Positions 1 to 64,000 of a stretch of 64,000 nt of DNA are shown here, in pieces. Both the position numbers and the translations under genes were made by a program. The number at the start of each line of letters is the position of its first letter. Position 1 is the first letter of the stretch. Source of the DNA: Ceratodon purpureus (lineage: Eukaryota; Streptophyta; Bryopsida; Pseudoditrichales; Ditrichaceae). Location: positions 22,591,792-22,655,791 of the forward strand of contig CM026423.1 of the NCBI GenBank assembly GCA_014871385.1, given 5' to 3'. A model generated the notes under the pieces. It did not search any database and was not told the origin of the DNA. It saw only the letters and a list, made by a program, of their open reading frames with translations.

Positions 1-207
1 TAGTTTTATTGCAATTGAGAGGGAAAATTTGGAACTAATTAAATGCCCATTTGGAACTATGATGATCATCGCCTCCCTTCTTCTATGTGTTGAGCGCGGT
101 TGGTAATGCAGCACCATTGCGGAAAACGTTCTTCCTGGGTGGTGTAGCGTTGTCTATTCTCTGCACGCTGACCTGCACCAACCTCAACTTATTTCGAGCC
201 GTGCCTG

Positions 208-1047
208 ATGGCTTGCTCGCGCGAGTGCCCCCCATCTTGTATGGAAGGGAGTAGCCGGTGCCTAAGCGAGTTTCTCCGATCGGACTACGAATCCGCGGAT
301 TTGTCAGTGTGGGCTGATGCAGCGAGGAGAAGGGGAGGGGAGTATCAACATGCGAGAGATGTGCCGAGATCCAAGGAATGTCTACGGACTTGGCTCGAAT
401 CCGTCGACGCGTTTCAGGAAGAGTATCGCCTCTTGTCTCCCGACTTCTCCGCCGTGCGCCTCATGGAGACCCGCCTGTGGGCGTCGAACTGGGACCCAGT
501 CGCAGTGTTGCAGTTCCAATCCGTGGCGCACTGCACAGGCATCATGCATCCGATACGCGTGCGCATTCCAGCGGAACGGGTGGTGCAAAGTGGGGTCCGG
601 GGGGAGAGGAGGGTCCGAAGATCGTGCGGACACGGACTGGGGGTCCATCGAGCGATCGAGTGCGTGAGGGGTGTGCATGCGCGCATGCCCGATGGTGGAG
701 GGCTGGAAGTCGGACGAGGACGACGCCACTCCGCCAGGATAGAATAAGAGGAGGTTGGCCAGGTTTCATTGGAGATGGAAGCGGGAGACGCTGCGCTGGG
801 ATCTCGTAGATCCATAAGGGCGAATGCAGAATCCCCTAATGCGACACGCGGATCTTCCGGTAATGCTAAGAAGCATAAGGTGGACGAGGAGGAAGACGAC
901 TCGGAGCATGAAAGTGACGAGACTCGCGAAATGACGGACTACGAGTTCCAACAGTATTGCTGGAGAACGATGCCTTATCTCGGTGAGATGTCGGATATTG
1001 TGAACAAACAGGAGGGTTTTTCGCAGGGTTTTTGGGAAAACGCTTGA
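208..1047 (+). pseudogene. unrecognised small gene with one in-frame stop
   Basis: One reading frame runs from an ATG at 208 to a stop at 1045-1047, broken only by TAA at 745-747. I do not recognise the product. The first part is basic and Arg-rich. The second part has an acidic Glu/Asp-rich stretch (about 880-930) followed by a short tail starting MTDYEFQQY. That tail loosely resembles MEPYEVEQF at 14555-14581 in the second unknown small gene, so the two may be related. Several GTCGGAC-like motifs (near 709, with CGGAC variants at 289 and 626) lie in it, as in the neighbouring element genes. It could instead be two exons whose intron contains the stop. Real gene status is uncertain. Confidence 0.3.
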
Positions 1048-2581
1048 TTTTAATAGACGAGTGTTGCCGCTGATAATGATTCTGCTCACTACCAATCTTG
1101 GAATGCTTAACTCTGGCCTTCTCTTTCTCTGACTATTTTATATATGGGATGAGAATTTTCGTAAATTTTCGGCCTTACTATAATATTTATTCCCCGTCTA
1201 TTATTATGCTGATCTTCCGATGATCAGATTATATTTATGTTTTATAATCACGGAGCTATTCCAAATGTCCCCCGTAGTTTGATATCTCCTTTCTGTTTCG
1301 GAAATATCCATCCAGTGCAGTTTCTAAGCACACATGCATCTTCCAACCTATTATCTAATTGCCAATGCATTGCGTCGATAACGGAGATTCTCCATATTTA
1401 ACTAGACACTATTTACTTCGTAACTACCTAGATTTCCTAGCTTGTTCGATGTCATTCTTTAGTTTCAGGTACTTGGATGGCCAAATCGCCTCCAGTTCCT
1501 CGACGTAAGTCTAAGGCCTTGAAATTTCGGTCTCTACGGATGCGGCTGGTCTCCCCCGCGTGTTCCTTCGTATTGGACCTATCGCGGTCGTAGCAGCGGT
1601 GAAATGCTTCCTTCCCTGTGCTGGGGATGACCTCCCAATACTACTTCCTCCGGGCTTCCCATACTCATTGTTGTCCTTCCACTTGCATCCCTTGTTAGCT
1701 GGAATGCATAGACCTCCCCCCAATACTTGTACCTTGTCTACGCCGATGTCCTTGTCTCCACTGCCCGCTCCTGGAGCAGTTTCCTTATCAGTGTCCCCAA
1801 CGACTTCGTTCCTCTCGGGATTCCAAGAGAGCAAGAACTCTAATACCTCATCCTCTAGACTAGTTATGTCACAAGGATCCATCTTGAAATTGGGGAGGAC
1901 TCGTCCACAATAACTTGCGGGCTAACTCCATCAAAAGGGACCTGTGTTATCGCACTTCCCGTTTATATATCATGGCATACCTCGCGGACTATAGTCCGCC
2001 ATTCGCCCTTTGCCGGACGACGCTGCCTTGGATTGAATCCGAACGTTGATCCATCTCCGTACATGGGCCAATCTCACGGAGTGCAAACCACCTCCCTGAT
2101 GTCAGCACAAGAGTGCCATATATATGCAGATCCTGACCATCTTTTTCCTACAACGCGGACAAAAATCGAATCTGGTTACTGGACCGCCATCGATCCCGCC
2201 CTCGTCCGACGTCGTCCGCAACACCCGGAACAACTCCGCGATGTTCCGCTTCCTGGCCCCGGACACGCTCGGGGAGTGCCATAAAAGATGCGACTCACCA
2301 CGATCTGTTCTCCCTTCTTTGCACTGCGTGTCTCAAGACTTTGGGGTCTCGTCTGAGGTTCCTCTGCATGAGACCCAAGTGTGCGCAAGGGGTCAAGCAT
2401 AGCCCACTGGAACGGACCGTCCGAACTCCATCGGAGATCTAGAACATAATCAGGGCAAGTCCATCCCTCCATCCTCGTTCAACGACGCTAGAAGTGCGTT
2501 GTCGGGCGCAATTTCTGTAATAGGTCCATCTCGCCTTAAATAGTGCGTTCACCCTCCAGATTCTTGCTTTCTGTCGCAGGC
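1048..2581. other. intergenic stretch upstream of hAT copy 1
   Basis: The sequence is AT-rich to about 1470 and then mixed. On the minus strand, 1511-1882 is open from an ATG for 123 codons with a plausible acidic N-terminus (MDPCDITSLEDEVLEFLLSW), but no family is recognised. On the plus strand a 3' splice-site-like TTTCAG at about 1469 and GTAAGT at 1507 bracket a tiny possible exon. A TATA-like CTTAAATAG lies at about 2536, followed by TTCTGTCGCAG just before the hAT start codon, so the proximal part probably holds the hAT promoter and leader. Confidence 0.35.
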
Positions 2582-5500
2582 ATGCCGCGAAGAGTAGAGG
2601 CCTGGGATCAGTGGTGGTAAGACTTGGGCGTGGTGGGTGCGAGGCCTCAGAGACAGGTTAGGTGTAGAATTTGTAATGTGACTATTGTGTACCGTCGGGA
2701 TAGAATGTTCGCCCACTTTGGATACAGACCTTTAGGTGGTCCAGGTAACTACGGTATACAAATTTGCAGATTACTGAGTGCGCGGGTGAGGAGGTTGTTC
2801 GTAGACTGCGGAGGTGAAGTTCCTAGAAGAGAGCCCGATGATGTTCATGACATTGGCTTGGGAGGTGACGGGGTAATACCTCAAGCTCCTGATAACGAGG
2901 GGGCGCGCGCGAATGATGGGCCAGCTATGCAGGAGCCCGATATGGCACCCCAGGGTTCTCCACCCAGATGACCATATTCGTTATTTTGAGACAATTTCAG
3001 AACTTTGAGACTTTTTGCCTACAATTTCAGCAATTGTTTTTAGACAATTTGAACTTTTTTTTGACTTTCTAATTATAGATTATCCTCGACTCGAGGATAA
3101 TCTTCCCATATATAGTCAAAAAGTTTTTGACAAATATAGAATCAATCAAGAAATCAATGAAAAAGCTATAGTCAAGCATTAAATTGAGACTTTGAAAAGT
3201 CTCAATATAACGAATATGGTGTTCCAGGGAAATGCGTCAACTGAATATTGTGCAAGGATTCAACGCTTCCACGAAGCTTCGATTAGATAAAGTGTGGGCG
3301 ACGGCATTCTACGAAGCCAATATCCCATTCAACGTTGTTAAGCATCCTGCCTTCATTAACGCCGTTTGGAAAACAGTGCGATCCCGCTTCCCGGCATACC
3401 TGCCGCCATCGATGAATGCTATTCGCACAAAATTGTTGACCGCGAGAAAGGCAGAAATGGTGAGACAAGTAAAGGAACTCACGGGCAATTCCACAGAGAA
3501 ATACGGTGTTACGATATGTTCAGACGGTTGGGACAATGTCCAGAGTCGTCTTCTTCTGAATGTTATCCAGAGTGGGACCAAGGGCGACGTTTTCCTTGGA
3601 ACCATAGACACGACGGGACATTACAAAGATAGCGATTATATCGCTTCTGAGATCCGTCCGTTTGTGGATCGGGTCGGACCGCAACATGTTGTCCAAGTTT
3701 GCACTGACAATGCTCCGAACATGCTTGGATCCAATCGGATGCTCGAGACACGTTATCCTCACATTTATGTTCAAGGGTGTGCCGCACACTGCTTGGATCT
3801 GTTACTCGAAGATTGGGGGAAGGAGGATTGGGTAAAGCACATAGTCAGAAAGGCGAGACTTATTTGTCTATGGGTTAGAAATCATCATTCATCAATGGCT
3901 TTGTTTTGCAGGATGTATCCCAATCTGACCATCCGTTTGCCCGTTGAGACGCGGTTCGCGACCAATTTCACTATGATCGAGCGTCTTGTGGAACTTCGGA
4001 ATGCATTTGAGAGAATGGTCATCGATCCGGCGTTTGCAGGTATTTTAGCAACCTATCCTGATGTGAACAGCTCAGCAGGGAAGAGGGTCCGCCTATTTCG
4101 GAAGTACGTGCGTGCGGACGGTTTCTGGAACACGTGCCATAACTTCTTGTACATGGTCATCCCAGTGGTGAAGGCATTACGCCTTTTTGATGGGAAGGCA
4201 CCTGCAATGGGCCTAGCTTGGAGGGCGATGTACGATTTGAAGAACCACGTCCGCAGTTTTTCCTCCCATCCGTTTAGATTGAACGCGGACCTGGCAGCAG
4301 ACGCCATGGTCGCATTTGACCACAGATGGGCTATGATGTTGACAGATCTTCATTGGGCAGGTGCGATGCTGAACCCGACCCTACGTGGATGGGCGCCACT
4401 TCATAACCACGAGGAGTCGAGGATCATTTTAAACCGGGTTCTTCGCAAGTTATCGTCTAAGAAGGAGAATTACGTCCAGATCCTTGTCCAGTATCAGGAT
4501 TTCCTCGAGAATCGGGAGGCATTTGCTGATTCAACCGATCCCCAGGCGCACGGCACTGCTATCCACGAATGGTGGGACGCAATGGGAGGTGGAGCCCGGG
4601 CTCTCCAAACAATAGCTAGACGTATACTTGGACAGGTATGCTCCGTGTCTGCGTGTGAGCGCAACTGGAGCATGTACTCCTACGTGCACAGCAAGGTGCG
4701 CAATAGATTGAAACATGTACGAGCGGAGGACCTCGTGTATATCTACACAAACAGTAGACTCGTTCGTCACCGCCGGGCTCCGCGTCCGGCACAATGGTAT
4801 GGCTTGGAGGAGGTTCATTCCGACGATGACCTCGATGGCGAGGATCCGGACGAGGACGACAAGGAGGAAGACGTCGGACAGGGAGGAGACCATGTAGCGG
4901 ACGATGTGGCGGACGATGCCCGCATGGATGGTGTCGGACAGGGCGGATTTGGCATGGGGGGTGTCGGACTTGCGAACTACGATCCCCCCGAGAGCGACTT
5001 TGACGAATCCGGATCGGACGACGAAGGATCTGACGGTGTCGACGGTGGCGATGTCCGGATTGCCGAGCTCTTCCACAATATGTTCGACGAAGGACACCGC
5101 CGGGATGCGGTTGAAGATATCCTCCGCCAGGATAGTCGCGTCGGACGGCAGGCATATGCTGGAGGTGAGCATCGAGCTCAGAGTCCGATCAACGCAGCAG
5201 AAATACAGTCGGACAGAGGAGATGGTAGTCCGGCCCGGGGGATACCTATCGTCGACACGGACTTCTCGCAGCCTTGGAGTGATTCTTTGTCATTTGGCTT
5301 GAGGGATTTCGACGAGAACCTGGCGAACATGGAGGGAGAGATTTGAACAGTTTTTCAGGAGGATTTACCACCTATCAATCGCTGGAGAGATGAAATAACG
5401 GAGGAAGATTTGAGAAGTAGGATGGCCGATCAGGAAGTTCAGACCCCGTCTGAGGAAATACGCCGTCCCATAACTCGAAGCCTTGCTAGTACGTCCGGAA

Positions 5501-6075
5501 GTATGGCTGTAAACCAGCAACAGCAAACTTCCGCCCTGCTCTCCACCCCCGTTGGTAGGGGTCACATCCTTCCGCAGCAGACCTCCGGCCGCGGACGTAG
5601 GCGCCAAGCAGTAGGATCTGCTGTAACCAACGGTAGCCAGTCCGTTGTTCTGACCGCGTCTTCTTCACGCAGCCGGCCCGTGCGGAGAGGGGTTCCATCT
5701 ACGTGGATCCGGGACGTTGCGGCACGTGCATCTAGTTGTACGACTGGGGAAAGAGCGTCCAGTGGTCCTGCAAGGGGAAGTGGTATCCAACGAACAACAA
5801 GAGGTGTAAAGCAAAAGAAAAGGTTCCAGGGGACTGCGTCGCGCTTCGCCCCGTACGAACCTGACAACTCCAAAGGTAGACCAGAACTCGATGAAAATGG
5901 AATACGCGACCCCCAAGGATCCCGTCCAACGAAGAAGCTAGTTATCACCAGAGACGATGAGTTGCGTCTAAGCACTAGAAGTCCGCGGTCTGATGACGAC
6001 ATGAGCACAGATGAATCCGAGGAGGACCGACGTTGCAACGAAGCCAACGACCCAACTGTTCGGATCCGAGAGTGA
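2582..6075 (+). pseudogene. hAT-family transposase, copy 1 (broken)
   Basis: This is a DUF659-type hAT transposase, which would cut and move its element by a DDE reaction in the nucleus. Order: BED-like zinc finger (RCRICN at about 2660-2680), DUF659 region with SDGWDN (about 3517) and TDNAPNM (about 3706), CAAHCLDLL (about 3777), C-terminal dimerisation region with CERNWSMYSYVHSKVRNRL (about 4653-4710), then an acidic and Ser/Arg-rich tail. It aligns along its length with the intact copy at 23195-26479. Three lesions are visible: TAA at codon 13 (2618), a MITE at 2972-3219, and TGA at 5344-5346; the frame stays open to 6075. Subtracting 251 bases (MITE plus 3-bp duplication) leaves 1080 codons before the stop, against 1094 in copy 2, which supports this model. 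Confidence 0.85.
2972..3219. mobile_element. 248-bp MITE inside hAT copy 1
   Basis: The ends are inverted repeats: CCATATTCGTTAT on the left and ATAACGAATATGG on the right, with the match continuing to GAGAC/GTCTC apart from one mismatch. The interior is AT-rich, has no ORF, and contains a perfect palindrome (GATTATCCTCG / CGAGGATAATC at about 3077-3101) and a second short hairpin near 3185-3205. The flanks are TGA (2969-2971) and TGT (3220-3222), fitting a 3-bp target duplication of a TGT codon with one later change. Removing 248+3 bp rejoins the host frame where copy 2 has matching residues. The 3-bp duplication would fit a PIF/Harbinger-type element, but the superfamily is not certain. Confidence 0.75.
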
Positions 6076-6520
6076 ACGCTCGCCTAGTCTTCATACTACG
6101 ATATGAGGAGACCTCCATTCCGTACTTATCCGAGCCGTGTCCGACAACCTCGTGACCCGTCCGCGCTTGAATCGGTCTGCTCCGCGACAGATGTGCGACC
6201 TATGTCCGCCCACGATTAATATCCCCGTTTGGTGGCTCTCCGACCTCGTCCGCCATGGACCCTTTAGTGTTCTGTGTCTTGCCCATCCCGTCCCGCGGCC
6301 CTCGAAACTTCTCCCACTCCCACTCCCCCTCCTCGCACTCCCCTCGCGCCATCCTCACTTCTGTGTCGGACATGCACTCTTGGCTTCCCCGGATATGGCA
6401 CTGTCCGACTCACTGTCCGGCGCCTAGACTGAATGGATGATCTCGGAGGCTACTTGTCCGATCCCGTTGCCGGATGTCCGCTGCAGGTTGGACGGGGTGC
6501 ATTGTAATCTTCGTCCCCGT
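4790..6520. repeat. dispersed GTCGGAC/GTCCGAC motif cluster (hAT copy 1 3' half)
   Basis: The heptamer GTCGGAC or its complement GTCCGAC, plus one-base variants, recurs many times in the 3' part of the transposase frame (for example about 4872, 4932, 4964, 5141, 5211) and in the untranslated sequence after it (about 6138, 6403, 6457). It continues from coding into non-coding DNA without change of density, as expected for protein-binding sites near a transposon end rather than for a protein repeat. Confidence 0.55.
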
Positions 6521-7338
6521 TTGCGTACAGTTCAGTTCCCTTCCGTGCGTATTAGATGGCACCCTCCGCGGTCCGTCCCTCAATTTTGTCTATTTTATCC
6601 TGTTCCGAATAATAAAATATCATTATTTCGTAGAGCATGCATCGTGGGAAGTCCCATTTGGTATAGTATTCCATATCTGGATGTAATTGTACGTGATTTA
6701 CAAACAGAGTGAGAATCTGTATTATAAAAAACAAAAGGAATAAGGAAAACATCGGAATTTTTTGGCATCCGTTTTATAAAAGCACAAATAACAAGTTACT
6801 AAAGCATGTGTCAATCATTTACTAATTTCAGCATTTACATTCCATGGTTCCTATAAAATCTCAAATCTTTGGAGATATATTTTTAAATAATTTTTTAAAT
6901 GTTTGTTTATGCAACGAACACATGAGTATAGTAATTACATTCATATAACAAACATGTGCATATAACAAACATGTGCATACGTGCTCTCTAAACCCAAATC
7001 CCATTATCCTCATTGTTACTGTGTCTTGTCATCTCCATTATTGTATCAGTTTACTTTCACTCGTATGCCATACCAATGATCATATCCACCATTTTATTTT
7101 ATTTTTACTATTATTTCGATTCTGCTATGAATAACCATTTTTTTAGTTATTCATCATATCTTATTTAACTGTTTGTATTATTTTATGTGCTATCACTTAT
7201 TTCTTTTATCTTTCAAGAGTTTTTATCTATATCATCTTTAAAATAATATTATTTAAAATAAAACTTCTTTAAAAAAAATCTATATCAACACCTGTTTATC
7301 TTTAAATGAATAATAAACACATCAAAGTAAAGAAAAAT

Positions 7339-7494
7339 GTATAATAAACAAATCAAAGTTTAACATTGCTAAATAACTCAATTTGTTAAAAGACATATGT
7401 TGTTTGTGAATCATTCTTTGAATACACAAAATATTTAATTGTCATTCAAGAACAATAAGGACGCTAAAAACTTGTAACTTTAGCAAATCATTAT
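7339..7494 (+). repeat. direct repeat copy A (about 156 bp)
   Basis: This segment, starting GTATAATAAA and ending AATCATTAT, is repeated at 8007-8161 in the same orientation with only scattered mismatches and small indels. Spacing is about 670 bp. It could be a tandem duplication with diverged middle sequence or short terminal repeats of a small retroelement; no primer-binding site or coding sequence is seen between the copies. Confidence 0.8.
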
Positions 7495-8006
7495 GGTTAA
7501 GGGAGAGAATGGACTACACTGAAATATAATACATTAGTATGGGAGGTTGGAGGAACTAAAAGTAAAAAAAAATAAAAAAATAAACAAATAGGCATTCGAA
7601 TTATAAAATAAAGATAACCACGGAGAAAATAAATCTCAAGGCGAACATTAATAACCACCTTGTCAAATCAGCGGCTAGAGGTGCACTTATAGAAATGACC
7701 ATTTGCAAGGTTGCCACTACTTCGTCTCTTTGAGAGGTCGTGGTTGAGCACGAATCTGTTCTTCAGGAGCAACATAAACTCTTATCGAAATCCCATTCAT
7801 AATCTGCTATATCAGGGTCAAGACCACTGATAATGTTTGTGAGATAGAGCATGTGATGGACCTGTGAGTAATATATTAGCTTTAGTATGACATAGCCAAT
7901 TGCAAGTCCTGCTGGTTCCTCTGTTAAACACATCAAAGTTTAACATAAAGTTTAACAAAAGATATATGTATTTGGTCAAATATGAATTAAAAAGGTAAAA
8001 AAAAAC

Positions 8007-8161
8007 GTATAATAAAGACATCAAATTTAACATTGCTAAATAACTCAATTTGTTAAAAGTCATATGTTGTTTGTGAATCATTCTTTGAATACACAAAATA
8101 TTTAATCGTCATCCAAGAACAATAATGACGCTAAAAACTTGTAACTTTAGCTAATCATTAT
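8007..8161 (+). repeat. direct repeat copy B (about 155 bp)
   Basis: Second copy of the repeat at 7339-7494. The shared core includes ACTCAATTTGTTAAAAG and a stretch around TGAATCATTCTTTGAATACAC. Confidence 0.8.
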
Positions 8162-9213
8162 AGTATAGAGAGGTTGGGCTTTTTTACTACCATTAGATTG
8201 GACGTTGTCGTACCACTATACTTGTCAAGCAATGTGGCAACTTAATGTTCAAAGCAATGTAACGTTGCGGTAGAACACCGGTTCCGTTAAAAGTGTACAT
8301 AGCCATGTACGTTTTTTTGTGAGGATAATTTTTTAAAATTTAATTGATAATATTATGGCACAAAACATGTTTTTGGTCATGTGATTTTATTATTCAGCGT
8401 AATTATGAACCAATGGAAATCATCAAAGAACATGAAGCTTTATATAATTTAATTGAACATCAAATTTAGATTTGAAATAAATAAGAATTATTTTATTTTA
8501 CCTTGCAAAAACAAATCACACAAATGTGATATTTGTGATATATAAAAGAAGAAGTTGATTTGAGAATTATGTTTGTTTGTAGAAATAAATTGTAGATATG
8601 TAATTCTAGTATTTTAGAGGTAATACATCATTGTCAGATTTACATAAATGTAATATATTCAAAAACATCAATGAATACGCATTAGAAAATGACATGTATA
8701 ATTTATAGATGATAAAAAGTGTCACATATCAAAACAAAACCAACCTATAGTTATGACAAATACCGCCTCCAATGTATTACACATCCATAAATCTAATGCT
8801 CTTAAGACTCTGTAAAACCTAGCCCCAAAGAATAATTATCCTTTTTAGCTATCAAAGCATTCTCTCAAAAATGGGCTACTTTAGCTACAGAATTATTAAC
8901 CTCGGTTAATTCGTCGTCATTGAGACCAACAACCTTAGATCCGCCATCTTCTTTATTTTTTCCTTTGGTGCGGACTTCAGCAGATGGTAACTGAGGATCA
9001 AGTGTACATAAAATGGTGAAGTCTTCTTCACCAACAGCTTCAATGATTTTTTATTTCTTCACTTGATGATGAACTCCTTCATTAATACTTCTTTTGCGTT
9101 TACTTAGTGGTGATGAACTTTCTTCATCTCTCTCTTCCGAATCAGAAAGATTGTCTTCATCAAGTGATTCACTTTCTATTTCATAGAAGTTGTGCTAGAA
9201 TTTTAAAAGTAAA

Positions 9214-9530
9214 TGGATGTGGCATATGCCTCTCCCCCCCCCCTCCCCTCCCCCCCCTCCCCTCTCCTCTCCTCCCCTCCTCTCCCCTCCCGTCCCTTTC
9301 CTTCCAATAACCGTGTATTGAAAATCTAAAAAGTAAAGGGATGTGGCACATGCCACATTTTTTATTTTTTATTTTTCAATTAACCATATTCTACAAATTC
9401 AAAAGGTAAAGGGGTGTGACATATGCCACACCCCCTTCCCCTTCAATGAACTATATTATACAAATTGAATAAGTGAAGTGGTGTGGCATATGCCACCCCC
9501 CCCCCCCCCCCCTCAACTTTTTCCTACTAT
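9214..9530. repeat. degenerate minisatellite built on GTGGCATATGCCAC
   Basis: Four degenerate units (centres near 9225, 9348, 9424 and 9490) carry the palindrome GTGGCATATGCCAC or a close variant followed by a pyrimidine-rich or poly-C tract and an AT-rich spacer. Two spacers share ATTCTACAAATTCAAA-like sequence. C-only runs at about 9235-9290 and 9497-9512 may be length-uncertain. Confidence 0.65.
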
Positions 9531-9565
9531 GACTTTGTGCTAAAAAATGAAATAGTAAAGAATTG

Positions 9566-9715
9566 TAGCATATGCCTCACCACCTCTCTGTTCATACCAT
9601 CAATTCACCTCTCTGTAGCGTATGCCTCACCACCTCTCTGTTCATACCATCAATTCACCTCTCTGTAGCGTATGCCTCACCACCTCTCTCACCATGTCAA
9701 TTCATACCATCCCGT
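9566..9715 (+). repeat. 50-bp tandem repeat, about three copies
   Basis: A 50-bp unit beginning TAGCATATGCCTCACCACC is repeated at 9566, 9616 and 9666, the last copy diverging after about 25 bp. It keeps the CATATG core of the preceding minisatellite, so it probably arose from it. Confidence 0.85.
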
Positions 9716-11340
9716 TGAACCCTTCAAATTTTTTGACTTGAACCAAAAAGAAACCCCAAAACATGAAAGAAAGGGGCTCGTGCCCAGACAAAGACAAAGC
9801 ACTCATCCAACAAAGTCAACTATTATAATACAAATTAACTACAGTAATAGTAGAAAAGCTTCTCTATACATGACCTCACTCTCATGTAACAACATATTCA
9901 TAACCAACGACATCTTCTAAAATGTAGATCCAGGAACCCACATCTACTTGTATATTAGATCCAAACCCTGAATGCATGCCCATGTAAAAAGATTATCTGA
10001 AAACCAGCAGTACTTGCCATAGCAAGCTGTGAAAGGAACACACAAATGGGCGCAAAAATTAGCAGCGTAATCAGCCGAACCTCACCCCACTCATTCCATG
10101 ACTTCCAAGGATGAAAAAGCCAGCACCCACATTGCACTCTTCACCTCTCACCTCCAACAAACGATTCACCACGCAACTCACTAGCTTCCACTCAACCACC
10201 CCATCCTTCATCCTCAACCTTCCAAAAACCCATCCAAAACCAGGAAAAACCCTAAACCGAATCTAGAACCTGTCCTCTGTCCCCATATCATATAATATTT
10301 TGAAGCAAAAACCGACGCCAACCACCACTCAACCCCACCTTGTTCGCCAAATACACACACTCCCACTCCAACGACTTTTCATCTTCCAGCGTCACCCTAT
10401 CATCCCGGTGCGGCAGAAACTCCTTACAAAACTTCGCCGGAAGCATTCGCAGCATTCGCGACGATCCAGTTTCTCAAGCGACGGCCCAACCAGGAGTAAC
10501 TGGTTTCTCAAACGTCGACGATCCAAGCATTCGCATACCGCGATGAAGGCTTCCCTCCAACCGCGATGATCGCCTCGCCTCCATCGCAAACTACCCCTCC
10601 ACTCCACTCTCCTCGTGTTCGCCGGCCTCTTCACAGGCGCACTCTCCTCGTGTTCCCCGGCTTCAAGCTCTGCGCCAGCCCTATCAGCCTCAGCGCCTCC
10701 ATCTTCCGGTTGTTTTCCTCCATGCGCTGCTTCCGCACATCCTCATAACTTGCCACCATCGCCATCGCCATTGCAGGTACATATCATATGATATGCTGAA
10801 GTTCCCAATCTCAAAAGTAAAATCAGGTTGTTTTTTTATTTTTATTTTTATTTTATTTTTTAAGTCTGGATTTGGTAGATTTTAGGAAAACTTTAAAATT
10901 CTATAACTATTGCAAATAGGCTAATTTTATTTTTTTTGAAAATATGTAAATTTTAAGCATATCAATGGCTATAATCCATGTATATAACAAAAATCCATTA
11001 CTCATACTATTTAGGAGTTATTCATCATAGTTTGATTGAAAAAACAATGATGTCATTGATTTTGTGGCTATTCCACAATTCCGAAGATTTTGGGATTTTT
11101 TTTTTAGTGTAAGCATAGAATATTTTTTTTTCTTGGGGCACTAAAGTGTTAGAATATGTCTTTTGTTCCATGTGCTCTTAAATTCTTATTTTTAGCATAA
11201 TTTATTTTATTCTATGAAATATGGCTAAATAAGACTGGCAATTAAAAAAGGTCCAATTTCTTACCTCTCTCTCTATAAATAAGTGAATCATTAATAAGGT
11301 TAATAATATATATATATAGCTCACATTCAGCCTTCATTAA
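9716..11340. other. exon-like GC-richer island between CATATG minisatellites
   Basis: From about 10140 to 10780 the sequence is C-rich, begins with plant leader-like AAACCCTAAACC (about 10245) and ends CATTGCAG|GTACAT, a good 5' splice site. No reading frame has a recognisable product. Flanking DNA is AT-rich and carries CATATG minisatellites on both sides (9214-9715 and 11370-11530), so this could be a captured leader or exon fragment inside a non-autonomous element. No inverted ends or target duplication were found. Confidence 0.3.
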
Positions 11341-13420
11341 CGATTTAAATTGAAGGTACAGTAGGGGAGGCATATGTCACACCCACGCCCTTGCCCTAAA
11401 ATATTCATTAGAGTTAAGAGGCGGGGAGGCATATGTCACACCCACGGCCTTGCTCTAAAATATTCATTAGAGTTAAGAGACGGGGGATGGGGAGGGGGAG
11501 GGGGAGGGGGAGGGGAGGCATATGTCACACCATGGAACACAGTTGGAACACGTACTTTAACTAGTGTACGTGGTATGACAACTAAGAAAAAGTTAAAAAT
11601 TCCCATCAACAAAATGTTTCATTTTCAATTTCATTTGACTTCTATAGAAAAATAGGACATTAGTATTGTGTGATTTTATATCTACTTAATAGATTAAGGC
11701 ACATCGGTAATCTTCAACTTTGTAATGGAAGTGATAATGATCATGGAGTTTAAAAGAGTCCATGGATGATATCATCTATTTCGTATTCGTATTAATGTTA
11801 AATCTTTGTATTCTCGGACAATACTTCTACAATTATGTTTATACTTCAAGACTCTAATTTCTTTCCCAGCTCATTTTTCAAATCCAAGATTTGCATCTTT
11901 ATGTTGGTAGTAAATCTAAATGATTTTTAAGAAAAAAATATGATATGATGTATTGTTCTTATAATTCTCTCATTATAAAAAATAAAATTCTCAAATTATA
12001 GGAATGTTATTGGAGGAATATCCATTAAAGGATCCACGACGCCCCGGCGCGTCACTCGCAACCATAACTTTTGGCCTACATATGTTAAACCTTTTGCATA
12101 CACGCCAACCAACTTTGTCATACATAGTTAAATTGTAGTATAATTTATACGGTCGTTATATTTTTTAAGGAAATTTAATTGTCCTCATTGTTATTGTAGT
12201 TGGACTTCTATATTTTTTTTTTTAGTCTACTTTCACTCTTATGCCATCTAATTGATCATTGCCACCAATTAATTTTATTTTTAATACCGTTCCAATACTC
12301 CTGTTAGTAATCACTCTGTATTTATCCTTTTTAACCCCTAAAGGACAATCTGCCACATTTGGGCTTTTTTTGAATTTGGGCATGTACCTATGTATGCAAT
12401 TTATATCAGGATTTTCTGAAATTTTTATTGTAGGTGGGCTGTTTGGAGATCTTCGTGTGGGTATTTTTATTTTTCAATTCCAACATCGGGATCAAAAGTT
12501 ATGAAGGTTTAAGTGTCTAACGCTGCTGGCTGGGCAGCTGCTGAATGTTTCAAAGCCACTGTGAATGCAGCAAATTCTGCCCAAAACTGCCCAAAACTGC
12601 CAAAATCTGCCCAAAGATGAAACTTTGAAATTCCATCAAAAATTGAGGTTTTGATATTTTTCGAAAATAAAAATTTCTGTGCATAGAGAAGACAGTAGAG
12701 CATGTTTCCACCGTTCCGATTTCCAATCCAAGAATTTTCCATATGCTATTTTTATTGTTCAAAAACGGCCTTTGTTTGTAAATTTGAGTATACCCCCTAG
12801 CGGAAAATGATTTCTTTGGCAACGTTTCACAACTTTTTTGAATATAATTTACTCAACACAATTAGCTAACTCAGTCTTCTTTGACGTGCATCAAAACCCC
12901 CAAAATCCATAATGCAAAAAAATGGTTTTTTGGGCCTCCAAAACTCTGATGTCCTCTTTTTCCGAAGGGAATAAAAACTTGTTTTCCTACTTTGAACGTT
13001 ATGATCTTGCAATTGGTGAAGAATGAGTGTGTGAGATTTGGTGTGCATGTAGACATAGAAGTTAGCTACAAGATCTTACGGTTAGATGTACAGAAAAAAA
13101 CCCCAAGTTTGCAGAATCCACCTTGCTTTGAAGAAGAGCTGTTTTCAGGCAGTTTTGATGAAAAATACCCTCAGAACTTTAGGGGTTAATATCGTATTTA
13201 ACTCTCAGTATTCTCTTCTGTACTCCCACCTCATTCCTTTATCATTCACGAATTTGTTTCTATATCATCCTTATTTAAACATTATTTCATAATTTCTCTA
13301 TAACTTTTCCTTAATTTTTTTTCCTTCTTCATTCATAGCGTTTTCACCCGTCCATGAATTTCGTATTTTTGTTTATTCTTGGCTGCGTGGTCCGTGACAA
13401 TTGCTGTGATCGGAGAATCG
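11341..13420. other. AT-rich non-coding stretch
   Basis: At 11370-11530 two to three tandem units of about 57-60 bp carry GGGGAGGCATATGTCACACC, one followed by a (GGGGGA)n run. A 35-bp copy of gene sequence lies at 12030-12064. Around 12575-12615 there is a short TGCCCAAAAC tandem. No protein-like ORF was found, and short frames near 12500-13290 look accidental. Confidence 0.55.
12030..12064 (+). repeat. 35-bp exact copy of exon sequence from 14442-14476
   Basis: A 35-base block starting GGATCCACGACGCCCCGGCG and ending CTCGCAACCA is identical to 14442-14476 in the unknown gene below. Here it sits alone in AT-rich DNA. Its GC content is far from its surroundings, which suggests filler DNA copied during repair or element-mediated capture. 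Confidence 0.85.
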
Positions 13421-13605
13421 GAGCGATTGAGCCATCGGAATCAGCGTTCATCAGTGGGAATCACGCGGTCAGTGGATCGGAGAGGTCAGGAGCGTGCTCT
13501 CGTCGGATCAAAATGCACTCGGGTTCAAGCGGACGGGATGCGGAGAGCGCGGATACGAAGGTCGGACGACGGATTGCAATGTCGGATTTGAGTGGACGTT
13601 CTTCT
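13421..13605. repeat. CGGA-motif cluster upstream of unknown gene
   Basis: About ten TCGGA/GCGGA motifs, including GTCGGACGACGG at about 13561, are packed in 180 bp just upstream of the gene at 13923. The same motif family marks the other element genes in this half of the window. Confidence 0.5.
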
Positions 13606-13922
13606 TGAAGCCATGCACTAATATGTCTCCACTCCCAACAAAACATCAGTACTTATGATTAACATGCTTGATCTAATCATTGTCACTCTTTCCCTGCTCT
13701 CGGATATCATGTCAAATGCATTGTTCAGTCATTATTCACTCATTCTTCTACAACGGCAGTCTACTGTCTACACGGTAGATTGCCTAGGCTCTTCCACGAT
13801 ATGCGTATAGTATTTTTGGTTATTCTTGAGACTCTCGTTTTAGAATGAACAGGGTGCGTATTTTTGAGACTGTCATTTGAGACTCCCACTTGACTCTCCT
13901 GATTTCCGCATCGTCTCGTAGC

Positions 13923-14740
13923 ATGGCCGGGAGATCCTCGTTTAGAATGCCTAGTCCGACAGAGTTCTCCCCGCACCCTGAGACCGCCACGGATGTTTTG
14001 CAGTGGCTGCTTGTAACCCGCGTGATGCACAAGATTCGAGATTTCCGGTATTTACCAGATCACCAGGATATTGTGAGGTCTTTGTTGAATACTTCTCGTG
14101 ATTTCCAGTGGACGCCCATTATGCAGGAGCAGTTCACCAACGTCAACAATGTGTTGAACTACACGTGGGTGCGACGGAGTTTTCTCGCAGCCAGAGCTGC
14201 GAACTCGGGAGATCAAACTGCACACGTCTCGGCTCACGCGCAGAGCGGAACTCCCACGAACTCGCAGACCGGATCACCCACAAGCGCGCATCGCGAGACG
14301 GTCATCCTTGCTCCAATCCGACAGGGCATATCTACACGGACCCTCGCCGAAGGTGGCCGAGTCGCACGGCATCGCAGAAGTCGAGAACAGCGGCTTAGTC
14401 GCGATTACGAAGGTATCCCTCTTCCATTTCCTGCTTTTCGCGGATCCACGACGCCCCGGCGCGTCACTCGCAACCAGGGAACGCAGACCGATTTCGTGGA
14501 TCTTCTGTCGGAGCCGGATTGTACGTGTACCTATTAATCCATTTGTAAGTGGACACTATGGAGCCATATGAAGTGGAACAGTTTATGGGCTTATTAGAAT
14601 GGAGCGGGTATCCACGCAATGGAAGGGGTGGACCTGCATTTGAACGAACAATTTTGTTGAAGTATGAATCCGCCAGCGATGCAATGCAACTTGCTTTGAA
14701 TCCGCCTCTTCTGAGGGTCTGCTGGAGCTGCGGTGCATAA
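13923..14740 (+). CDS. unrecognised gene, possibly two exons
   Basis: The first open block runs from ATG 13923 (AGCATGGCC context) to a stop at 14535-14537, about 204 codons. Its N-terminal third is helical-looking (VLQWLLVTRVMHKIRDF), the middle is Ser/Thr/Gln-rich, and the end is basic. A second block, 14549-14740, encodes MDTMEPYEVEQF followed by a short conserved-looking segment. GTACGT at 14521 and GTAAGT at 14546 are candidate donors, but I could not fix the splice. The second block loosely resembles the tail of the gene at 208-1047. No domain is recognised. Its CGGA-rich upstream region ties it to the element genes around it. Confidence 0.4.
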
Positions 14741-15639
14741 TGAGCTTTGCAGTTTTTAAGCTTCATTTGGAGAACTTTTCTTCCCTGTAACTTATGTCTC
14801 ACAGATCCCTTTTTTGCAGTTCCTGTTTTTGATTTACGGAAAGTGATCCTAGGTTGGATTACTCGGCTTTTCTAATCCTGCACGAACCTTTGCTAGACAT
14901 GTTGTTACTATCGGTTTATGTCCCTTTTTACTATGTATAGAACAATGCTCTAGCAACGTCCAATAAAGTCCCAATTTTGTAAGATTCTCGTCCAATGGAG
15001 TTGGCGGCGTGCATTAAATCCCGAATCATTCATTGTCGTGATATGGAGTCCGCGTTGCGTTATGGAATTCTGGCTCTGATGGCTGTCATGTGCCTGCCTT
15101 ACTCCTTATTAATTTTTGCGTATGTTGTATATCCTCTCCATGTACGATACTAGTGTTCTAGCCAGGGCAATGCGTGAAAGACTCTTGCATGCGGGCTTGT
15201 AATCTATCTTTTGCAATGGAATTCCTTTGCGTCAAAAAATAAAAAAAACTCTTGCATGCAACCTCCACCTATATGGTCCCTTCCTTTTTTTCTCGAACAC
15301 GATTCGGAATGTGCAACTGTCCAGTAAGAACTCATTGTAGAGCTGATCATCACAGAGTACTTGTATAACGATTAATCCAACACCCGGTCGGACACATCCT
15401 TGCAATTCGAACTCATCCTCATCGTGATCCGTAACTCTAAACTTAAGGAACACCTTCGAACTGGTGATAGTTTTGTACATGTACAATGCTCTAGTATCCT
15501 ATCTTCTATGTGAAAAGTCGTCCGACGAGGACCTCAATCGGGTCTTTGAGATGAAGTTTGCTCTTTGGCGCAAAAAACAACCAAGAAAAATAATGAAAAA
15601 ATAATAAGGAAAACTTTAATCGATAAAAAATCAAGCCGG
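14741..15639. other. non-coding stretch
   Basis: Mixed sequence without a recognisable gene. The minus strand is open at 15232-15486 for 84 codons with a somewhat protein-like segment (KVFLKFRVTDHDEDEFELQG), but no start context, partner exon or family was found. Confidence 0.3.
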
Positions 15640-16020
15640 ACCGACGCAGCGGAACCATATCCCGGATGGCGTGATAATTGGGGAGCACCAAAGCTTGAAA
15701 GGGCGATACGACGGACGAGGTCGGACGAGGTCGCTAGTCACGGCTTCACTCTGGAACGTTCGCGCATGTCCGCGATACAGCGGACTACAATCCGGATTGT
15801 AGCGCGGATTGCGGACTGCAAGCCGGACTGACAATTCTGAATCAGAATGCGGATCAGTAGTCGGACTGGACGTCGGATTCCTGGTCCGAACCGCCCTCAA
15901 ACGGAAAGGGAACGTTATGCACTTGACAGGGAGCGCGGGATGTGGAAGGGAGCGAGTAATGCGAAGGGGCAAGAGCAGGATGGGCAGTGGGTCGGGCGGG
16001 TGCGGAACGGAGAGGCGGAC
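15640..16020. repeat. GTCGGAC/GTCCG cluster upstream of RING gene 1
   Basis: Dense GTCGGAC, GCGGAC and GTCCG motifs (for example about 15719, 15861, 15873) run up to the TATA box at 16023. The position immediately upstream of a promoter mirrors the G/C arrays upstream of the three genes in the 22.4-33.6 kb element. Confidence 0.55.
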
Positions 16021-16022
16021 TG

Positions 16023-16029
16023 TATAAAA
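16023..16029 (+). promoter_or_regulatory. TATA box of RING gene 1
   Basis: TATAAAA, followed about 95 bp later by a candidate leader donor (GAG|GTGAGC near 16125). The leader then reaches the ATG at 16944 after a solo LTR insertion. Confidence 0.55.
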
Positions 16030-16137
16030 GGCAAGTTCGGACGCACATTCGTTCTCCACACTTCTCAACTTTTGCGCCCAGACCGCTTGCCTCTCTCTGA
16101 GTGTGCGGGCGCGCGGGGTGCGAGGTGAGCGTGGGGT

Positions 16138-16749
16138 TGTTAAAGGGTGATTTAGCTTCACCCTTCAAAAGCTAATCTACTGTCCAGATCTAAAGAGAAA
16201 CCCACGAAATTTTCATACCCACCTAACTATTCCTACTCAAAGATCCTGCTCCTAGGCTGTACTCAACAAACCCAGCTCCTGCTCCCTGCAAACTGCCATC
16301 AATGCAACTACCCAACACACATTCCCCACAAAATCCTAGCATTCAATACACACACTTCAATGTACTCAAAAGAGTCTTCTCTCCTCATTAAATCCTGCCA
16401 TATACATTCAGTCCCTGCTCCTTACTGTCCTGCTCTACTACCCATAACCCCCTAACCTCCTAATCATCATCTAAGCTCCATCGCCAAAGCAAATCTACAA
16501 GAGAGTGAGAGAGAGAGTGAGAGCCGCCAAGGCCTCACTCCTCACTACCCCCCCCCAAACCCTAGCCGCCACCCTCCAATCTGTCCGTTTTTCATCCAAG
16601 TCAATTTTTCATCCGACTGTCAAAACTTCATCCAAAACGCAGTAACTAAGAAATCTGCAGTAACTAACTGTTTTACTGCTCCTAGCAGTTTACTGTTCCT
16701 GCTCCTATTTTACTGCTCCTAGGTAAAAAGGCAGAAAATCCCTTTAACA
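16138..16749. mobile_element. solo LTR, 612 bp
   Basis: It starts TGTTAAAGGG and ends CCCTTTAACA, a perfect 10-bp inverted terminal match with the TG...CA ends of LTR retrotransposons. It is flanked by an exact 5-bp duplication, GGGGT (16133-16137 and 16750-16754). No coding sequence is present. It lies in the leader of RING gene 1, probably inside the leader intron (donor near 16125), and so need not disrupt the mRNA. Confidence 0.85.
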
Positions 16750-16943
16750 GGGGTCCTTGTACGACCTTAATATTCTGTAAGTACTAAATTGACCCTATTC
16801 GTGTGCTTTGTCACATTATATACTTAATGTTAATTTTTTCCCCGGAACCCAGCATATGCGAAGTGTCCGTTTAGGGTTTAAGAGTAATCGTATCAGGGGC
16901 TAACCAAGATACTGCGAGCAGGTCCGAAGTTCGCAGCACGAGG

Positions 16944-19900
16944 ATGTCCACCGGCGGATCGGGCACTCCCTCTAGAAGGAGGCCGAGCAGACCGGGCGGT
17001 GATGAGTCCGCCGGCGGATCGCAGTCCGCTAGTGGTTCCGGGAAGAGAGCCCGCAAAGAACAGGATTTGCAGCTGGACGTTTTCCACAATCGAGCGATAC
17101 TGGCTGGTGATGGCTGGGAGGAAGTGCCAGAGCCTTGGGACGCAACAACGGCTATGCATTTTGTCGACTTTCCTCATTTCAATCGGCTTTGGCCAGATAG
17201 TTCGCACGCACAACACTGTAAGTCGAAGAACGCGAAATACGCATCCTTGACAGACGTAGACGTGAAGTGGAGATTCCTCTGCATTCTTCGGGCAATTTCC
17301 AATGAATCGAAGTGGCCCAAGAACGAGATCTCGAAGGCTATTCTTTCCCTGATGTATGCCAAGCATGTGTTGAAGAAGAAGGTCGACTGGTCTACCTTAA
17401 AGACTCCAGGCTCCTCTTTCGGAGGTCTAGGAGAGAAATTGACAGCGAAGAAGCCGGTGCACATACCTTATATAGATGTGCCCGAATGGTTCAAGCGTAA
17501 TCCTTCCCTCATTGAAGATCCAGGGGGTCCGATACCGACAGACAGGGAACCGTCGAGGGCCGGGAGACCACGGCAACGCACAATACAGAATGCGACGTAC
17601 GAAGATCAGATGGCTGGCATGCTCGGATCCGATTGGCAGGGAAGTGGGTCGGACCCCATCATTGGCGGGAGTGCGGGAGAAGGGTCGGGCGCGGCGACTG
17701 CATCCCATACAAGGGATGGGGGGAACGATCGGACGGGATCTGCATGGGGACCATCCGAGGCAGGTGAGGAGAGTTCCGGGCCAGATGTGGCTATGGTCGG
17801 ATTGGAAGAAGTCGTCAACGCGACAGTAGCCTCCTTTTCGGGAGCTGACATAGACCTTGACATGGCGCACGATGGGGTCGGGAATGCGGACCCGAGTTTA
17901 GGTAGGTCGGACGAGGGTTTGGGTGCGTCGGACGAGGGTTTAGGTGGGTCGAACCACAGATTTGGTAGGAGAATCGCTCCGACAACCTCACGGGATTAGC
18001 GGATGCCCGGGTCGGAACACGGGTTATTTGGACAAGGTGCGACAACTAGCACTGCCCATCACGATCCTCCTCAACCGAGAGGTGCAGCAAATGTTGTATT
18101 GGGAGCAAACCCGGTAATGCGGCGACTGCTAGAGGAAGTTTTTGCCAAACATGACGCGGACGTTCGCGAATTAAAAGCAACAATAGGTGGTTTGGAACTG
18201 AAGATAGAGGCTCTTCGCGTGTCCGACAGCGGGGACCAGATCGCAGGAACGCCGGACACAGAGTTGATGCGAGAAAGGGACGAGGCGTTGAGATCCGCTG
18301 AGAGAGCAGAGGCAGAGGCTAATGCCTGGGAAAAGGATATGAAAGCCTCCATGTACGCAGCAAAATCGACCGAGGAGCTGACCATGCAGTTAAATGGCCA
18401 TCTCAGGGACGCTGAGGAACGCATTCTGGCGTTGGAAACGGAATCGAGGGAGATGAGCGTCCGACTCGAAGATGCAGAAAAGCGAGCAACAGCGGCGGAA
18501 GCCAGATCCACGGAGCGGGGTGTCCGACTAGAGGAATCCGAGATACGTGCGAAGGCAATGGAAGACGAATGTCGGAGACTGTCTCGCCAACTGGAGGAGG
18601 AGAAGAAGAATTCATCGAAGCAAGGAGTGATCATCCTGTCAATGGAGTCCAAAATGGAAGATCACAAGAAGAAGGCTTCGGACGCAATAGCTTTGGCAAA
18701 GAAAACGCAGGAAGAACTAAACGAGCTCCGGGAAGTCGCTACGACGAGCGACAACTTGATACGTGCGGAGGTAGAGGCGGAGAAAGAAGCAAACAATGCC
18801 AAGGTGGTGGAATTGGAGATAGAGAACCTGCGACTACTAGAGGAGGTAACACGGCTTGGGAAGGCCACTGGCGCTGTGAATGAAGGTGGTGCCAACGATG
18901 ATCCAATCGTGGGCTGGTCCGAGTCATTAACTCACGAGCAGAAGGCATTACTTTTGGGTGTGCTCCAAAAAACGGAGGATATGTACATGATTGCTATCCT
19001 TGCAGTAGCGGGGCAACTTCAGTACGAGAAAGAATTCAAGGCAATTCAGAAAGAGTGGACGGAGAATGGACGATTGCGACACTTGCTCCTCACCTCTTGG
19101 TCGCCTTTACAGACGATGTACCCTCCGGAATGGGAGGACAGTCCGGAGATGCTGTCCGGCACGGGCAGCATTCAGTGGGAGAATATTGCTGAGGTGGATC
19201 ATCAATGGAAGCGGGATCAGCAATGGGGGATGGGCAAGACCGAAAAAGAGCTGACGGCATTGACTTGGCCTGACCCGCACGAAATGACAAGTGACGGATC
19301 CCAATGCATCGTGTGCTTTAATCCTTTTGGCCCGGAGGGATGCTATCAACTGGGGACGTGCAAACATGGATTTCACCCATATTGTTTAATCTCGATGATG
19401 ATAAGAAGACGTGCGTGTCCAATCTGCTCAGCCCCTCTCCATCCTCGCCTGTATTTGACATTCGGATTGAGGGATTTCATGCCCAGGGGCTGGGCGTACG
19501 ATCCAAGAGAGTTCGACAAGGACTTCAAGCTCGGGGATTTCAAGGAAAAACCAATGGAGTGGGTCTGGCAACTACACACGTCGCAGCTCGAGATGTGGTA
19601 CCAATTTGAGAAGTCGGACTTGCTAAAGAGGCCGAAGACCATTATGCAAGCGGCCAATTTGTTGTACCCAGGGAAGCCTGTCGATGATGGAATCAAGCAA
19701 TACTTTTACCAGATGTGCAAACACTACTACGACCGTGCAAAGGGCCAGCTGGTCCCAGGGGACAATCCAAATCCAGTAAATTCACAAGGATTGCCTGCGA
19801 CACCAGACGACGTATTGGCAGGATTTCCGAACTGGAATAGGAGTGCTAACAGTGAGAACGAGATGGTTTACGAACAGGGTTACCACACGATGCGGCTAGA

Positions 19901-20246
19901 GATCCTCGCTTTCGAAGAAATGTTATGCAAAATTCTCCCCGCTACCAAGAAGAGGCTGGATAAGAAAGGATTGAGGCCCAAGCCGAAGGAGCCAGCATGT
20001 CGTCAACGCCTATTATCGAGTGGTGCTTCGACTTTAGGAACTTCAGGGGCCACACCAAGGAGCGCGACACCGCCGGGGAATTCCAGGAGGAACGCGTCAC
20101 GAACCCGTTTGAACCCAAGCCAGTCGGCACCTCCCTCCAGAGTCCCGACACCGCCGATTCCGCCGTCACAGGGCCCAACGCAACCTGGCCATGGTAGTGC
20201 AGCGTCCGGATCAGGTGATACATTGCAATTGGACGATTCGGAGTGA
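16944..20246 (+). pseudogene. coiled-coil RING-H2 protein, copy 1
   Basis: This is probably an E3 ubiquitin ligase-like protein. One frame is open for 1100 codons except TAG at 17997-17999, followed by CGG ATG. The first block shares EPW (17131-17139) and VDWST (17381-17395) with copy 2 at 30476-32858. The second block has a long coiled coil (about 18130-18880). Its RING-H2 finger has CIVC at 19305, CKHGFHPYC at about 19359-19385 and CPIC near 19417, giving C-x2-C, C-x-H-x2-H-x2-C, C-x2-C. The tail is Ser/Pro-rich. It sits upstream of a kinase-like gene in the same direction, as a pair that also occurs at 27-33 kb. Multiple GTCGGAC motifs lie in its coding DNA. The stop suggests a pseudogene; readthrough or a second start at 18003 is possible. 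Confidence 0.75.
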
Positions 20247-20538
20247 GATAAACTCCTAGAACTGTATAGAGTGATAATTATGAACAATGTTTTATTTTGT
20301 TTCATAAGTATAGTAACCATTGCATAAAGATAACTTCATTCGTCTTTTTCCTTTCCCGAAGACTCACCTAGAGTCACCAACGTGTAAGACTGGATATATG
20401 CCATCTGAGCAGTATCATCCCTTTAGTCCGCCCATGCGTCCGAGTCCGAGTCCGCCCATGCGTCCGAGTACACGTGGTGCAATCACCGATCGACCCGTCC
20501 GCTCGCATCATAAGATCGTGAGCCCATGCGGACATAGC

Positions 20539-20569
<31 letters not shown>

Positions 20570-20750
20570 GTCCGACGACCCGCCTCGTCCGCATTCACAG
20601 TCCGCCAAGTCCGACTGTGCGATCCGACCAACCCGCTAACCCTAATTCGCTCACAGGCCTAGATCCTACGTCTGCCACCCGACCGATCCCTTCCAAGGGT
20701 GATCGCCAAGTAATCAGTTATCGTCCCAGATCAATGATCTTCCTCGTCTC
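20247..20750. repeat. intergenic GTCCG cluster with C29 tract
   Basis: Between RING gene 1 and kinase gene 1, about 20420-20640 carries many GTCCG motifs (for example GTCCGACGACC at 20570 and AAGTCCGACTG at about 20609) around a run of 29 C at 20541-20569. The cluster ends about 110 bp upstream of the TATA box at 20752. Confidence 0.6.
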
Positions 20751-20751
20751 C

Positions 20752-20759
20752 TATATAAA
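20752..20759 (+). promoter_or_regulatory. TATA box of kinase-like gene 1
   Basis: TATATAAA. The leader ends with a polypyrimidine 3' splice site (CTTTTCCAG at about 20984) six bases before the ATG at 20991. Confidence 0.6.
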
Positions 20760-20990
20760 GGTGTCCCTTTATTTCCCGCTCACTTTCCCATCCTCTCGAG
20801 GCCTCTCGTTGGGATCCGAGACTCTGTTGTGTCCGTCGGGGCAGCGGCACTGCGCGGGTCCGGAGGGTCAGTAGAGCACGGGACCGATTTCAGAGACAAA
20901 CCCTTGCTAATTTATTTCAGGCTTCTGAACTGACTCGCCTACCCAAAAACCAATTGCTGATTGTTCTGTTTTCTTCTTTTCCAGGGTACC

Positions 20991-22415
20991 ATGGCAAATG
21001 AGAGTGGACGCATACATCAGGAATGGCGCTCCGACGGGAGCCCCACCGGAGCACTTGGGGTGGGCGGGGGGCGTGGCGGGGAGAGAACCAGGTTTAATCA
21101 GGAATTCACCCCGATGGAAAACCTCGGAGGAGGCCAATTGCAGGGAGCGCGGGGAACGCGGGGTGGCCATGGTTCCCGGAGTCACGGCTCTCGTGCAACC
21201 CATGGATCTGGGGGGCGACACGGCGCGATAGGGAGCCACGCCGCGGAAAACATTGGCAACCAAGGCACTAGGTGTGGTCCAGCGAGCTCGGGAAGTTCTA
21301 GCGGAGTACAAGCACCCGCCATGGAAATCGTCCCGCCACCTAAACCACTACCTAGGGTATTGTGGACATCGGCACCGTCCGACCAGTGTCCGCCGTCTAC
21401 TGAAGTCCGCCGTCTACCGCCGTCTACTACAGAGCGTAAGGGAACTAAGCGGGCAGAGGGGTCGCAAGGAACGGAGTCTGGATCGACCGCGTCCGGAAGC
21501 ACAAGCATCGGAAGAAGGTAGCCGCGTGTGACCAGCATTCCACGGAGGCTAGGGTTTGCTGTAGAAAGATAATTCTGGAATGGTTTGCAAGCCAGGACAT
21601 GCCATACTTGGAGAGTACATTCTTGAATGATGGTCCGGTGGGACTCGAGAAAGCTTCGAATGCTCTGAGGCTACTACTGCAGGAGGGCATGGCGGGGGAT
21701 GAGTTCCAGGAGGATAGAGGGAAGAGCAATTGGGGACAGTGGATCGAGGAACGGGTGCAGCAGACATTGTTCAATTCAACAGTGCCATTTAACATGTTGT
21801 GTGGACCTGGTTCGGGATGTAGTGGGGGAAACTCCGAGCTCCTACAGAAGCTGGAGAATTGGAAAAGAGGTGCTATCCTTGCGAAGAGGAAGGGAAGGAC
21901 TACACTGCCGAAGTTTGTCGGGAGAGCTCTGGCCGACGACATCGCTTCTCGGGACAGAAACGGTCAGAAGTGGCTACCGAAGGGTTCTTACGCCATCCCC
22001 GTAGACGAAAATAGTTTTCAGGGTTCGTTTGGAATCGTGCGAAGGGTGCGAATTGCAGAGGCATGTTTCATCCCGGAGTTGCTTCATTTTGCAGGGAAGA
22101 CCATGAAGGTGACTGACTTCAAGACAAGTCGCGATCAACGCTCTATCGAGGCAATGTCATGTCCAGTTGATCACCCTGGTGTGATTAAGCTGCAATACCT
22201 AAACCGGAAGACGCTAGAGCCGTACTCGCTATGGTGGAACGGAGGCTCGTTGAAGAACATGTGTGCATTCGATTTGAAATTTGGGGAAACCCATGAAATG
22301 GAACTCCTCAAAGACGCAGATCTGGACTTCGAGGCCCGGAAGAAGCTGGTCGTTTACCGGAAAAATCGAACTCACTTGGCCTGGGCTCTCATGTGCATTG
22401 TGGATGTGGTACACG
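20991..22415 (+). pseudogene. kinase-like protein, copy 1, truncated
   Basis: The chosen start is the ATG in ACCATGGC after the leader splice site. The N-terminal part is Gly/Ser/Pro-rich and low in complexity. The frame shifts by one base near 21505-21515, where both frames read a basic stretch. The second block (to 22415) matches the kinase-like gene at 27298-28886. It has a glycine loop (GSFGIVRRV, about 22022), a beta-3 lysine (HFAGK, about 22088), DHPGVIK and LWWNG. It stops before the catalytic loop, exactly where a CAGGGTTGT hAT-type end starts at 22416, so catalytic HND and DWG motifs are absent and the copy cannot be an active kinase. Confidence 0.75.
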
Positions 22416-22639
22416 CAGGGTTGTTCATGGGACAAAAGGACCGGTCCGTCCGTCCGGTCCGCTCGTCCGTCCGTTAGGGGTCAGAGGAGGTCCGTTTGAC
22501 CAGGACTTACGGTTGACCACCCAAATGGTGAAATGGGAGTTACCTTGGCCACCTAAGATGCCACGCGTCTGACATGTCACCAAATATTCCACATATACAG
22601 TTGACTTGGGGGATGACGTGGCTAAGAGGAAGGGGGCCA

Positions 22640-22915
22640 ACGCCTTGAGGGAGGGGGGCGCGAGCGGCTGAGGGGGGGGCGCGAGCGTCTTGGGAAGGGG
22701 GGCGCGAGCGAGGGGGCGCGAGCGACTGGGAGGGGCGCGGGCGCCTGCAAGGGGGGGGGGGCGCGAGCGCCTTTGATAGCCGGGGGGGGGGGGGGGGGGG
22801 GGGGGGGCGTGAGCGCCTGCGATGGCAGGGGGGGCGCGAGCAAGGGGTTTACGATGGGGGTGCGAGCGCCTGCGAAGGGGGGGCGAGAGCGCCTGCGAAG
22901 GGGAGGCGTGAGCGG
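22640..22915. repeat. G-rich array, left subterminal
   Basis: About ten units of GGGGGGCGCGAGCG followed by a spacer resembling CCTGCGAAGG, with one G run of about 25 near 22783-22807. The core GGGGGCGCGAG is shared with four other arrays in this element, but this spacer is specific to this array. Open frames through it are Pro/Ala low-complexity artefacts. Confidence 0.85.
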
Positions 22916-23194
22916 GGAACAAGAATCAACCATTGAAGGAAATTAAGACATGACTGAAGTTTTCATAGTGACATAAATGAGAGAAGTTTCAATTCATGTC
23001 GAAACAAAATTACATTCAATAGCCTTTGCTAATGTTTTATGGACATTGACTAAGGTTAACATATAAGTATCTACGTATAAAATTTAGATATATATATATA
23101 TTATATTTTTTTGTGTTTTTTTAAAATTATTTTGGAGACATATATATTATGTTTTCTCTATATAACTTCTATATGTAATATGCTAATAGATGTA
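22916..23194. other. 3' flank of hAT transposase gene
   Basis: AT-rich sequence downstream of the minus-strand transposase. It probably contains its polyadenylation region. No other feature was found. Confidence 0.5.
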
Positions 23195-26100
23195 TTACTT
23201 TTTTTTATTTTTTTTGACGGTGCGCCGCTCTGGATTCCTTTGAGTACCGGGCATACCCAATGGTACTCTTACAACAATGTCTTCATCATCAGGTGCTTCT
23301 TCACGGCTATCTTCTGATGAGTAATATCCTTCTGAGGATTTCGACCCCTCGTCATCTCCATCTCCCCCCTGATTAGGCACATACTCCTCCACCGTGGAAT
23401 GAATGTTGCGCAATTTGTGGTCAATTGTACCATCCACCACTGTGGTCACAATTCTTTTGATCTTCCGTCTTTTGGTCTTATCGGTGATTCCGTCCACATT
23501 CATTACGGGTAATCTACGTTTACCCACAGCCACAGGTAAAGACGGGGTAGTTCCAACAGTATATCCTGAAAAAAAAGGGCGAACGTTTGTTGGACCTTTC
23601 CGTGACCGTATCACTCCATGACGCGTCGTAGAAGGTCCAGCTGGTAGACTTCGTCCAGAAGAAGTGAGTGGAATGCTTGTATTCGGTGTTGGAGTTAATG
23701 AACCATGCCCAGCAGAAGTGCTTGAACGGTGTGGGGGAGGTCGACCCAACCCTGCAAGTACTGCTCCGATTGAAGGTGTACTCTGGGGCAGGGGTGTTTG
23801 AAACAATCGGCCAATAGGAATTTCATCTTCTTGTCCATTTCTGACTATCTGTGATTGTTCATTTCTTGGAGGGCTTTCATCCAAACCTCCGGACCTGATT
23901 GTTTCCTCAACATTTACTGGCAGAGTGCCTTGGAGTTGTTCAACTTCTTCTCCTCCCTCAACGTCTTCTGGAATTGGAATTTGCTCTCCCATGTTGTTAC
24001 CCCCTCCTTCATTGTCATTGTTCGAAACGCTACGAACGGGGTGAATGTCATCATTATTGCCACCATCGTCGCTTTGATGCTGAGTCATTTCGACTTCAAA
24101 TTCATCGTCAATATCATCGTCTGCCCGATCGTATGCGACCTCGCCTCTAGTTTGTATTTCATTGACAACGTGGTGAGGCGAAGTAGCTGCCTCTTCATCA
24201 AATCCTGCCCAGTCAAAAACTCCATTCGGCTGGTTAACGGGTTCAGTGCGTGGCATGTCACCATCAGCATTGTCCACGGGTAACTCCTGATACTCATCAT
24301 CCATAGTAGCAGGAGTGTAATGAACTCCACCGTCATCACCATTGCCTTCATTATCTTCAAGTCCGTCGTGGAATCCTTCCTCTCCATCATCATCACATAC
24401 GTCTTCATCGTACATGGCTGGAACTTCTTCATCCGAGTCTTCGGAGAACGGTTGGTTCTCGTACCAAAGAACAGGATCCGCTCCACGTCGTTCTCGAAGG
24501 AGCTTACTGTTCGTGTAAATGTACACCAAGTCCTCTGCCTTCTTCACGGCCAATCGGTTGCGAACCTTACTGTGAACAAAGGAATACATGCTCCAATTTC
24601 GCTCACATGATGATGCCGAGCATGTTAACGAAAGGATGCGCTTTGCTATCAACGGTAACGCATCGCCCCCAACCCGCTGCCACCATTGATGAGGTAGCAT
24701 CTTAGTCTGTCGAATGTTTGGGGCCTCCAAAGGGCTGAATGGACCGGTGCGTTCCTCAAACTGTGTTAGCTCGAACAACACAGTATCGTGGTCCAGTTTA
24801 AGGCACTCACTCAAATGAATTAGCACTTGCAGGAGTGCACGCTTCGCAGCACTGTTAGTCAATAGCTCGTGGCTCTCCGGGAAAATGTAGGGATTCAAAA
24901 TGGCGCCTGCGTAATGGAGATCTGTCAACATCATCTTCCATCTCTTCGTAAAATGTTTCTCAAAGCGCCCTGCTATAGCGGGGTCTAGGAAAAAAGGATC
25001 ACCCCGTAGACGGAATACATGCTTCTTCAAATTATTCATGGCCAACCATGCCCTCCCCATTGCCGGTGTTTGTCCATCAAAGGTCTTCAAGGTCACAACA
25101 GCCGGCTTCATAACATGCACAAGATCCTCACAACGTAACCAAAATGTCTCATCGAGAATGGTACTCCGTACTTGACATGCTAAGGCGTGAGCTCGATACC
25201 CGTTTGACCGATTGAATAAAGTACCCACATATTCGTCCCATTTCGGACTGGCTACCACCTGGATTAGTGGCTCCCTCAGTTCAAGCAATTGAACAATCAT
25301 CAAGTATTGGCATCCAAATCTTGTCTCCGCTGGTAACAACAGAGACAACTTCGGGCTGAATTGGCGAAACAAAGCCATGGTGACATGACGGCGACGTATA
25401 AAATTCGGTATGCGTTTTGCCAAGACAATCAGCTCTTTGAAGGTTGCTTCCTTCTCCCAATCTTCTAGGAAGAGGTCCATGATGTGAGCTGCACAACCTT
25501 GCTTGTAAATGTGTGGATAAGCTTCTACCACATGGTCCATGGCTCCCAACATCGCACTAGCATTGTCGGAGCAAATCTGTACCACATTCTGCGGTCCAAT
25601 TTCTTTGATGTACTCTTTCAATTTCCCAGCTATGTATGCCTTTGATTTCTTGTACCCCGTTGTATCAATGGAACCCAGGAATATATCTCCTGCTGGACAC
25701 ACAAGCATGACATTCATCAACGGCCGATGAACAACGTCGTCCCATCCATCCGAGCAAATAGTTGCCCCGTACAAGCTAATACACTGCTTCGTTTTCTCCT
25801 CTATTTTCATCTTGAGAAGCTGCTTTGTTGGCTGGATGTGCTTGGTTCGCATTACGTTGTATGCTGGTGGACGGTAGACAAAACCTGCTTTCGATGTTGC
25901 CTCCACAGCTGCGATAAAAGATTGATGTCTAACCACATTGAAAGGCACATTCGCTTCGTAAAAAAAGGACGCCCATTTCTCATCCAATTCATTGCGCATT
26001 CCAATCTGATAGGCCTCGGGAAAACTTTGTTGCCGCATAGATCTTGGTGTACATGAATCGCCTCTGCTTACAGGCGGAGTTGACTGAGACGGTTGAACTT

Positions 26101-26479
26101 GAGAAATCCTCTCCTCTTCGACCTCCTCCGTTCTTTGAGGCACTTCTGTAGATTGCTCAGCAGGCATAGATTGGCTCGAACATGGTGCCAAGTGTGCCAA
26201 GTGTGCCTCGCCATCACCACCGTCAGTGCCGTATATCTCCGCATGTGTCATTCTTTTTGGTATTACATTACCACAATTGGCAAAGCGCCTAAATACGGCG
26301 GCAGGGGCCTTGGTACAATGACTCTTGCTTGAACCTTCACCCCATCCATAGTGCTTCATAGCTCTTTGTCGTTTATAACGAAAAGTGAAATTGCACCACA
26401 CACATTTAACATGGTCCTTATCAATGAACGTCCACCACGGAGCCCACTCAGCCGTCGACTGACGCTGTTGACCTGCCAT
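23195..26479 (-). CDS. hAT-family transposase, copy 2 (intact)
   Basis: An uninterrupted 1094-codon frame. The start is the ATG at 26479 (MAGQQRQ); a leader 3' splice site (CTTGCAG) lies 40-45 bp upstream on the minus strand. Order: BED-like finger (VKCVWCN, about residues 27-55), DUF659 core with SDGWDD and CSDNASAM carrying the expected acidic residues, CAAHIMDLF, hAT C-terminal dimerisation block with CERNWSMYSFVHSKVRNRL, then a long acidic and Ser/Thr-rich tail of more than 400 residues ending in lysines. It would act in the nucleus on the ends of its own element. The conserved core and lack of stops suggest recent activity. The tail is unusually long for this family and also occurs in copy 1. 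Confidence 0.9.
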   Translation of the reverse strand: MAGQQRQSTAEWAPWWTFIDKDHVKCVWCNFTFRYKRQRAMKHYGWGEGSSKSHCTKAPAAVFRRFANCGNVIPKRMTHAEIYGTDGGDGEAHLAHLAPCSSQSMPAEQSTEVPQRTEEVEEERISQVQPSQSTPPVSRGDSCTPRSMRQQSFPEAYQIGMRNELDEKWASFFYEANVPFNVVRHQSFIAAVEATSKAGFVYRPPAYNVMRTKHIQPTKQLLKMKIEEKTKQCISLYGATICSDGWDDVVHRPLMNVMLVCPAGDIFLGSIDTTGYKKSKAYIAGKLKEYIKEIGPQNVVQICSDNASAMLGAMDHVVEAYPHIYKQGCAAHIMDLFLEDWEKEATFKELIVLAKRIPNFIRRRHVTMALFRQFSPKLSLLLPAETRFGCQYLMIVQLLELREPLIQVVASPKWDEYVGTLFNRSNGYRAHALACQVRSTILDETFWLRCEDLVHVMKPAVVTLKTFDGQTPAMGRAWLAMNNLKKHVFRLRGDPFFLDPAIAGRFEKHFTKRWKMMLTDLHYAGAILNPYIFPESHELLTNSAAKRALLQVLIHLSECLKLDHDTVLFELTQFEERTGPFSPLEAPNIRQTKMLPHQWWQRVGGDALPLIAKRILSLTCSASSCERNWSMYSFVHSKVRNRLAVKKAEDLVYIYTNSKLLRERRGADPVLWYENQPFSEDSDEEVPAMYDEDVCDDDGEEGFHDGLEDNEGNGDDGGVHYTPATMDDEYQELPVDNADGDMPRTEPVNQPNGVFDWAGFDEEAATSPHHVVNEIQTRGEVAYDRADDDIDDEFEVEMTQHQSDDGGNNDDIHPVRSVSNNDNEGGGNNMGEQIPIPEDVEGGEEVEQLQGTLPVNVEETIRSGGLDESPPRNEQSQIVRNGQEDEIPIGRLFQTPLPQSTPSIGAVLAGLGRPPPHRSSTSAGHGSLTPTPNTSIPLTSSGRSLPAGPSTTRHGVIRSRKGPTNVRPFFSGYTVGTTPSLPVAVGKRRLPVMNVDGITDKTKRRKIKRIVTTVVDGTIDHKLRNIHSTVEEYVPNQGGDGDDEGSKSSEGYYSSEDSREEAPDDEDIVVRVPLGMPGTQRNPERRTVKKNKKK

Positions 26480-26676
26480 TCTCCGTGTCTCTAAAAAAGT
26501 ACAATGATCTCCTGTCTGCAAGTGTTAGTATGACACATGTGAGAAAAAAATGGTATGTGTAGACATCAACCAGAGGCCAATGTGATGCACATAGTCTCAA
26601 GCAAGGAGCCCACAAGGAGTTCCGGGACTAGAGGCCATGATTTCAAATGATATTAGGATTGGGCAAAGTTGGTGGC

Positions 26677-26683
26677 ATTTATA
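26677..26683 (-). promoter_or_regulatory. TATA box of hAT transposase copy 2
   Basis: TATAAAT on the minus strand, directly downstream (in gene orientation) of the G/C array at 26690-27085. Confidence 0.55.
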
Positions 26684-26689
26684 CTCGTG

Positions 26690-27085
26690 AGGGGGGGCGC
26701 GAGCTTCGCATGGGGGGGGGGGGGGGGGGGGGGGGGGGGGGCGCGAGCGTCTCCAGAGGGGGTGGCGTGAGCTTCTCAGGGGGGCGCGAGCTTCTCCAGG
26801 GGGGGGCGAGCTTCTCCAGGGGGGGGGCGTGAGCTTCTCCAAGGGGGGGGGCGCAACCTACTGCAAGGGAGGGCGCGAGCTTCTCCAAGGGGGGGGCGCA
26901 ACGTACTGCAAGGGGGGGCGCGAGCTTCTCTAGGGGGGGGGGCGCAACCTCCTGCAAGGGGGGGCGCGAGCTTCTCAGAGGGGGTGCGCGAGCTTCTGGA
27001 AAGGGAGGGGGCGCGAGCTTCCAGAGGGGGGGGCGCGAGCTTCTAGAGGGGGGGGGGCGCGAGCTTCTGTAAGGGGGGGAGGCAC
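26690..27085. repeat. G-rich array upstream of hAT transposase promoter
   Basis: About 17 units of roughly 22 bp, GGGGGGGCGCGAGCTTCTCC-like, with a run of 30 G at 26712-26741. In transposase orientation the core reads CTCGCGCCCCCC. It ends a few bases before the TATA box. The spacer (CTTCTCCA or CTTCTGTAA) differs from those of the other arrays. Confidence 0.85.
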
Positions 27086-27297
27086 CCTTGTACGAGGGGC
27101 AGTCCCGGTGAATGGGCCATACAGTTTTTAAATTTTTTTTTAAAAACATTCTTTCGTTCCATTACAAAACCAACAATAGCATTTCATGTTCCACCGAGGC
27201 ACGTATACTCCGAAAAAATGATTTATTAAAATATTAGAAATGTGCAAACAAGGCCACATAGGCAATCAAAATGTTCCAAACGTAAATCACTATAGAA

Positions 27298-28886
27298 CTA
27301 CAATGTGTATCTAAAACAACCATTGGGAGCTTGGAAGTTGTAAGGGGGGCTCATCAAATCATTCACAACTTTTGCAAGTGAAAGCCTCTTTGTAGGATCT
27401 TCGTTAAGCAAGCCATCCAACTTTGATGAGAATACAATCTTTGAGATTGAATCCTTGAAGAGTTCTGGGCAATCTTCTTCTCTCCATATTGTCTTTGCCA
27501 AATGGCCTACCGAAAATGCATCAGATAGCGTCGTACATGGATGCATCCTCTTCATGCGCTCCAAATTCCGTTCCTTATGATCTTTGTTGCCATATAAAAA
27601 GAACAACTCCGGTGCAACTCCTACCCTCCTCTCCTTTACTCGTACAAGATCATCGGGGTCCCTCACACCATAAGGAGAGGCCTTCTTCTCAATGACTCTG
27701 CTTGCCATACCCCAATCGCACACACCAATATATACTTTATCCTTGTCATGAGGTGGAAAGTGGAGTAGAATGTTGGATGGCGTTAAGTCGTTGTGGAGGA
27801 TTTCAGCTTTATGGACTATGTCCATAACGTAGATGAGACTCCATGCCAACATTCCCCGGTTCTTCCAATAGGCAACAATTCTTTGGCACTCTTCCATGGG
27901 CATTTCCCTCGACTTCAAAATTTCTTTGTAATCTGTTGCCTCGGTTGCCTTCTCATTTAATTTGAGGAAGTTGCGGAGGCAATCTCCATTCCACCACAGG
28001 GTATAAGCTTCCATGGTCTTAGACTCTTAGAGTGAATGGCCCAAAATTTTATCACACCCGGATGCTCTACGGGGTTAACCGTGGCCTCAATTGCCCGTTG
28101 CTCTCGCTGCTGCACTTCAGTTTTAGCCTTGGAAAGTTTTCCCGCAAATTCTATGTGAATTGGAATTTTCTTCATATTGGCTATTCGCACTTTTCGCACT
28201 TTGTCATACCCCCCCTCGGCATTGAAGCCAGATAATGGCACAACTTTGGCCGTAACCGGAATCCATATCAATGCACCATACATGTGTGCTTCCAATGCTG
28301 AGTTCAACGCTTGCTCATTCCAAGGCATAATCTTTGTTTTCCCCTTAGAACATCTCTGACATGCCTCCTGAACCGCTGTCAGTTTTTGAATAAACACTTT
28401 GTCTTGGTTGCTCCATTCTTCGCCTTGTGGTTTCTTCACATGTGATTCAAACACATGAATGACATTTGTCGTAGCACTACTCACTTGTTGTGTCAACCAC
28501 TTCGGGCTGTGAAAATACTTCGTCATGCAATCCATGTACATCTCTGATCCTTCCAATGCGCTCCAAAATTCCCTTTCCAAATCACGTTGGAGGTTGTAGA
28601 TACCATTCTCTCCTTGATCAAGGTACATTGCCTTCAACGCGCGTATGGTACGGGCCCTGTAGTACTCGACGGTCACCTTCCTGATGAAATGCGTATACTC
28701 CAATGGTGGATAACCGTCATCCTTCTCGTGCGCCGCAATACTCTTCTTCTTTTTCCCCTTCGAGCTAGATGAAGGAGTAGAACCAGTAGAACCATGAGGT
28801 CTTAGACAACTCATAGGGTCCACCGCATCTGGAGCATCCAAGTCCTCATAGATAGGCCGCTTGCCGGAGCCTTGTCTAGAAGACAT
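27298..28886 (-). pseudogene. kinase-like protein, copy 2, with 8-bp frameshift
   Basis: The start is the ATG at 28886 (MSSRQGSGK), 10-15 bases after a TTTTTCAG leader splice site. The first block ends soon after NPVEHPGVIKFW; the second continues from EAYTLWWNG to the stop. An 8-bp near-duplication at 28017-28032 causes the shift; without it the frame is about 526 codons. Kinase features: AGK lysine (HIEFAGK), catalytic loop HNDLTPSNILL (about 27783-27805), metal-binding CDWG in place of DFG (about 27707), and an APE-like VAPEL. These fit a protein kinase fold with unusual HND and DWG motifs. The Lys/Ser-rich N-terminus is not recognised. It is the partner of the RING gene at 30476, transcribed divergently. 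Confidence 0.8.
28017..28032. other. probable hAT excision footprint
   Basis: TCTTAGAC directly followed by TCTTAGAG. The two octamers differ only at the last base of the first copy, C against G, which are complementary. An 8-bp duplication with a complementary change at the junction is what hAT excision typically leaves. Removing 8 bp joins the two kinase frames at the residues found in copy 1 (KT.EPYSLWWNG). Confidence 0.7.
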
Positions 28887-28914
28887 CGCAAAGTAAATCC
28901 CTGAAAAAAAAATC

Positions 28915-29195
28915 AACAACTTTCCCCCCCCGCCCCAATGAAGACTTCCCACATAAGCAGTTCCAAGCAAGGCGTGTTTTCACACGTCAGGACAAGGAGC
29001 CGCAGTGGGAAGGAGTGGGGGGGGCGAGAGCTTCTCCCCACCTTATATAGTCCCCCACGGACCCGCTCGCGCCCCCCCCTGAACCCGCTCGCGCCCATTG
29101 TACCCGTTCGCGCCCCTGAACCCTCTCGCGCCCCTACCCGTCCGCGCCCCCTTGACCTGTTCGCGCCCCTTCGGACACGCTCGCGCCCCCCCTCC
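28915..29195. repeat. C-rich array upstream of kinase-like gene 2, with TATA box
   Basis: About seven units of CCCGCTCGCGCCCCC-like sequence lie at 29060-29190. On the minus strand a TATATAA box at 29043-29049 follows the array in the gene direction. A G7-C9 purine/pyrimidine patch is at 28922-28932. The array core is the complement of the GGGGGCGCGAG core at 22640-27085. Confidence 0.75.
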
Positions 29196-30035
29196 CACAT
29201 TTTCTTTTGGTTTTTTTTTTCTTTTTTTCTTTTTTTCTTCTGAAAATAGTCGAATCTCTGCACTACTTTCTAAGAGAAAAAAAATAAAATAAATACTTAA
29301 AAAAACAAATTAAAAAATAGAAACTCTGGGGATTTTATACATGCACAACCTCTCATTCAGCTCTCTTCCACTCAATGCTATTGATTTCATTTTATTCCGT
29401 TTACCTCCCAAACCAATTGCATCAAGCCCCTTCCTAACGGTTCTTTTTTTTTTTAATTATATGTTAGAGCATTGTAGGATCCGTATGTACAATGCATTAT
29501 ATTTTTTATTTTTTTAAACTCTGATCCAACTCTCTTCCACACCATGCTATTCTTTTAATTTTATTCCGTTTACCTCTTCCTCTCCATGATATTGATTTTA
29601 TTTTATTCCCTTCGTCTCTTCCAATGTTTTATCTTTTTTAGTTTTCCACATCACTTCTAATATTAATGCACTAATTTTTTTGTAGTCAACATTATATTAT
29701 TCACGGTGCATTAGATCAGTATTCCGTTATGGCATAACTCAGTTTGTAATCATCATGGGATTTATTCATCTTGATAACTTCTTTCATCCCATGTTATTCA
29801 TCCCTTTTTATCCCGAGTCTCTTATTATAGTCATGATTGTTTTTCTATAATTTGATATCTCATCCCCAAATTATTCAAATCAGTATTCCTTATTTTAATA
29901 TCTCTTTGTAATTTTTTATTTTTTATTTTAATTTTGAGAGAAATGGTGAAAAAAGCAATTGCATTTCTTTGTATTATTGTCTTCCAACCTTCTTCAATGC
30001 TACTCCTAAGTAAAATCAGAGAATTTTTCATGGTG
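29196..30035. other. AT-rich spacer between divergent promoters
   Basis: T-rich sequence with repeated TTTTATTCCGTTTACCTC-type fragments (about 29390, 29565 and 29605), so partly a degenerate repeat. No gene was found. It separates the kinase-like gene (minus) from the RING gene (plus). Confidence 0.6.
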
Positions 30036-30039
30036 AGGA

Positions 30040-30140
30040 CCCTCTGGCGCCCACCCCTGGACCCGCTCGCGCCCCCCCCCGATACCCGCTCGCGCACCTC
30101 CCCCTGAACCCGCTCGCGCCCCCCTCCCCCGACTATATAA
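30040..30140 (+). repeat. C-rich array and TATA box of RING gene 2
   Basis: Three CCCGCTCGCGCCCCC units (about 30062-30125) are followed by TATATAA at 30134-30140. This repeats the array-then-TATA layout of the other two genes of the element. Confidence 0.7.
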
Positions 30141-30190
30141 GTGAAGGGGGCGCCCTCCCCCCCCCCCACTTTTTAAGCTCCACCTTGGCA

Positions 30191-30420
30191 CTCAGGCCTT
30201 GAACTACCTCGCGGTGGCTTATTGCTGAGTACTTGGGTGGGGTCTACAGCATTTTCAGAACGCCACGTACCCCGTTCAACCGTATTTTGTACGCTCATCC
30301 GGGAATTTGGGCCCTAAACTACCTCACGGTGGCTTATTGCTGAATACTTGGGTGGGCCACAAAGTATAGTTAGAATACCATAATCAACCACGTACGAAAT
30401 TTGTAAAATCATTTGGGGGA
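30191..30420 (+). repeat. tandem duplication in RING gene 2 leader
   Basis: Two copies of about 115 bp, each with AACTACCTCRCGGTGGCTTA followed by TTGCTGARTACTTGGGTGG, start near 30191 and 30305. Their downstream halves have diverged. They lie between the TATA box and the ATG at 30476, so they are transcribed leader sequence. Confidence 0.75.
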
Positions 30421-30475
30421 AGTTTTGAGGAGTTGGTGTGTTTTTTAACACACAAAACTTCACCAGTAGACCACG

Positions 30476-32858
30476 ATGGAGGGAAACCCAGCTCCGGCAG
30501 CGGAACCGCCATTCACCAAGGCGGAAAAGAAAAAAATCAGGGATCGTGAAAGGAAGCGTGGTGGTAAGAAGATGAAGAAGCGGCTTCATGTGTTGAACAA
30601 CCCGACAAAGTTGGCATTTAGAGGTTGGCAAGATGAGCCGGAACCGTGGAAATATTCCACATGCGAGGAATTCATTGAGTGGTGCCACATCACAAAAATA
30701 TTTCCACACGATCGGCACAGAAAACACAGGATCTCAGACAAGGCTAACCTCTATTATTGCTTGAATGCGGAGTTTGTTGAACGTTCTATACAAGTTTACC
30801 AGCATCTATACAAGCAATCTTGTGTCGAACGCAATGAAGTACCATTGTTCATTTGCAGAATGGTGTATGCTGAGGTGGTGCTTCACAAAGTGGTGGATTG
30901 GTCCACCATCAAATCCACGGCGAGTGTTAGGGCGCCGACAGAGCGTGACATTCCCAAACAAAGGAAATACGCAGATGGTGGCCTGGGAAAAAAAAATGAA
31001 GGTAAAAACACAAGTGCGGGAGCCTGATACAGCAGAGTCTGAACCAGATTCTGATTCCGATGGTCGTCGTGGAGAAAGAGTGCCACGTAGAATTGCAGCA
31101 CCAGCAAATATGGCTGTAGAGCCTCCAATGAACCATCCAGCGGACGTCATAGAACCTCACGACGATGCGAACACCATCTTCGTGGAAAACGATCCAAATA
31201 CGGCAGCTAATTTGGAGGTGGTCGGAACTGAACCTACGATGGTTCTTGGCATGCCGGTTGTAGTTAGAAATGACCAGTCTAACCAAACCGAGGAGGTCGG
31301 GGAGTTACAATTACAGGTTATAGAAAAGGATGGCTTCATTGCAGAGTTACAAGAGACCATCCGAAAACTACGATTGGAATCAGCAGCAAAAGATGCAGTA
31401 ATATCAGATTTGCGCAATCAATTGCAAGAACGAGAAAGACCTCAGTCTTCTCAAGCCAATGATATACCTGTAGTTCAGGATCCAATGTTGGTGGATGAAT
31501 CTTACATCAACAACACAGTTGATGTTGCGACGGCCGGTGTGTTGGAGAATATTTCCACACCAGCAAAACGACGACGAGTTGGAGTGATATTGCCTCCACA
31601 AGCCCCATACCCGCGACCCTATGTGGACATCGATGGACCATTAAGTCAAGATTCCTTGTCATTTCCACCCAATGCTCTAACGGGAGAAGTGGAGACATTG
31701 ATGAGAGCCAATAATGATTTGCGGCTCCTTGTTTCTAAGTTTGCTAAAGCATACTACGAGTGGAAAGTGGCAACCATTCTCAGCGTTGATCGCGGTCGCC
31801 AAATTGCATTAGAGTTCAAGAAGATCGACGAATCGTACTTGCAACACAACAGACGAAGGAATTTTGGCCTCACTTCATGGACTAACGCAGATGATATGTA
31901 TCCAGATAACATGCCAAAGCAAGAATCGAATCCTGAACTCATAGATTGGGCCCAGTTGAATTTCGATGTGAAGAACGCAACTTCGTGCCATGATCTTCAG
32001 ATGAAGGAAGGAGTTAATAGCAGAAAGCTTTGGCCAAATCCTCAACCGTGGGTGATGGATGGTTCAAAAGAATGTAGTGTGTGTATAAATACATTTGGTC
32101 CTGAGGGTGGATGGGCAGTTGGATCATGTCCCCACATGTTCCATCCAATGTGTTTAATTAACATTTTTTTGGTTAGGAGATTTTGCCCAGTGTGCAAATC
32201 CCCGTTCCATGAACGCTTGTACGAGGTTTCTGGACTCACTCCATACATGCCACCAAGCCATGAGAGAAATCCCGAAAACACACCAGGTGAACAGTACCGC
32301 AACATGTGGGGGGAAGATTTGATTTGGAGTTGGCGGGCCCAGACTCACTCGGTCTTCAAGAGCAATGTAAGTGACGAGTTGGGGTGGGAGGATGACCCCA
32401 ATCAGATTGTGAGGGTGGCAAAGAAGATAATTGGATCAAAGAAGGAGGACGAAGGGAAACGAAATTTCTTCTATCAGACTTTGAATGGATACTGGGATAC
32501 GAAGAATAGGAAGTTCCAACTTGGTAATCACCCAAAAGGCCTCATATGGAACAAGGACGGGGAATTGGTTACAGACCTCGAAGGTCAATTCATGTCTTTG
32601 ACCGCCCGAGATGCAGTTCAAATGTCTCTTTCGGAGTGGAAGTTAATTTTCAAACATGAGGCTGTTGACTTTCTTCTGGAGGAACACTCTCCACAGACAT
32701 TGCGTACATTGAGAGAATTGAGGAACTCGCAAATTCTGCGTTCTCTCAGTGAAAGTGATGGCCCATTCCGGCGGACACGGACGAGAGCCAGGCGCAGCTT
32801 GACGCTGGACGATGGAGCGGGACCAAGTGGCACAGCGGGAGTAGATGCAGATGAATAG
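30476..32858 (+). pseudogene. coiled-coil RING-H2 protein, copy 2, with +1 frameshift
   Basis: The frame opens at ATG 30476 with a Lys/Arg-rich start and continues through EPWKYSTCEEF and VDWSTIK. At a run of nine A (30988-30996) it passes into a second frame, open to 32858. One A fewer would join the two into about 793 codons. The second part has a coiled coil (about 31300-31440), a Pro-rich linker, then a RING-H2 finger: CSVC at 32073, CPHMFHPMC, CPVC near 32185. The block after the finger is shared with copy 1 (RLYEVSGLTPYMP). It would act as a ubiquitin ligase-like protein; the substrate is unknown. It forms a divergent pair with kinase-like gene 2. The frameshift may be a mutation, a sequencing error in the run, or slippage. 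Confidence 0.8.
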
Positions 32859-33109
32859 GAATAGTTACAACTTAGTACTAAGTGACTAGTTTTCATATAC
32901 TACAGTTTTTGTAATGTTTTGGTTTGAATTGGAAATGAAATGCTTTTACTTTCATAAATGTATACAACATTGCAAAGTCCATGTATTTTGGGTCACGAGT
33001 ATCTGAATTTACACATTTGTCATTGCGCTTAGCCCCAATATATTATTCTGATGAAAATGTTAGGTTTTTTTGCATTGTCAAAAATTTACTATCTACAAAA
33101 TGGGCCGCA

Positions 33110-33196
33110 CGAAAAACCCGCTCGCGCCCCCCCTGAACCCGCTCGCGCCCATTCCCCCTGAACCCGCTCGCGCCCCCCCCCCTTGAACCCGCTCGC

Positions 33197-33229
<33 letters not shown>

Positions 33230-33307
33230 CCCGCTCGCGCCCCCCCTGAACCCGCTCGCGCCCCCCCTTTGAACCCGCTCGCGCCCCCCCCCCCCTTCAA
33301 CCCGCTC

Positions 33308-33340
<33 letters not shown>

Positions 33341-33360
33341 ACCCGCTCTCGCCCCCCTAC
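33110..33360. repeat. C-rich array, right subterminal
   Basis: About nine units of GAACCCGCTCGCGCCCCCCC with C runs of 28 (33198-33225) and 27 (33311-33337). The orientation is opposite to the left subterminal array, so the two flank the element as inverted arrays. Confidence 0.85.
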
Positions 33361-33479
33361 ACATGCTGGCACCCCTTTTGCATATGTCGAATTCCCCGTC
33401 ATCGTTCGTTGTCCATGTCATCAATATGTTTCCCCTATAGGTAAGTTGTAAAAAAAAAAAACTAACTTAGTAATTTTCC

Positions 33480-33582
33480 TCCTCCCCTCAATGTCCGATT
33501 ATGTCCGGGGACCGACCGGTCCGTCCGTCCGTCCGTCTATGTCCGGAAATTTTGCCCATGTCCGTCCGATAAGACAACCCTG
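33480..33582. repeat. right hAT-type end with GTCCG repeats
   Basis: Repeated GTCCGTCC and ATGTCCG motifs lead to the terminus ACAACCCTG at 33574-33582, the complement of the CAGGGTTGT that starts the left end at 22416. Inside it, TTTTGCCCATG matches the left end CATGGGACAAAA apart from one base. Confidence 0.65.
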
Positions 33583-34815
33583 AATATAAACCATTCACAA
33601 TGCTATTTTGGAGGAGTACATGCATAATGTGAAGGCATCGAAACTAAATAATGATACGGATATCCGTAATGCATGCACGGCATATGTACGTCCATGAATC
33701 ATGAATGTTGATTTGTTACTTTCAAATTTAATATGAAATTCTTGCAGTTGCGCTGAACAATCTAGAATCATGTAGGCTATGATTTGATACATAGAATTTT
33801 TAAATTGCTTATAGAAGCCTTTTAGAATAAGAATAGGCAGAGGGGCTATAGCATTCACGTTCTCCATCTTCCCGCCACAAAGGAATTTTTGAATAGGCAG
33901 TAATCAAATAAGCTACCGTATACAAAATATTGAAATGTCCTTAAAACTCTTTATGGAAAACTATTTCTTTTATACATGTTGTAATAAGATCCTTACTTAT
34001 TTTTTTGATTCAAATTCACCCTTTGTCTTCTTTTTTGTGTCAGGACGACACGGGTCCACGCTAGAATCCATCAAGGAAACAACTCAAACTCAATGTGCTC
34101 AACGGCACAGGTCCCGCTAGTGAATTATACATTTATATTGAATTCACCCAAAAGATGTCATCCTTCAAGATATTGCATCAAAAGGAAAGATTGCACTTAC
34201 TTGTGATTCCAAATTTATATTCCATTATTGCATTAAAAAGAGTTGTTATCACCCATTTGTTAAATCAATTAATTGAAATAAACACGTATTTATTAGGAAT
34301 TTATTGGACCCTCTATAATTCTCCAATATTCTTATGAGGATGAAGGACTTGGATTGTTAATAAAGTTGTCGAGAAGTCAATTATTTTTTGCTCCTTTTTA
34401 CTACCTTCTAGATTTTATGAAATGTGTTAAAATAATTTCAAAAACAACATGTCGTTTAACTAGGTACATATTTGAATATAATATGGTTGATGATTCCAAA
34501 ATAACTAATTCATACAAGATTTAAGGTAATATAACATATTCAACAAGCTTGATGGTTCAAGAATAGTAAAATTTGCAATGTACATGTAAACCTACAATCT
34601 AGATAGAATGTATTTTACTTATGTGTTACACCAAATAAATACACACAATATTTGAATATGACTAAGAGATTGTTGCCATTGACAACATAACATAAATTAG
34701 ATAGTGCTCCATAACCTTACCATGATGTTTTTAATTGCATTATTCACATTATTGTAGCTAAAAATTAACTAAATTATTGTGAAGGGAAATAGTGGACCAA
34801 GTGGAGTATTAAAAC
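33583..34815. other. AT-rich non-coding stretch
   Basis: No protein-like frame, inverted end or repeat unit was found. It is the spacer between the hAT-type end and the LINE leader. Confidence 0.6.
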
Positions 34816-36465
34816 AGGGGACGCTCTCTTTCTTCATGTATTCCAATTTCCAACCTGTCGTGCTACTGTTTCTCCAGCTATTCTATGTGGATCAAGGCGG
34901 AGGGACATGATCCAGGTCACAGGGGGACTGGAGGGGCTCCGAGAATTCCGATGTGGTGACCTAGCCGCAAGCCGCCGCCATGACGCGCCGCACTCTTCCA
35001 CCGTCCCTTCCATCGCTGCTGTTGTACCTGCTATCACTCCTCCACGCCTGCCGCTTCTCCTCCAACGCAGCTCCACAAACGATCAAGCCACAACTACATC
35101 AACCACCTCTTTATGCACGTGTTTTTCAACACCATGCATCTTCTTCACCACTGCGAGACTCTGCTTCGCCCTCGCCTCGTTCACCCTCAGCTGCGACACT
35201 CCGGCCCAACCCTTGCTACTGTCCATCAATACCGACACTATGTTCCCCACAGTGGTCACCCCTTCCCCATCTGTCTCTCCGAGACAATGCCACTGTCCTT
35301 CATTTCCAGCACACATTAACCCCACCTGCTTACATCGCACCTCACCCTTCCCCCATACACACTCACATCACATACTCAGAACACCCTTATACTATCAAAA
35401 AAACCCAAAACTCCCCCTTATATACAAACTTACACCGCACACCCCAACCACCCTTTTCCCCACACCACACACTAACACATCATCCATCTCAGCAGAACAA
35501 TCAACTCAATTCTCCAAACACACACGCCAGTCTCCCATATTTCATCTTTTGAATCAGCTTAACATGGCTGCAATCAAAATTCTTATTACATACTCCCCTA
35601 AATACACCAACGCCACCCAATCACTCTTCCCTACCCACTCGCCTCACACTCCTACCATCTCTGTCTAGGTTTAACCAACCTATACTCACATTCTATCCAT
35701 ACACTAACAACACCCCCAAACCTGCCTTCTACGTAATTACACAAAACTTAAACTATCATACACAACACCTATTCTCGATTTGCCGAAATCCTGCACCCTA
35801 TCAATCCCCTCGTAGCCTCCGCCCTCTACTGATTTGGCAGCTCAATGCCTGCAAACGCTCCCACATACCAAAATCTCCCCCCTTGCTCTTGCATCAGCAC
35901 AACCTGCACAAAACAATATGCCCGCACTCCATACCCCGTTTCCGCCTCCTCATCACAACCAACACCACCCCTTGCACACCATTGCACACAACACATTTAG
36001 TTCCACCTTGCCCAAACAAATACCACACCCTTCTCCCATCGCAAGATCCCCTTCCACCATACAGCAATACAATCTCTCTCCCTATACACACGCTCCACCT
36101 CACCAATCCCACACCCGCTCGACAGCTGCCTCTCACCGCCCACCCCACCCCACTACCTCCATCGTGCGCCCGGCAAAATCGCCCATTCCCTTCACAAAGT
36201 ACCCTGTGTCACTTCGTAGCCCACTCACACACCACAATTCGCTGCTATTTTCACCATCCCCTGCTACAATCCTGCTCCTCCACAACAATTCACCCCACCT
36301 CACATATCTACAACAAAAATTCCGCTCCTCCACAAAAATCACACCGCCCCACCTCACTCCGAAACCTTCAAAAACAGCCTCCCTTCTCCCTTACAACAAC
36401 AATCTCATTCAATACAAACAACTCCCTCTCTCACCCATGCCACACACTCTCTCTTCCCCTCACCA
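34816..36465 (+). promoter_or_regulatory. C-rich LINE 5' leader
   Basis: C/A-rich sequence before ORF1. Long open frames exist (34907-35668 and the upstream extension of ORF1 from 35883), but their content is low-complexity Pro/Thr/His/Ser, as expected from base composition. I treat it as untranslated leader that probably includes the internal promoter. Confidence 0.5.
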
Positions 36466-38471
36466 TGACTAAGTCTCAAACAGGGAAGCCTTCCAGCTCC
36501 TCTCGACCCATGGCTCCATGCACTCTTTCTGCAGGATCCGGCAAAAGGAAACTGGTCATTAAACTTAGTGACAAAGCCCTTAGTGCCCCAAGCACCCATG
36601 AAGAGGAGTCCTTACCCATTGGAGTACGTGATTACCCCCCCGGCTGCAGACCTTCACCGCAACTGCCTGCATCGGCCCTCCCCAGCAGGCCGAATGAGAC
36701 CAAGCGCCACAAGCCACAACGCCGCCTCCTTGAACCTGTCGACACCAGAGACGCCTCCGGCTCCCCTATCCGAAGCACAAGAGCAACATCCTCCCATGAT
36801 TCAGCATCAAGCGTCTGTCACACAACACCAAATGCCGCTCCGCCTGCAGCTGCCCCTGTCCAGACTCATGCCCCCACTCTGACAATGCTCGAACTCTCTG
36901 CCCCACCTTTACCAGGCAACACTCCCACTCCTCCTCCTGATTTTTCTCCTTTTCTCTGGCTCTCATATAGTGTGCACGAGTACCTAAATCTCCACCAAGG
37001 CTTAGCTGAATGCAAAGAACTTCCACCGGGAGCATTAGTACGAGGAGTCATGCCCGATTCAGAAGTCCTAGAGTTTCACTCTTGTCGCCATGCTTTCCCT
37101 CATGTCCAGCAAAAACTCTACCCCTCTACTCGTCCAGATGGAGTCCCAGGGCAATATCTCCACTTCACTCAGCTTCCTATAGATACAGAAATCATACAGT
37201 CCACAGGCTTATCTCAAAGTTATCAAATCATCAATTGCTTTGATACAGATTATCACCACATGACCAAACAACAAGTGCAAGATGCTGCAATAGCCAGATT
37301 TGAGAAAATGAACATACCTTTATCAAATAGGTTTAGAGAGCCAGTTTCTGCGATAGTGCATAGGAAAACACATGGCTGGCTTGGCTTCTTGCGTGCAGAT
37401 TTACTCAACCCGGACAGAGACGCCATCTCCCTCCTCCAAGGACATCGAATCTTTACCTTACAGCTTCAAAACGGCGAACAGGTGGTGGGCAAAATCGAGA
37501 AAGGCTACGAATTTCTCTCTACTGCCAGTAACCGTCGCCTCCAAATTACAAGCCCTGCTCTTGCACAGTACAACTCCAGGCAAGTTCTAGCAGATTTAAT
37601 CCAAAGCTGCTACACTCACTCTAGGAGGGCAGAGATTGTCGGAGTAGCAAAGAAGTTTACCAACACTCAAACTGTGGAAATTACAGTCACCGGCCTCTCC
37701 TCCAAGCAATTTCTTCTCGCCTCGCCCCCAACCCTTGTAGATCAGCCAACACACATCTCCGAAATCAACCTCAGCGGCCCCTCCTCCACAGGCCCTGCCC
37801 TAGACGGTCTGAGCACATCGATCCTTGTGAGAGGACTCAACATCCAATATTCACAACTGCAGGTTCTGGTGGCGCTCCACAAGCTCTTCGGCGCAGCCAA
37901 CATCATCAGCATCTCCTATAATAGAGCTCAAGAAGATGCGTTAGGTCGGCATGATGGGATTGCAACAATTCGTTGCCTCAACAGTGCCGTGTACACCACA
38001 TGGTGCTCACGGCGGACCATCCCCCTTCTTGGCAAGTTAGTGGATTTTACCCCCCACCACCGCAGCATTGCAGATTCCTCGGCCCCGGACGATATACGAG
38101 CCCAAGACAATGGACCCACAAGAGAGTTCATTCAAGAAGCAATTACAGCACTAAAAAATGAGACACCTCACAGCCCTTCACTCACACAGATTCGAGACTC
38201 TATCCAAGCCGGCGTTGATTGTCTTCAACAACGACTCACCACCCTCAGCTACGAAGTCAACCAGCATACCTTTCTTGCGGTGGATTCAGCAGCTGCCCTG
38301 CAACAGCGTCAACATCACCACCTGCTAGAACAGCTTCAACTTCTCACCACAGCATCGGGAGATTATTTTAAACATATGGGAGCAATTTCTTCCGCCCTCC
38401 TCTCTGGGCCCCTGCAACAGCCCTCCTCTCGCCCCACTGGACTTCAACAGCCCGCACCGAATGATCAGTAA
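36466..38471 (+). CDS. LINE ORF1 protein with RRM-like domain
   Basis: About 668 codons from ATG 36466 (MTKSQTGK). The frame is open upstream to 35883, but that part is low complexity. The first 150 residues are basic and Pro/Ser-rich. A central block follows that I do not recognise. An RRM-like fold is suggested at about 37815-38060: ILVRGLNI resembles RNP2 and DGIATIRCL resembles RNP1. The C-terminus (about 38130-38400) is Gln-rich and likely coiled coil. The expected role is RNA binding and assembly of the retrotransposition particle. The stop TAA overlaps the ORF2 start as ATGATCAGTAA, suggesting coupled translation. Confidence 0.7.
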
Positions 38472-40190
38472 ACTTATAATACTTTTTCTTAGTTTTCTCC
38501 CACGCCCAAGTAGGGCAGATTGTACCCAATTCACTTGCAATACAAATTCATTCACTACATCACAGCCCCCCCCCCCTACAACACTCTCACAAACACACCC
38601 CATAACGCTCCCAACCATAACTCACCCCGCCCAACTCTCCTATCTCTCCACCATCCATCCCGACTCCCCCTACAACACCCCACAAACTGCTCCCGCACAC
38701 ACACAATGCAACCATCTCACAAGCACCCCTTCAAATTCCCCGCCCAAAATCACCACCCCGGCCGACGCCCCACCCAACTCTATCGCACTTGATCACACAA
38801 ACCGCATCACCACAAATATACCTACAACAACCCCGCCCATAATCACCACACTACCCACACCCGATCCTCCTCCATCCCCCCAACCGCACCATCCCTTCCT
38901 ACAAAAACTTTCTGCACAATCCCATACTCCATTATGTCACCTTTCCCGTTTCCCCCTGATCGCCCAACTCCGCCCAAAAATTCCCAAATTCCCCGATCTT
39001 TTCTTCCTTCCCAAAACCCCTTACTTAATTCTCGCAACCACTCAACCGTCTCCAACATTCGGATCTACCATCCCCGACCACCCCCACTCTCCAACTCCCC
39101 CTCACTCCGACAACACACAACAAATTCCCCGACCCCCACTAATTCACTCAACAAAATTACCCACAAAATTTTACTCAATCAAACAATTGTTCAATAAAAC
39201 CAGCAAACCCCACCTTTACCCACACAACACTCACACCGACCCCAACACCCCACCCAAAACCACTTTAGTCCGCATTCCCTCTCCACAACACACCTATTGT
39301 TCAAACTAGCAGAGCACCGTTCCTTTTTCACAGCAAAGAATTATCTTAACTCACTCGAGCCCCCCTTCTCGACACAAAATCTCAAACCTCTACGTCCCAC
39401 ATTTCCCCTCAAAACCACCACTGTTCGACATCCCCTGGTTGATCACAAAACCGAAAAAAAATTTCACCCAACAGATCACACACGATCCTTACTCCTTCGT
39501 CTCTCAGACACCAATCATACCATTCACCTACCCACACTATTTCAATCCCCCCGTATAATAAAAAACCCTATTCCCATCAATACCTCCACATTTTTTTATT
39601 ACTATAATTCTATAAATCTACAACACAACCATTCCCACTCTTTCACAGATAAATCTACCAAACCAACTCAAATTTTAAATAACACCCCTCTAATAAAAAC
39701 AAACTTTAAACATCCCCACCCTCCTAGACACCCCAAACTCGCAACACACAAATTATACCATAACAAATGGATAATGAATACCCACGTTCCACTCCAAAAG
39801 TTAACCAAAAACCCGACCGTCCACAAAACTCCTAACAATTCCTTACCAAACCACGAATATCCACAAAAAACTTATCTCTCAATTCTACCACTGAATGGAC
39901 TCGGCCTACCGGCCTCGTCCAAATCAAAACTTTTCCATCCACAAACCTATATCCAAATAAACTCACACTTACTCTATCAAAAAACAAACACCGCTATCCA
40001 ACTAAACCCTAAATCTCTAAACCACCAAAACATTTCACAAACCCAATACCAATACAAACCTAACTACCATCATAACAAAAACCCTATATCCACTATCCAA
40101 AAACACCTAGTAAACTCCCCCCCGAAAAAATACTATCTATACCACTCCATCCTTAAAGTACCTTACCAAAGAAACACCTCACCCCAAAAA

Positions 40191-40229
40191 ATACAACTCA
40201 GTGGCGATATTGAGACTAACCCCGGCCCC
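40191..40229 (+). other. 2A-like ribosome-skipping motif
   Basis: The residues IQLSGDIETNPGP match the 2A consensus D(V/I)ExNPGP, including the Gly-Asp and upstream Leu positions. In known 2A sequences the ribosome fails to form the final Gly-Pro bond and continues, giving two proteins. The skip would release the N-terminal extension from an endonuclease-reverse transcriptase product starting PMPDLL. Confidence 0.85.
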
Positions 40230-43200
40230 ATGCCTGACCTCCTCAAAACTCACCCAACTACACATAAAAGACGGAGTAAGACATATTTCTTACCCTGCAC
40301 AATAAAACTACACCCTGAATACCAACATCTCACAAAACAATTTTCTCCTATCTTTAAAATAAACCACCCAAACCACGTTACAGTTAGCAATGACTTCCCA
40401 CATCTATCACACTATTGTCTCCAAAACCAACATCACCCGGCACCCAGAATTCTATACGCTCTCATCATTACCCTCAGTCCCTCCCTAGAACAATGTGACC
40501 AACTTTTAACAGAAACACCACATCCAGATTGGACAACACTCTTACTCAATGAAATGTCCCTATTACATAATCATCCTGAACGACACATTTTAACCAAACA
40601 CCCATACACAGAATTTACACAAAACCACCTTCCCTTAATTAAACCCCCCAACACCATACATGATGAATTATATGACTTTATCCACAACCAGAATCATCCT
40701 ATAAACATCCACGTATTAACAGACAAATTTCCATTTTTACCAACCAACTTATTAGAAGAAGCCCTCCAAATACACGAACCCATCCCTGAATATACTCACC
40801 CCTCACCAATACTAAATACACCCCCTGTACTACCTCAAGAAAATCACACTATAAATCATTCAACCAGATTTATCACATGGAATGCAGCATCACTCAACAC
40901 AGCCCTTCCAAACCTACAAGAATTAATTACCAACACACTAGACGAACCTGCCATCATCACAGTACAAGAAACCAAACTCACCGCCACAAAATCCACAAAA
41001 TATATACAAAACTTATTCCCATATTATAAACTATTCTTTAATAATACACACTCCCTAACACGATGTATACAACAACGAATGCCTTACACCCCCTCTAGAG
41101 GCGGCCTTCTTACAATGATAAACAAAAAATATGCATACCCCGGCAACATCACAAAACATCCCACTCCAAAGATATATCTCCCTACCTCCAAATCTTACAT
41201 ATTAATAACCAACCTCTACAACCATTTCTCATCCTACATATATACATGCCATCCCACATAGATGACATACAATACATACCATTAATACAACAACACATCA
41301 CACAACAAATCACCACACACTCGACTTTTATCCACATACTTTGTGGGGATTTCAATAGAGATATTGCTCTCTGCGGACGCCAAACAGAACATAACACTAC
41401 ACCTCCACAAACGGAAGACATAGAATGGCGAACATTCACAAATAGCCTCCTACTCTAGTACATCCCGAGAAACTGCCCATTTACTCGGCAAGGCGGCAAT
41501 AATTATACTCATACCACCCTAATAGACGGCTACTGCACAAAAATCATCAACAACATATTATTCACTTCAACCACAGATAATAACCATAACCTTAACTCTG
41601 ACCACTCCCCTGTAACTTTACACATTCCACCAAACATATTACTGGCAAAAATACTTCCTCCGATCAACAAAACACCAAGACTACTCAATCCAATCCCACA
41701 AGAAAATATGGACAAATTTAAAATAGAATATTTTGAAGAAAATGCCTTGCTTATCAATACACTCACTACATTACTTTCTACCAAACATCTTACACCAGAC
41801 CAGTGGCAAACCTCCTGCTCACAATTAGATCACCTAGTACACAACATATCTGACAAAATCCAAGAAACTTGCAGTGCCCCACCCCTCCCAACACTCACCT
41901 CCCGTACATGCTTACAAGGAGGTTTTCTTCCCAGAAAACTACAAAAAACATGGAAAAAACATCTCGCTACCTACCATCTCATTCGAAAAGCCATTTATAT
42001 AACAAAAAACATACCCAACTGGCAAACACACCCCATAATAGAAGAACTCAATCACCACACCAGTACCTCAATCCCTCCACGCCTTTTTTACTCATTGTTA
42101 CAAATAAAAACAAATTCCCACCTCATGGAAAACAAGTCTAACCATACTACTCTATAAAAAAGGGAATCCCACCCAACTACCCAATCATAGACCAATTGCT
42201 CTCGCAAACACAATTTACAAACTTTTTACAAGTACTTTAACATACATACTATCAGCATATGGCGAAGAATACCAGATACTTCATGATAGCCAAGAAGGAT
42301 TCAGAGCCAAACGAAGCACAGCCCGCCAGCTCCAACTTCTCATCGCCGCACTAGAAGATGCAAAATTCACCAACCAAGATATCTACCTACTCTATATCGA
42401 TTTCAAAAATGCATTCGGCTCTCTCGATCATGCCCGACTACTTGCTATTATGAAAGACCTAGGTTACCCAACAGACGCAATCATGCTAATTGGAAACATA
42501 TACTCCTACTCCCACACAATATTTTCCGGAGAACACTTTGGTAAAACAAAACCGATACCCATACAAAGAGGCGCTATACAAGGAGACACACTTAGCCCCT
42601 ATCTTTTTTTAATATTCCTCGAACCACTACTCCGCTGGCTACAAACAGGGAATCATGGATACACATTTGGCACCTCTAACATCCACATTAGCTCCGCCGC
42701 CTACGCAGATGATCTTGCTACTCTAACAAACACCCTCAAATCCCTACAAATCCAACTAAACAAAATTGACAAATTCTGTAAATGGGCAGGAATGGACCTC
42801 GGCGTTACAAAATGCGCTGTCACTGGTTGCCCAAACAAAACCAAACTTCCACCCACTAAATTCAAAACATATATCCAAAACTACCAAATCATTTATAGAC
42901 ACCAACTCCTCCCCGTACTCCACCAAAACGAACCTTATACCTACTTAGGCATACAATTAGTCCCATCTCTAAAATGGAAAATACAAACACATATTACCAC
43001 TACTAAAGTCATCAACCAATGCAAACAACTAATCCAATGCCCGGCCACAATCAAACAAAGAATTAATATGGTTGACACAGTCATCCGAGCAGGCATTGCC
43101 TACAGCTTCTTTGCTGTCCCATATTCACTACCAACTATTAAAAAACTTGACAAAAAACTTATTGCAATCCAAAAAACAATATGTGGACTCCCCAGGAGCA

Positions 43201-44394
43201 CTGCCAACATAATCACACAACTCCCTCACGAATTCTTTGGCCTCGAAGCCTTCTCTCTAAAAAATGCCTATCTCAGATGCATTAGTGAACAACTTCGCAA
43301 CGCACTCAATGACAAAGGACGCCTCGGCATAATATACAAAGGATTAATTCACCATACGCTAGCAAAAGCCGGCGGTGCCAAAGATATCCCAAGAATCAAA
43401 CCACAAGACTGCAAAAGGTCACCAACAACACGCACACTTTACCTTACAAAAACAGCAGCCGGAATACATTTAAACAGCACTGAAGAAACCTTCCCACTAC
43501 ATCAAACTGAATTAGAAGTAGAATGGATATCTACTACTGCTAATGAACTTCCACATTTCGACCGACAACTCTCTCTTAAACTCTTATATAAACTTCTGGC
43601 ACACAATATACATACAATAAAACATCTTATCCTCCCCAATGGCACACAACTAATGTCCCCAGAACACTTTACACTATATTACCAAAAACCTATTAGATTA
43701 GGAAAAAGCGCCCTAAATATCGCTGAACAACTATTTTGCAAACCAAAGTGTACTGCACTTTGTCCAAATAAATGCAAAATACACTCACCACCATACACAC
43801 CAAAAGACAAATACAAACTAACTAACCACCAAATAACACCACTAAGACCGGTCCAACCTATTCAAAACCCTCACAACCCCCAAAGACTCCTACCAAAACC
43901 GTCACCAAAAATGTTAAAAGACCCCATTCAATACCCCATTACTACAATCCTAGAACATAAAACCACCACAACAAAAGACAAATATAAAATCTCCAAAACA
44001 TACAACTCTTACCTATGCCAATGGACAGATACAAACCAAATCACATGTCAAAAATGGCTTCCTCAACGTAACTTGTTCCCATTAAACCGTCCAACAGTAA
44101 TCCAACACAACCAACACCTCCTCACCAACTACTACACAAAACACAGAAATCAACACTACCAACATCTCATAACCACATCATTTACACCAGCACAACCCCG
44201 AGACACAAGATTCATCTCCCCTCCAACAATCATTTCTCACATCAAAACTTCAACGAAAGAATGTAATCCTGACAGAGACATTGATACTACAATTTACACC
44301 CTTCACATAGAGAACAACAAAACCCACATATACAACAACACAGGTCAATATATCACCACCATAGTCATTACAAGGATAGCCTGGCTATAGCAAC

Positions 44395-44912
44395 AATATA
44401 ACGCCAACAAAAACAATAACCATAGTCATACCTGCCATACAAAACTTTGAAACCGAAGTCGCTTGGTTATTTCAAAGATACACACACAAATCCAGTAAGA
44501 CAAAACCCAAACAAACGCCACATCACTCCATCCCATCTCCAATTTTAGACACACTTATCACAACCTTTAAACTAACCCACTCATACTTCTCTTCACCAAT
44601 CACATGCTCCACTCAACACACCCAATTCTACTCACAATTTCCTAGGGATAAAATATTTGGATCATTAGGAACTGCCTTCGAATACAAATGGCAAGGCATT
44701 GGCTATGCTCACCCTCACAATGCTGCAACAGCACAGCAAGCCATCCACTGGGCTAGATTAGCAGCAAAACAAGATCCCAATACCATCACCATCATAACTC
44801 TCCCGGATTCCAGTTGGTACCAAAACTTATCACCATATATAGGCCCCTACCCAGACACTCACGCATTAATCCACTTTGCCGCTGATACCATCACATATGA
44901 CGAACCCACACC
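44395..44912 (+). other. PCIF1-like methyltransferase segment in LINE ORF2
   Basis: Between reverse transcriptase and RNase H the frame reads FSSPITCSTQHTQFYSQF, then KIFGSLGTAFEYKW, then a helix and strand ending NTITIITLPD. PCIF1/CAPAM-type cap adenosine methyltransferases have a similar run: a conserved Cys-containing start, FGSLG followed by aromatics, an NPPF catalytic loop, a helix and a hydrophobic strand ending in P. Here the NPPF position reads AHPH (44707-44718), so catalysis is doubtful or altered. The assignment is from memory of the family pattern. Confidence 0.5.
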
Positions 44913-45070
44913 CACTACTAGGATTTGGGGGTATAAGCTACGGCAAATAAGCTACGTTACTGAAAATAAGCCACGTTTTTCTGTTACGGTTGTCACAGTG
45001 GTGGCTTTCTAGTCGAAGCTATGTCTAAACTACGTTTGGAGTTCCCAGTAACATTCACATCAGAGTTCCC
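44913..45070. repeat. left CACTA terminal and subterminal repeats
   Basis: After the inverted repeat, AAGCTACG-type motifs recur (ATAAGCTACGGC, ATAAGCTACGTT, ATAAGCCACGTT, AAACTACGTTTG), the usual arrangement for TNPA binding sites in CACTA elements. The following stretch to about 45,900 shows no gene. Confidence 0.75.
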
Positions 45071-45940
45071 CTGTAAAGTACTGCTTGGTGATTTTTATTT
45101 CGGGTATGTTGTCAAAGATTCAGTGCCGTAAAACGAAGATCGCCAATATTGACCCAGTGGGTAAGGATTTCCCGAGGAATTACCAAATGTCTAAGACCCA
45201 GACTTTCGCTTACAGCCGAAATTGGTTGTTCATGATAATTTATATTAGCGGTTTAGGGACTTAATAGTCATGGCTGTAGAAAATAAAATTAACCAGAGGT
45301 AAATTCCTCTGTAATTCGGAATATTCAACAACGGTAAATTGTTATAAAATATGTAATTCCAATACAGTTGTAGCTGGAAGGCTGTAATTGACTCCATGCC
45401 AAGCAGGGTCGTTTTCATTCACATTTCATGTAACTACATAGCCAGATAGGGCTCAACGGGAAGCAAAGTTCCTGCAGCAATACAATCTACTAACCAGTCG
45501 TGGTAGACTACCTTAATTTTCTCTCCCTTGGGATGCCAGAATGGGCTCAGAGTCACAATTTGTTGGACTTCTTTGTCTCCGAAGCTGCAAAAACATTGAA
45601 GTATGGGTGATTAATGGTATTCGAAAGGAAGTCACTAATGCTAAGAACTATGTACGGCTTAGATTTGCAAAGTGAAAGTCACCTGCGTAGGATGTTTTTG
45701 GGATCTAAGTTTGTCCAACTGGGTCGGAATGTGACGACGTGAGTGGTTGTGTAGTCTAAGGTGCAATCAGACTCTGCACCAAGTGCATGAGCCTCATTCA
45801 GCAGCCTCCTTAGGGTTAATGAAGCTATAGTCTCGCTATCTGGGTTTCTGCACAAACAATTTCATCAGTATTAGGAGATAACAAGTAATTTGCTACAAAT
45901 AGTGAAATACGAATGGGCTAACGGCGGGGTTTAGGGTTCC

Positions 45941-48900
45941 TCACGTGGAATGAATAGGACGAGCCAAAAATATTGTGACACCCTTGAAAGGGCGTATGGA
46001 CCTCCAGAACTCATAGAATTCAGCTTCTAAGTCTTCCAACTCTTGCAGAAGCGTGCTGCAATTCTCTAAGACCTTATTAGCACGGCTCTGGAATGATGTT
46101 CCTGGGCCGCATGATGTCTTCAATTTTTTTTTCGGCCGACATATTTCTCCAACGCCGACCGTCCTCAAATTCCAAGCACAGGCTGATGTGTTAGGCACTC
46201 GTTCAAACCAGGCAGCTCCAGATTGCTTCCACAGAGTTCTGGTGCAAACACCTGGGTACACATAAAAATTCATAGGAACGGGACGTATTCCATGAGAGAA
46301 TTACAAATTCTTCAGAGTATGTCAAAAACACTGGTACTGACAAAAACTTCATTAAGAAATCTAGGTCTTCGACTGTTCACAGCATATTCTAATTTCTCCT
46401 AACCTTAAAACTAAGTGGTCAGAAGGTCGTTCAGATGCGAATCTATTTATTTTTTACATCAGAATTAAGAGATTCTTTCTCTTTCCTCTTTTGACATAAC
46501 GATACAATTTAATTCTCTCGAAACCCCTCTCTGCATTGTATCCTTACTCTTCCTTCGGCACTTACAGGCACGATTAATTTTAGGGACCGGGGATCCTACC
46601 TTAACGAGGCTGCTCACCCAGGGCCACTTCTGATACTCCTTACCACGATTTAGGGGGGCGCACACAGTCCTGAATACGAAACATAGCTCTTTTAATACCC
46701 CGAATTGAATTCAGGTCTGGGGACTGTGCTAAGGTAAGGCAAAACTATAAAAAAAAAACGCGTAGGGTGAGTTATGCAACATTAAACACATTCCTGCAGG
46801 AGAAGAACGTAATGCACCTTCAACACCAGTGTTGTCCTCGAATTCGCCGTCGCTCTCAAGTTCTTGACGCTCGTGAGCCTCTAGGTCAGCAAAATTGGGA
46901 TGGGCTTCCCTCCTCGGCAATTCGTTATCTTCTTCTTCATCTGACTCGAGGACGTCACTGCGGTGGTGAAGACTGCGGTGATCTTCATCAAAATCGTCAC
47001 CTTCGCTCTCGCTATCGCTGGTCACCGGATCTTCACCCGCTGCATCGTCCGCCTCAACAGCGATTAGGGTGCCCCCCCGAAGAGGCGCCGAAGTTTCATC
47101 CTCCACAGGGATGTCTGCTGTGTCCTCATCCACGGAGTCTTCTACCTCATCTCGCTGGCGTTGATAAAAGATCCGCTTCGATCTGGAGTTCACGTGAACT
47201 ACGAGTTTCCACCCTTGGTTCCATTTATCTTCCACGTAAAAAATTTGAGCTACGTCTTTTGGGAAAACTAAGGGTTCATCCGTGACGCTTGATTCAGACA
47301 TGTACCTCCCGGCCTTTATACGTAATATACCGCATTCATCTCTCACGAGAGTATTTGATGAACCCCGGCGAATGATAGAGTTATACCATTTACCCTTAAT
47401 TAATACTGTGTCAAAACTATCGAAATGTACTCTGATTATACTGTCAACAAACCCAACGTACTCTGTGTCTTCTCCATCTTCCTCGTACATGTGGGAAATT
47501 CCACAGTCGAATGTACATTTCTTGTGCATATCTCTATCCATAATGCGAAAGTGCCGCCCATAAGCCCACATGGCAGAAAAAAAGTCTGCCTTATTTCTCG
47601 GCCCCACAGCAATATCGAGCTCCATTTCTGAAATGACCTCTCCGTCTCTTACAGCTGCTTGAAGGGTAGGCAAAGCCCACTCCTTCAAGCTCGGTAAATT
47701 GGGATCAATGACTCTCTGCGCTTCATATCTTCAAAAGCACATTACGTTCAGTAAATTCAGACACAAAATTGACAATGGCAACCATACAAGCGGCAAAACA
47801 TGAAACAGCCCACATTGCACATTCAATTCCATAATACAAAATTGTTTCCTAGAAAGGATAATGAATCTGACCTGTCCCGCCATTTCTGGAATGTCGGTGA
47901 CGTCTTCAAAATAAACCTGTGCACCTGTTCTCTCAGCACAGGTTTAAGTATTTGCTCTAATTTCATTTTCGTTAGAACTATTCCAGATAATCGCACGTCT
48001 TCTTCGGATTGCCACAGCCTTGGGGCCTTCGTATACAATCGTTGTACAAACTCTGTCATGTAGAACATAGCCTCCGAGACTAAATAGCCTTCAGCCATGC
48101 TACCCTCTCGTCGAGCCTTTTGTCTGACGAACCCTTTTAGGGTTTTCATGTACCTCTCTAAGTAGTACATCCAACGGGCTGAGACCGGGCCCGCAAGTTC
48201 AACCTCCTCGACAAGGTGAACAATTAAATGGAACTGGATATCAAAAATTGATGGTGGAAGATGTAATTCCATTAAGCATAGCAATTCAGCTGCTTCCACC
48301 TTTTTGAATATAATCTCTGATTTGTTAATCTCTTTTGAGCAAATCCACTTGAAAAGAGACCCTAGTCTATAAATAATATCCCTGATTTCTTTCGTAAGAG
48401 TTCCCCTAATGGCTATTGGAAGCAAATCGTGAAGTAGGTTGTGGTAATCGTGGGTTTTCATCCCCACAATTTTTTGATCACTGAATTTAGAAGAGAATGA
48501 TGAGCCATAACCTGTTGGGGTTCTAGTGGAGGTCAATATATCTATTACCAGGTTGTATTCTTCCGTAGTCCAAATCCAGGGAGCTCTGGCATACCTGTAC
48601 TTCAAGTTGCCCTTGCTGTCCCGTCCGTCTTCCTCAGCATGCAAATCCGTTCGCATTCCATTTTCTTTGAAAGCATTACGCACCCCCAAGCTGTCTGCTT
48701 TAGTACCTTTGCAGTTCGAAAAGGTTTTGAACAAAGCAGCGCACACATTCTTTTCTATATGCATTGGATCTAGTAAATGAGGAATTGGTAGATCCTGCAA
48801 AGAGAAGGAAAAAAAAAAAGGGGCCAATCAACAGTAAGTACCGCTGGCTGATCTCATCAATCGTGACAAAGAGCACTAGTAAAAAAATACTAACTTCTGC

Positions 48901-51900
48901 TGTTGGTTATCCCTGTTAAATCATAATACTAACAGAGCGCGTGTTGGACAACAGGAGATTTGTATGACTTTAAAAGTGGAATACACAAAGAACGTCAATT
49001 TCTACTTCATGTTCCTAATGGGAGGTAAGGATCTAGTGTTACAACACCCCTGTGCCCACTAAAATGGAAACAGGACGACAGTTGTAATGAAGTATTCGAA
49101 ACCCACATATGGTGTGGAAACAATGAATGTGCGAAAAACATGAAATGGGAATGTAATTACATGAAAGGTGGGGAATAATGGTTTCACTTAGGTTTGTACT
49201 GAGATAAAGGATTGTTCAAACAGCATCCACCCGGAGGCGAATTAAAAAAAAAAAAAAATAACCAAAAGAAGAAGGAACCCTAAAGGTCGAAGGAGGGTGA
49301 TCGTTCTCTGTAGTGACTTGAAATTGGTAATGTTAAAAAAAAAAAGCAGATGGGAACGATACAAGTAAAATAAAGAAGAACCAGGGAAAACAAATTGAGA
49401 AGGATTTATTATTAAGACCATTAACTGAGATTATGTTGAGGCAACTGTAGAGAGGTGCCAGAAGGGATGAAATATATGGAGAATTCATAGTTTCTGACAT
49501 ACGGAAATATATTAAAAACCAGGTAATGACCCTACAAGAGAAAAACAGGAGCGCTTACGGAGAATTATACTAATACACCTAATACAAGATGACATGAAGC
49601 AAAAAATTGAAGACCGCACTCATAGTCGAATTAAGTTCATTTACTGAATCCGAGTGAAGGTTCACCCTGTCCACCACATATCGGGGGGCAGATCACATAA
49701 CTACTTACAGTCTTAAAAAAAAAAGGGATGCACACGCATACATCACACTAGCAGAACCGTGCTAAGAACAAACAGGAAAACCCGGTGAGAGATGGTCCCA
49801 CTCACTGAATGGTATAACGATCTCGAATACAAGATTAATGAAAGAAAAAAAAAATTAATGAAAACGTGTCTAATAATAATCAATTAAAAAAAAAAACAAA
49901 ATCAAAATGACTGTACGTGTCGAACCATGCGAGGTCGGACTGTTTAAAAACTCTCCTTCATTCTTCAGGGACAATCCAGTACAGAACCTCATCCAAACTG
50001 CAAGGGATGGAGTTCGAACATGTACAGGGGAAATGGTCACGGTAGCCAATTAGGTGATGCTGAAGCAACAGAAATCAGTTACGAAAATATAGGTGAGCTA
50101 CGTCATATATATTGAATGTGGGAGAGAATTGAAATCAACCTGTAAACAATCATTACTAGTTCGATGCTAGCAACGATTACCGTGATTGGTTAGGTACGAA
50201 ATGTTTTGGAAGAATGGAATTCAAACAATGTACAAACTAGGCCAGGTTTTCTTACAATTACAAGGGTTCAAGAATTCATTAATAATATTTCGTTCAGATT
50301 TTCGCATGTTCATTGTAAAAAATTATAAGCTGAAAACATCAAAAGACTCTGACGTAGAGTGGAGCCGAATATTTTACCTTTGAAAAATATTGAACATTTT
50401 AAAAAAAATTAAAAGACCAAAAAACATTCAACCGACATACAACAGCCACGACCGAATTAACCAATAAGGTAATTGACCAGAATTGAAATCTCACCTTGTA
50501 ATAGGGGAGTTTGTAAAAGATAGATTTGGCCTTCACTCCGGCCTGTTTGATGCTGATCTCCTTCCGTTTCACTAACCGCCACTTCTTTCTCCAGAATTCT
50601 GCATCTGTACGAGTAGGCAGTGTACCAGGTCTTTTTCCGCCATACGCTCGGTCATGATTACTGTGACGTAATCGGTGACCATACGGTAAATACTTCCTGT
50701 GGCCCATATATATCACCTTCTTCAGTGCCCGAGATTTGTGTGACTCCAATTGTTCTGGTCCACATGGGGGGCAAGCGTTGTGACCTTGTGTCTGCAATGA
50801 AGAACAAACACCGTATCCAGGAAAATCATGCATTGTCCAAAGTAACATCCCCTTTAATGTGAAATGTTTCCGGTTTGGTGGGGCTGAAACATCCATAGCA
50901 TCGACACCTGTTTCCCATAAAGTACAAAGTTCTTTGATCATTGGCTGTAGGTACGTATTCATGTCCTTCACCTTCTTCTTCCCTGCTAGGACAAGAAAAC
51001 TCCCTCAGGATTAGTGACCGGGCATACTGATGTTGCTTAACAAAGTCACAATCTGCATGCATCTGTAGGAAAACAGAATGACCCTCCTCAGTTCTTAAAT
51101 TTTTTCCCGTGATCTTCCAATTTAGTGTACCCTTCGCCCCAACTGAGCAGAACATTGGCATCTTTAACCAGAAATATTAACTGCTACTAAAGAAATAGAA
51201 TTATAAACAGACAATGTAAGTTACCTGGGATAATTGCTGAGAGCATGATGTGTCGATTTTGAATTGTTAACCATGGAGGCAGATTATACAAAACTAGCAT
51301 AATAGGCCAGGTGGAGTGGCTTGCTGAGTTGTTGGAATATGGATTAACTCCGTCCATGGCACAACCTAACCATGCATTTCTAGGCTCCGCAGCCATGCAT
51401 GCGAACTTGGGATTCTCTAATATGGTTTGCCATGCCCCGCTATCTGCAGGAACTCGCATAATCCCGTCGTTGCTAATGTTTTCGGAATGCCATGTCATCA
51501 GTGGTGCAAGTTCCATGCTCCGCAAATGTGCCAACAGTCGAGGGATGACTGGAAAGTAAAACATTTTCTGCGAGAAGAAACAATCAATTTTTACTAAGTA
51601 GCTTACCATGCATTGAGAACTTGGAAATGTGAATAGAAGTAAATCAGTACCCTAAAAAAAAAACGCCAAAGTAACCTGAAGTGTAGAAAATAACCTTGCG
51701 GGGGACGGTTTTTTTTTGGGTGGTATTCCCATATCGAGAAATTTTACATTTTGGGCAAAACGTGGCATTTTCAAGGGGTCCGAAATACAGTGTTTTATCA
51801 CACGGGCAAGCATGGATTACTTGGTAATCCAAACCGACATCTGATATGACCTTCCTGGCTTCTTGTCTTGTTCTAGGCATTTTGGAATTCAAGTGGGGGG

Positions 51901-53398
51901 CAATAACAAGGTCTGAAACGGTGCAGAGAATGTCGTCCATGGCTAAGTTAGACCAGCCGTGACGAGCCTGGAGGTTGAGGAATTCTACTATGATTTTGAG
52001 ACGGCTGGATGCTGCTCCATCGTATATTTTTGTCGATGCCTCCTGCTCCAAAAACGACATGTAATCTGCTGGCCCTGTGGTAGACTCCACCCTTATGGAA
52101 GCCGGATCTCTGGCGCCGTGGTGTGCTAGTAAGTCTTCAAAAGTCAGGTCATCCTGCCAAGCAGTTTCCAGGATGTTGTCGATAGGGGGGTTGACTGGGT
52201 GGTCTACCGCAGGTGGCCCCTCTGGATTGGACGAGCTCGTACCCGCTTCCTGTCCTCCCTGTGATTGAGCATTCCTTATACCCTGCATTTGACTGTCATA
52301 GACAGGCTGCGTTGAAACAATGAGAACTTAGTATCCTTATGCCCACATATTAACCTCCATTTCCGAATTTTATATAACAGTTAACAGTGTCTTTCATATC
52401 CCAGTAAACAGTTAGGTTGACAGTGTACATGCATGCATCATCCGAAGGAGCTGTGAGCATCACTCTATTAAAATAAAGTGATTTAGGCTAAGTGAAATTA
52501 CAGTTCCTTACATTTATACACCCAGGTTGACTTAGGAAACTTTTACATGTCCAAATAATGGTATTACCTTCAATATATAATTTCAGGTTGTATTATTAGA
52601 ATTTGTACATTACATAGTACTTCCATACGATGAGAAGCAATTATACAAAGTACTTCATAATGAGAAAGGAGATATCACGGTAGTCCCTGGGTAAAAGTAT
52701 TTAAGTCTGCGAAGATTCAGTAGCACACGGCAAATGAAGTTTTTTAATGGAGCTGTATCCACCGTCCATCACAGAAAGGGGGTTAGTAATATTCATATTA
52801 AGCAGCATATTATTCGTATGACTGTGCAGAAGACACCAATATTTGATCACCAGAATCACTTTCAACTGAGCTTAATGAAGGTTTGTAACTCATTGATAAT
52901 ATAAATAATATTACATCAGTGGCTTAGTGTTTGTTAATTCTAGGACAATTTCTGATTCATGGGAAGGACCCACATCGTTCTTTAAACATCACTTCACAAC
53001 AATTATTTACCAAGTCCACAAACCAATATTTACTATGTGTTTATTGAAAGAGTTTCGGGTTTCCCTTGCACAGGATGGATTATTTCCATTTCACACGAAC
53101 ACTGGATATCAGGTTTAGTAATGAGTACCTTCCATTTAATCCCTACCCCGTTAAGTGCTATATGGTCTTCAACTATGCGGAGAAGTCTCAATGTGGGACT
53201 CGATTTTAAATCACACTTTCGGCACGGGCAAAAGACCTTGAACACAGGTACATTTCCCGGGGGTGGTCTTGGAAAAATTGTTCTCCTTCTTTTTCGTTGA
53301 CGAGGATGATTCTCCAGGTGATCTTCAAATTCCTCTGCAACGGGAATTCCTTCCACGGGGACAGCATTTGTAGCATCGACAACTCGATGTGTCCTCAT
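45941..53398 (-). CDS. TNPD-type CACTA transposase, multi-exon
   Basis: This gene should catalyse cutting of the CACTA ends. Exons inferred from splice sites and family order: 53129-53398 (transposase-associated domain, CPCRKCD), 51676-52307 (TNP2 start, HACPCDKTLYFG), 51225-51567 (FPVIPRLLAHL to AIIPG), 50495-50982 (KDMNTYLQPMIKEL, WTMHDFPGYG, YMGHRKYLP), 47872-48794 (DLPIPHLLDPMHIEKN, then DUF4218-like HLPPSIFDIQFHLIVHLVEEV), 46818-47728 (DUF4216-like, VAQIFYVEDKWNQGWKLVV, acidic tail). A last exon at about 45941-46251 is tentative. Donors and acceptors are mostly good GT/AG. The intron at 48795-50494 is AT-rich and empty. I see no stop inside the main exons, so it may be functional. Confidence 0.8.
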
Positions 53399-53422
53399 GA
53401 TTTCCCTAAACAAATAGCACAA

Positions 53423-54816
53423 AAATTAAAATTAACATGGATAAGTGTTCGTGGTTCGCCTTATTTAAAAAAAACAAATTCCTGGGATAATTAAAAAGAG
53501 TTTTTTCCTCGGTAAAATAGAACTTGACAGTTCGAACCCATAGTCTTCGTTATTTCAATTATAACATAACATGATGTATTAGATGGTTCAGTATTTTTTC
53601 TCGGGTTCGGTTAAACACGATGTGGATAAATATTGTTTACTGGAAACATAGTCAATGTGACTGATAGAAATTCCCCAGGACACCTGAACCTTCTTCTCCT
53701 ACGCATGGTTGTGTACCCATGAATGTGAGGATGGTAACATAGATTTACTTGGGACTGACTTCTGGCAGTAACGACCAACCATTTTTTTTTAAAAGGGTAA
53801 CATAATCCTTGAAATTCCATTGTCAGATACAGCACATCAGGTAGAAATTTTAAGTTGGATTAGAATGTTCCAATGTAGTACATTTCCTAATTTTGATATT
53901 TAAAAAAACCATCAAATGTCGGGGTATCCCTATTTTTGCTGTGTACATTTAATGTACGTTTGGCGTACAGCCACCAAGTTAGTTAAAACCTTTATTAGTT
54001 AGGGTTGACGTACCTTCATTAACTACAAGTCCGATGAATGCTCGTGTCCTCCTCCCCCTCCACACTCTAGGCACTGTGATCACCTGGATTTAGGGGAATG
54101 CTTCTTCGTGTTTCTCTCTCTCCGAAGTCCTCGATAAGCTCTACTTCCTTCCTGCAAAACCATTCCTTTCTGAGTTAATGTCAAAGAGAGCTTGTACATT
54201 GCGTAATGTCGAACCAGTGAGAGCTTGGCGGCCCCCTCTTTTATCGTTACAATTCCAATCTCTCTCGGATCGATAGCCCATTTTCTCAGCTTTCGACTGA
54301 TCCGGTTACGCTCTTCTACTCAGCATTGGATCATCTAGTTCAGATCTAGGCCTTCTTCAGGTAGGCAACTCCATCACGTAGTCCCCTCCATTGCGCCAAC
54401 CTGTTCACTTCGAAACTCTGTTTCGCCTTGCTACTAAAACATGGAAGACTGAGTACTGGGCAAGAGCCGGTGGGGGCGGGGTTTTAGGGATACATTGCTT
54501 TCCAAGGTCGCCCATGATCTATTTCATTCAAAGCCCAAACTCAGTAGCTAACCCTCAGCTGTACAGGTGGTGAGGCATCCGAATTATTAGGCACTTCTGT
54601 CACCGTCCCTCGAATTGTTTACCAGCAGGTGCAAAACCCTCGCATTTAGTTTTTCTTTCTACTTACTAATGCTGGTACTGGAGTAGTTCAATTGGTTCAG
54701 GATCTTAGAGTTTCGCATTTAGGGTTCACTCTGATCATCTAAGCAATTCCATCGCTTCATTCTGATATTGCTGACTCCTTATCTTTGCGATTATCCAGGC
54801 TACTTTCCCTAGCAGT
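53423..54816. promoter_or_regulatory. shared divergent promoter and leader region of the CACTA genes
   Basis: About 1.4 kb between the first transposase exon and the first TNPA-like coding exon. The right half (about 54,020-54,800) is gene-leader-like, with several possible introns and TTATCCAG just upstream of the ATG at 54817. A clear TATA box was not found. Confidence 0.5.
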
Positions 54817-57800
54817 ATGCCCAAGAGAACGCGTCGCCGAGATGATGAGGATCAGAGGGGAAAGCAACCCGAAACAGCTGCAGAGAAGGGCAGCGATCGA
54901 TCTTCGAGAAGGAAGGGAAGCCAGAAGACGAAGAAATCAAAAAAGCGGAAGGGAGAGGAAGAAGAGACGAGTGTAGTTAGAGCGAAACGACATCGACCGC
55001 TGCCAGGGGACTCTCCCCACCGGCCCCGGAAGAGTTTGTCTTCCTTTCGTTCCCCACCCACTAACGAGCCTGCTATAAGAGAAGCTGAAATAGAGTCGGA
55101 GATACCTGCGAGGAAGTGTAGGAGAGGCCGTCAGTCGAAGGATCTGGGGAAGCTCTTTGAGGACGCTGCAACGAAGGGGAATGAGAAGGTGGACTTGGAG
55201 ATCAAGTCTCTGAGCCACAACATTCGTCTGGTGATCACGTCTCCGGCTAAGAAGAAGAGGACATCCAGGTTTGAAGAAGGCGACTCACAGGTGGAAAGAG
55301 CCGGCTTTCCAACGGGTAAGGCACCGGAGCGTGAAGGGGAGTCGGGTGAGTGCGAAGGGGAATCTGCTGGCAGCCAGCACCCGGAGCGTAGTGGCGAAAT
55401 AAGCGTACGTGGTTCAGGAACGGGAAGTCACTGTGCCACCGGGAGAGCTGCGTCAAATCTGGAGAAGACGGTGCTATTGGCAGGGGCGCAACGGACTGAG
55501 CGACACGAGTTGTTACACAACGTACCAGAGGAAGCAGATGCAGAAGGAGGATATGAGGAAGGATTTTTTGGGGACAGAGCAGTGAGGCTGCCGCTGGAGA
55601 ACAGGGCATCACCGACCGATTTCCGGCCAGGGACTTCTTGCCCAGTGAATCAGGCGCCAAGAGGGAATGCGGGGGGTGTTGAATGCCTCAACGTCGGAGC
55701 CAGCAGCAAGGGCCGAGTCCCCTCCATTGGTCTTGTTCTTGAAAAAGACCCTCTGAAGTCGAATGAAGACAGTGTTCTTCCACTTCCTACTGATTTAGGG
55801 ACTCCACTTTCAACAAATGAAGTCTGAACCGATGTCAGTCCTCGTTCACATCAGGCACTCGAAGAATCCCGGCCCCGACCCCACGCAGCCCAGGACTGTA
55901 TAGTAACAGACTCTCCATCGTCCACTGCGAAGTTAATGCAGACCCCTGGAACCGAACAGTGCAGACGTCTCTCCCCTATTCCAGGTTCGTCACACACCGT
56001 AATCCCAACAACTACAGCTCTTGTGGAATCGTCTCTCCCATCCCATGCGAATGATAGCAGCGTAGGTGCATGCCTCTCAGAACTTCCTATATCGCAAGCT
56101 ATCCCGAATGTAGAACCCCCCTCTGACCACCACGGTAATCCCAGTGTGTGCGAGTTCCCTGGTTTTCCTGATTTGGGAGTTTCGAAGACCTTTCAGAATG
56201 AGGAGATGTTACCGAATGATGTGATTTCCACAACCCCTGTATCACCCCATCAGCGCAAAGACGTAGCCCCGACCCTAAACCTTGACTGTGGCATGAGCAC
56301 TAACTCTGGGAACCCTGAATTTCCTCCTCTTGACGAACAGGATACCGATACACTCCTGCCAGAAGACAACACTATCGCCAGTAACCCTACATGTGTATCT
56401 TCGCCCACCCGTGATTGCCCTTCAGCGCCCCCTACTCTGTCACCTATCAGTCCCTGTTGCATAAGACCCCAGCCTTTTCCAAAGTCCCCTGCCAGGAGAT
56501 CGGATGTAACGGAGTCTCGAATACCGAAGAAAAAAAAGGAGAAGCGCACAGTGGTGACTCTGGAAGAAGAACCGCAGAGTATTCCACCCAGCATTGCCAA
56601 ACGTATGAACCCAGGACCCGGGGAGACGGTGCGTAGCATGGTCGTGAGGAGTACAGTGAAATCATTGCTAAAAACACTGCCAGTGGATGAGCGAGCAGCA
56701 TTTGTCGAGGCCAATAAAAAGGTAAGCAAGTGGAGTTTAACCCTTGCATCATATCGGAATCTTTTATTTTTTGTCCTTCATCGTGCTCTTCGTCGTGGAT
56801 TTTGTATAAGATATTATTGACATATGACTCCCAGCTCTGCCAGGACTTGGTCAAGGGAACATGAGAGACTTCTAAGGTACGCAAGAGTAGGAAGACATGC
56901 GACTGTAAAAAGGGAGGTGAAGGCTGTAACAAGGAGGGCTGCGCTGGTAGAAGCAAGACATCGAAGAAAAAGAATAAGGCAACCGTGAGGGGCCAGGAGC
57001 CTCAGACAAAGAAGAAGGGGAAGGAGCCGACAGTGGGGGACCCCCCTGATGCCAGGTCTGAATTAGCTAACATTGAGAAGATGATGATGGAATTAGAGGA
57101 GCAGAAGAGGAAGTTGACGATGGTCGCATTGCACAGCCCGAGGGAGAGCTCCAAGGGACAGAAAAGGGGATCAGAGCTTCCTGTAGCGGTGGCGGTGAAA
57201 CAGGTGGGTGGAAAAAAAAAGGGAGGTAGAGACCTTTCCAGCGACTCATCTAATCCGGTTGCTTGCCCGTCACCTTCTGGTAGCATTCTGTATTCTGATC
57301 CTGCTTCTTTAGGAACCTGGGATATAGTTACTGACGTGCCTGCTTGCCAAGTCAATGCTATGGCTCACCCTGTAGGCGACTTTTGGCGACACATGAAGAA
57401 CTTCGCATTTGAGAGAGCTGCTTATACTTTTCCTTGGCACGTGGATTGGTATCAGCAAGACCCTCTAACTAAACTAAAATTTAAACTTCGATTGAAGAAA
57501 TTATATCCTGGGGATTGGGATGATTCGTATGTCATGCAGATGGTAGGGAACAACATCAGGGAGAGGAGAGTGAGGCTTAGACGTACTTTTGCTAGGGCTC
57601 CGAATAAAAATTCCGTCCCTGTAGCTGGAGGGGTATCCTTAGAATCTTGGAATGAAATTTACAATTCTCTAACTAACCCTAAGTACCAATCCAAGTCTGA
57701 CAAATGCAAGGTTGCTGCCGATGAGCGCACCAGGAGGAAGGGGTTCACCCACAAGCTAGGCCCGAGAGGAGTACAAGGACTTGTCACTGTTTTTGTGAGA

Positions 57801-58370
57801 AGTCTTCCTCTCTATCATTTCTCTCCATTTTGTACATACTCAAGTTCTAGCGAAATGACACTGATGGTTTCATTAGTAATGTGCACGTCTTATACTCTCA
57901 GCTGTCTCTTGCGGTTGATATTTATGGAGTTGTGCTCTTGTTTGTGTCAGATGTGCGAATTCGGGAGACAACCGACGGAGGAAGAGGTGACATACGCAAA
58001 ACAGAACGGGATTCCAGCCACGGTGGAGAACATTCGCCGGGGGAGCGGGGGCCATAACATGAATGAAGTCATGGACGTGGCAAAGGGAATCGCCGAGAAC
58101 CTCAAGAAGAAGGATAAGAGGAAGAAACAAGAATCAAGCTCCGAGGATGAGGACAGCGACGAGGATGAGGAAGAGGACTCCGCTTACGAAGAAGGAGAGG
58201 AATCGAGCAGTGAAAGCGATGAAGGAAGTGGAACGGATAGCGACGGAGAGGATTCACGGGGGAGTCTAAGGGATGATTCAGATTCAGAGTCGGAAGGGGA
58301 ACCATCAAATGAGCCTGTACATGTAGACAGATCCGAGAGCGATTCTGAAGAGGAGGAGGATGAAGATTAG
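54817..58370 (+). pseudogene. TNPA-like accessory gene of the CACTA element
   Basis: It starts MPKRTRRRDDED after a leader splice site. The first exon frame runs to 56722 (donor AAG|GTAAGC) with one TGA at 55825-55827. The next exon, from about 56844, has TGA at 56862-56864 and a Cys-rich cluster (CDCKKGGEGCNKEGC, about 56898-56945). It then has a coiled stretch (IEKMMMELEEQKRK), and a block SWNEIYNSLTNPKYQSKS then HKLGPRGVQGL (about 57640-57785). The last block fits the Ptta/En/Spm plant transposase pattern (W...F.SP.FQ..S, H..G..). A likely 156-bp intron, 57795-57950, leaves the frame unchanged. The tail is acidic Ser/Glu/Asp. TNPA-type proteins bind subterminal repeats. The stops suggest decay unless they lie in unrecognised introns. 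Confidence 0.6.
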
Positions 58371-59311
58371 GACTGGAGAGATAATCAATTCAGTATTGAG
58401 ACTAGAATTTTATTGGTGCAGTAGTTTTGTTATGTACATATGTGCCGTTGGCTTGGACTGATGAAGATCATGCTCTGCTAAATTTGTGGAGAACCTTTGG
58501 ACTTCTTCACTGCTGCCCTATACGAGACCACGAAGTAGTGTGTCGAAGCTAATGTAGAGAAGACTTTTCTACTGCAATGGATTATACTGACGACGTATTT
58601 TTTGAAATGACTAAATTCTTTTGTTTCAATTAAGAATTGTTTTCAGGCTTATTATGGTCTATTCAAATGGCTCGCTATTCCTTAAAGTGCAGTGGATGAT
58701 TTCCTAAGAGATTGGATGTGATGCTCATATGTTTTACAGTTCTGTTACTATAGGGGTTTTAAAAAAATAACGTCTGAAATTAGAATTGCCACCGACAGAG
58801 GAGTCTGCCCCACACCATATTCGACTACAGTAATTAAAAGGAGGACTCTGAAAGCGCCACGTCTGATCAATATTTTTCAACTATGCACCAATCCATATGC
58901 GACACATGGCGTAGACAATTACTACACTGAAATTAAATAGCTAGTAGTGAAAATTAAAAATAAAGACGAAAATTTACAAAAGTAACTCGATGTAAATTGT
59001 GAGAACAAAAATATTGGTCGTGTAAGTAATAACGATGGGATAAGGTAATATGCATCGAACGTCCGAGTAAGAAAAACTGCCTCAGCCACATGGCAGCATC
59101 ACACAGGCCGAACACGCTGGCAACTCCGTATGAGAACGTCCGTTCTCAGGCGAACCCAAACGTAGCTTCAGCTACACCCTGGACATGGCACTAGTGGAGG
59201 CTACGGCTAGGACATAGACCGAGCCACGTTTCGAGACAGCCCGATGCGATCGATTTCCAGTGTATTTTGCTACATCACGAACGTAGCATAGACCCCCAAA
59301 TCCTAGTAGTG
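58371..59311. repeat. 3' region and right CACTA terminal repeats
   Basis: 58371-59150 is the 3' flank of the TNPA-like gene, AT-rich without a further gene. From about 59150 motifs such as ACGTAGCTTCAGCTAC, GGCTACGG and ACGTAGCATAG recur as inverted counterparts of the left subterminal motifs, ending in the inverted repeat at 59292-59311. Confidence 0.7.
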
Positions 59312-59314
59312 ACC

Positions 59315-61122
59315 GGCCCTTGCAACAAAGACACCTAAACCATTAGCACTACATATATGGTGCATTCATCACCAGAACACCAACCTCGTTAGCCTAAACC
59401 AAATCAATACAATAAATACAACTCTAGACAAACTCCACATCCCACAATATCACACACAAATTGTACCACCAACGCCACCGTGCACACAAGTCAACAAAAA
59501 TAAAAAATGGAATACATCAATCTACCCCCTATACCAAAACCAACACTACCATCACACACCACCCCTTCCAAACTATGCCAACCCTACTACACCCAAATTT
59601 TTACTAGCCCACAGTTACTACACCGATGGCTCCTTCTTACCACCACAAAAAGCAGATGATGGCCACTGGAAAAAAGAAAAAGCAGGCTACGGAATTTACA
59701 ACCCATCTAAAACTGACATACAAATATCCAAACGATTACTTGGACTCCAAACATGTTTTCGAGCACAACTCATGGCTATACATGAAACACTTTCAATACT
59801 TACAACAAAATATAACAATGAACCTGCACATATCTTCACAGATTGTCTCAACTGCATTCACGTTCTTAACACCCAACTAAAACACCCCACTCAACAAAAT
59901 AACCATGCAGACAAAACCATTCTACAAGAAATGGTTGAGATGCTAAAACAGCGTACACAACTCACAACAATAAACACACTCCCAAATTGACGGCAATGAA
60001 CAAGCAGATAAACCAGCAAAATCCGGTACTATGAAACGAAATTATCAAAAAGCTGCAAAACCGCACGAATTTGCACATACAACACCTTACTACTTCCACA
60101 AAGACTCCTGGCCTGGCCCAAACAAACGTCCCAATAAAGAACCAGTCCGCAACTTAGAAGAATATATAAAGAAATACGATCGAGAAAATAACCTCATAGA
60201 GTTGGCACTGAAATTTCCCAACATCAACAAATGGACCTCAAATTCCATTATCGATAAACCACTATCTAATGACTTTTGGAAAAACCCCGAAATAACCAAC
60301 TCTCAAAAGACAAGCATACTCAAATTCAGAACTGGTCAGTACATGGGCAACGCCCGCAAACATCTCATTTTTGGCATACAACGATTTCCCTCCAAAACTT
60401 GCTCCATTTGTAATACACAAGATGCAGATACTTGGTTACATGTACTATTACTATGCCAACACCACCACATTCATGCACTTCGAACAAAGAGACATAACAA
60501 AGCTGTATGGGAATTACGTAAACTCATACTATCCTCCCAGAAATCAAGATGCTACACCCTTATGAATGCAGGAACATTTAACAACACTCCACAAGAAAAT
60601 ACCGTACCTCCTTGGTTACTACCTTGCACATGTAATCAAAATAGATGTACATGCAATGTCAGACTAAAACTAGATTTACTATGCGTCAAAGGCCTCCTCT
60701 ACCAAAGCCTACCCCCTCTCCGCCCCGATAAAAACTTGACCATTCAATTTATCGAATTTACTTACACCAACGATAGATTTTCCCCAGAAGTCATTGGCAA
60801 AAAAATTATAAAATACCTACCTCTCCTCACTGACATCACCAACCAAGGCTGGAAAGTTGACCCTATTATATTTATCACAGCCGGAGCCCGAGGCACCACA
60901 CACATTCCACCAATGCAACAATTGGAAAAAACATTTAAAATCAGTGAAAAATATATACGACATACATTCAACGCAATCAATACCATTGCCATACAACATG
61001 CAGCATCAATCCTTCTACATAAACGCCGAATAGAAAATAACCAACCACTACCAACGAATAAATTAAAATATTATAAACAAAACCCCACAAAAAGTGAGAG
61101 TAGTGGTAACAACCACTGCTAG
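59315..61122 (+). pseudogene. LINE ORF2, part 2: RNase H and Cys/His tail
   Basis: The frame continues the PCIF1-like segment from 44912 and reaches an RNase H domain: YYTDGSF (first Asp, about 59612), AQLMAIHETL (Glu), HIFTDCLN (second Asp). After a frameshift near 59980 comes the last Asp in GNEQAD (about 59993-60010). RNase H would remove the RNA template. The 3' part, open from 60031, ends in an unrecognised C-terminal block with a CSICN...WLHVLLLCQHH finger (about 60403-60465), typical in position for the tail of LINE ORF2 proteins. A further Cys cluster (CTCNQNRCTCN) lies at about 60625-60657. Confidence 0.75.
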
Positions 61123-62216
61123 ACACTCTTTTTTGTATTTACTAGCTCAAATTGTCTCAATGGGATAAGGGGCCGGTTGGTTGTAACAAACTTTCCTGCC
61201 ATGATAACTCAGTAGCAACACCAAGTCATGTGGATCACATCACCGCTCAAACTAGCCCAGCAAGGTTCAAACCCGGACCAATTAAATGAGATACAACACC
61301 TCACTCCAACCAACCAAAGATCTCATGACTTGATGACAATACTCTTTCCACAAACACATTTACACAAACCTTACCCAAAATTCCCTTTTCCAACAAATAA
61401 TAGTTACTTGTTCTTTAGGTTACTATAGTGTCCATTCTCGAAAGGGGAGAGTAGTTTTGTCTCAATGTCCCTCTGTCCTGTGGGCACTGGGTCATCGACA
61501 TTACGAACGGACACTTTATTCACGCCGGCCCCTAAGGGTTGGTGTTTCTAATCTATCTGGATCAAGGCACATCCACGAATATACGTGAAGAGAAAAAAAG
61601 CATTCACTCTTGTTCCACCAAGCAGTCAGTGAGGATGAATTCTAAGTTCTAACCCCACTTCTGCATGAAGTGGGAGTCTGCCTTGACTTCCATCGAAGTG
61701 GGTGTGGATGAGAACCACTGAAGTGGACTAATTCTTGACGTTTCGTTTGGTCTTGGTGTGGGCTTGGATTAGGCCATGTGTGAGGCAGGTCCAGTTGGCT
61801 GAGACCTCAGAACACCTCACACCTCCAATGCCTGACTGCCAGCTCGACGAGAAAGGGTTCCCATTGGCTTCCAGATTATTCGCCACCCCCTATCAGACAA
61901 TCCTGCCAGTTGGCTTTTAAGAGGGAGGGATGAATGATGAGGTTACAGGTAGTTGCTTCTGTTGCAAAACTCCTGCCGCGGCTGCATCATGGCTTTCCCT
62001 TGATGGATGGCTTTCATGATAGATGGATGAATGGCTGTCCAGTGCAAGAAATTCAAAGCAAACGGATGAACTCCTGTAATGGGAAATACATGAACCATGG
62101 GAATTATGGGAAAATACGGGAGATATGGGAAATATACAGGAAACGCAGCAGGTCAGAGTCAGTGCAAAGAATATTTCTATCCTTACTTTTCTACACTGCA
62201 CTTTTCTGGTTGTAGC
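61123..62216. other. LINE 3' region and unassigned flank
   Basis: The C/A-rich composition of the LINE ends near 61400. Within it, TAACTCAGTAGC (61205) and GGTTCAAACCCGG (61264) resemble A and B boxes of a tRNA-derived SINE head, but the spacing is long and no folded tRNA is seen. From 61430 to 62216 no gene or repeat could be recognised. Confidence 0.4.
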
Positions 62217-63120
62217 TTAGGGCCGATTTACATCTAGAGGCCGGGCCAAGTTTCCTTGGGGCCACTTGCTTGAAATTTCAGCCCATTTTTGGGTTGGGGC
62301 CGGCCTCAAGTCCCCATTATAAGTAGATTAGAACGAGGGCCGATTTTCCCATATGTAATGGCCTTCCGGCCAAGAAGCCGGGCCGATCCAATAAATCTAG
62401 AAAATTTCAGCCCTTCTTTCTTTCTTTCTTTTCATTGCCATTTGTACAAGATGGATGAATGAAAACATAAGATTTTAATGGTTATTGTGCTCTTTATGGT
62501 CGTGGAAAATGTTATGGAAATAATGCTTTATTTTAAGATTTGATTAAAAGTTTAAGAATCACCGCAATCAAATAAGAATATAGCCTAAATGACGTATATA
62601 CACTTGCACATAGACCAAAAACATTATAGAAAAAAAGGATTTGGGCTTCATTTGGCCTCCAAATGGTGCATGAAATTAAAATTCCAGCAATGATATGGGT
62701 ACAAAAACAATGAATTAGAGGTGGTGGACATGAAGGAGCATGGAAGGACATGGTGGATGAGATCATCATGGGCTCCTTCCTTATAGCCGCAAGTTGGTGG
62801 GCTCAATTACATGTGGCTTTGAGAATGATTGTTTTTGGTTGAGGATAATGGATTTTTTATTGTAAAATATTTGTTAATTAAAATCTGACATTGGTCCCAA
62901 GGCCAAGAATTGGCCTTCCATTCTCGGTGCACCCAATTCACCAAGCTCGGGCCATGTCAAAACTTGCATTTCTTGATTAAAAAAATTTTGCCACCAAATT
63001 GGCCCGACCTCTAGGTGTAAGGGGTTGGGGCTGATTTTTGCCTTTCGGCCAATCACGAGTGACGATTTCAGCCCTCAAACGGCTGAATTGACCTGTCCCC
63101 TAGGTATAAATCGGCCCTGA
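62217..63120. mobile_element. non-autonomous hAT-like element, about 0.9 kb
   Basis: Ends read inward as TTAGGGCCGATTTACATCTAG (left) and, on the complement of the right end, TCAGGGCCGATTTATACCTAG, an imperfect inverted repeat of about 25 bp with the YAGGG start common in hAT elements. TTTCAGCCC occurs repeatedly inside, as do further GGGCCGA copies, suggesting nested ends. No coding sequence is present. An 8-bp duplication is not evident (TGTAGC-side against GAGGGTCC), so the boundaries may be off by a few bases. A (TTTC)n microsatellite is at about 62416-62431. Confidence 0.6.
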
Positions 63121-64000
63121 GAGGGTCCAACAAAGTCCCTGAAATATATCCTACCATAACGCCAATTGAATTGAATAGCTTCTACAGTGATCTTGGACTT
63201 GCCACAACTCAATTCAAGTCCATGATTGCAAGAACCTAGTCAAGAAGCAACTCACATAAACTTACTCAACACCAACAATCAGTCAGCAACATGTGTAGAA
63301 GCTAAGTAGTGCCTATCTTGGTAGCAATGTGCTGTACATGTTGTGTAGATTCATCAGAAGAGAACAATCTAACAACCAACCAAAATGTTCTTCTAGATAC
63401 ACAACTCAAAATAAAAAATTATACATGATTTTTGTGGCATACAGCAATATGGTAGTGAGCAATGGTGACATACAGCATGACATATGGTGGTGAGCCAATA
63501 GTGTGGATGAAGTTGCAAACCCAAAAGTCCATAATTGTAGTCAAGTTGCCCATAACACAGTTGCCTCTTGCATTTCAACTCCCTCCTCCTAGACTCCTAC
63601 TATGCTAAACAATATAAAAAGTCAACCACGTGGACAACAGTCAATAAATTTACTGTAGGACACAATTCCCTCCAGAATTTGAAGTGAATTTCATCAGATG
63701 ATTAATGCATATTCTTCAGATTTTGTTTGTTTCTTTAAGTTTTCCTCTGCTTTTCTATTTTTCAGTGGTGGTGGATTTGGCAAGCAAGTTGCATGCCTTC
63801 CCATCTTGTGAGAAATATGAGCAGTTGATTGTAGGTCTGAGTAACTGGTGATGAGAAACAATACTTAGTATTCAGTAAAAGTGATATGCTGAAAAGTTAA
63901 TTTAGTGAATGCTGTGTGTGGTGAATGGTGAGGCTTTTGAAGAACAGACAACTTCTGGATGGAGGGAGCTTGCTCAGCAGCAGCAGATCCTTGTCATGCT
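63121..64000. other. unassigned non-coding stretch
   Basis: AT-rich sequence without a credible ORF, repeat or splice structure that I can recognise. Confidence 0.5.

Follow-up and report, generated by a model that had tools for sequence, protein, structure and literature searches.

Positions 22416-33582 of the 64-kb window, that is, of the whole stretch of DNA analysed, constitute one copy (11,167 bp) of a hAT transposon family in Ceratodon purpureus, the elements of which measure 11.2-11.8 kb, or about 11.5 kb. Genes encoding a transposase (T), a protein kinase (K) and a coiled-coil RING-H2 protein (R) are located between the element ends, CAGGGTTG...CAACCCTG. The element, its ends and its genes are placed as follows:

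22416..33582, no strand: whole element copy, with ends common to other copies and without target-site duplication
22416..22424, + strand: left terminal inverted repeat CAGGGTTGT (end comparison among copies)
23195..26524, - strand: hAT transposase frame (T), 1109 aa, or 1094 aa from the first ATG (open frame and profile matches; 42 copies scored)
27298..28886, - strand: protein kinase gene (K), broken in the window copy near 28020 (Pkinase profile; copy comparison)
30476..32858, + strand: coiled-coil RING-H2 gene (R), broken in the window copy near 30990 (profile; copy comparison)
33574..33582, - strand: right terminal inverted repeat ACAACCCTG (end comparison among copies)

Short terminal inverted repeats, a hAT feature, are present (CAGGGTTGT / ACAACCCTG). 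The left end lies at the position of window 22416 in 28/30 transposase loci (window included), reading CAGGGTTG in 27 of these 28 and CAGGGATG in one, and the right end at 33582 agrees with other copies of the family, so that the related ends reported in a preliminary description of this DNA recur on other copies. The 8-bp target duplications proposed there, likewise a hAT feature, were recovered in part: they are perfect in 9/14 copies for which both ends were read and missing in five, among them L033, for which only seven flank bases were read, and the window copy itself, the flanks of which (GGTACACG / AATATAAA) show no target-site duplication.

Linkage was scored for 42 transposase copies (96-100% identity), while the K and R counts derive from the best 150 matches each. 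K is located upstream of T on the same strand in 41/42 T copies, and K plus a divergent R beside 36/42, a shared gene order that supports the idea of one multi-gene hAT element. The divergent K and R pair is found for at least 118 of the best 150 K copies, where 200 random placements gave a mean of 0.2 and a maximum of 3. Among the matches listed, R is not in range for 6/42 T, 26/150 K are without R within 30 kb and 24/150 R without K within 30 kb. Because the K and R counts cover the best 150 matches each, lone genes are uncountable and K-R pairs undercounted, and an apparently lone K or R may be a pair with its partner outside the matches listed; locus L016 has K without R among the matches listed, yet its R was read directly. 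A transposase alone between such ends, the case against a single unit, was not established, as the one T without a listed K (C6:85697413) has a kinase 3′ end in its flank. Nested insertions of unrelated elements could merely resemble such a unit, and other transposon genes do occur in the neighbourhood of the window copy, which is itself without a duplication. However, many dispersed loci share gene order, strands and ends and show 8-bp duplications, and independent nested insertions were rejected on these duplications and the linkage counts, leaving this explanation a negligible probability. Judged from sequence, the unit is a high-copy hAT DNA transposon family with three predicted genes, each in one open frame.

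The T protein product contains the DUF659 (Bitscore: 109.9; cut-off: 34.7) and Dimer_Tnp_hAT (Bitscore: 28.4; cut-off: 21.4) domains, in accordance with its initial annotation as a hAT transposase. The hAT superfamily has a catalytic acidic triad, known from Hermes, and the stretches SDGWD, C[ST]DNA and CERNW, candidates for this triad, are common to T and to a second transposase (T2) in the window. A DSLSF motif considered as a link between R and T occurs in 20/25 R relatives, in 0/28 T relatives and once in T2, and was treated as chance.

The kinase-like gene of the preliminary description scores above the Pkinase cut-off (Bitscore: 34.0; cut-off: 31.7), with a frame that, in the window copy, is interrupted by a near-perfect tandem duplication of 8 bp absent in 6/6 other copies; about full-length frames (at least 531 aa) are open in 105/150 scored copies and broken in 45/150. 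Residues K250, H362 and N369 are invariant in 42 aligned sequences (of 83 relatives found), D364, D388 and G390 are kept at 90% or more across the same sequences, and DWG occupies the position at which most kinases have DFG. The structure model (pLDDT 83) has a kinase fold, with matches to kinases. By profile, catalytic residues and modelled fold, K is a eukaryotic protein kinase with predicted phosphotransfer activity.

The annotation of R as a coiled-coil RING-H2 gene holds for its copies, in which, as in most aligned relatives covering it, the C3H2C3 zinc-ligand pattern is present; the window copy scores below the Pfam cut-off (PF13639; Bitscore: 24.8; cut-off: 27.3), and its frame breaks within an A-run of variable length among copies. 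About full-length R frames (at least 795 aa) are open in 94/150 scored copies and broken in 56/150, and in 63/118 pairs neither the K nor the R frame is broken. Given the broken K and R copies, many copies of the element are dead or helped in trans. The R profile matches RNF24 (e-value: 2.7e-07), and the structure model is of too low confidence (pLDDT 57) for a fold to be assigned. R is of the RING-H2 type by its zinc-ligand pattern, and a putative ubiquitin ligase.

Non-synonymous to synonymous change (N/S), expressed against a context-matched null, is 0.58 for T (30 copies), 0.46 for K (seven copies) and 0.58 for R (six copies), values reached by 0/500, 0/500 and 1/500 shuffles, respectively, while the two wrong frames of the same alignments give ratios of 1.00-1.39. 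The comparison of copies indicates that purifying selection acts on T, K and R, in each case only in the proper frame, and the constraint on K and R is similar to that on the transposase within this multicopy family. No clear constraint was detected in T 1-150 (48/500 shuffles as low), the T tail (ratio 0.86; 105/500), K 1-200 (120/500) or R 200-400 (110/500) when each was taken alone, nor are stop codons in K rarer than expected (7 vs 4.7).

Genes related to all three are also found in the same window, where they are grouped into a putative second family by their relatedness to T, R and K:

3211..5346, + strand: T2, hAT transposase of the putative second family (43% identity to T over 533 aa)
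16875..20246, + strand: R2, coiled-coil RING-H2 gene of the putative second family (relatedness to R)
20961..22414, + strand: K2, kinase gene of the putative second family, interrupted by the left end of the element (31% identity to K over 289 aa)

R2 shares 29% identity with R over 157 aa in the N-terminal region and 31% over 297 aa in the RING region, and K2 has 126 matches in the genome. No hAT-like end pair with identical 8-bp flanks was found in the window for the second family. The six hAT matches that coincide with K2 to within 40 kb were set aside, as the lowest listed score exceeds that of T2 itself. T2 clusters with the transposase of locus L065, being nearer to it than to T in the tree, and no K or R was observed in the 7.6 kb upstream of the latter, upstream being the only side read. 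As a hAT control free of K and R, L065 accordingly says nothing firm on gain or loss of these genes, given the one side read and the position of T2 nearer to L065 than to T. A contig of another genome (L066) encodes R at 64% identity and shares the right end. Its arrays are similar, and its repeat unit differs from that of the window element, as does its R; no K was seen on this contig, which is too short to show T. A tblastn search against phage records gave no match, and of 14 stretches in viral contigs that matched a pattern none was confirmed.

Gene capture by transposons is known, and telling an accessory from a cargo protein can be difficult (review PMC6431247); K and R might be host-captured passengers of no help to the element. 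The purifying selection on both, similar to that on the transposase, argues against this, as do the relatives of T, R and K in the same window and those in the protein collection, where identity falls to 35% for R and to 26% for K (the most distant K relatives may be ordinary kinases); we regard passenger genes as very improbable. That the three genes form one mobile unit and are kept by selection for the element is the reading we prefer, at a probability of roughly 0.88 on the sequence evidence.

The non-coding segments of the element harbor arrays of a short motif:

22646..22914, + strand: left subterminal array, motif GGCGCGAGC, units of about 14-23 bp (motif scan)
26678..27079, - strand: T TATA box and upstream GGCGCGAGC array (motif scan)
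29041..29190, - strand: K TATA box and GCTCGCGCC array (motif scan)
30039..30145, + strand: GCTCGCGCC array and R TATA box (motif scan)
33115..33357, + strand: right subterminal array, motif GCTCGCGCC, units of about 23-27 bp (motif scan)

The 9-bp motif is present in 28 exact copies, against 0.01 expected, with 15 located left and 13 right of K, all in non-coding segments and none elsewhere in the 64 kb. Its orientation is strict, one per element half, in the window copy and six other copies, which upholds the inverted subterminal arrays first described, and its copy number varies between element copies. The TATA boxes ahead of T, K and R, also recognized at the outset, each adjoin an array. 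The motif orientation tracks the nearer element end and not gene direction, and end recognition alone could therefore explain the arrays.

In the mechanism we propose, T would cut and paste the whole unit, and K and R would be accessory genes serving the element rather than passengers. The arrays at both ends and at the three promoters would be read by an element protein, with the N-terminus of T and the basic N-terminal part of R as candidates, and this would couple end recognition to expression. By phosphorylation and ubiquitination, K and R would determine how active or stable T is, or how active or stable the silencing proteins recruited to the arrays are. As to the targets of K and R, auto-regulation or anti-silencing via the arrays, by analogy with VANDAL/VANC, is our tentative first choice: an element protein, at best guess R, would bind the 9-bp motif and strip silent marks or bring K and R activity to silencing proteins. 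The exact non-coding motifs, their variable number and the joint divergence of repeat unit and R in L066 are consistent with this, as is the binding of VANC21 to a 9-bp motif arrayed densely in one orientation in non-coding regions (PMC5735166). The orientation by nearer end rather than by gene, for which end recognition could suffice, and the low-confidence model of R speak against it. Turnover of the transposase is a less likely target, with K phosphorylating the acidic T tail and R ubiquitinating T, which would limit overproduction. The tail (414 aa) is acidic (D+E 20%; net charge -43), most of 12 relatives inspected also have a serine/acidic stretch close to the C-terminus, and K and R are both element-encoded; however, the tail is nearly unconstrained within the family, and serine and threonine make up only 14% of it. 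Other host proteins are a slightly weaker candidate again, and any further target has only a slim chance.

Elements of the hAT superfamily are usually regarded as one-gene parasites. Ac has one gene, with short terminal inverted repeats, 8-bp duplications and subterminal repeats, and the moss element resembles Ac/Ds in these structures and in its hAT domains; Ac is smaller, whereas the moss element spans 11.2-11.8 kb and carries two more conserved genes. En/Spm (TnpA/TnpD) and MuDR (mudrA/mudrB) are two-gene plant DNA transposons likewise equipped with an accessory protein, with TnpA binding subterminal repeats, but belong to other superfamilies, and none of their accessory proteins is known to be a kinase or a RING protein. 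VANDALs are Mutator-like, unlike the moss element with its hAT transposase and putative motif binding, and we know of no VANC that is a kinase or RING protein. The dense same-orientation short-motif arrays in non-coding regions of the VANDAL/VANC system are also found in the moss element. Ac measures 4.6 kb (PMC3260210). In VANDAL21 (Hi, Arabidopsis; VANA, VANB, VANC), several genes in one DNA transposon are similarly combined with dense 9-bp non-coding arrays (PMC5735166). The giant mobile Burro elements of planarians share accessory domains, including one that takes its name from a RING zinc finger and one with a frequent role in ubiquitination, but are Gypsy-like LTR retrotransposons that encode these domains either within a giant polyprotein or in accessory ORFs, and the review concerned mentions no kinase (PMC6431247). 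ToxhAT / ToxTA of fungal wheat pathogens, a cargo-carrying DNA transposon formerly called hAT, differs in its 2-bp TA duplication and 74-bp terminal repeats and is now placed with Tc1/Mariner by its authors (PMC12506042). Among the top-ranked titles and abstract openings in the literature, no hAT element with a kinase and RING gene set was found.

There is a nearly even chance that the element represents a widespread moss hAT lineage with a kinase and ubiquitin-ligase pair that has descended together with the transposase across deep divergence and serves to manipulate transposase control or host silencing via co-evolving arrays. K and R are about as constrained as T, which suggests that conserved signalling functions can be part of such elements. 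The family makes self-control of a DNA transposon, or its evasion of silencing, by post-translational modification testable in a laboratory moss, and C. purpureus gene annotations may include many element-borne kinase and RING genes.

The element at window positions 22416-33582 holds three genes. The hAT transposase (T) and the protein kinase (K) share a strand, whereas the coiled-coil RING-H2 gene (R) is divergently oriented. A genome search with T gave 1544 first-look candidates, from which 42 copies were scored (96-100% identity; 35/42 stop-free). The 3′ end of the kinase gene occurs in each of 30 T loci compared and the left terminal inverted repeat in 28 of them (window included in both counts). 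Short sequence stretches on the right-hand side, covering 27 loci, show the R C-terminus in 23 and the right terminal repeat in 16. In L014, one of the four loci without R in the stretch, the gene falls just beyond it. Where both ends could be aligned, five other copies measure 11.6-11.8 kb. Genome searches with K and with a piece of R recovered at least 150 copies each. The preliminary description had named several copies with the same gene order as support for a single element, and coordinate comparison shows such copies, with K present for 41/42 T copies and, among the matches listed, K plus any R in range for 36/42 and R as the nearest neighbour in the expected place for 35/42. Furthermore, a divergent R lies 3.3-9.5 kb upstream of 118/150 K copies among the matches listed, versus at most three divergent K-R pairs in random placements (n = 200). 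K without R within 30 kb (26/150) and R without K within 30 kb (24/150) were also observed among the matches listed, and their partners may fall outside these matches. All three frames are open in 16/36 trio loci, and both in 63/118 K-R pairs. At the level of sequence, these comparisons establish T, K and R as one unit.

Flanking 8-bp duplications had been named as further support, and they occur in a proportion of copies: a perfect duplication is present in nine of the fourteen loci with both ends read, and none in the remaining five, namely the window copy and four others. The absence of a target-site duplication from the window copy points to a rearrangement following its insertion. The K gene of this copy additionally contains an 8-bp near-perfect tandem duplication (28005-28030), absent from 6/6 other copies, which resembles what a different hAT element might leave as a footprint on excising. 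Full-length frames are present in copies at other loci. Two loci on contig C1, L015 and L020 (near 4.26 and 4.30 Mb), lie 37 kb apart and share the right flank but not the left, which suggests local duplication.

The window is carried on contig C3 of the 362-Mb genome. Among the matches listed, broken copies are commoner on contig C6 than on other contigs, for K (27/56 versus 18/94) and for R (30/53 versus 26/97). C6 (110,524,308 bases) is likely a sex chromosome and very probably the V, as a contig of identical length encodes the C. purpureus protein KC19_VG232100. By the sizes stated in a commentary (U, 110.5 Mb; V, 112.2 Mb; PMC9273592), C6 would instead be the U; its identity is of no consequence for the findings on the element. 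Elsewhere in the window, positions 35553-45012 and 59313-61122 contain long frames that resemble reverse transcriptase and RNase H in places and look like LINE-type retrotransposons. A DUF4218 match (47823-48827, minus strand) resembles a CACTA-type transposase fragment.

The element interrupts a further kinase gene, K2 (20961-22414), which is 31% identical to K and belongs to a second family. K2 is preceded by the RING-H2 gene R2 (29-31% identical to R), and the transposase T2 (43% identical to T) is located approximately 11.5 kb left of R2, in an order and on strands unlike those of T, K and R. There are 126 K2 matches in the genome, small contigs included, many with an open 654-amino acid frame.

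At an E-value of 0.001, the protein collection yielded 25 relatives of R, 83 of K and 28 of T, although the most distant K and T relatives may be of other families. In K, the kinase domain is accompanied by a helical region at the N-terminus, and the catalytic-core lysine, HxD motif and asparagine are conserved over the 42 sequences aligned from the 83 relatives. The predicted K model (pLDDT 83) best matches protein kinases among solved structures. R, with 23/25 relatives aligned, has conserved N- and C-terminal regions, together with a coiled coil and a C3H2C3 RING that matches solved E3 RINGs; its predicted model is weak.

Selection was assessed by re-placing each variant randomly in the same trinucleotide context (500 shuffles).

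N/S ratio relative to expectation, and shuffles as low
T (30 copies): 0.58; 0/500
T 1-150: 0.61; 48/500
T core: 0.42; 0/500
T tail: 0.86; 105/500
K (7 copies): 0.46; 0/500
K 1-200: 0.73; 120/500
K kinase domain: 0.40; 0/500
R (6 copies): 0.58; 1/500
R 1-200: 0.44; 9/500
R 200-400: 0.68; 110/500
R 400-793: 0.58; 40/500

Wrong-frame reading of the identical alignments gave ratios of 1.00-1.39. Stops numbered 9 in T (15.6 expected), 0 in R (2.2 expected) and 7 in K (4.7 expected), the last indicating that some K copies are dead. The pattern of variants demonstrates constraint on all three genes.

The 9-bp motif GGCGCGAGC occurs fifteen times left of K and its complement thirteen times right of K, confirming the inverted subterminal arrays described previously. 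Every exact copy in the 64-kb window lies inside the element and none in its coding parts, with 0.01 copies expected in the non-coding parts under a first-order model. The arrays are found at both element ends and beside the TATA box of each of the three genes. The strict orientation recurs in six other copies, with 13-21 motifs on the left and 6-23 on the right (the right part of L019 being incomplete).

A relative was found in another genome on the 4.9-kb contig L066 (1-4906), which encodes R at 64% identity and has eleven CGCGCCC units around the R promoter and three near the right end, in a single orientation. Its terminus carries CAACCCTG, and no match to K or T was found on these 4.9 kb. 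The contig is filed under the uncultured cyanobacterium assembly AVDCRST_MAG81 and is probably a mis-binned, plant-like transposon contig. A 71-nt segment is repeated in the window R leader (30195-30380) and, by eye, is also seen before R in L066.

Among the titles and abstract openings of the top-ranked papers, from literature with few subscription journals, none concerned a hAT element that carries both kinase and RING genes, which constitutes weak evidence of absence. In a review of giant eukaryotic transposons, hAT, kinase and ubiquitin have no whole-word mention, but a RING-zinc-finger motif, as well as a domain linked to ubiquitination, is named for giant Gypsy-like elements of planarians (PMC6431247). 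Among the systems found, the one whose described mode of action comes closest is VANDAL/VANC. There, according to published accounts, a protein encoded by the element binds arrays of a 9-bp motif in its non-coding regions (PMC5735166) and removes silent marks (PMC5735166; PMC10398659). The moss element lies outside the VANDAL family. In the proposed mechanism, T would move the unit, an element-encoded protein would read the arrays, and K and R may modify T or silencing proteins.
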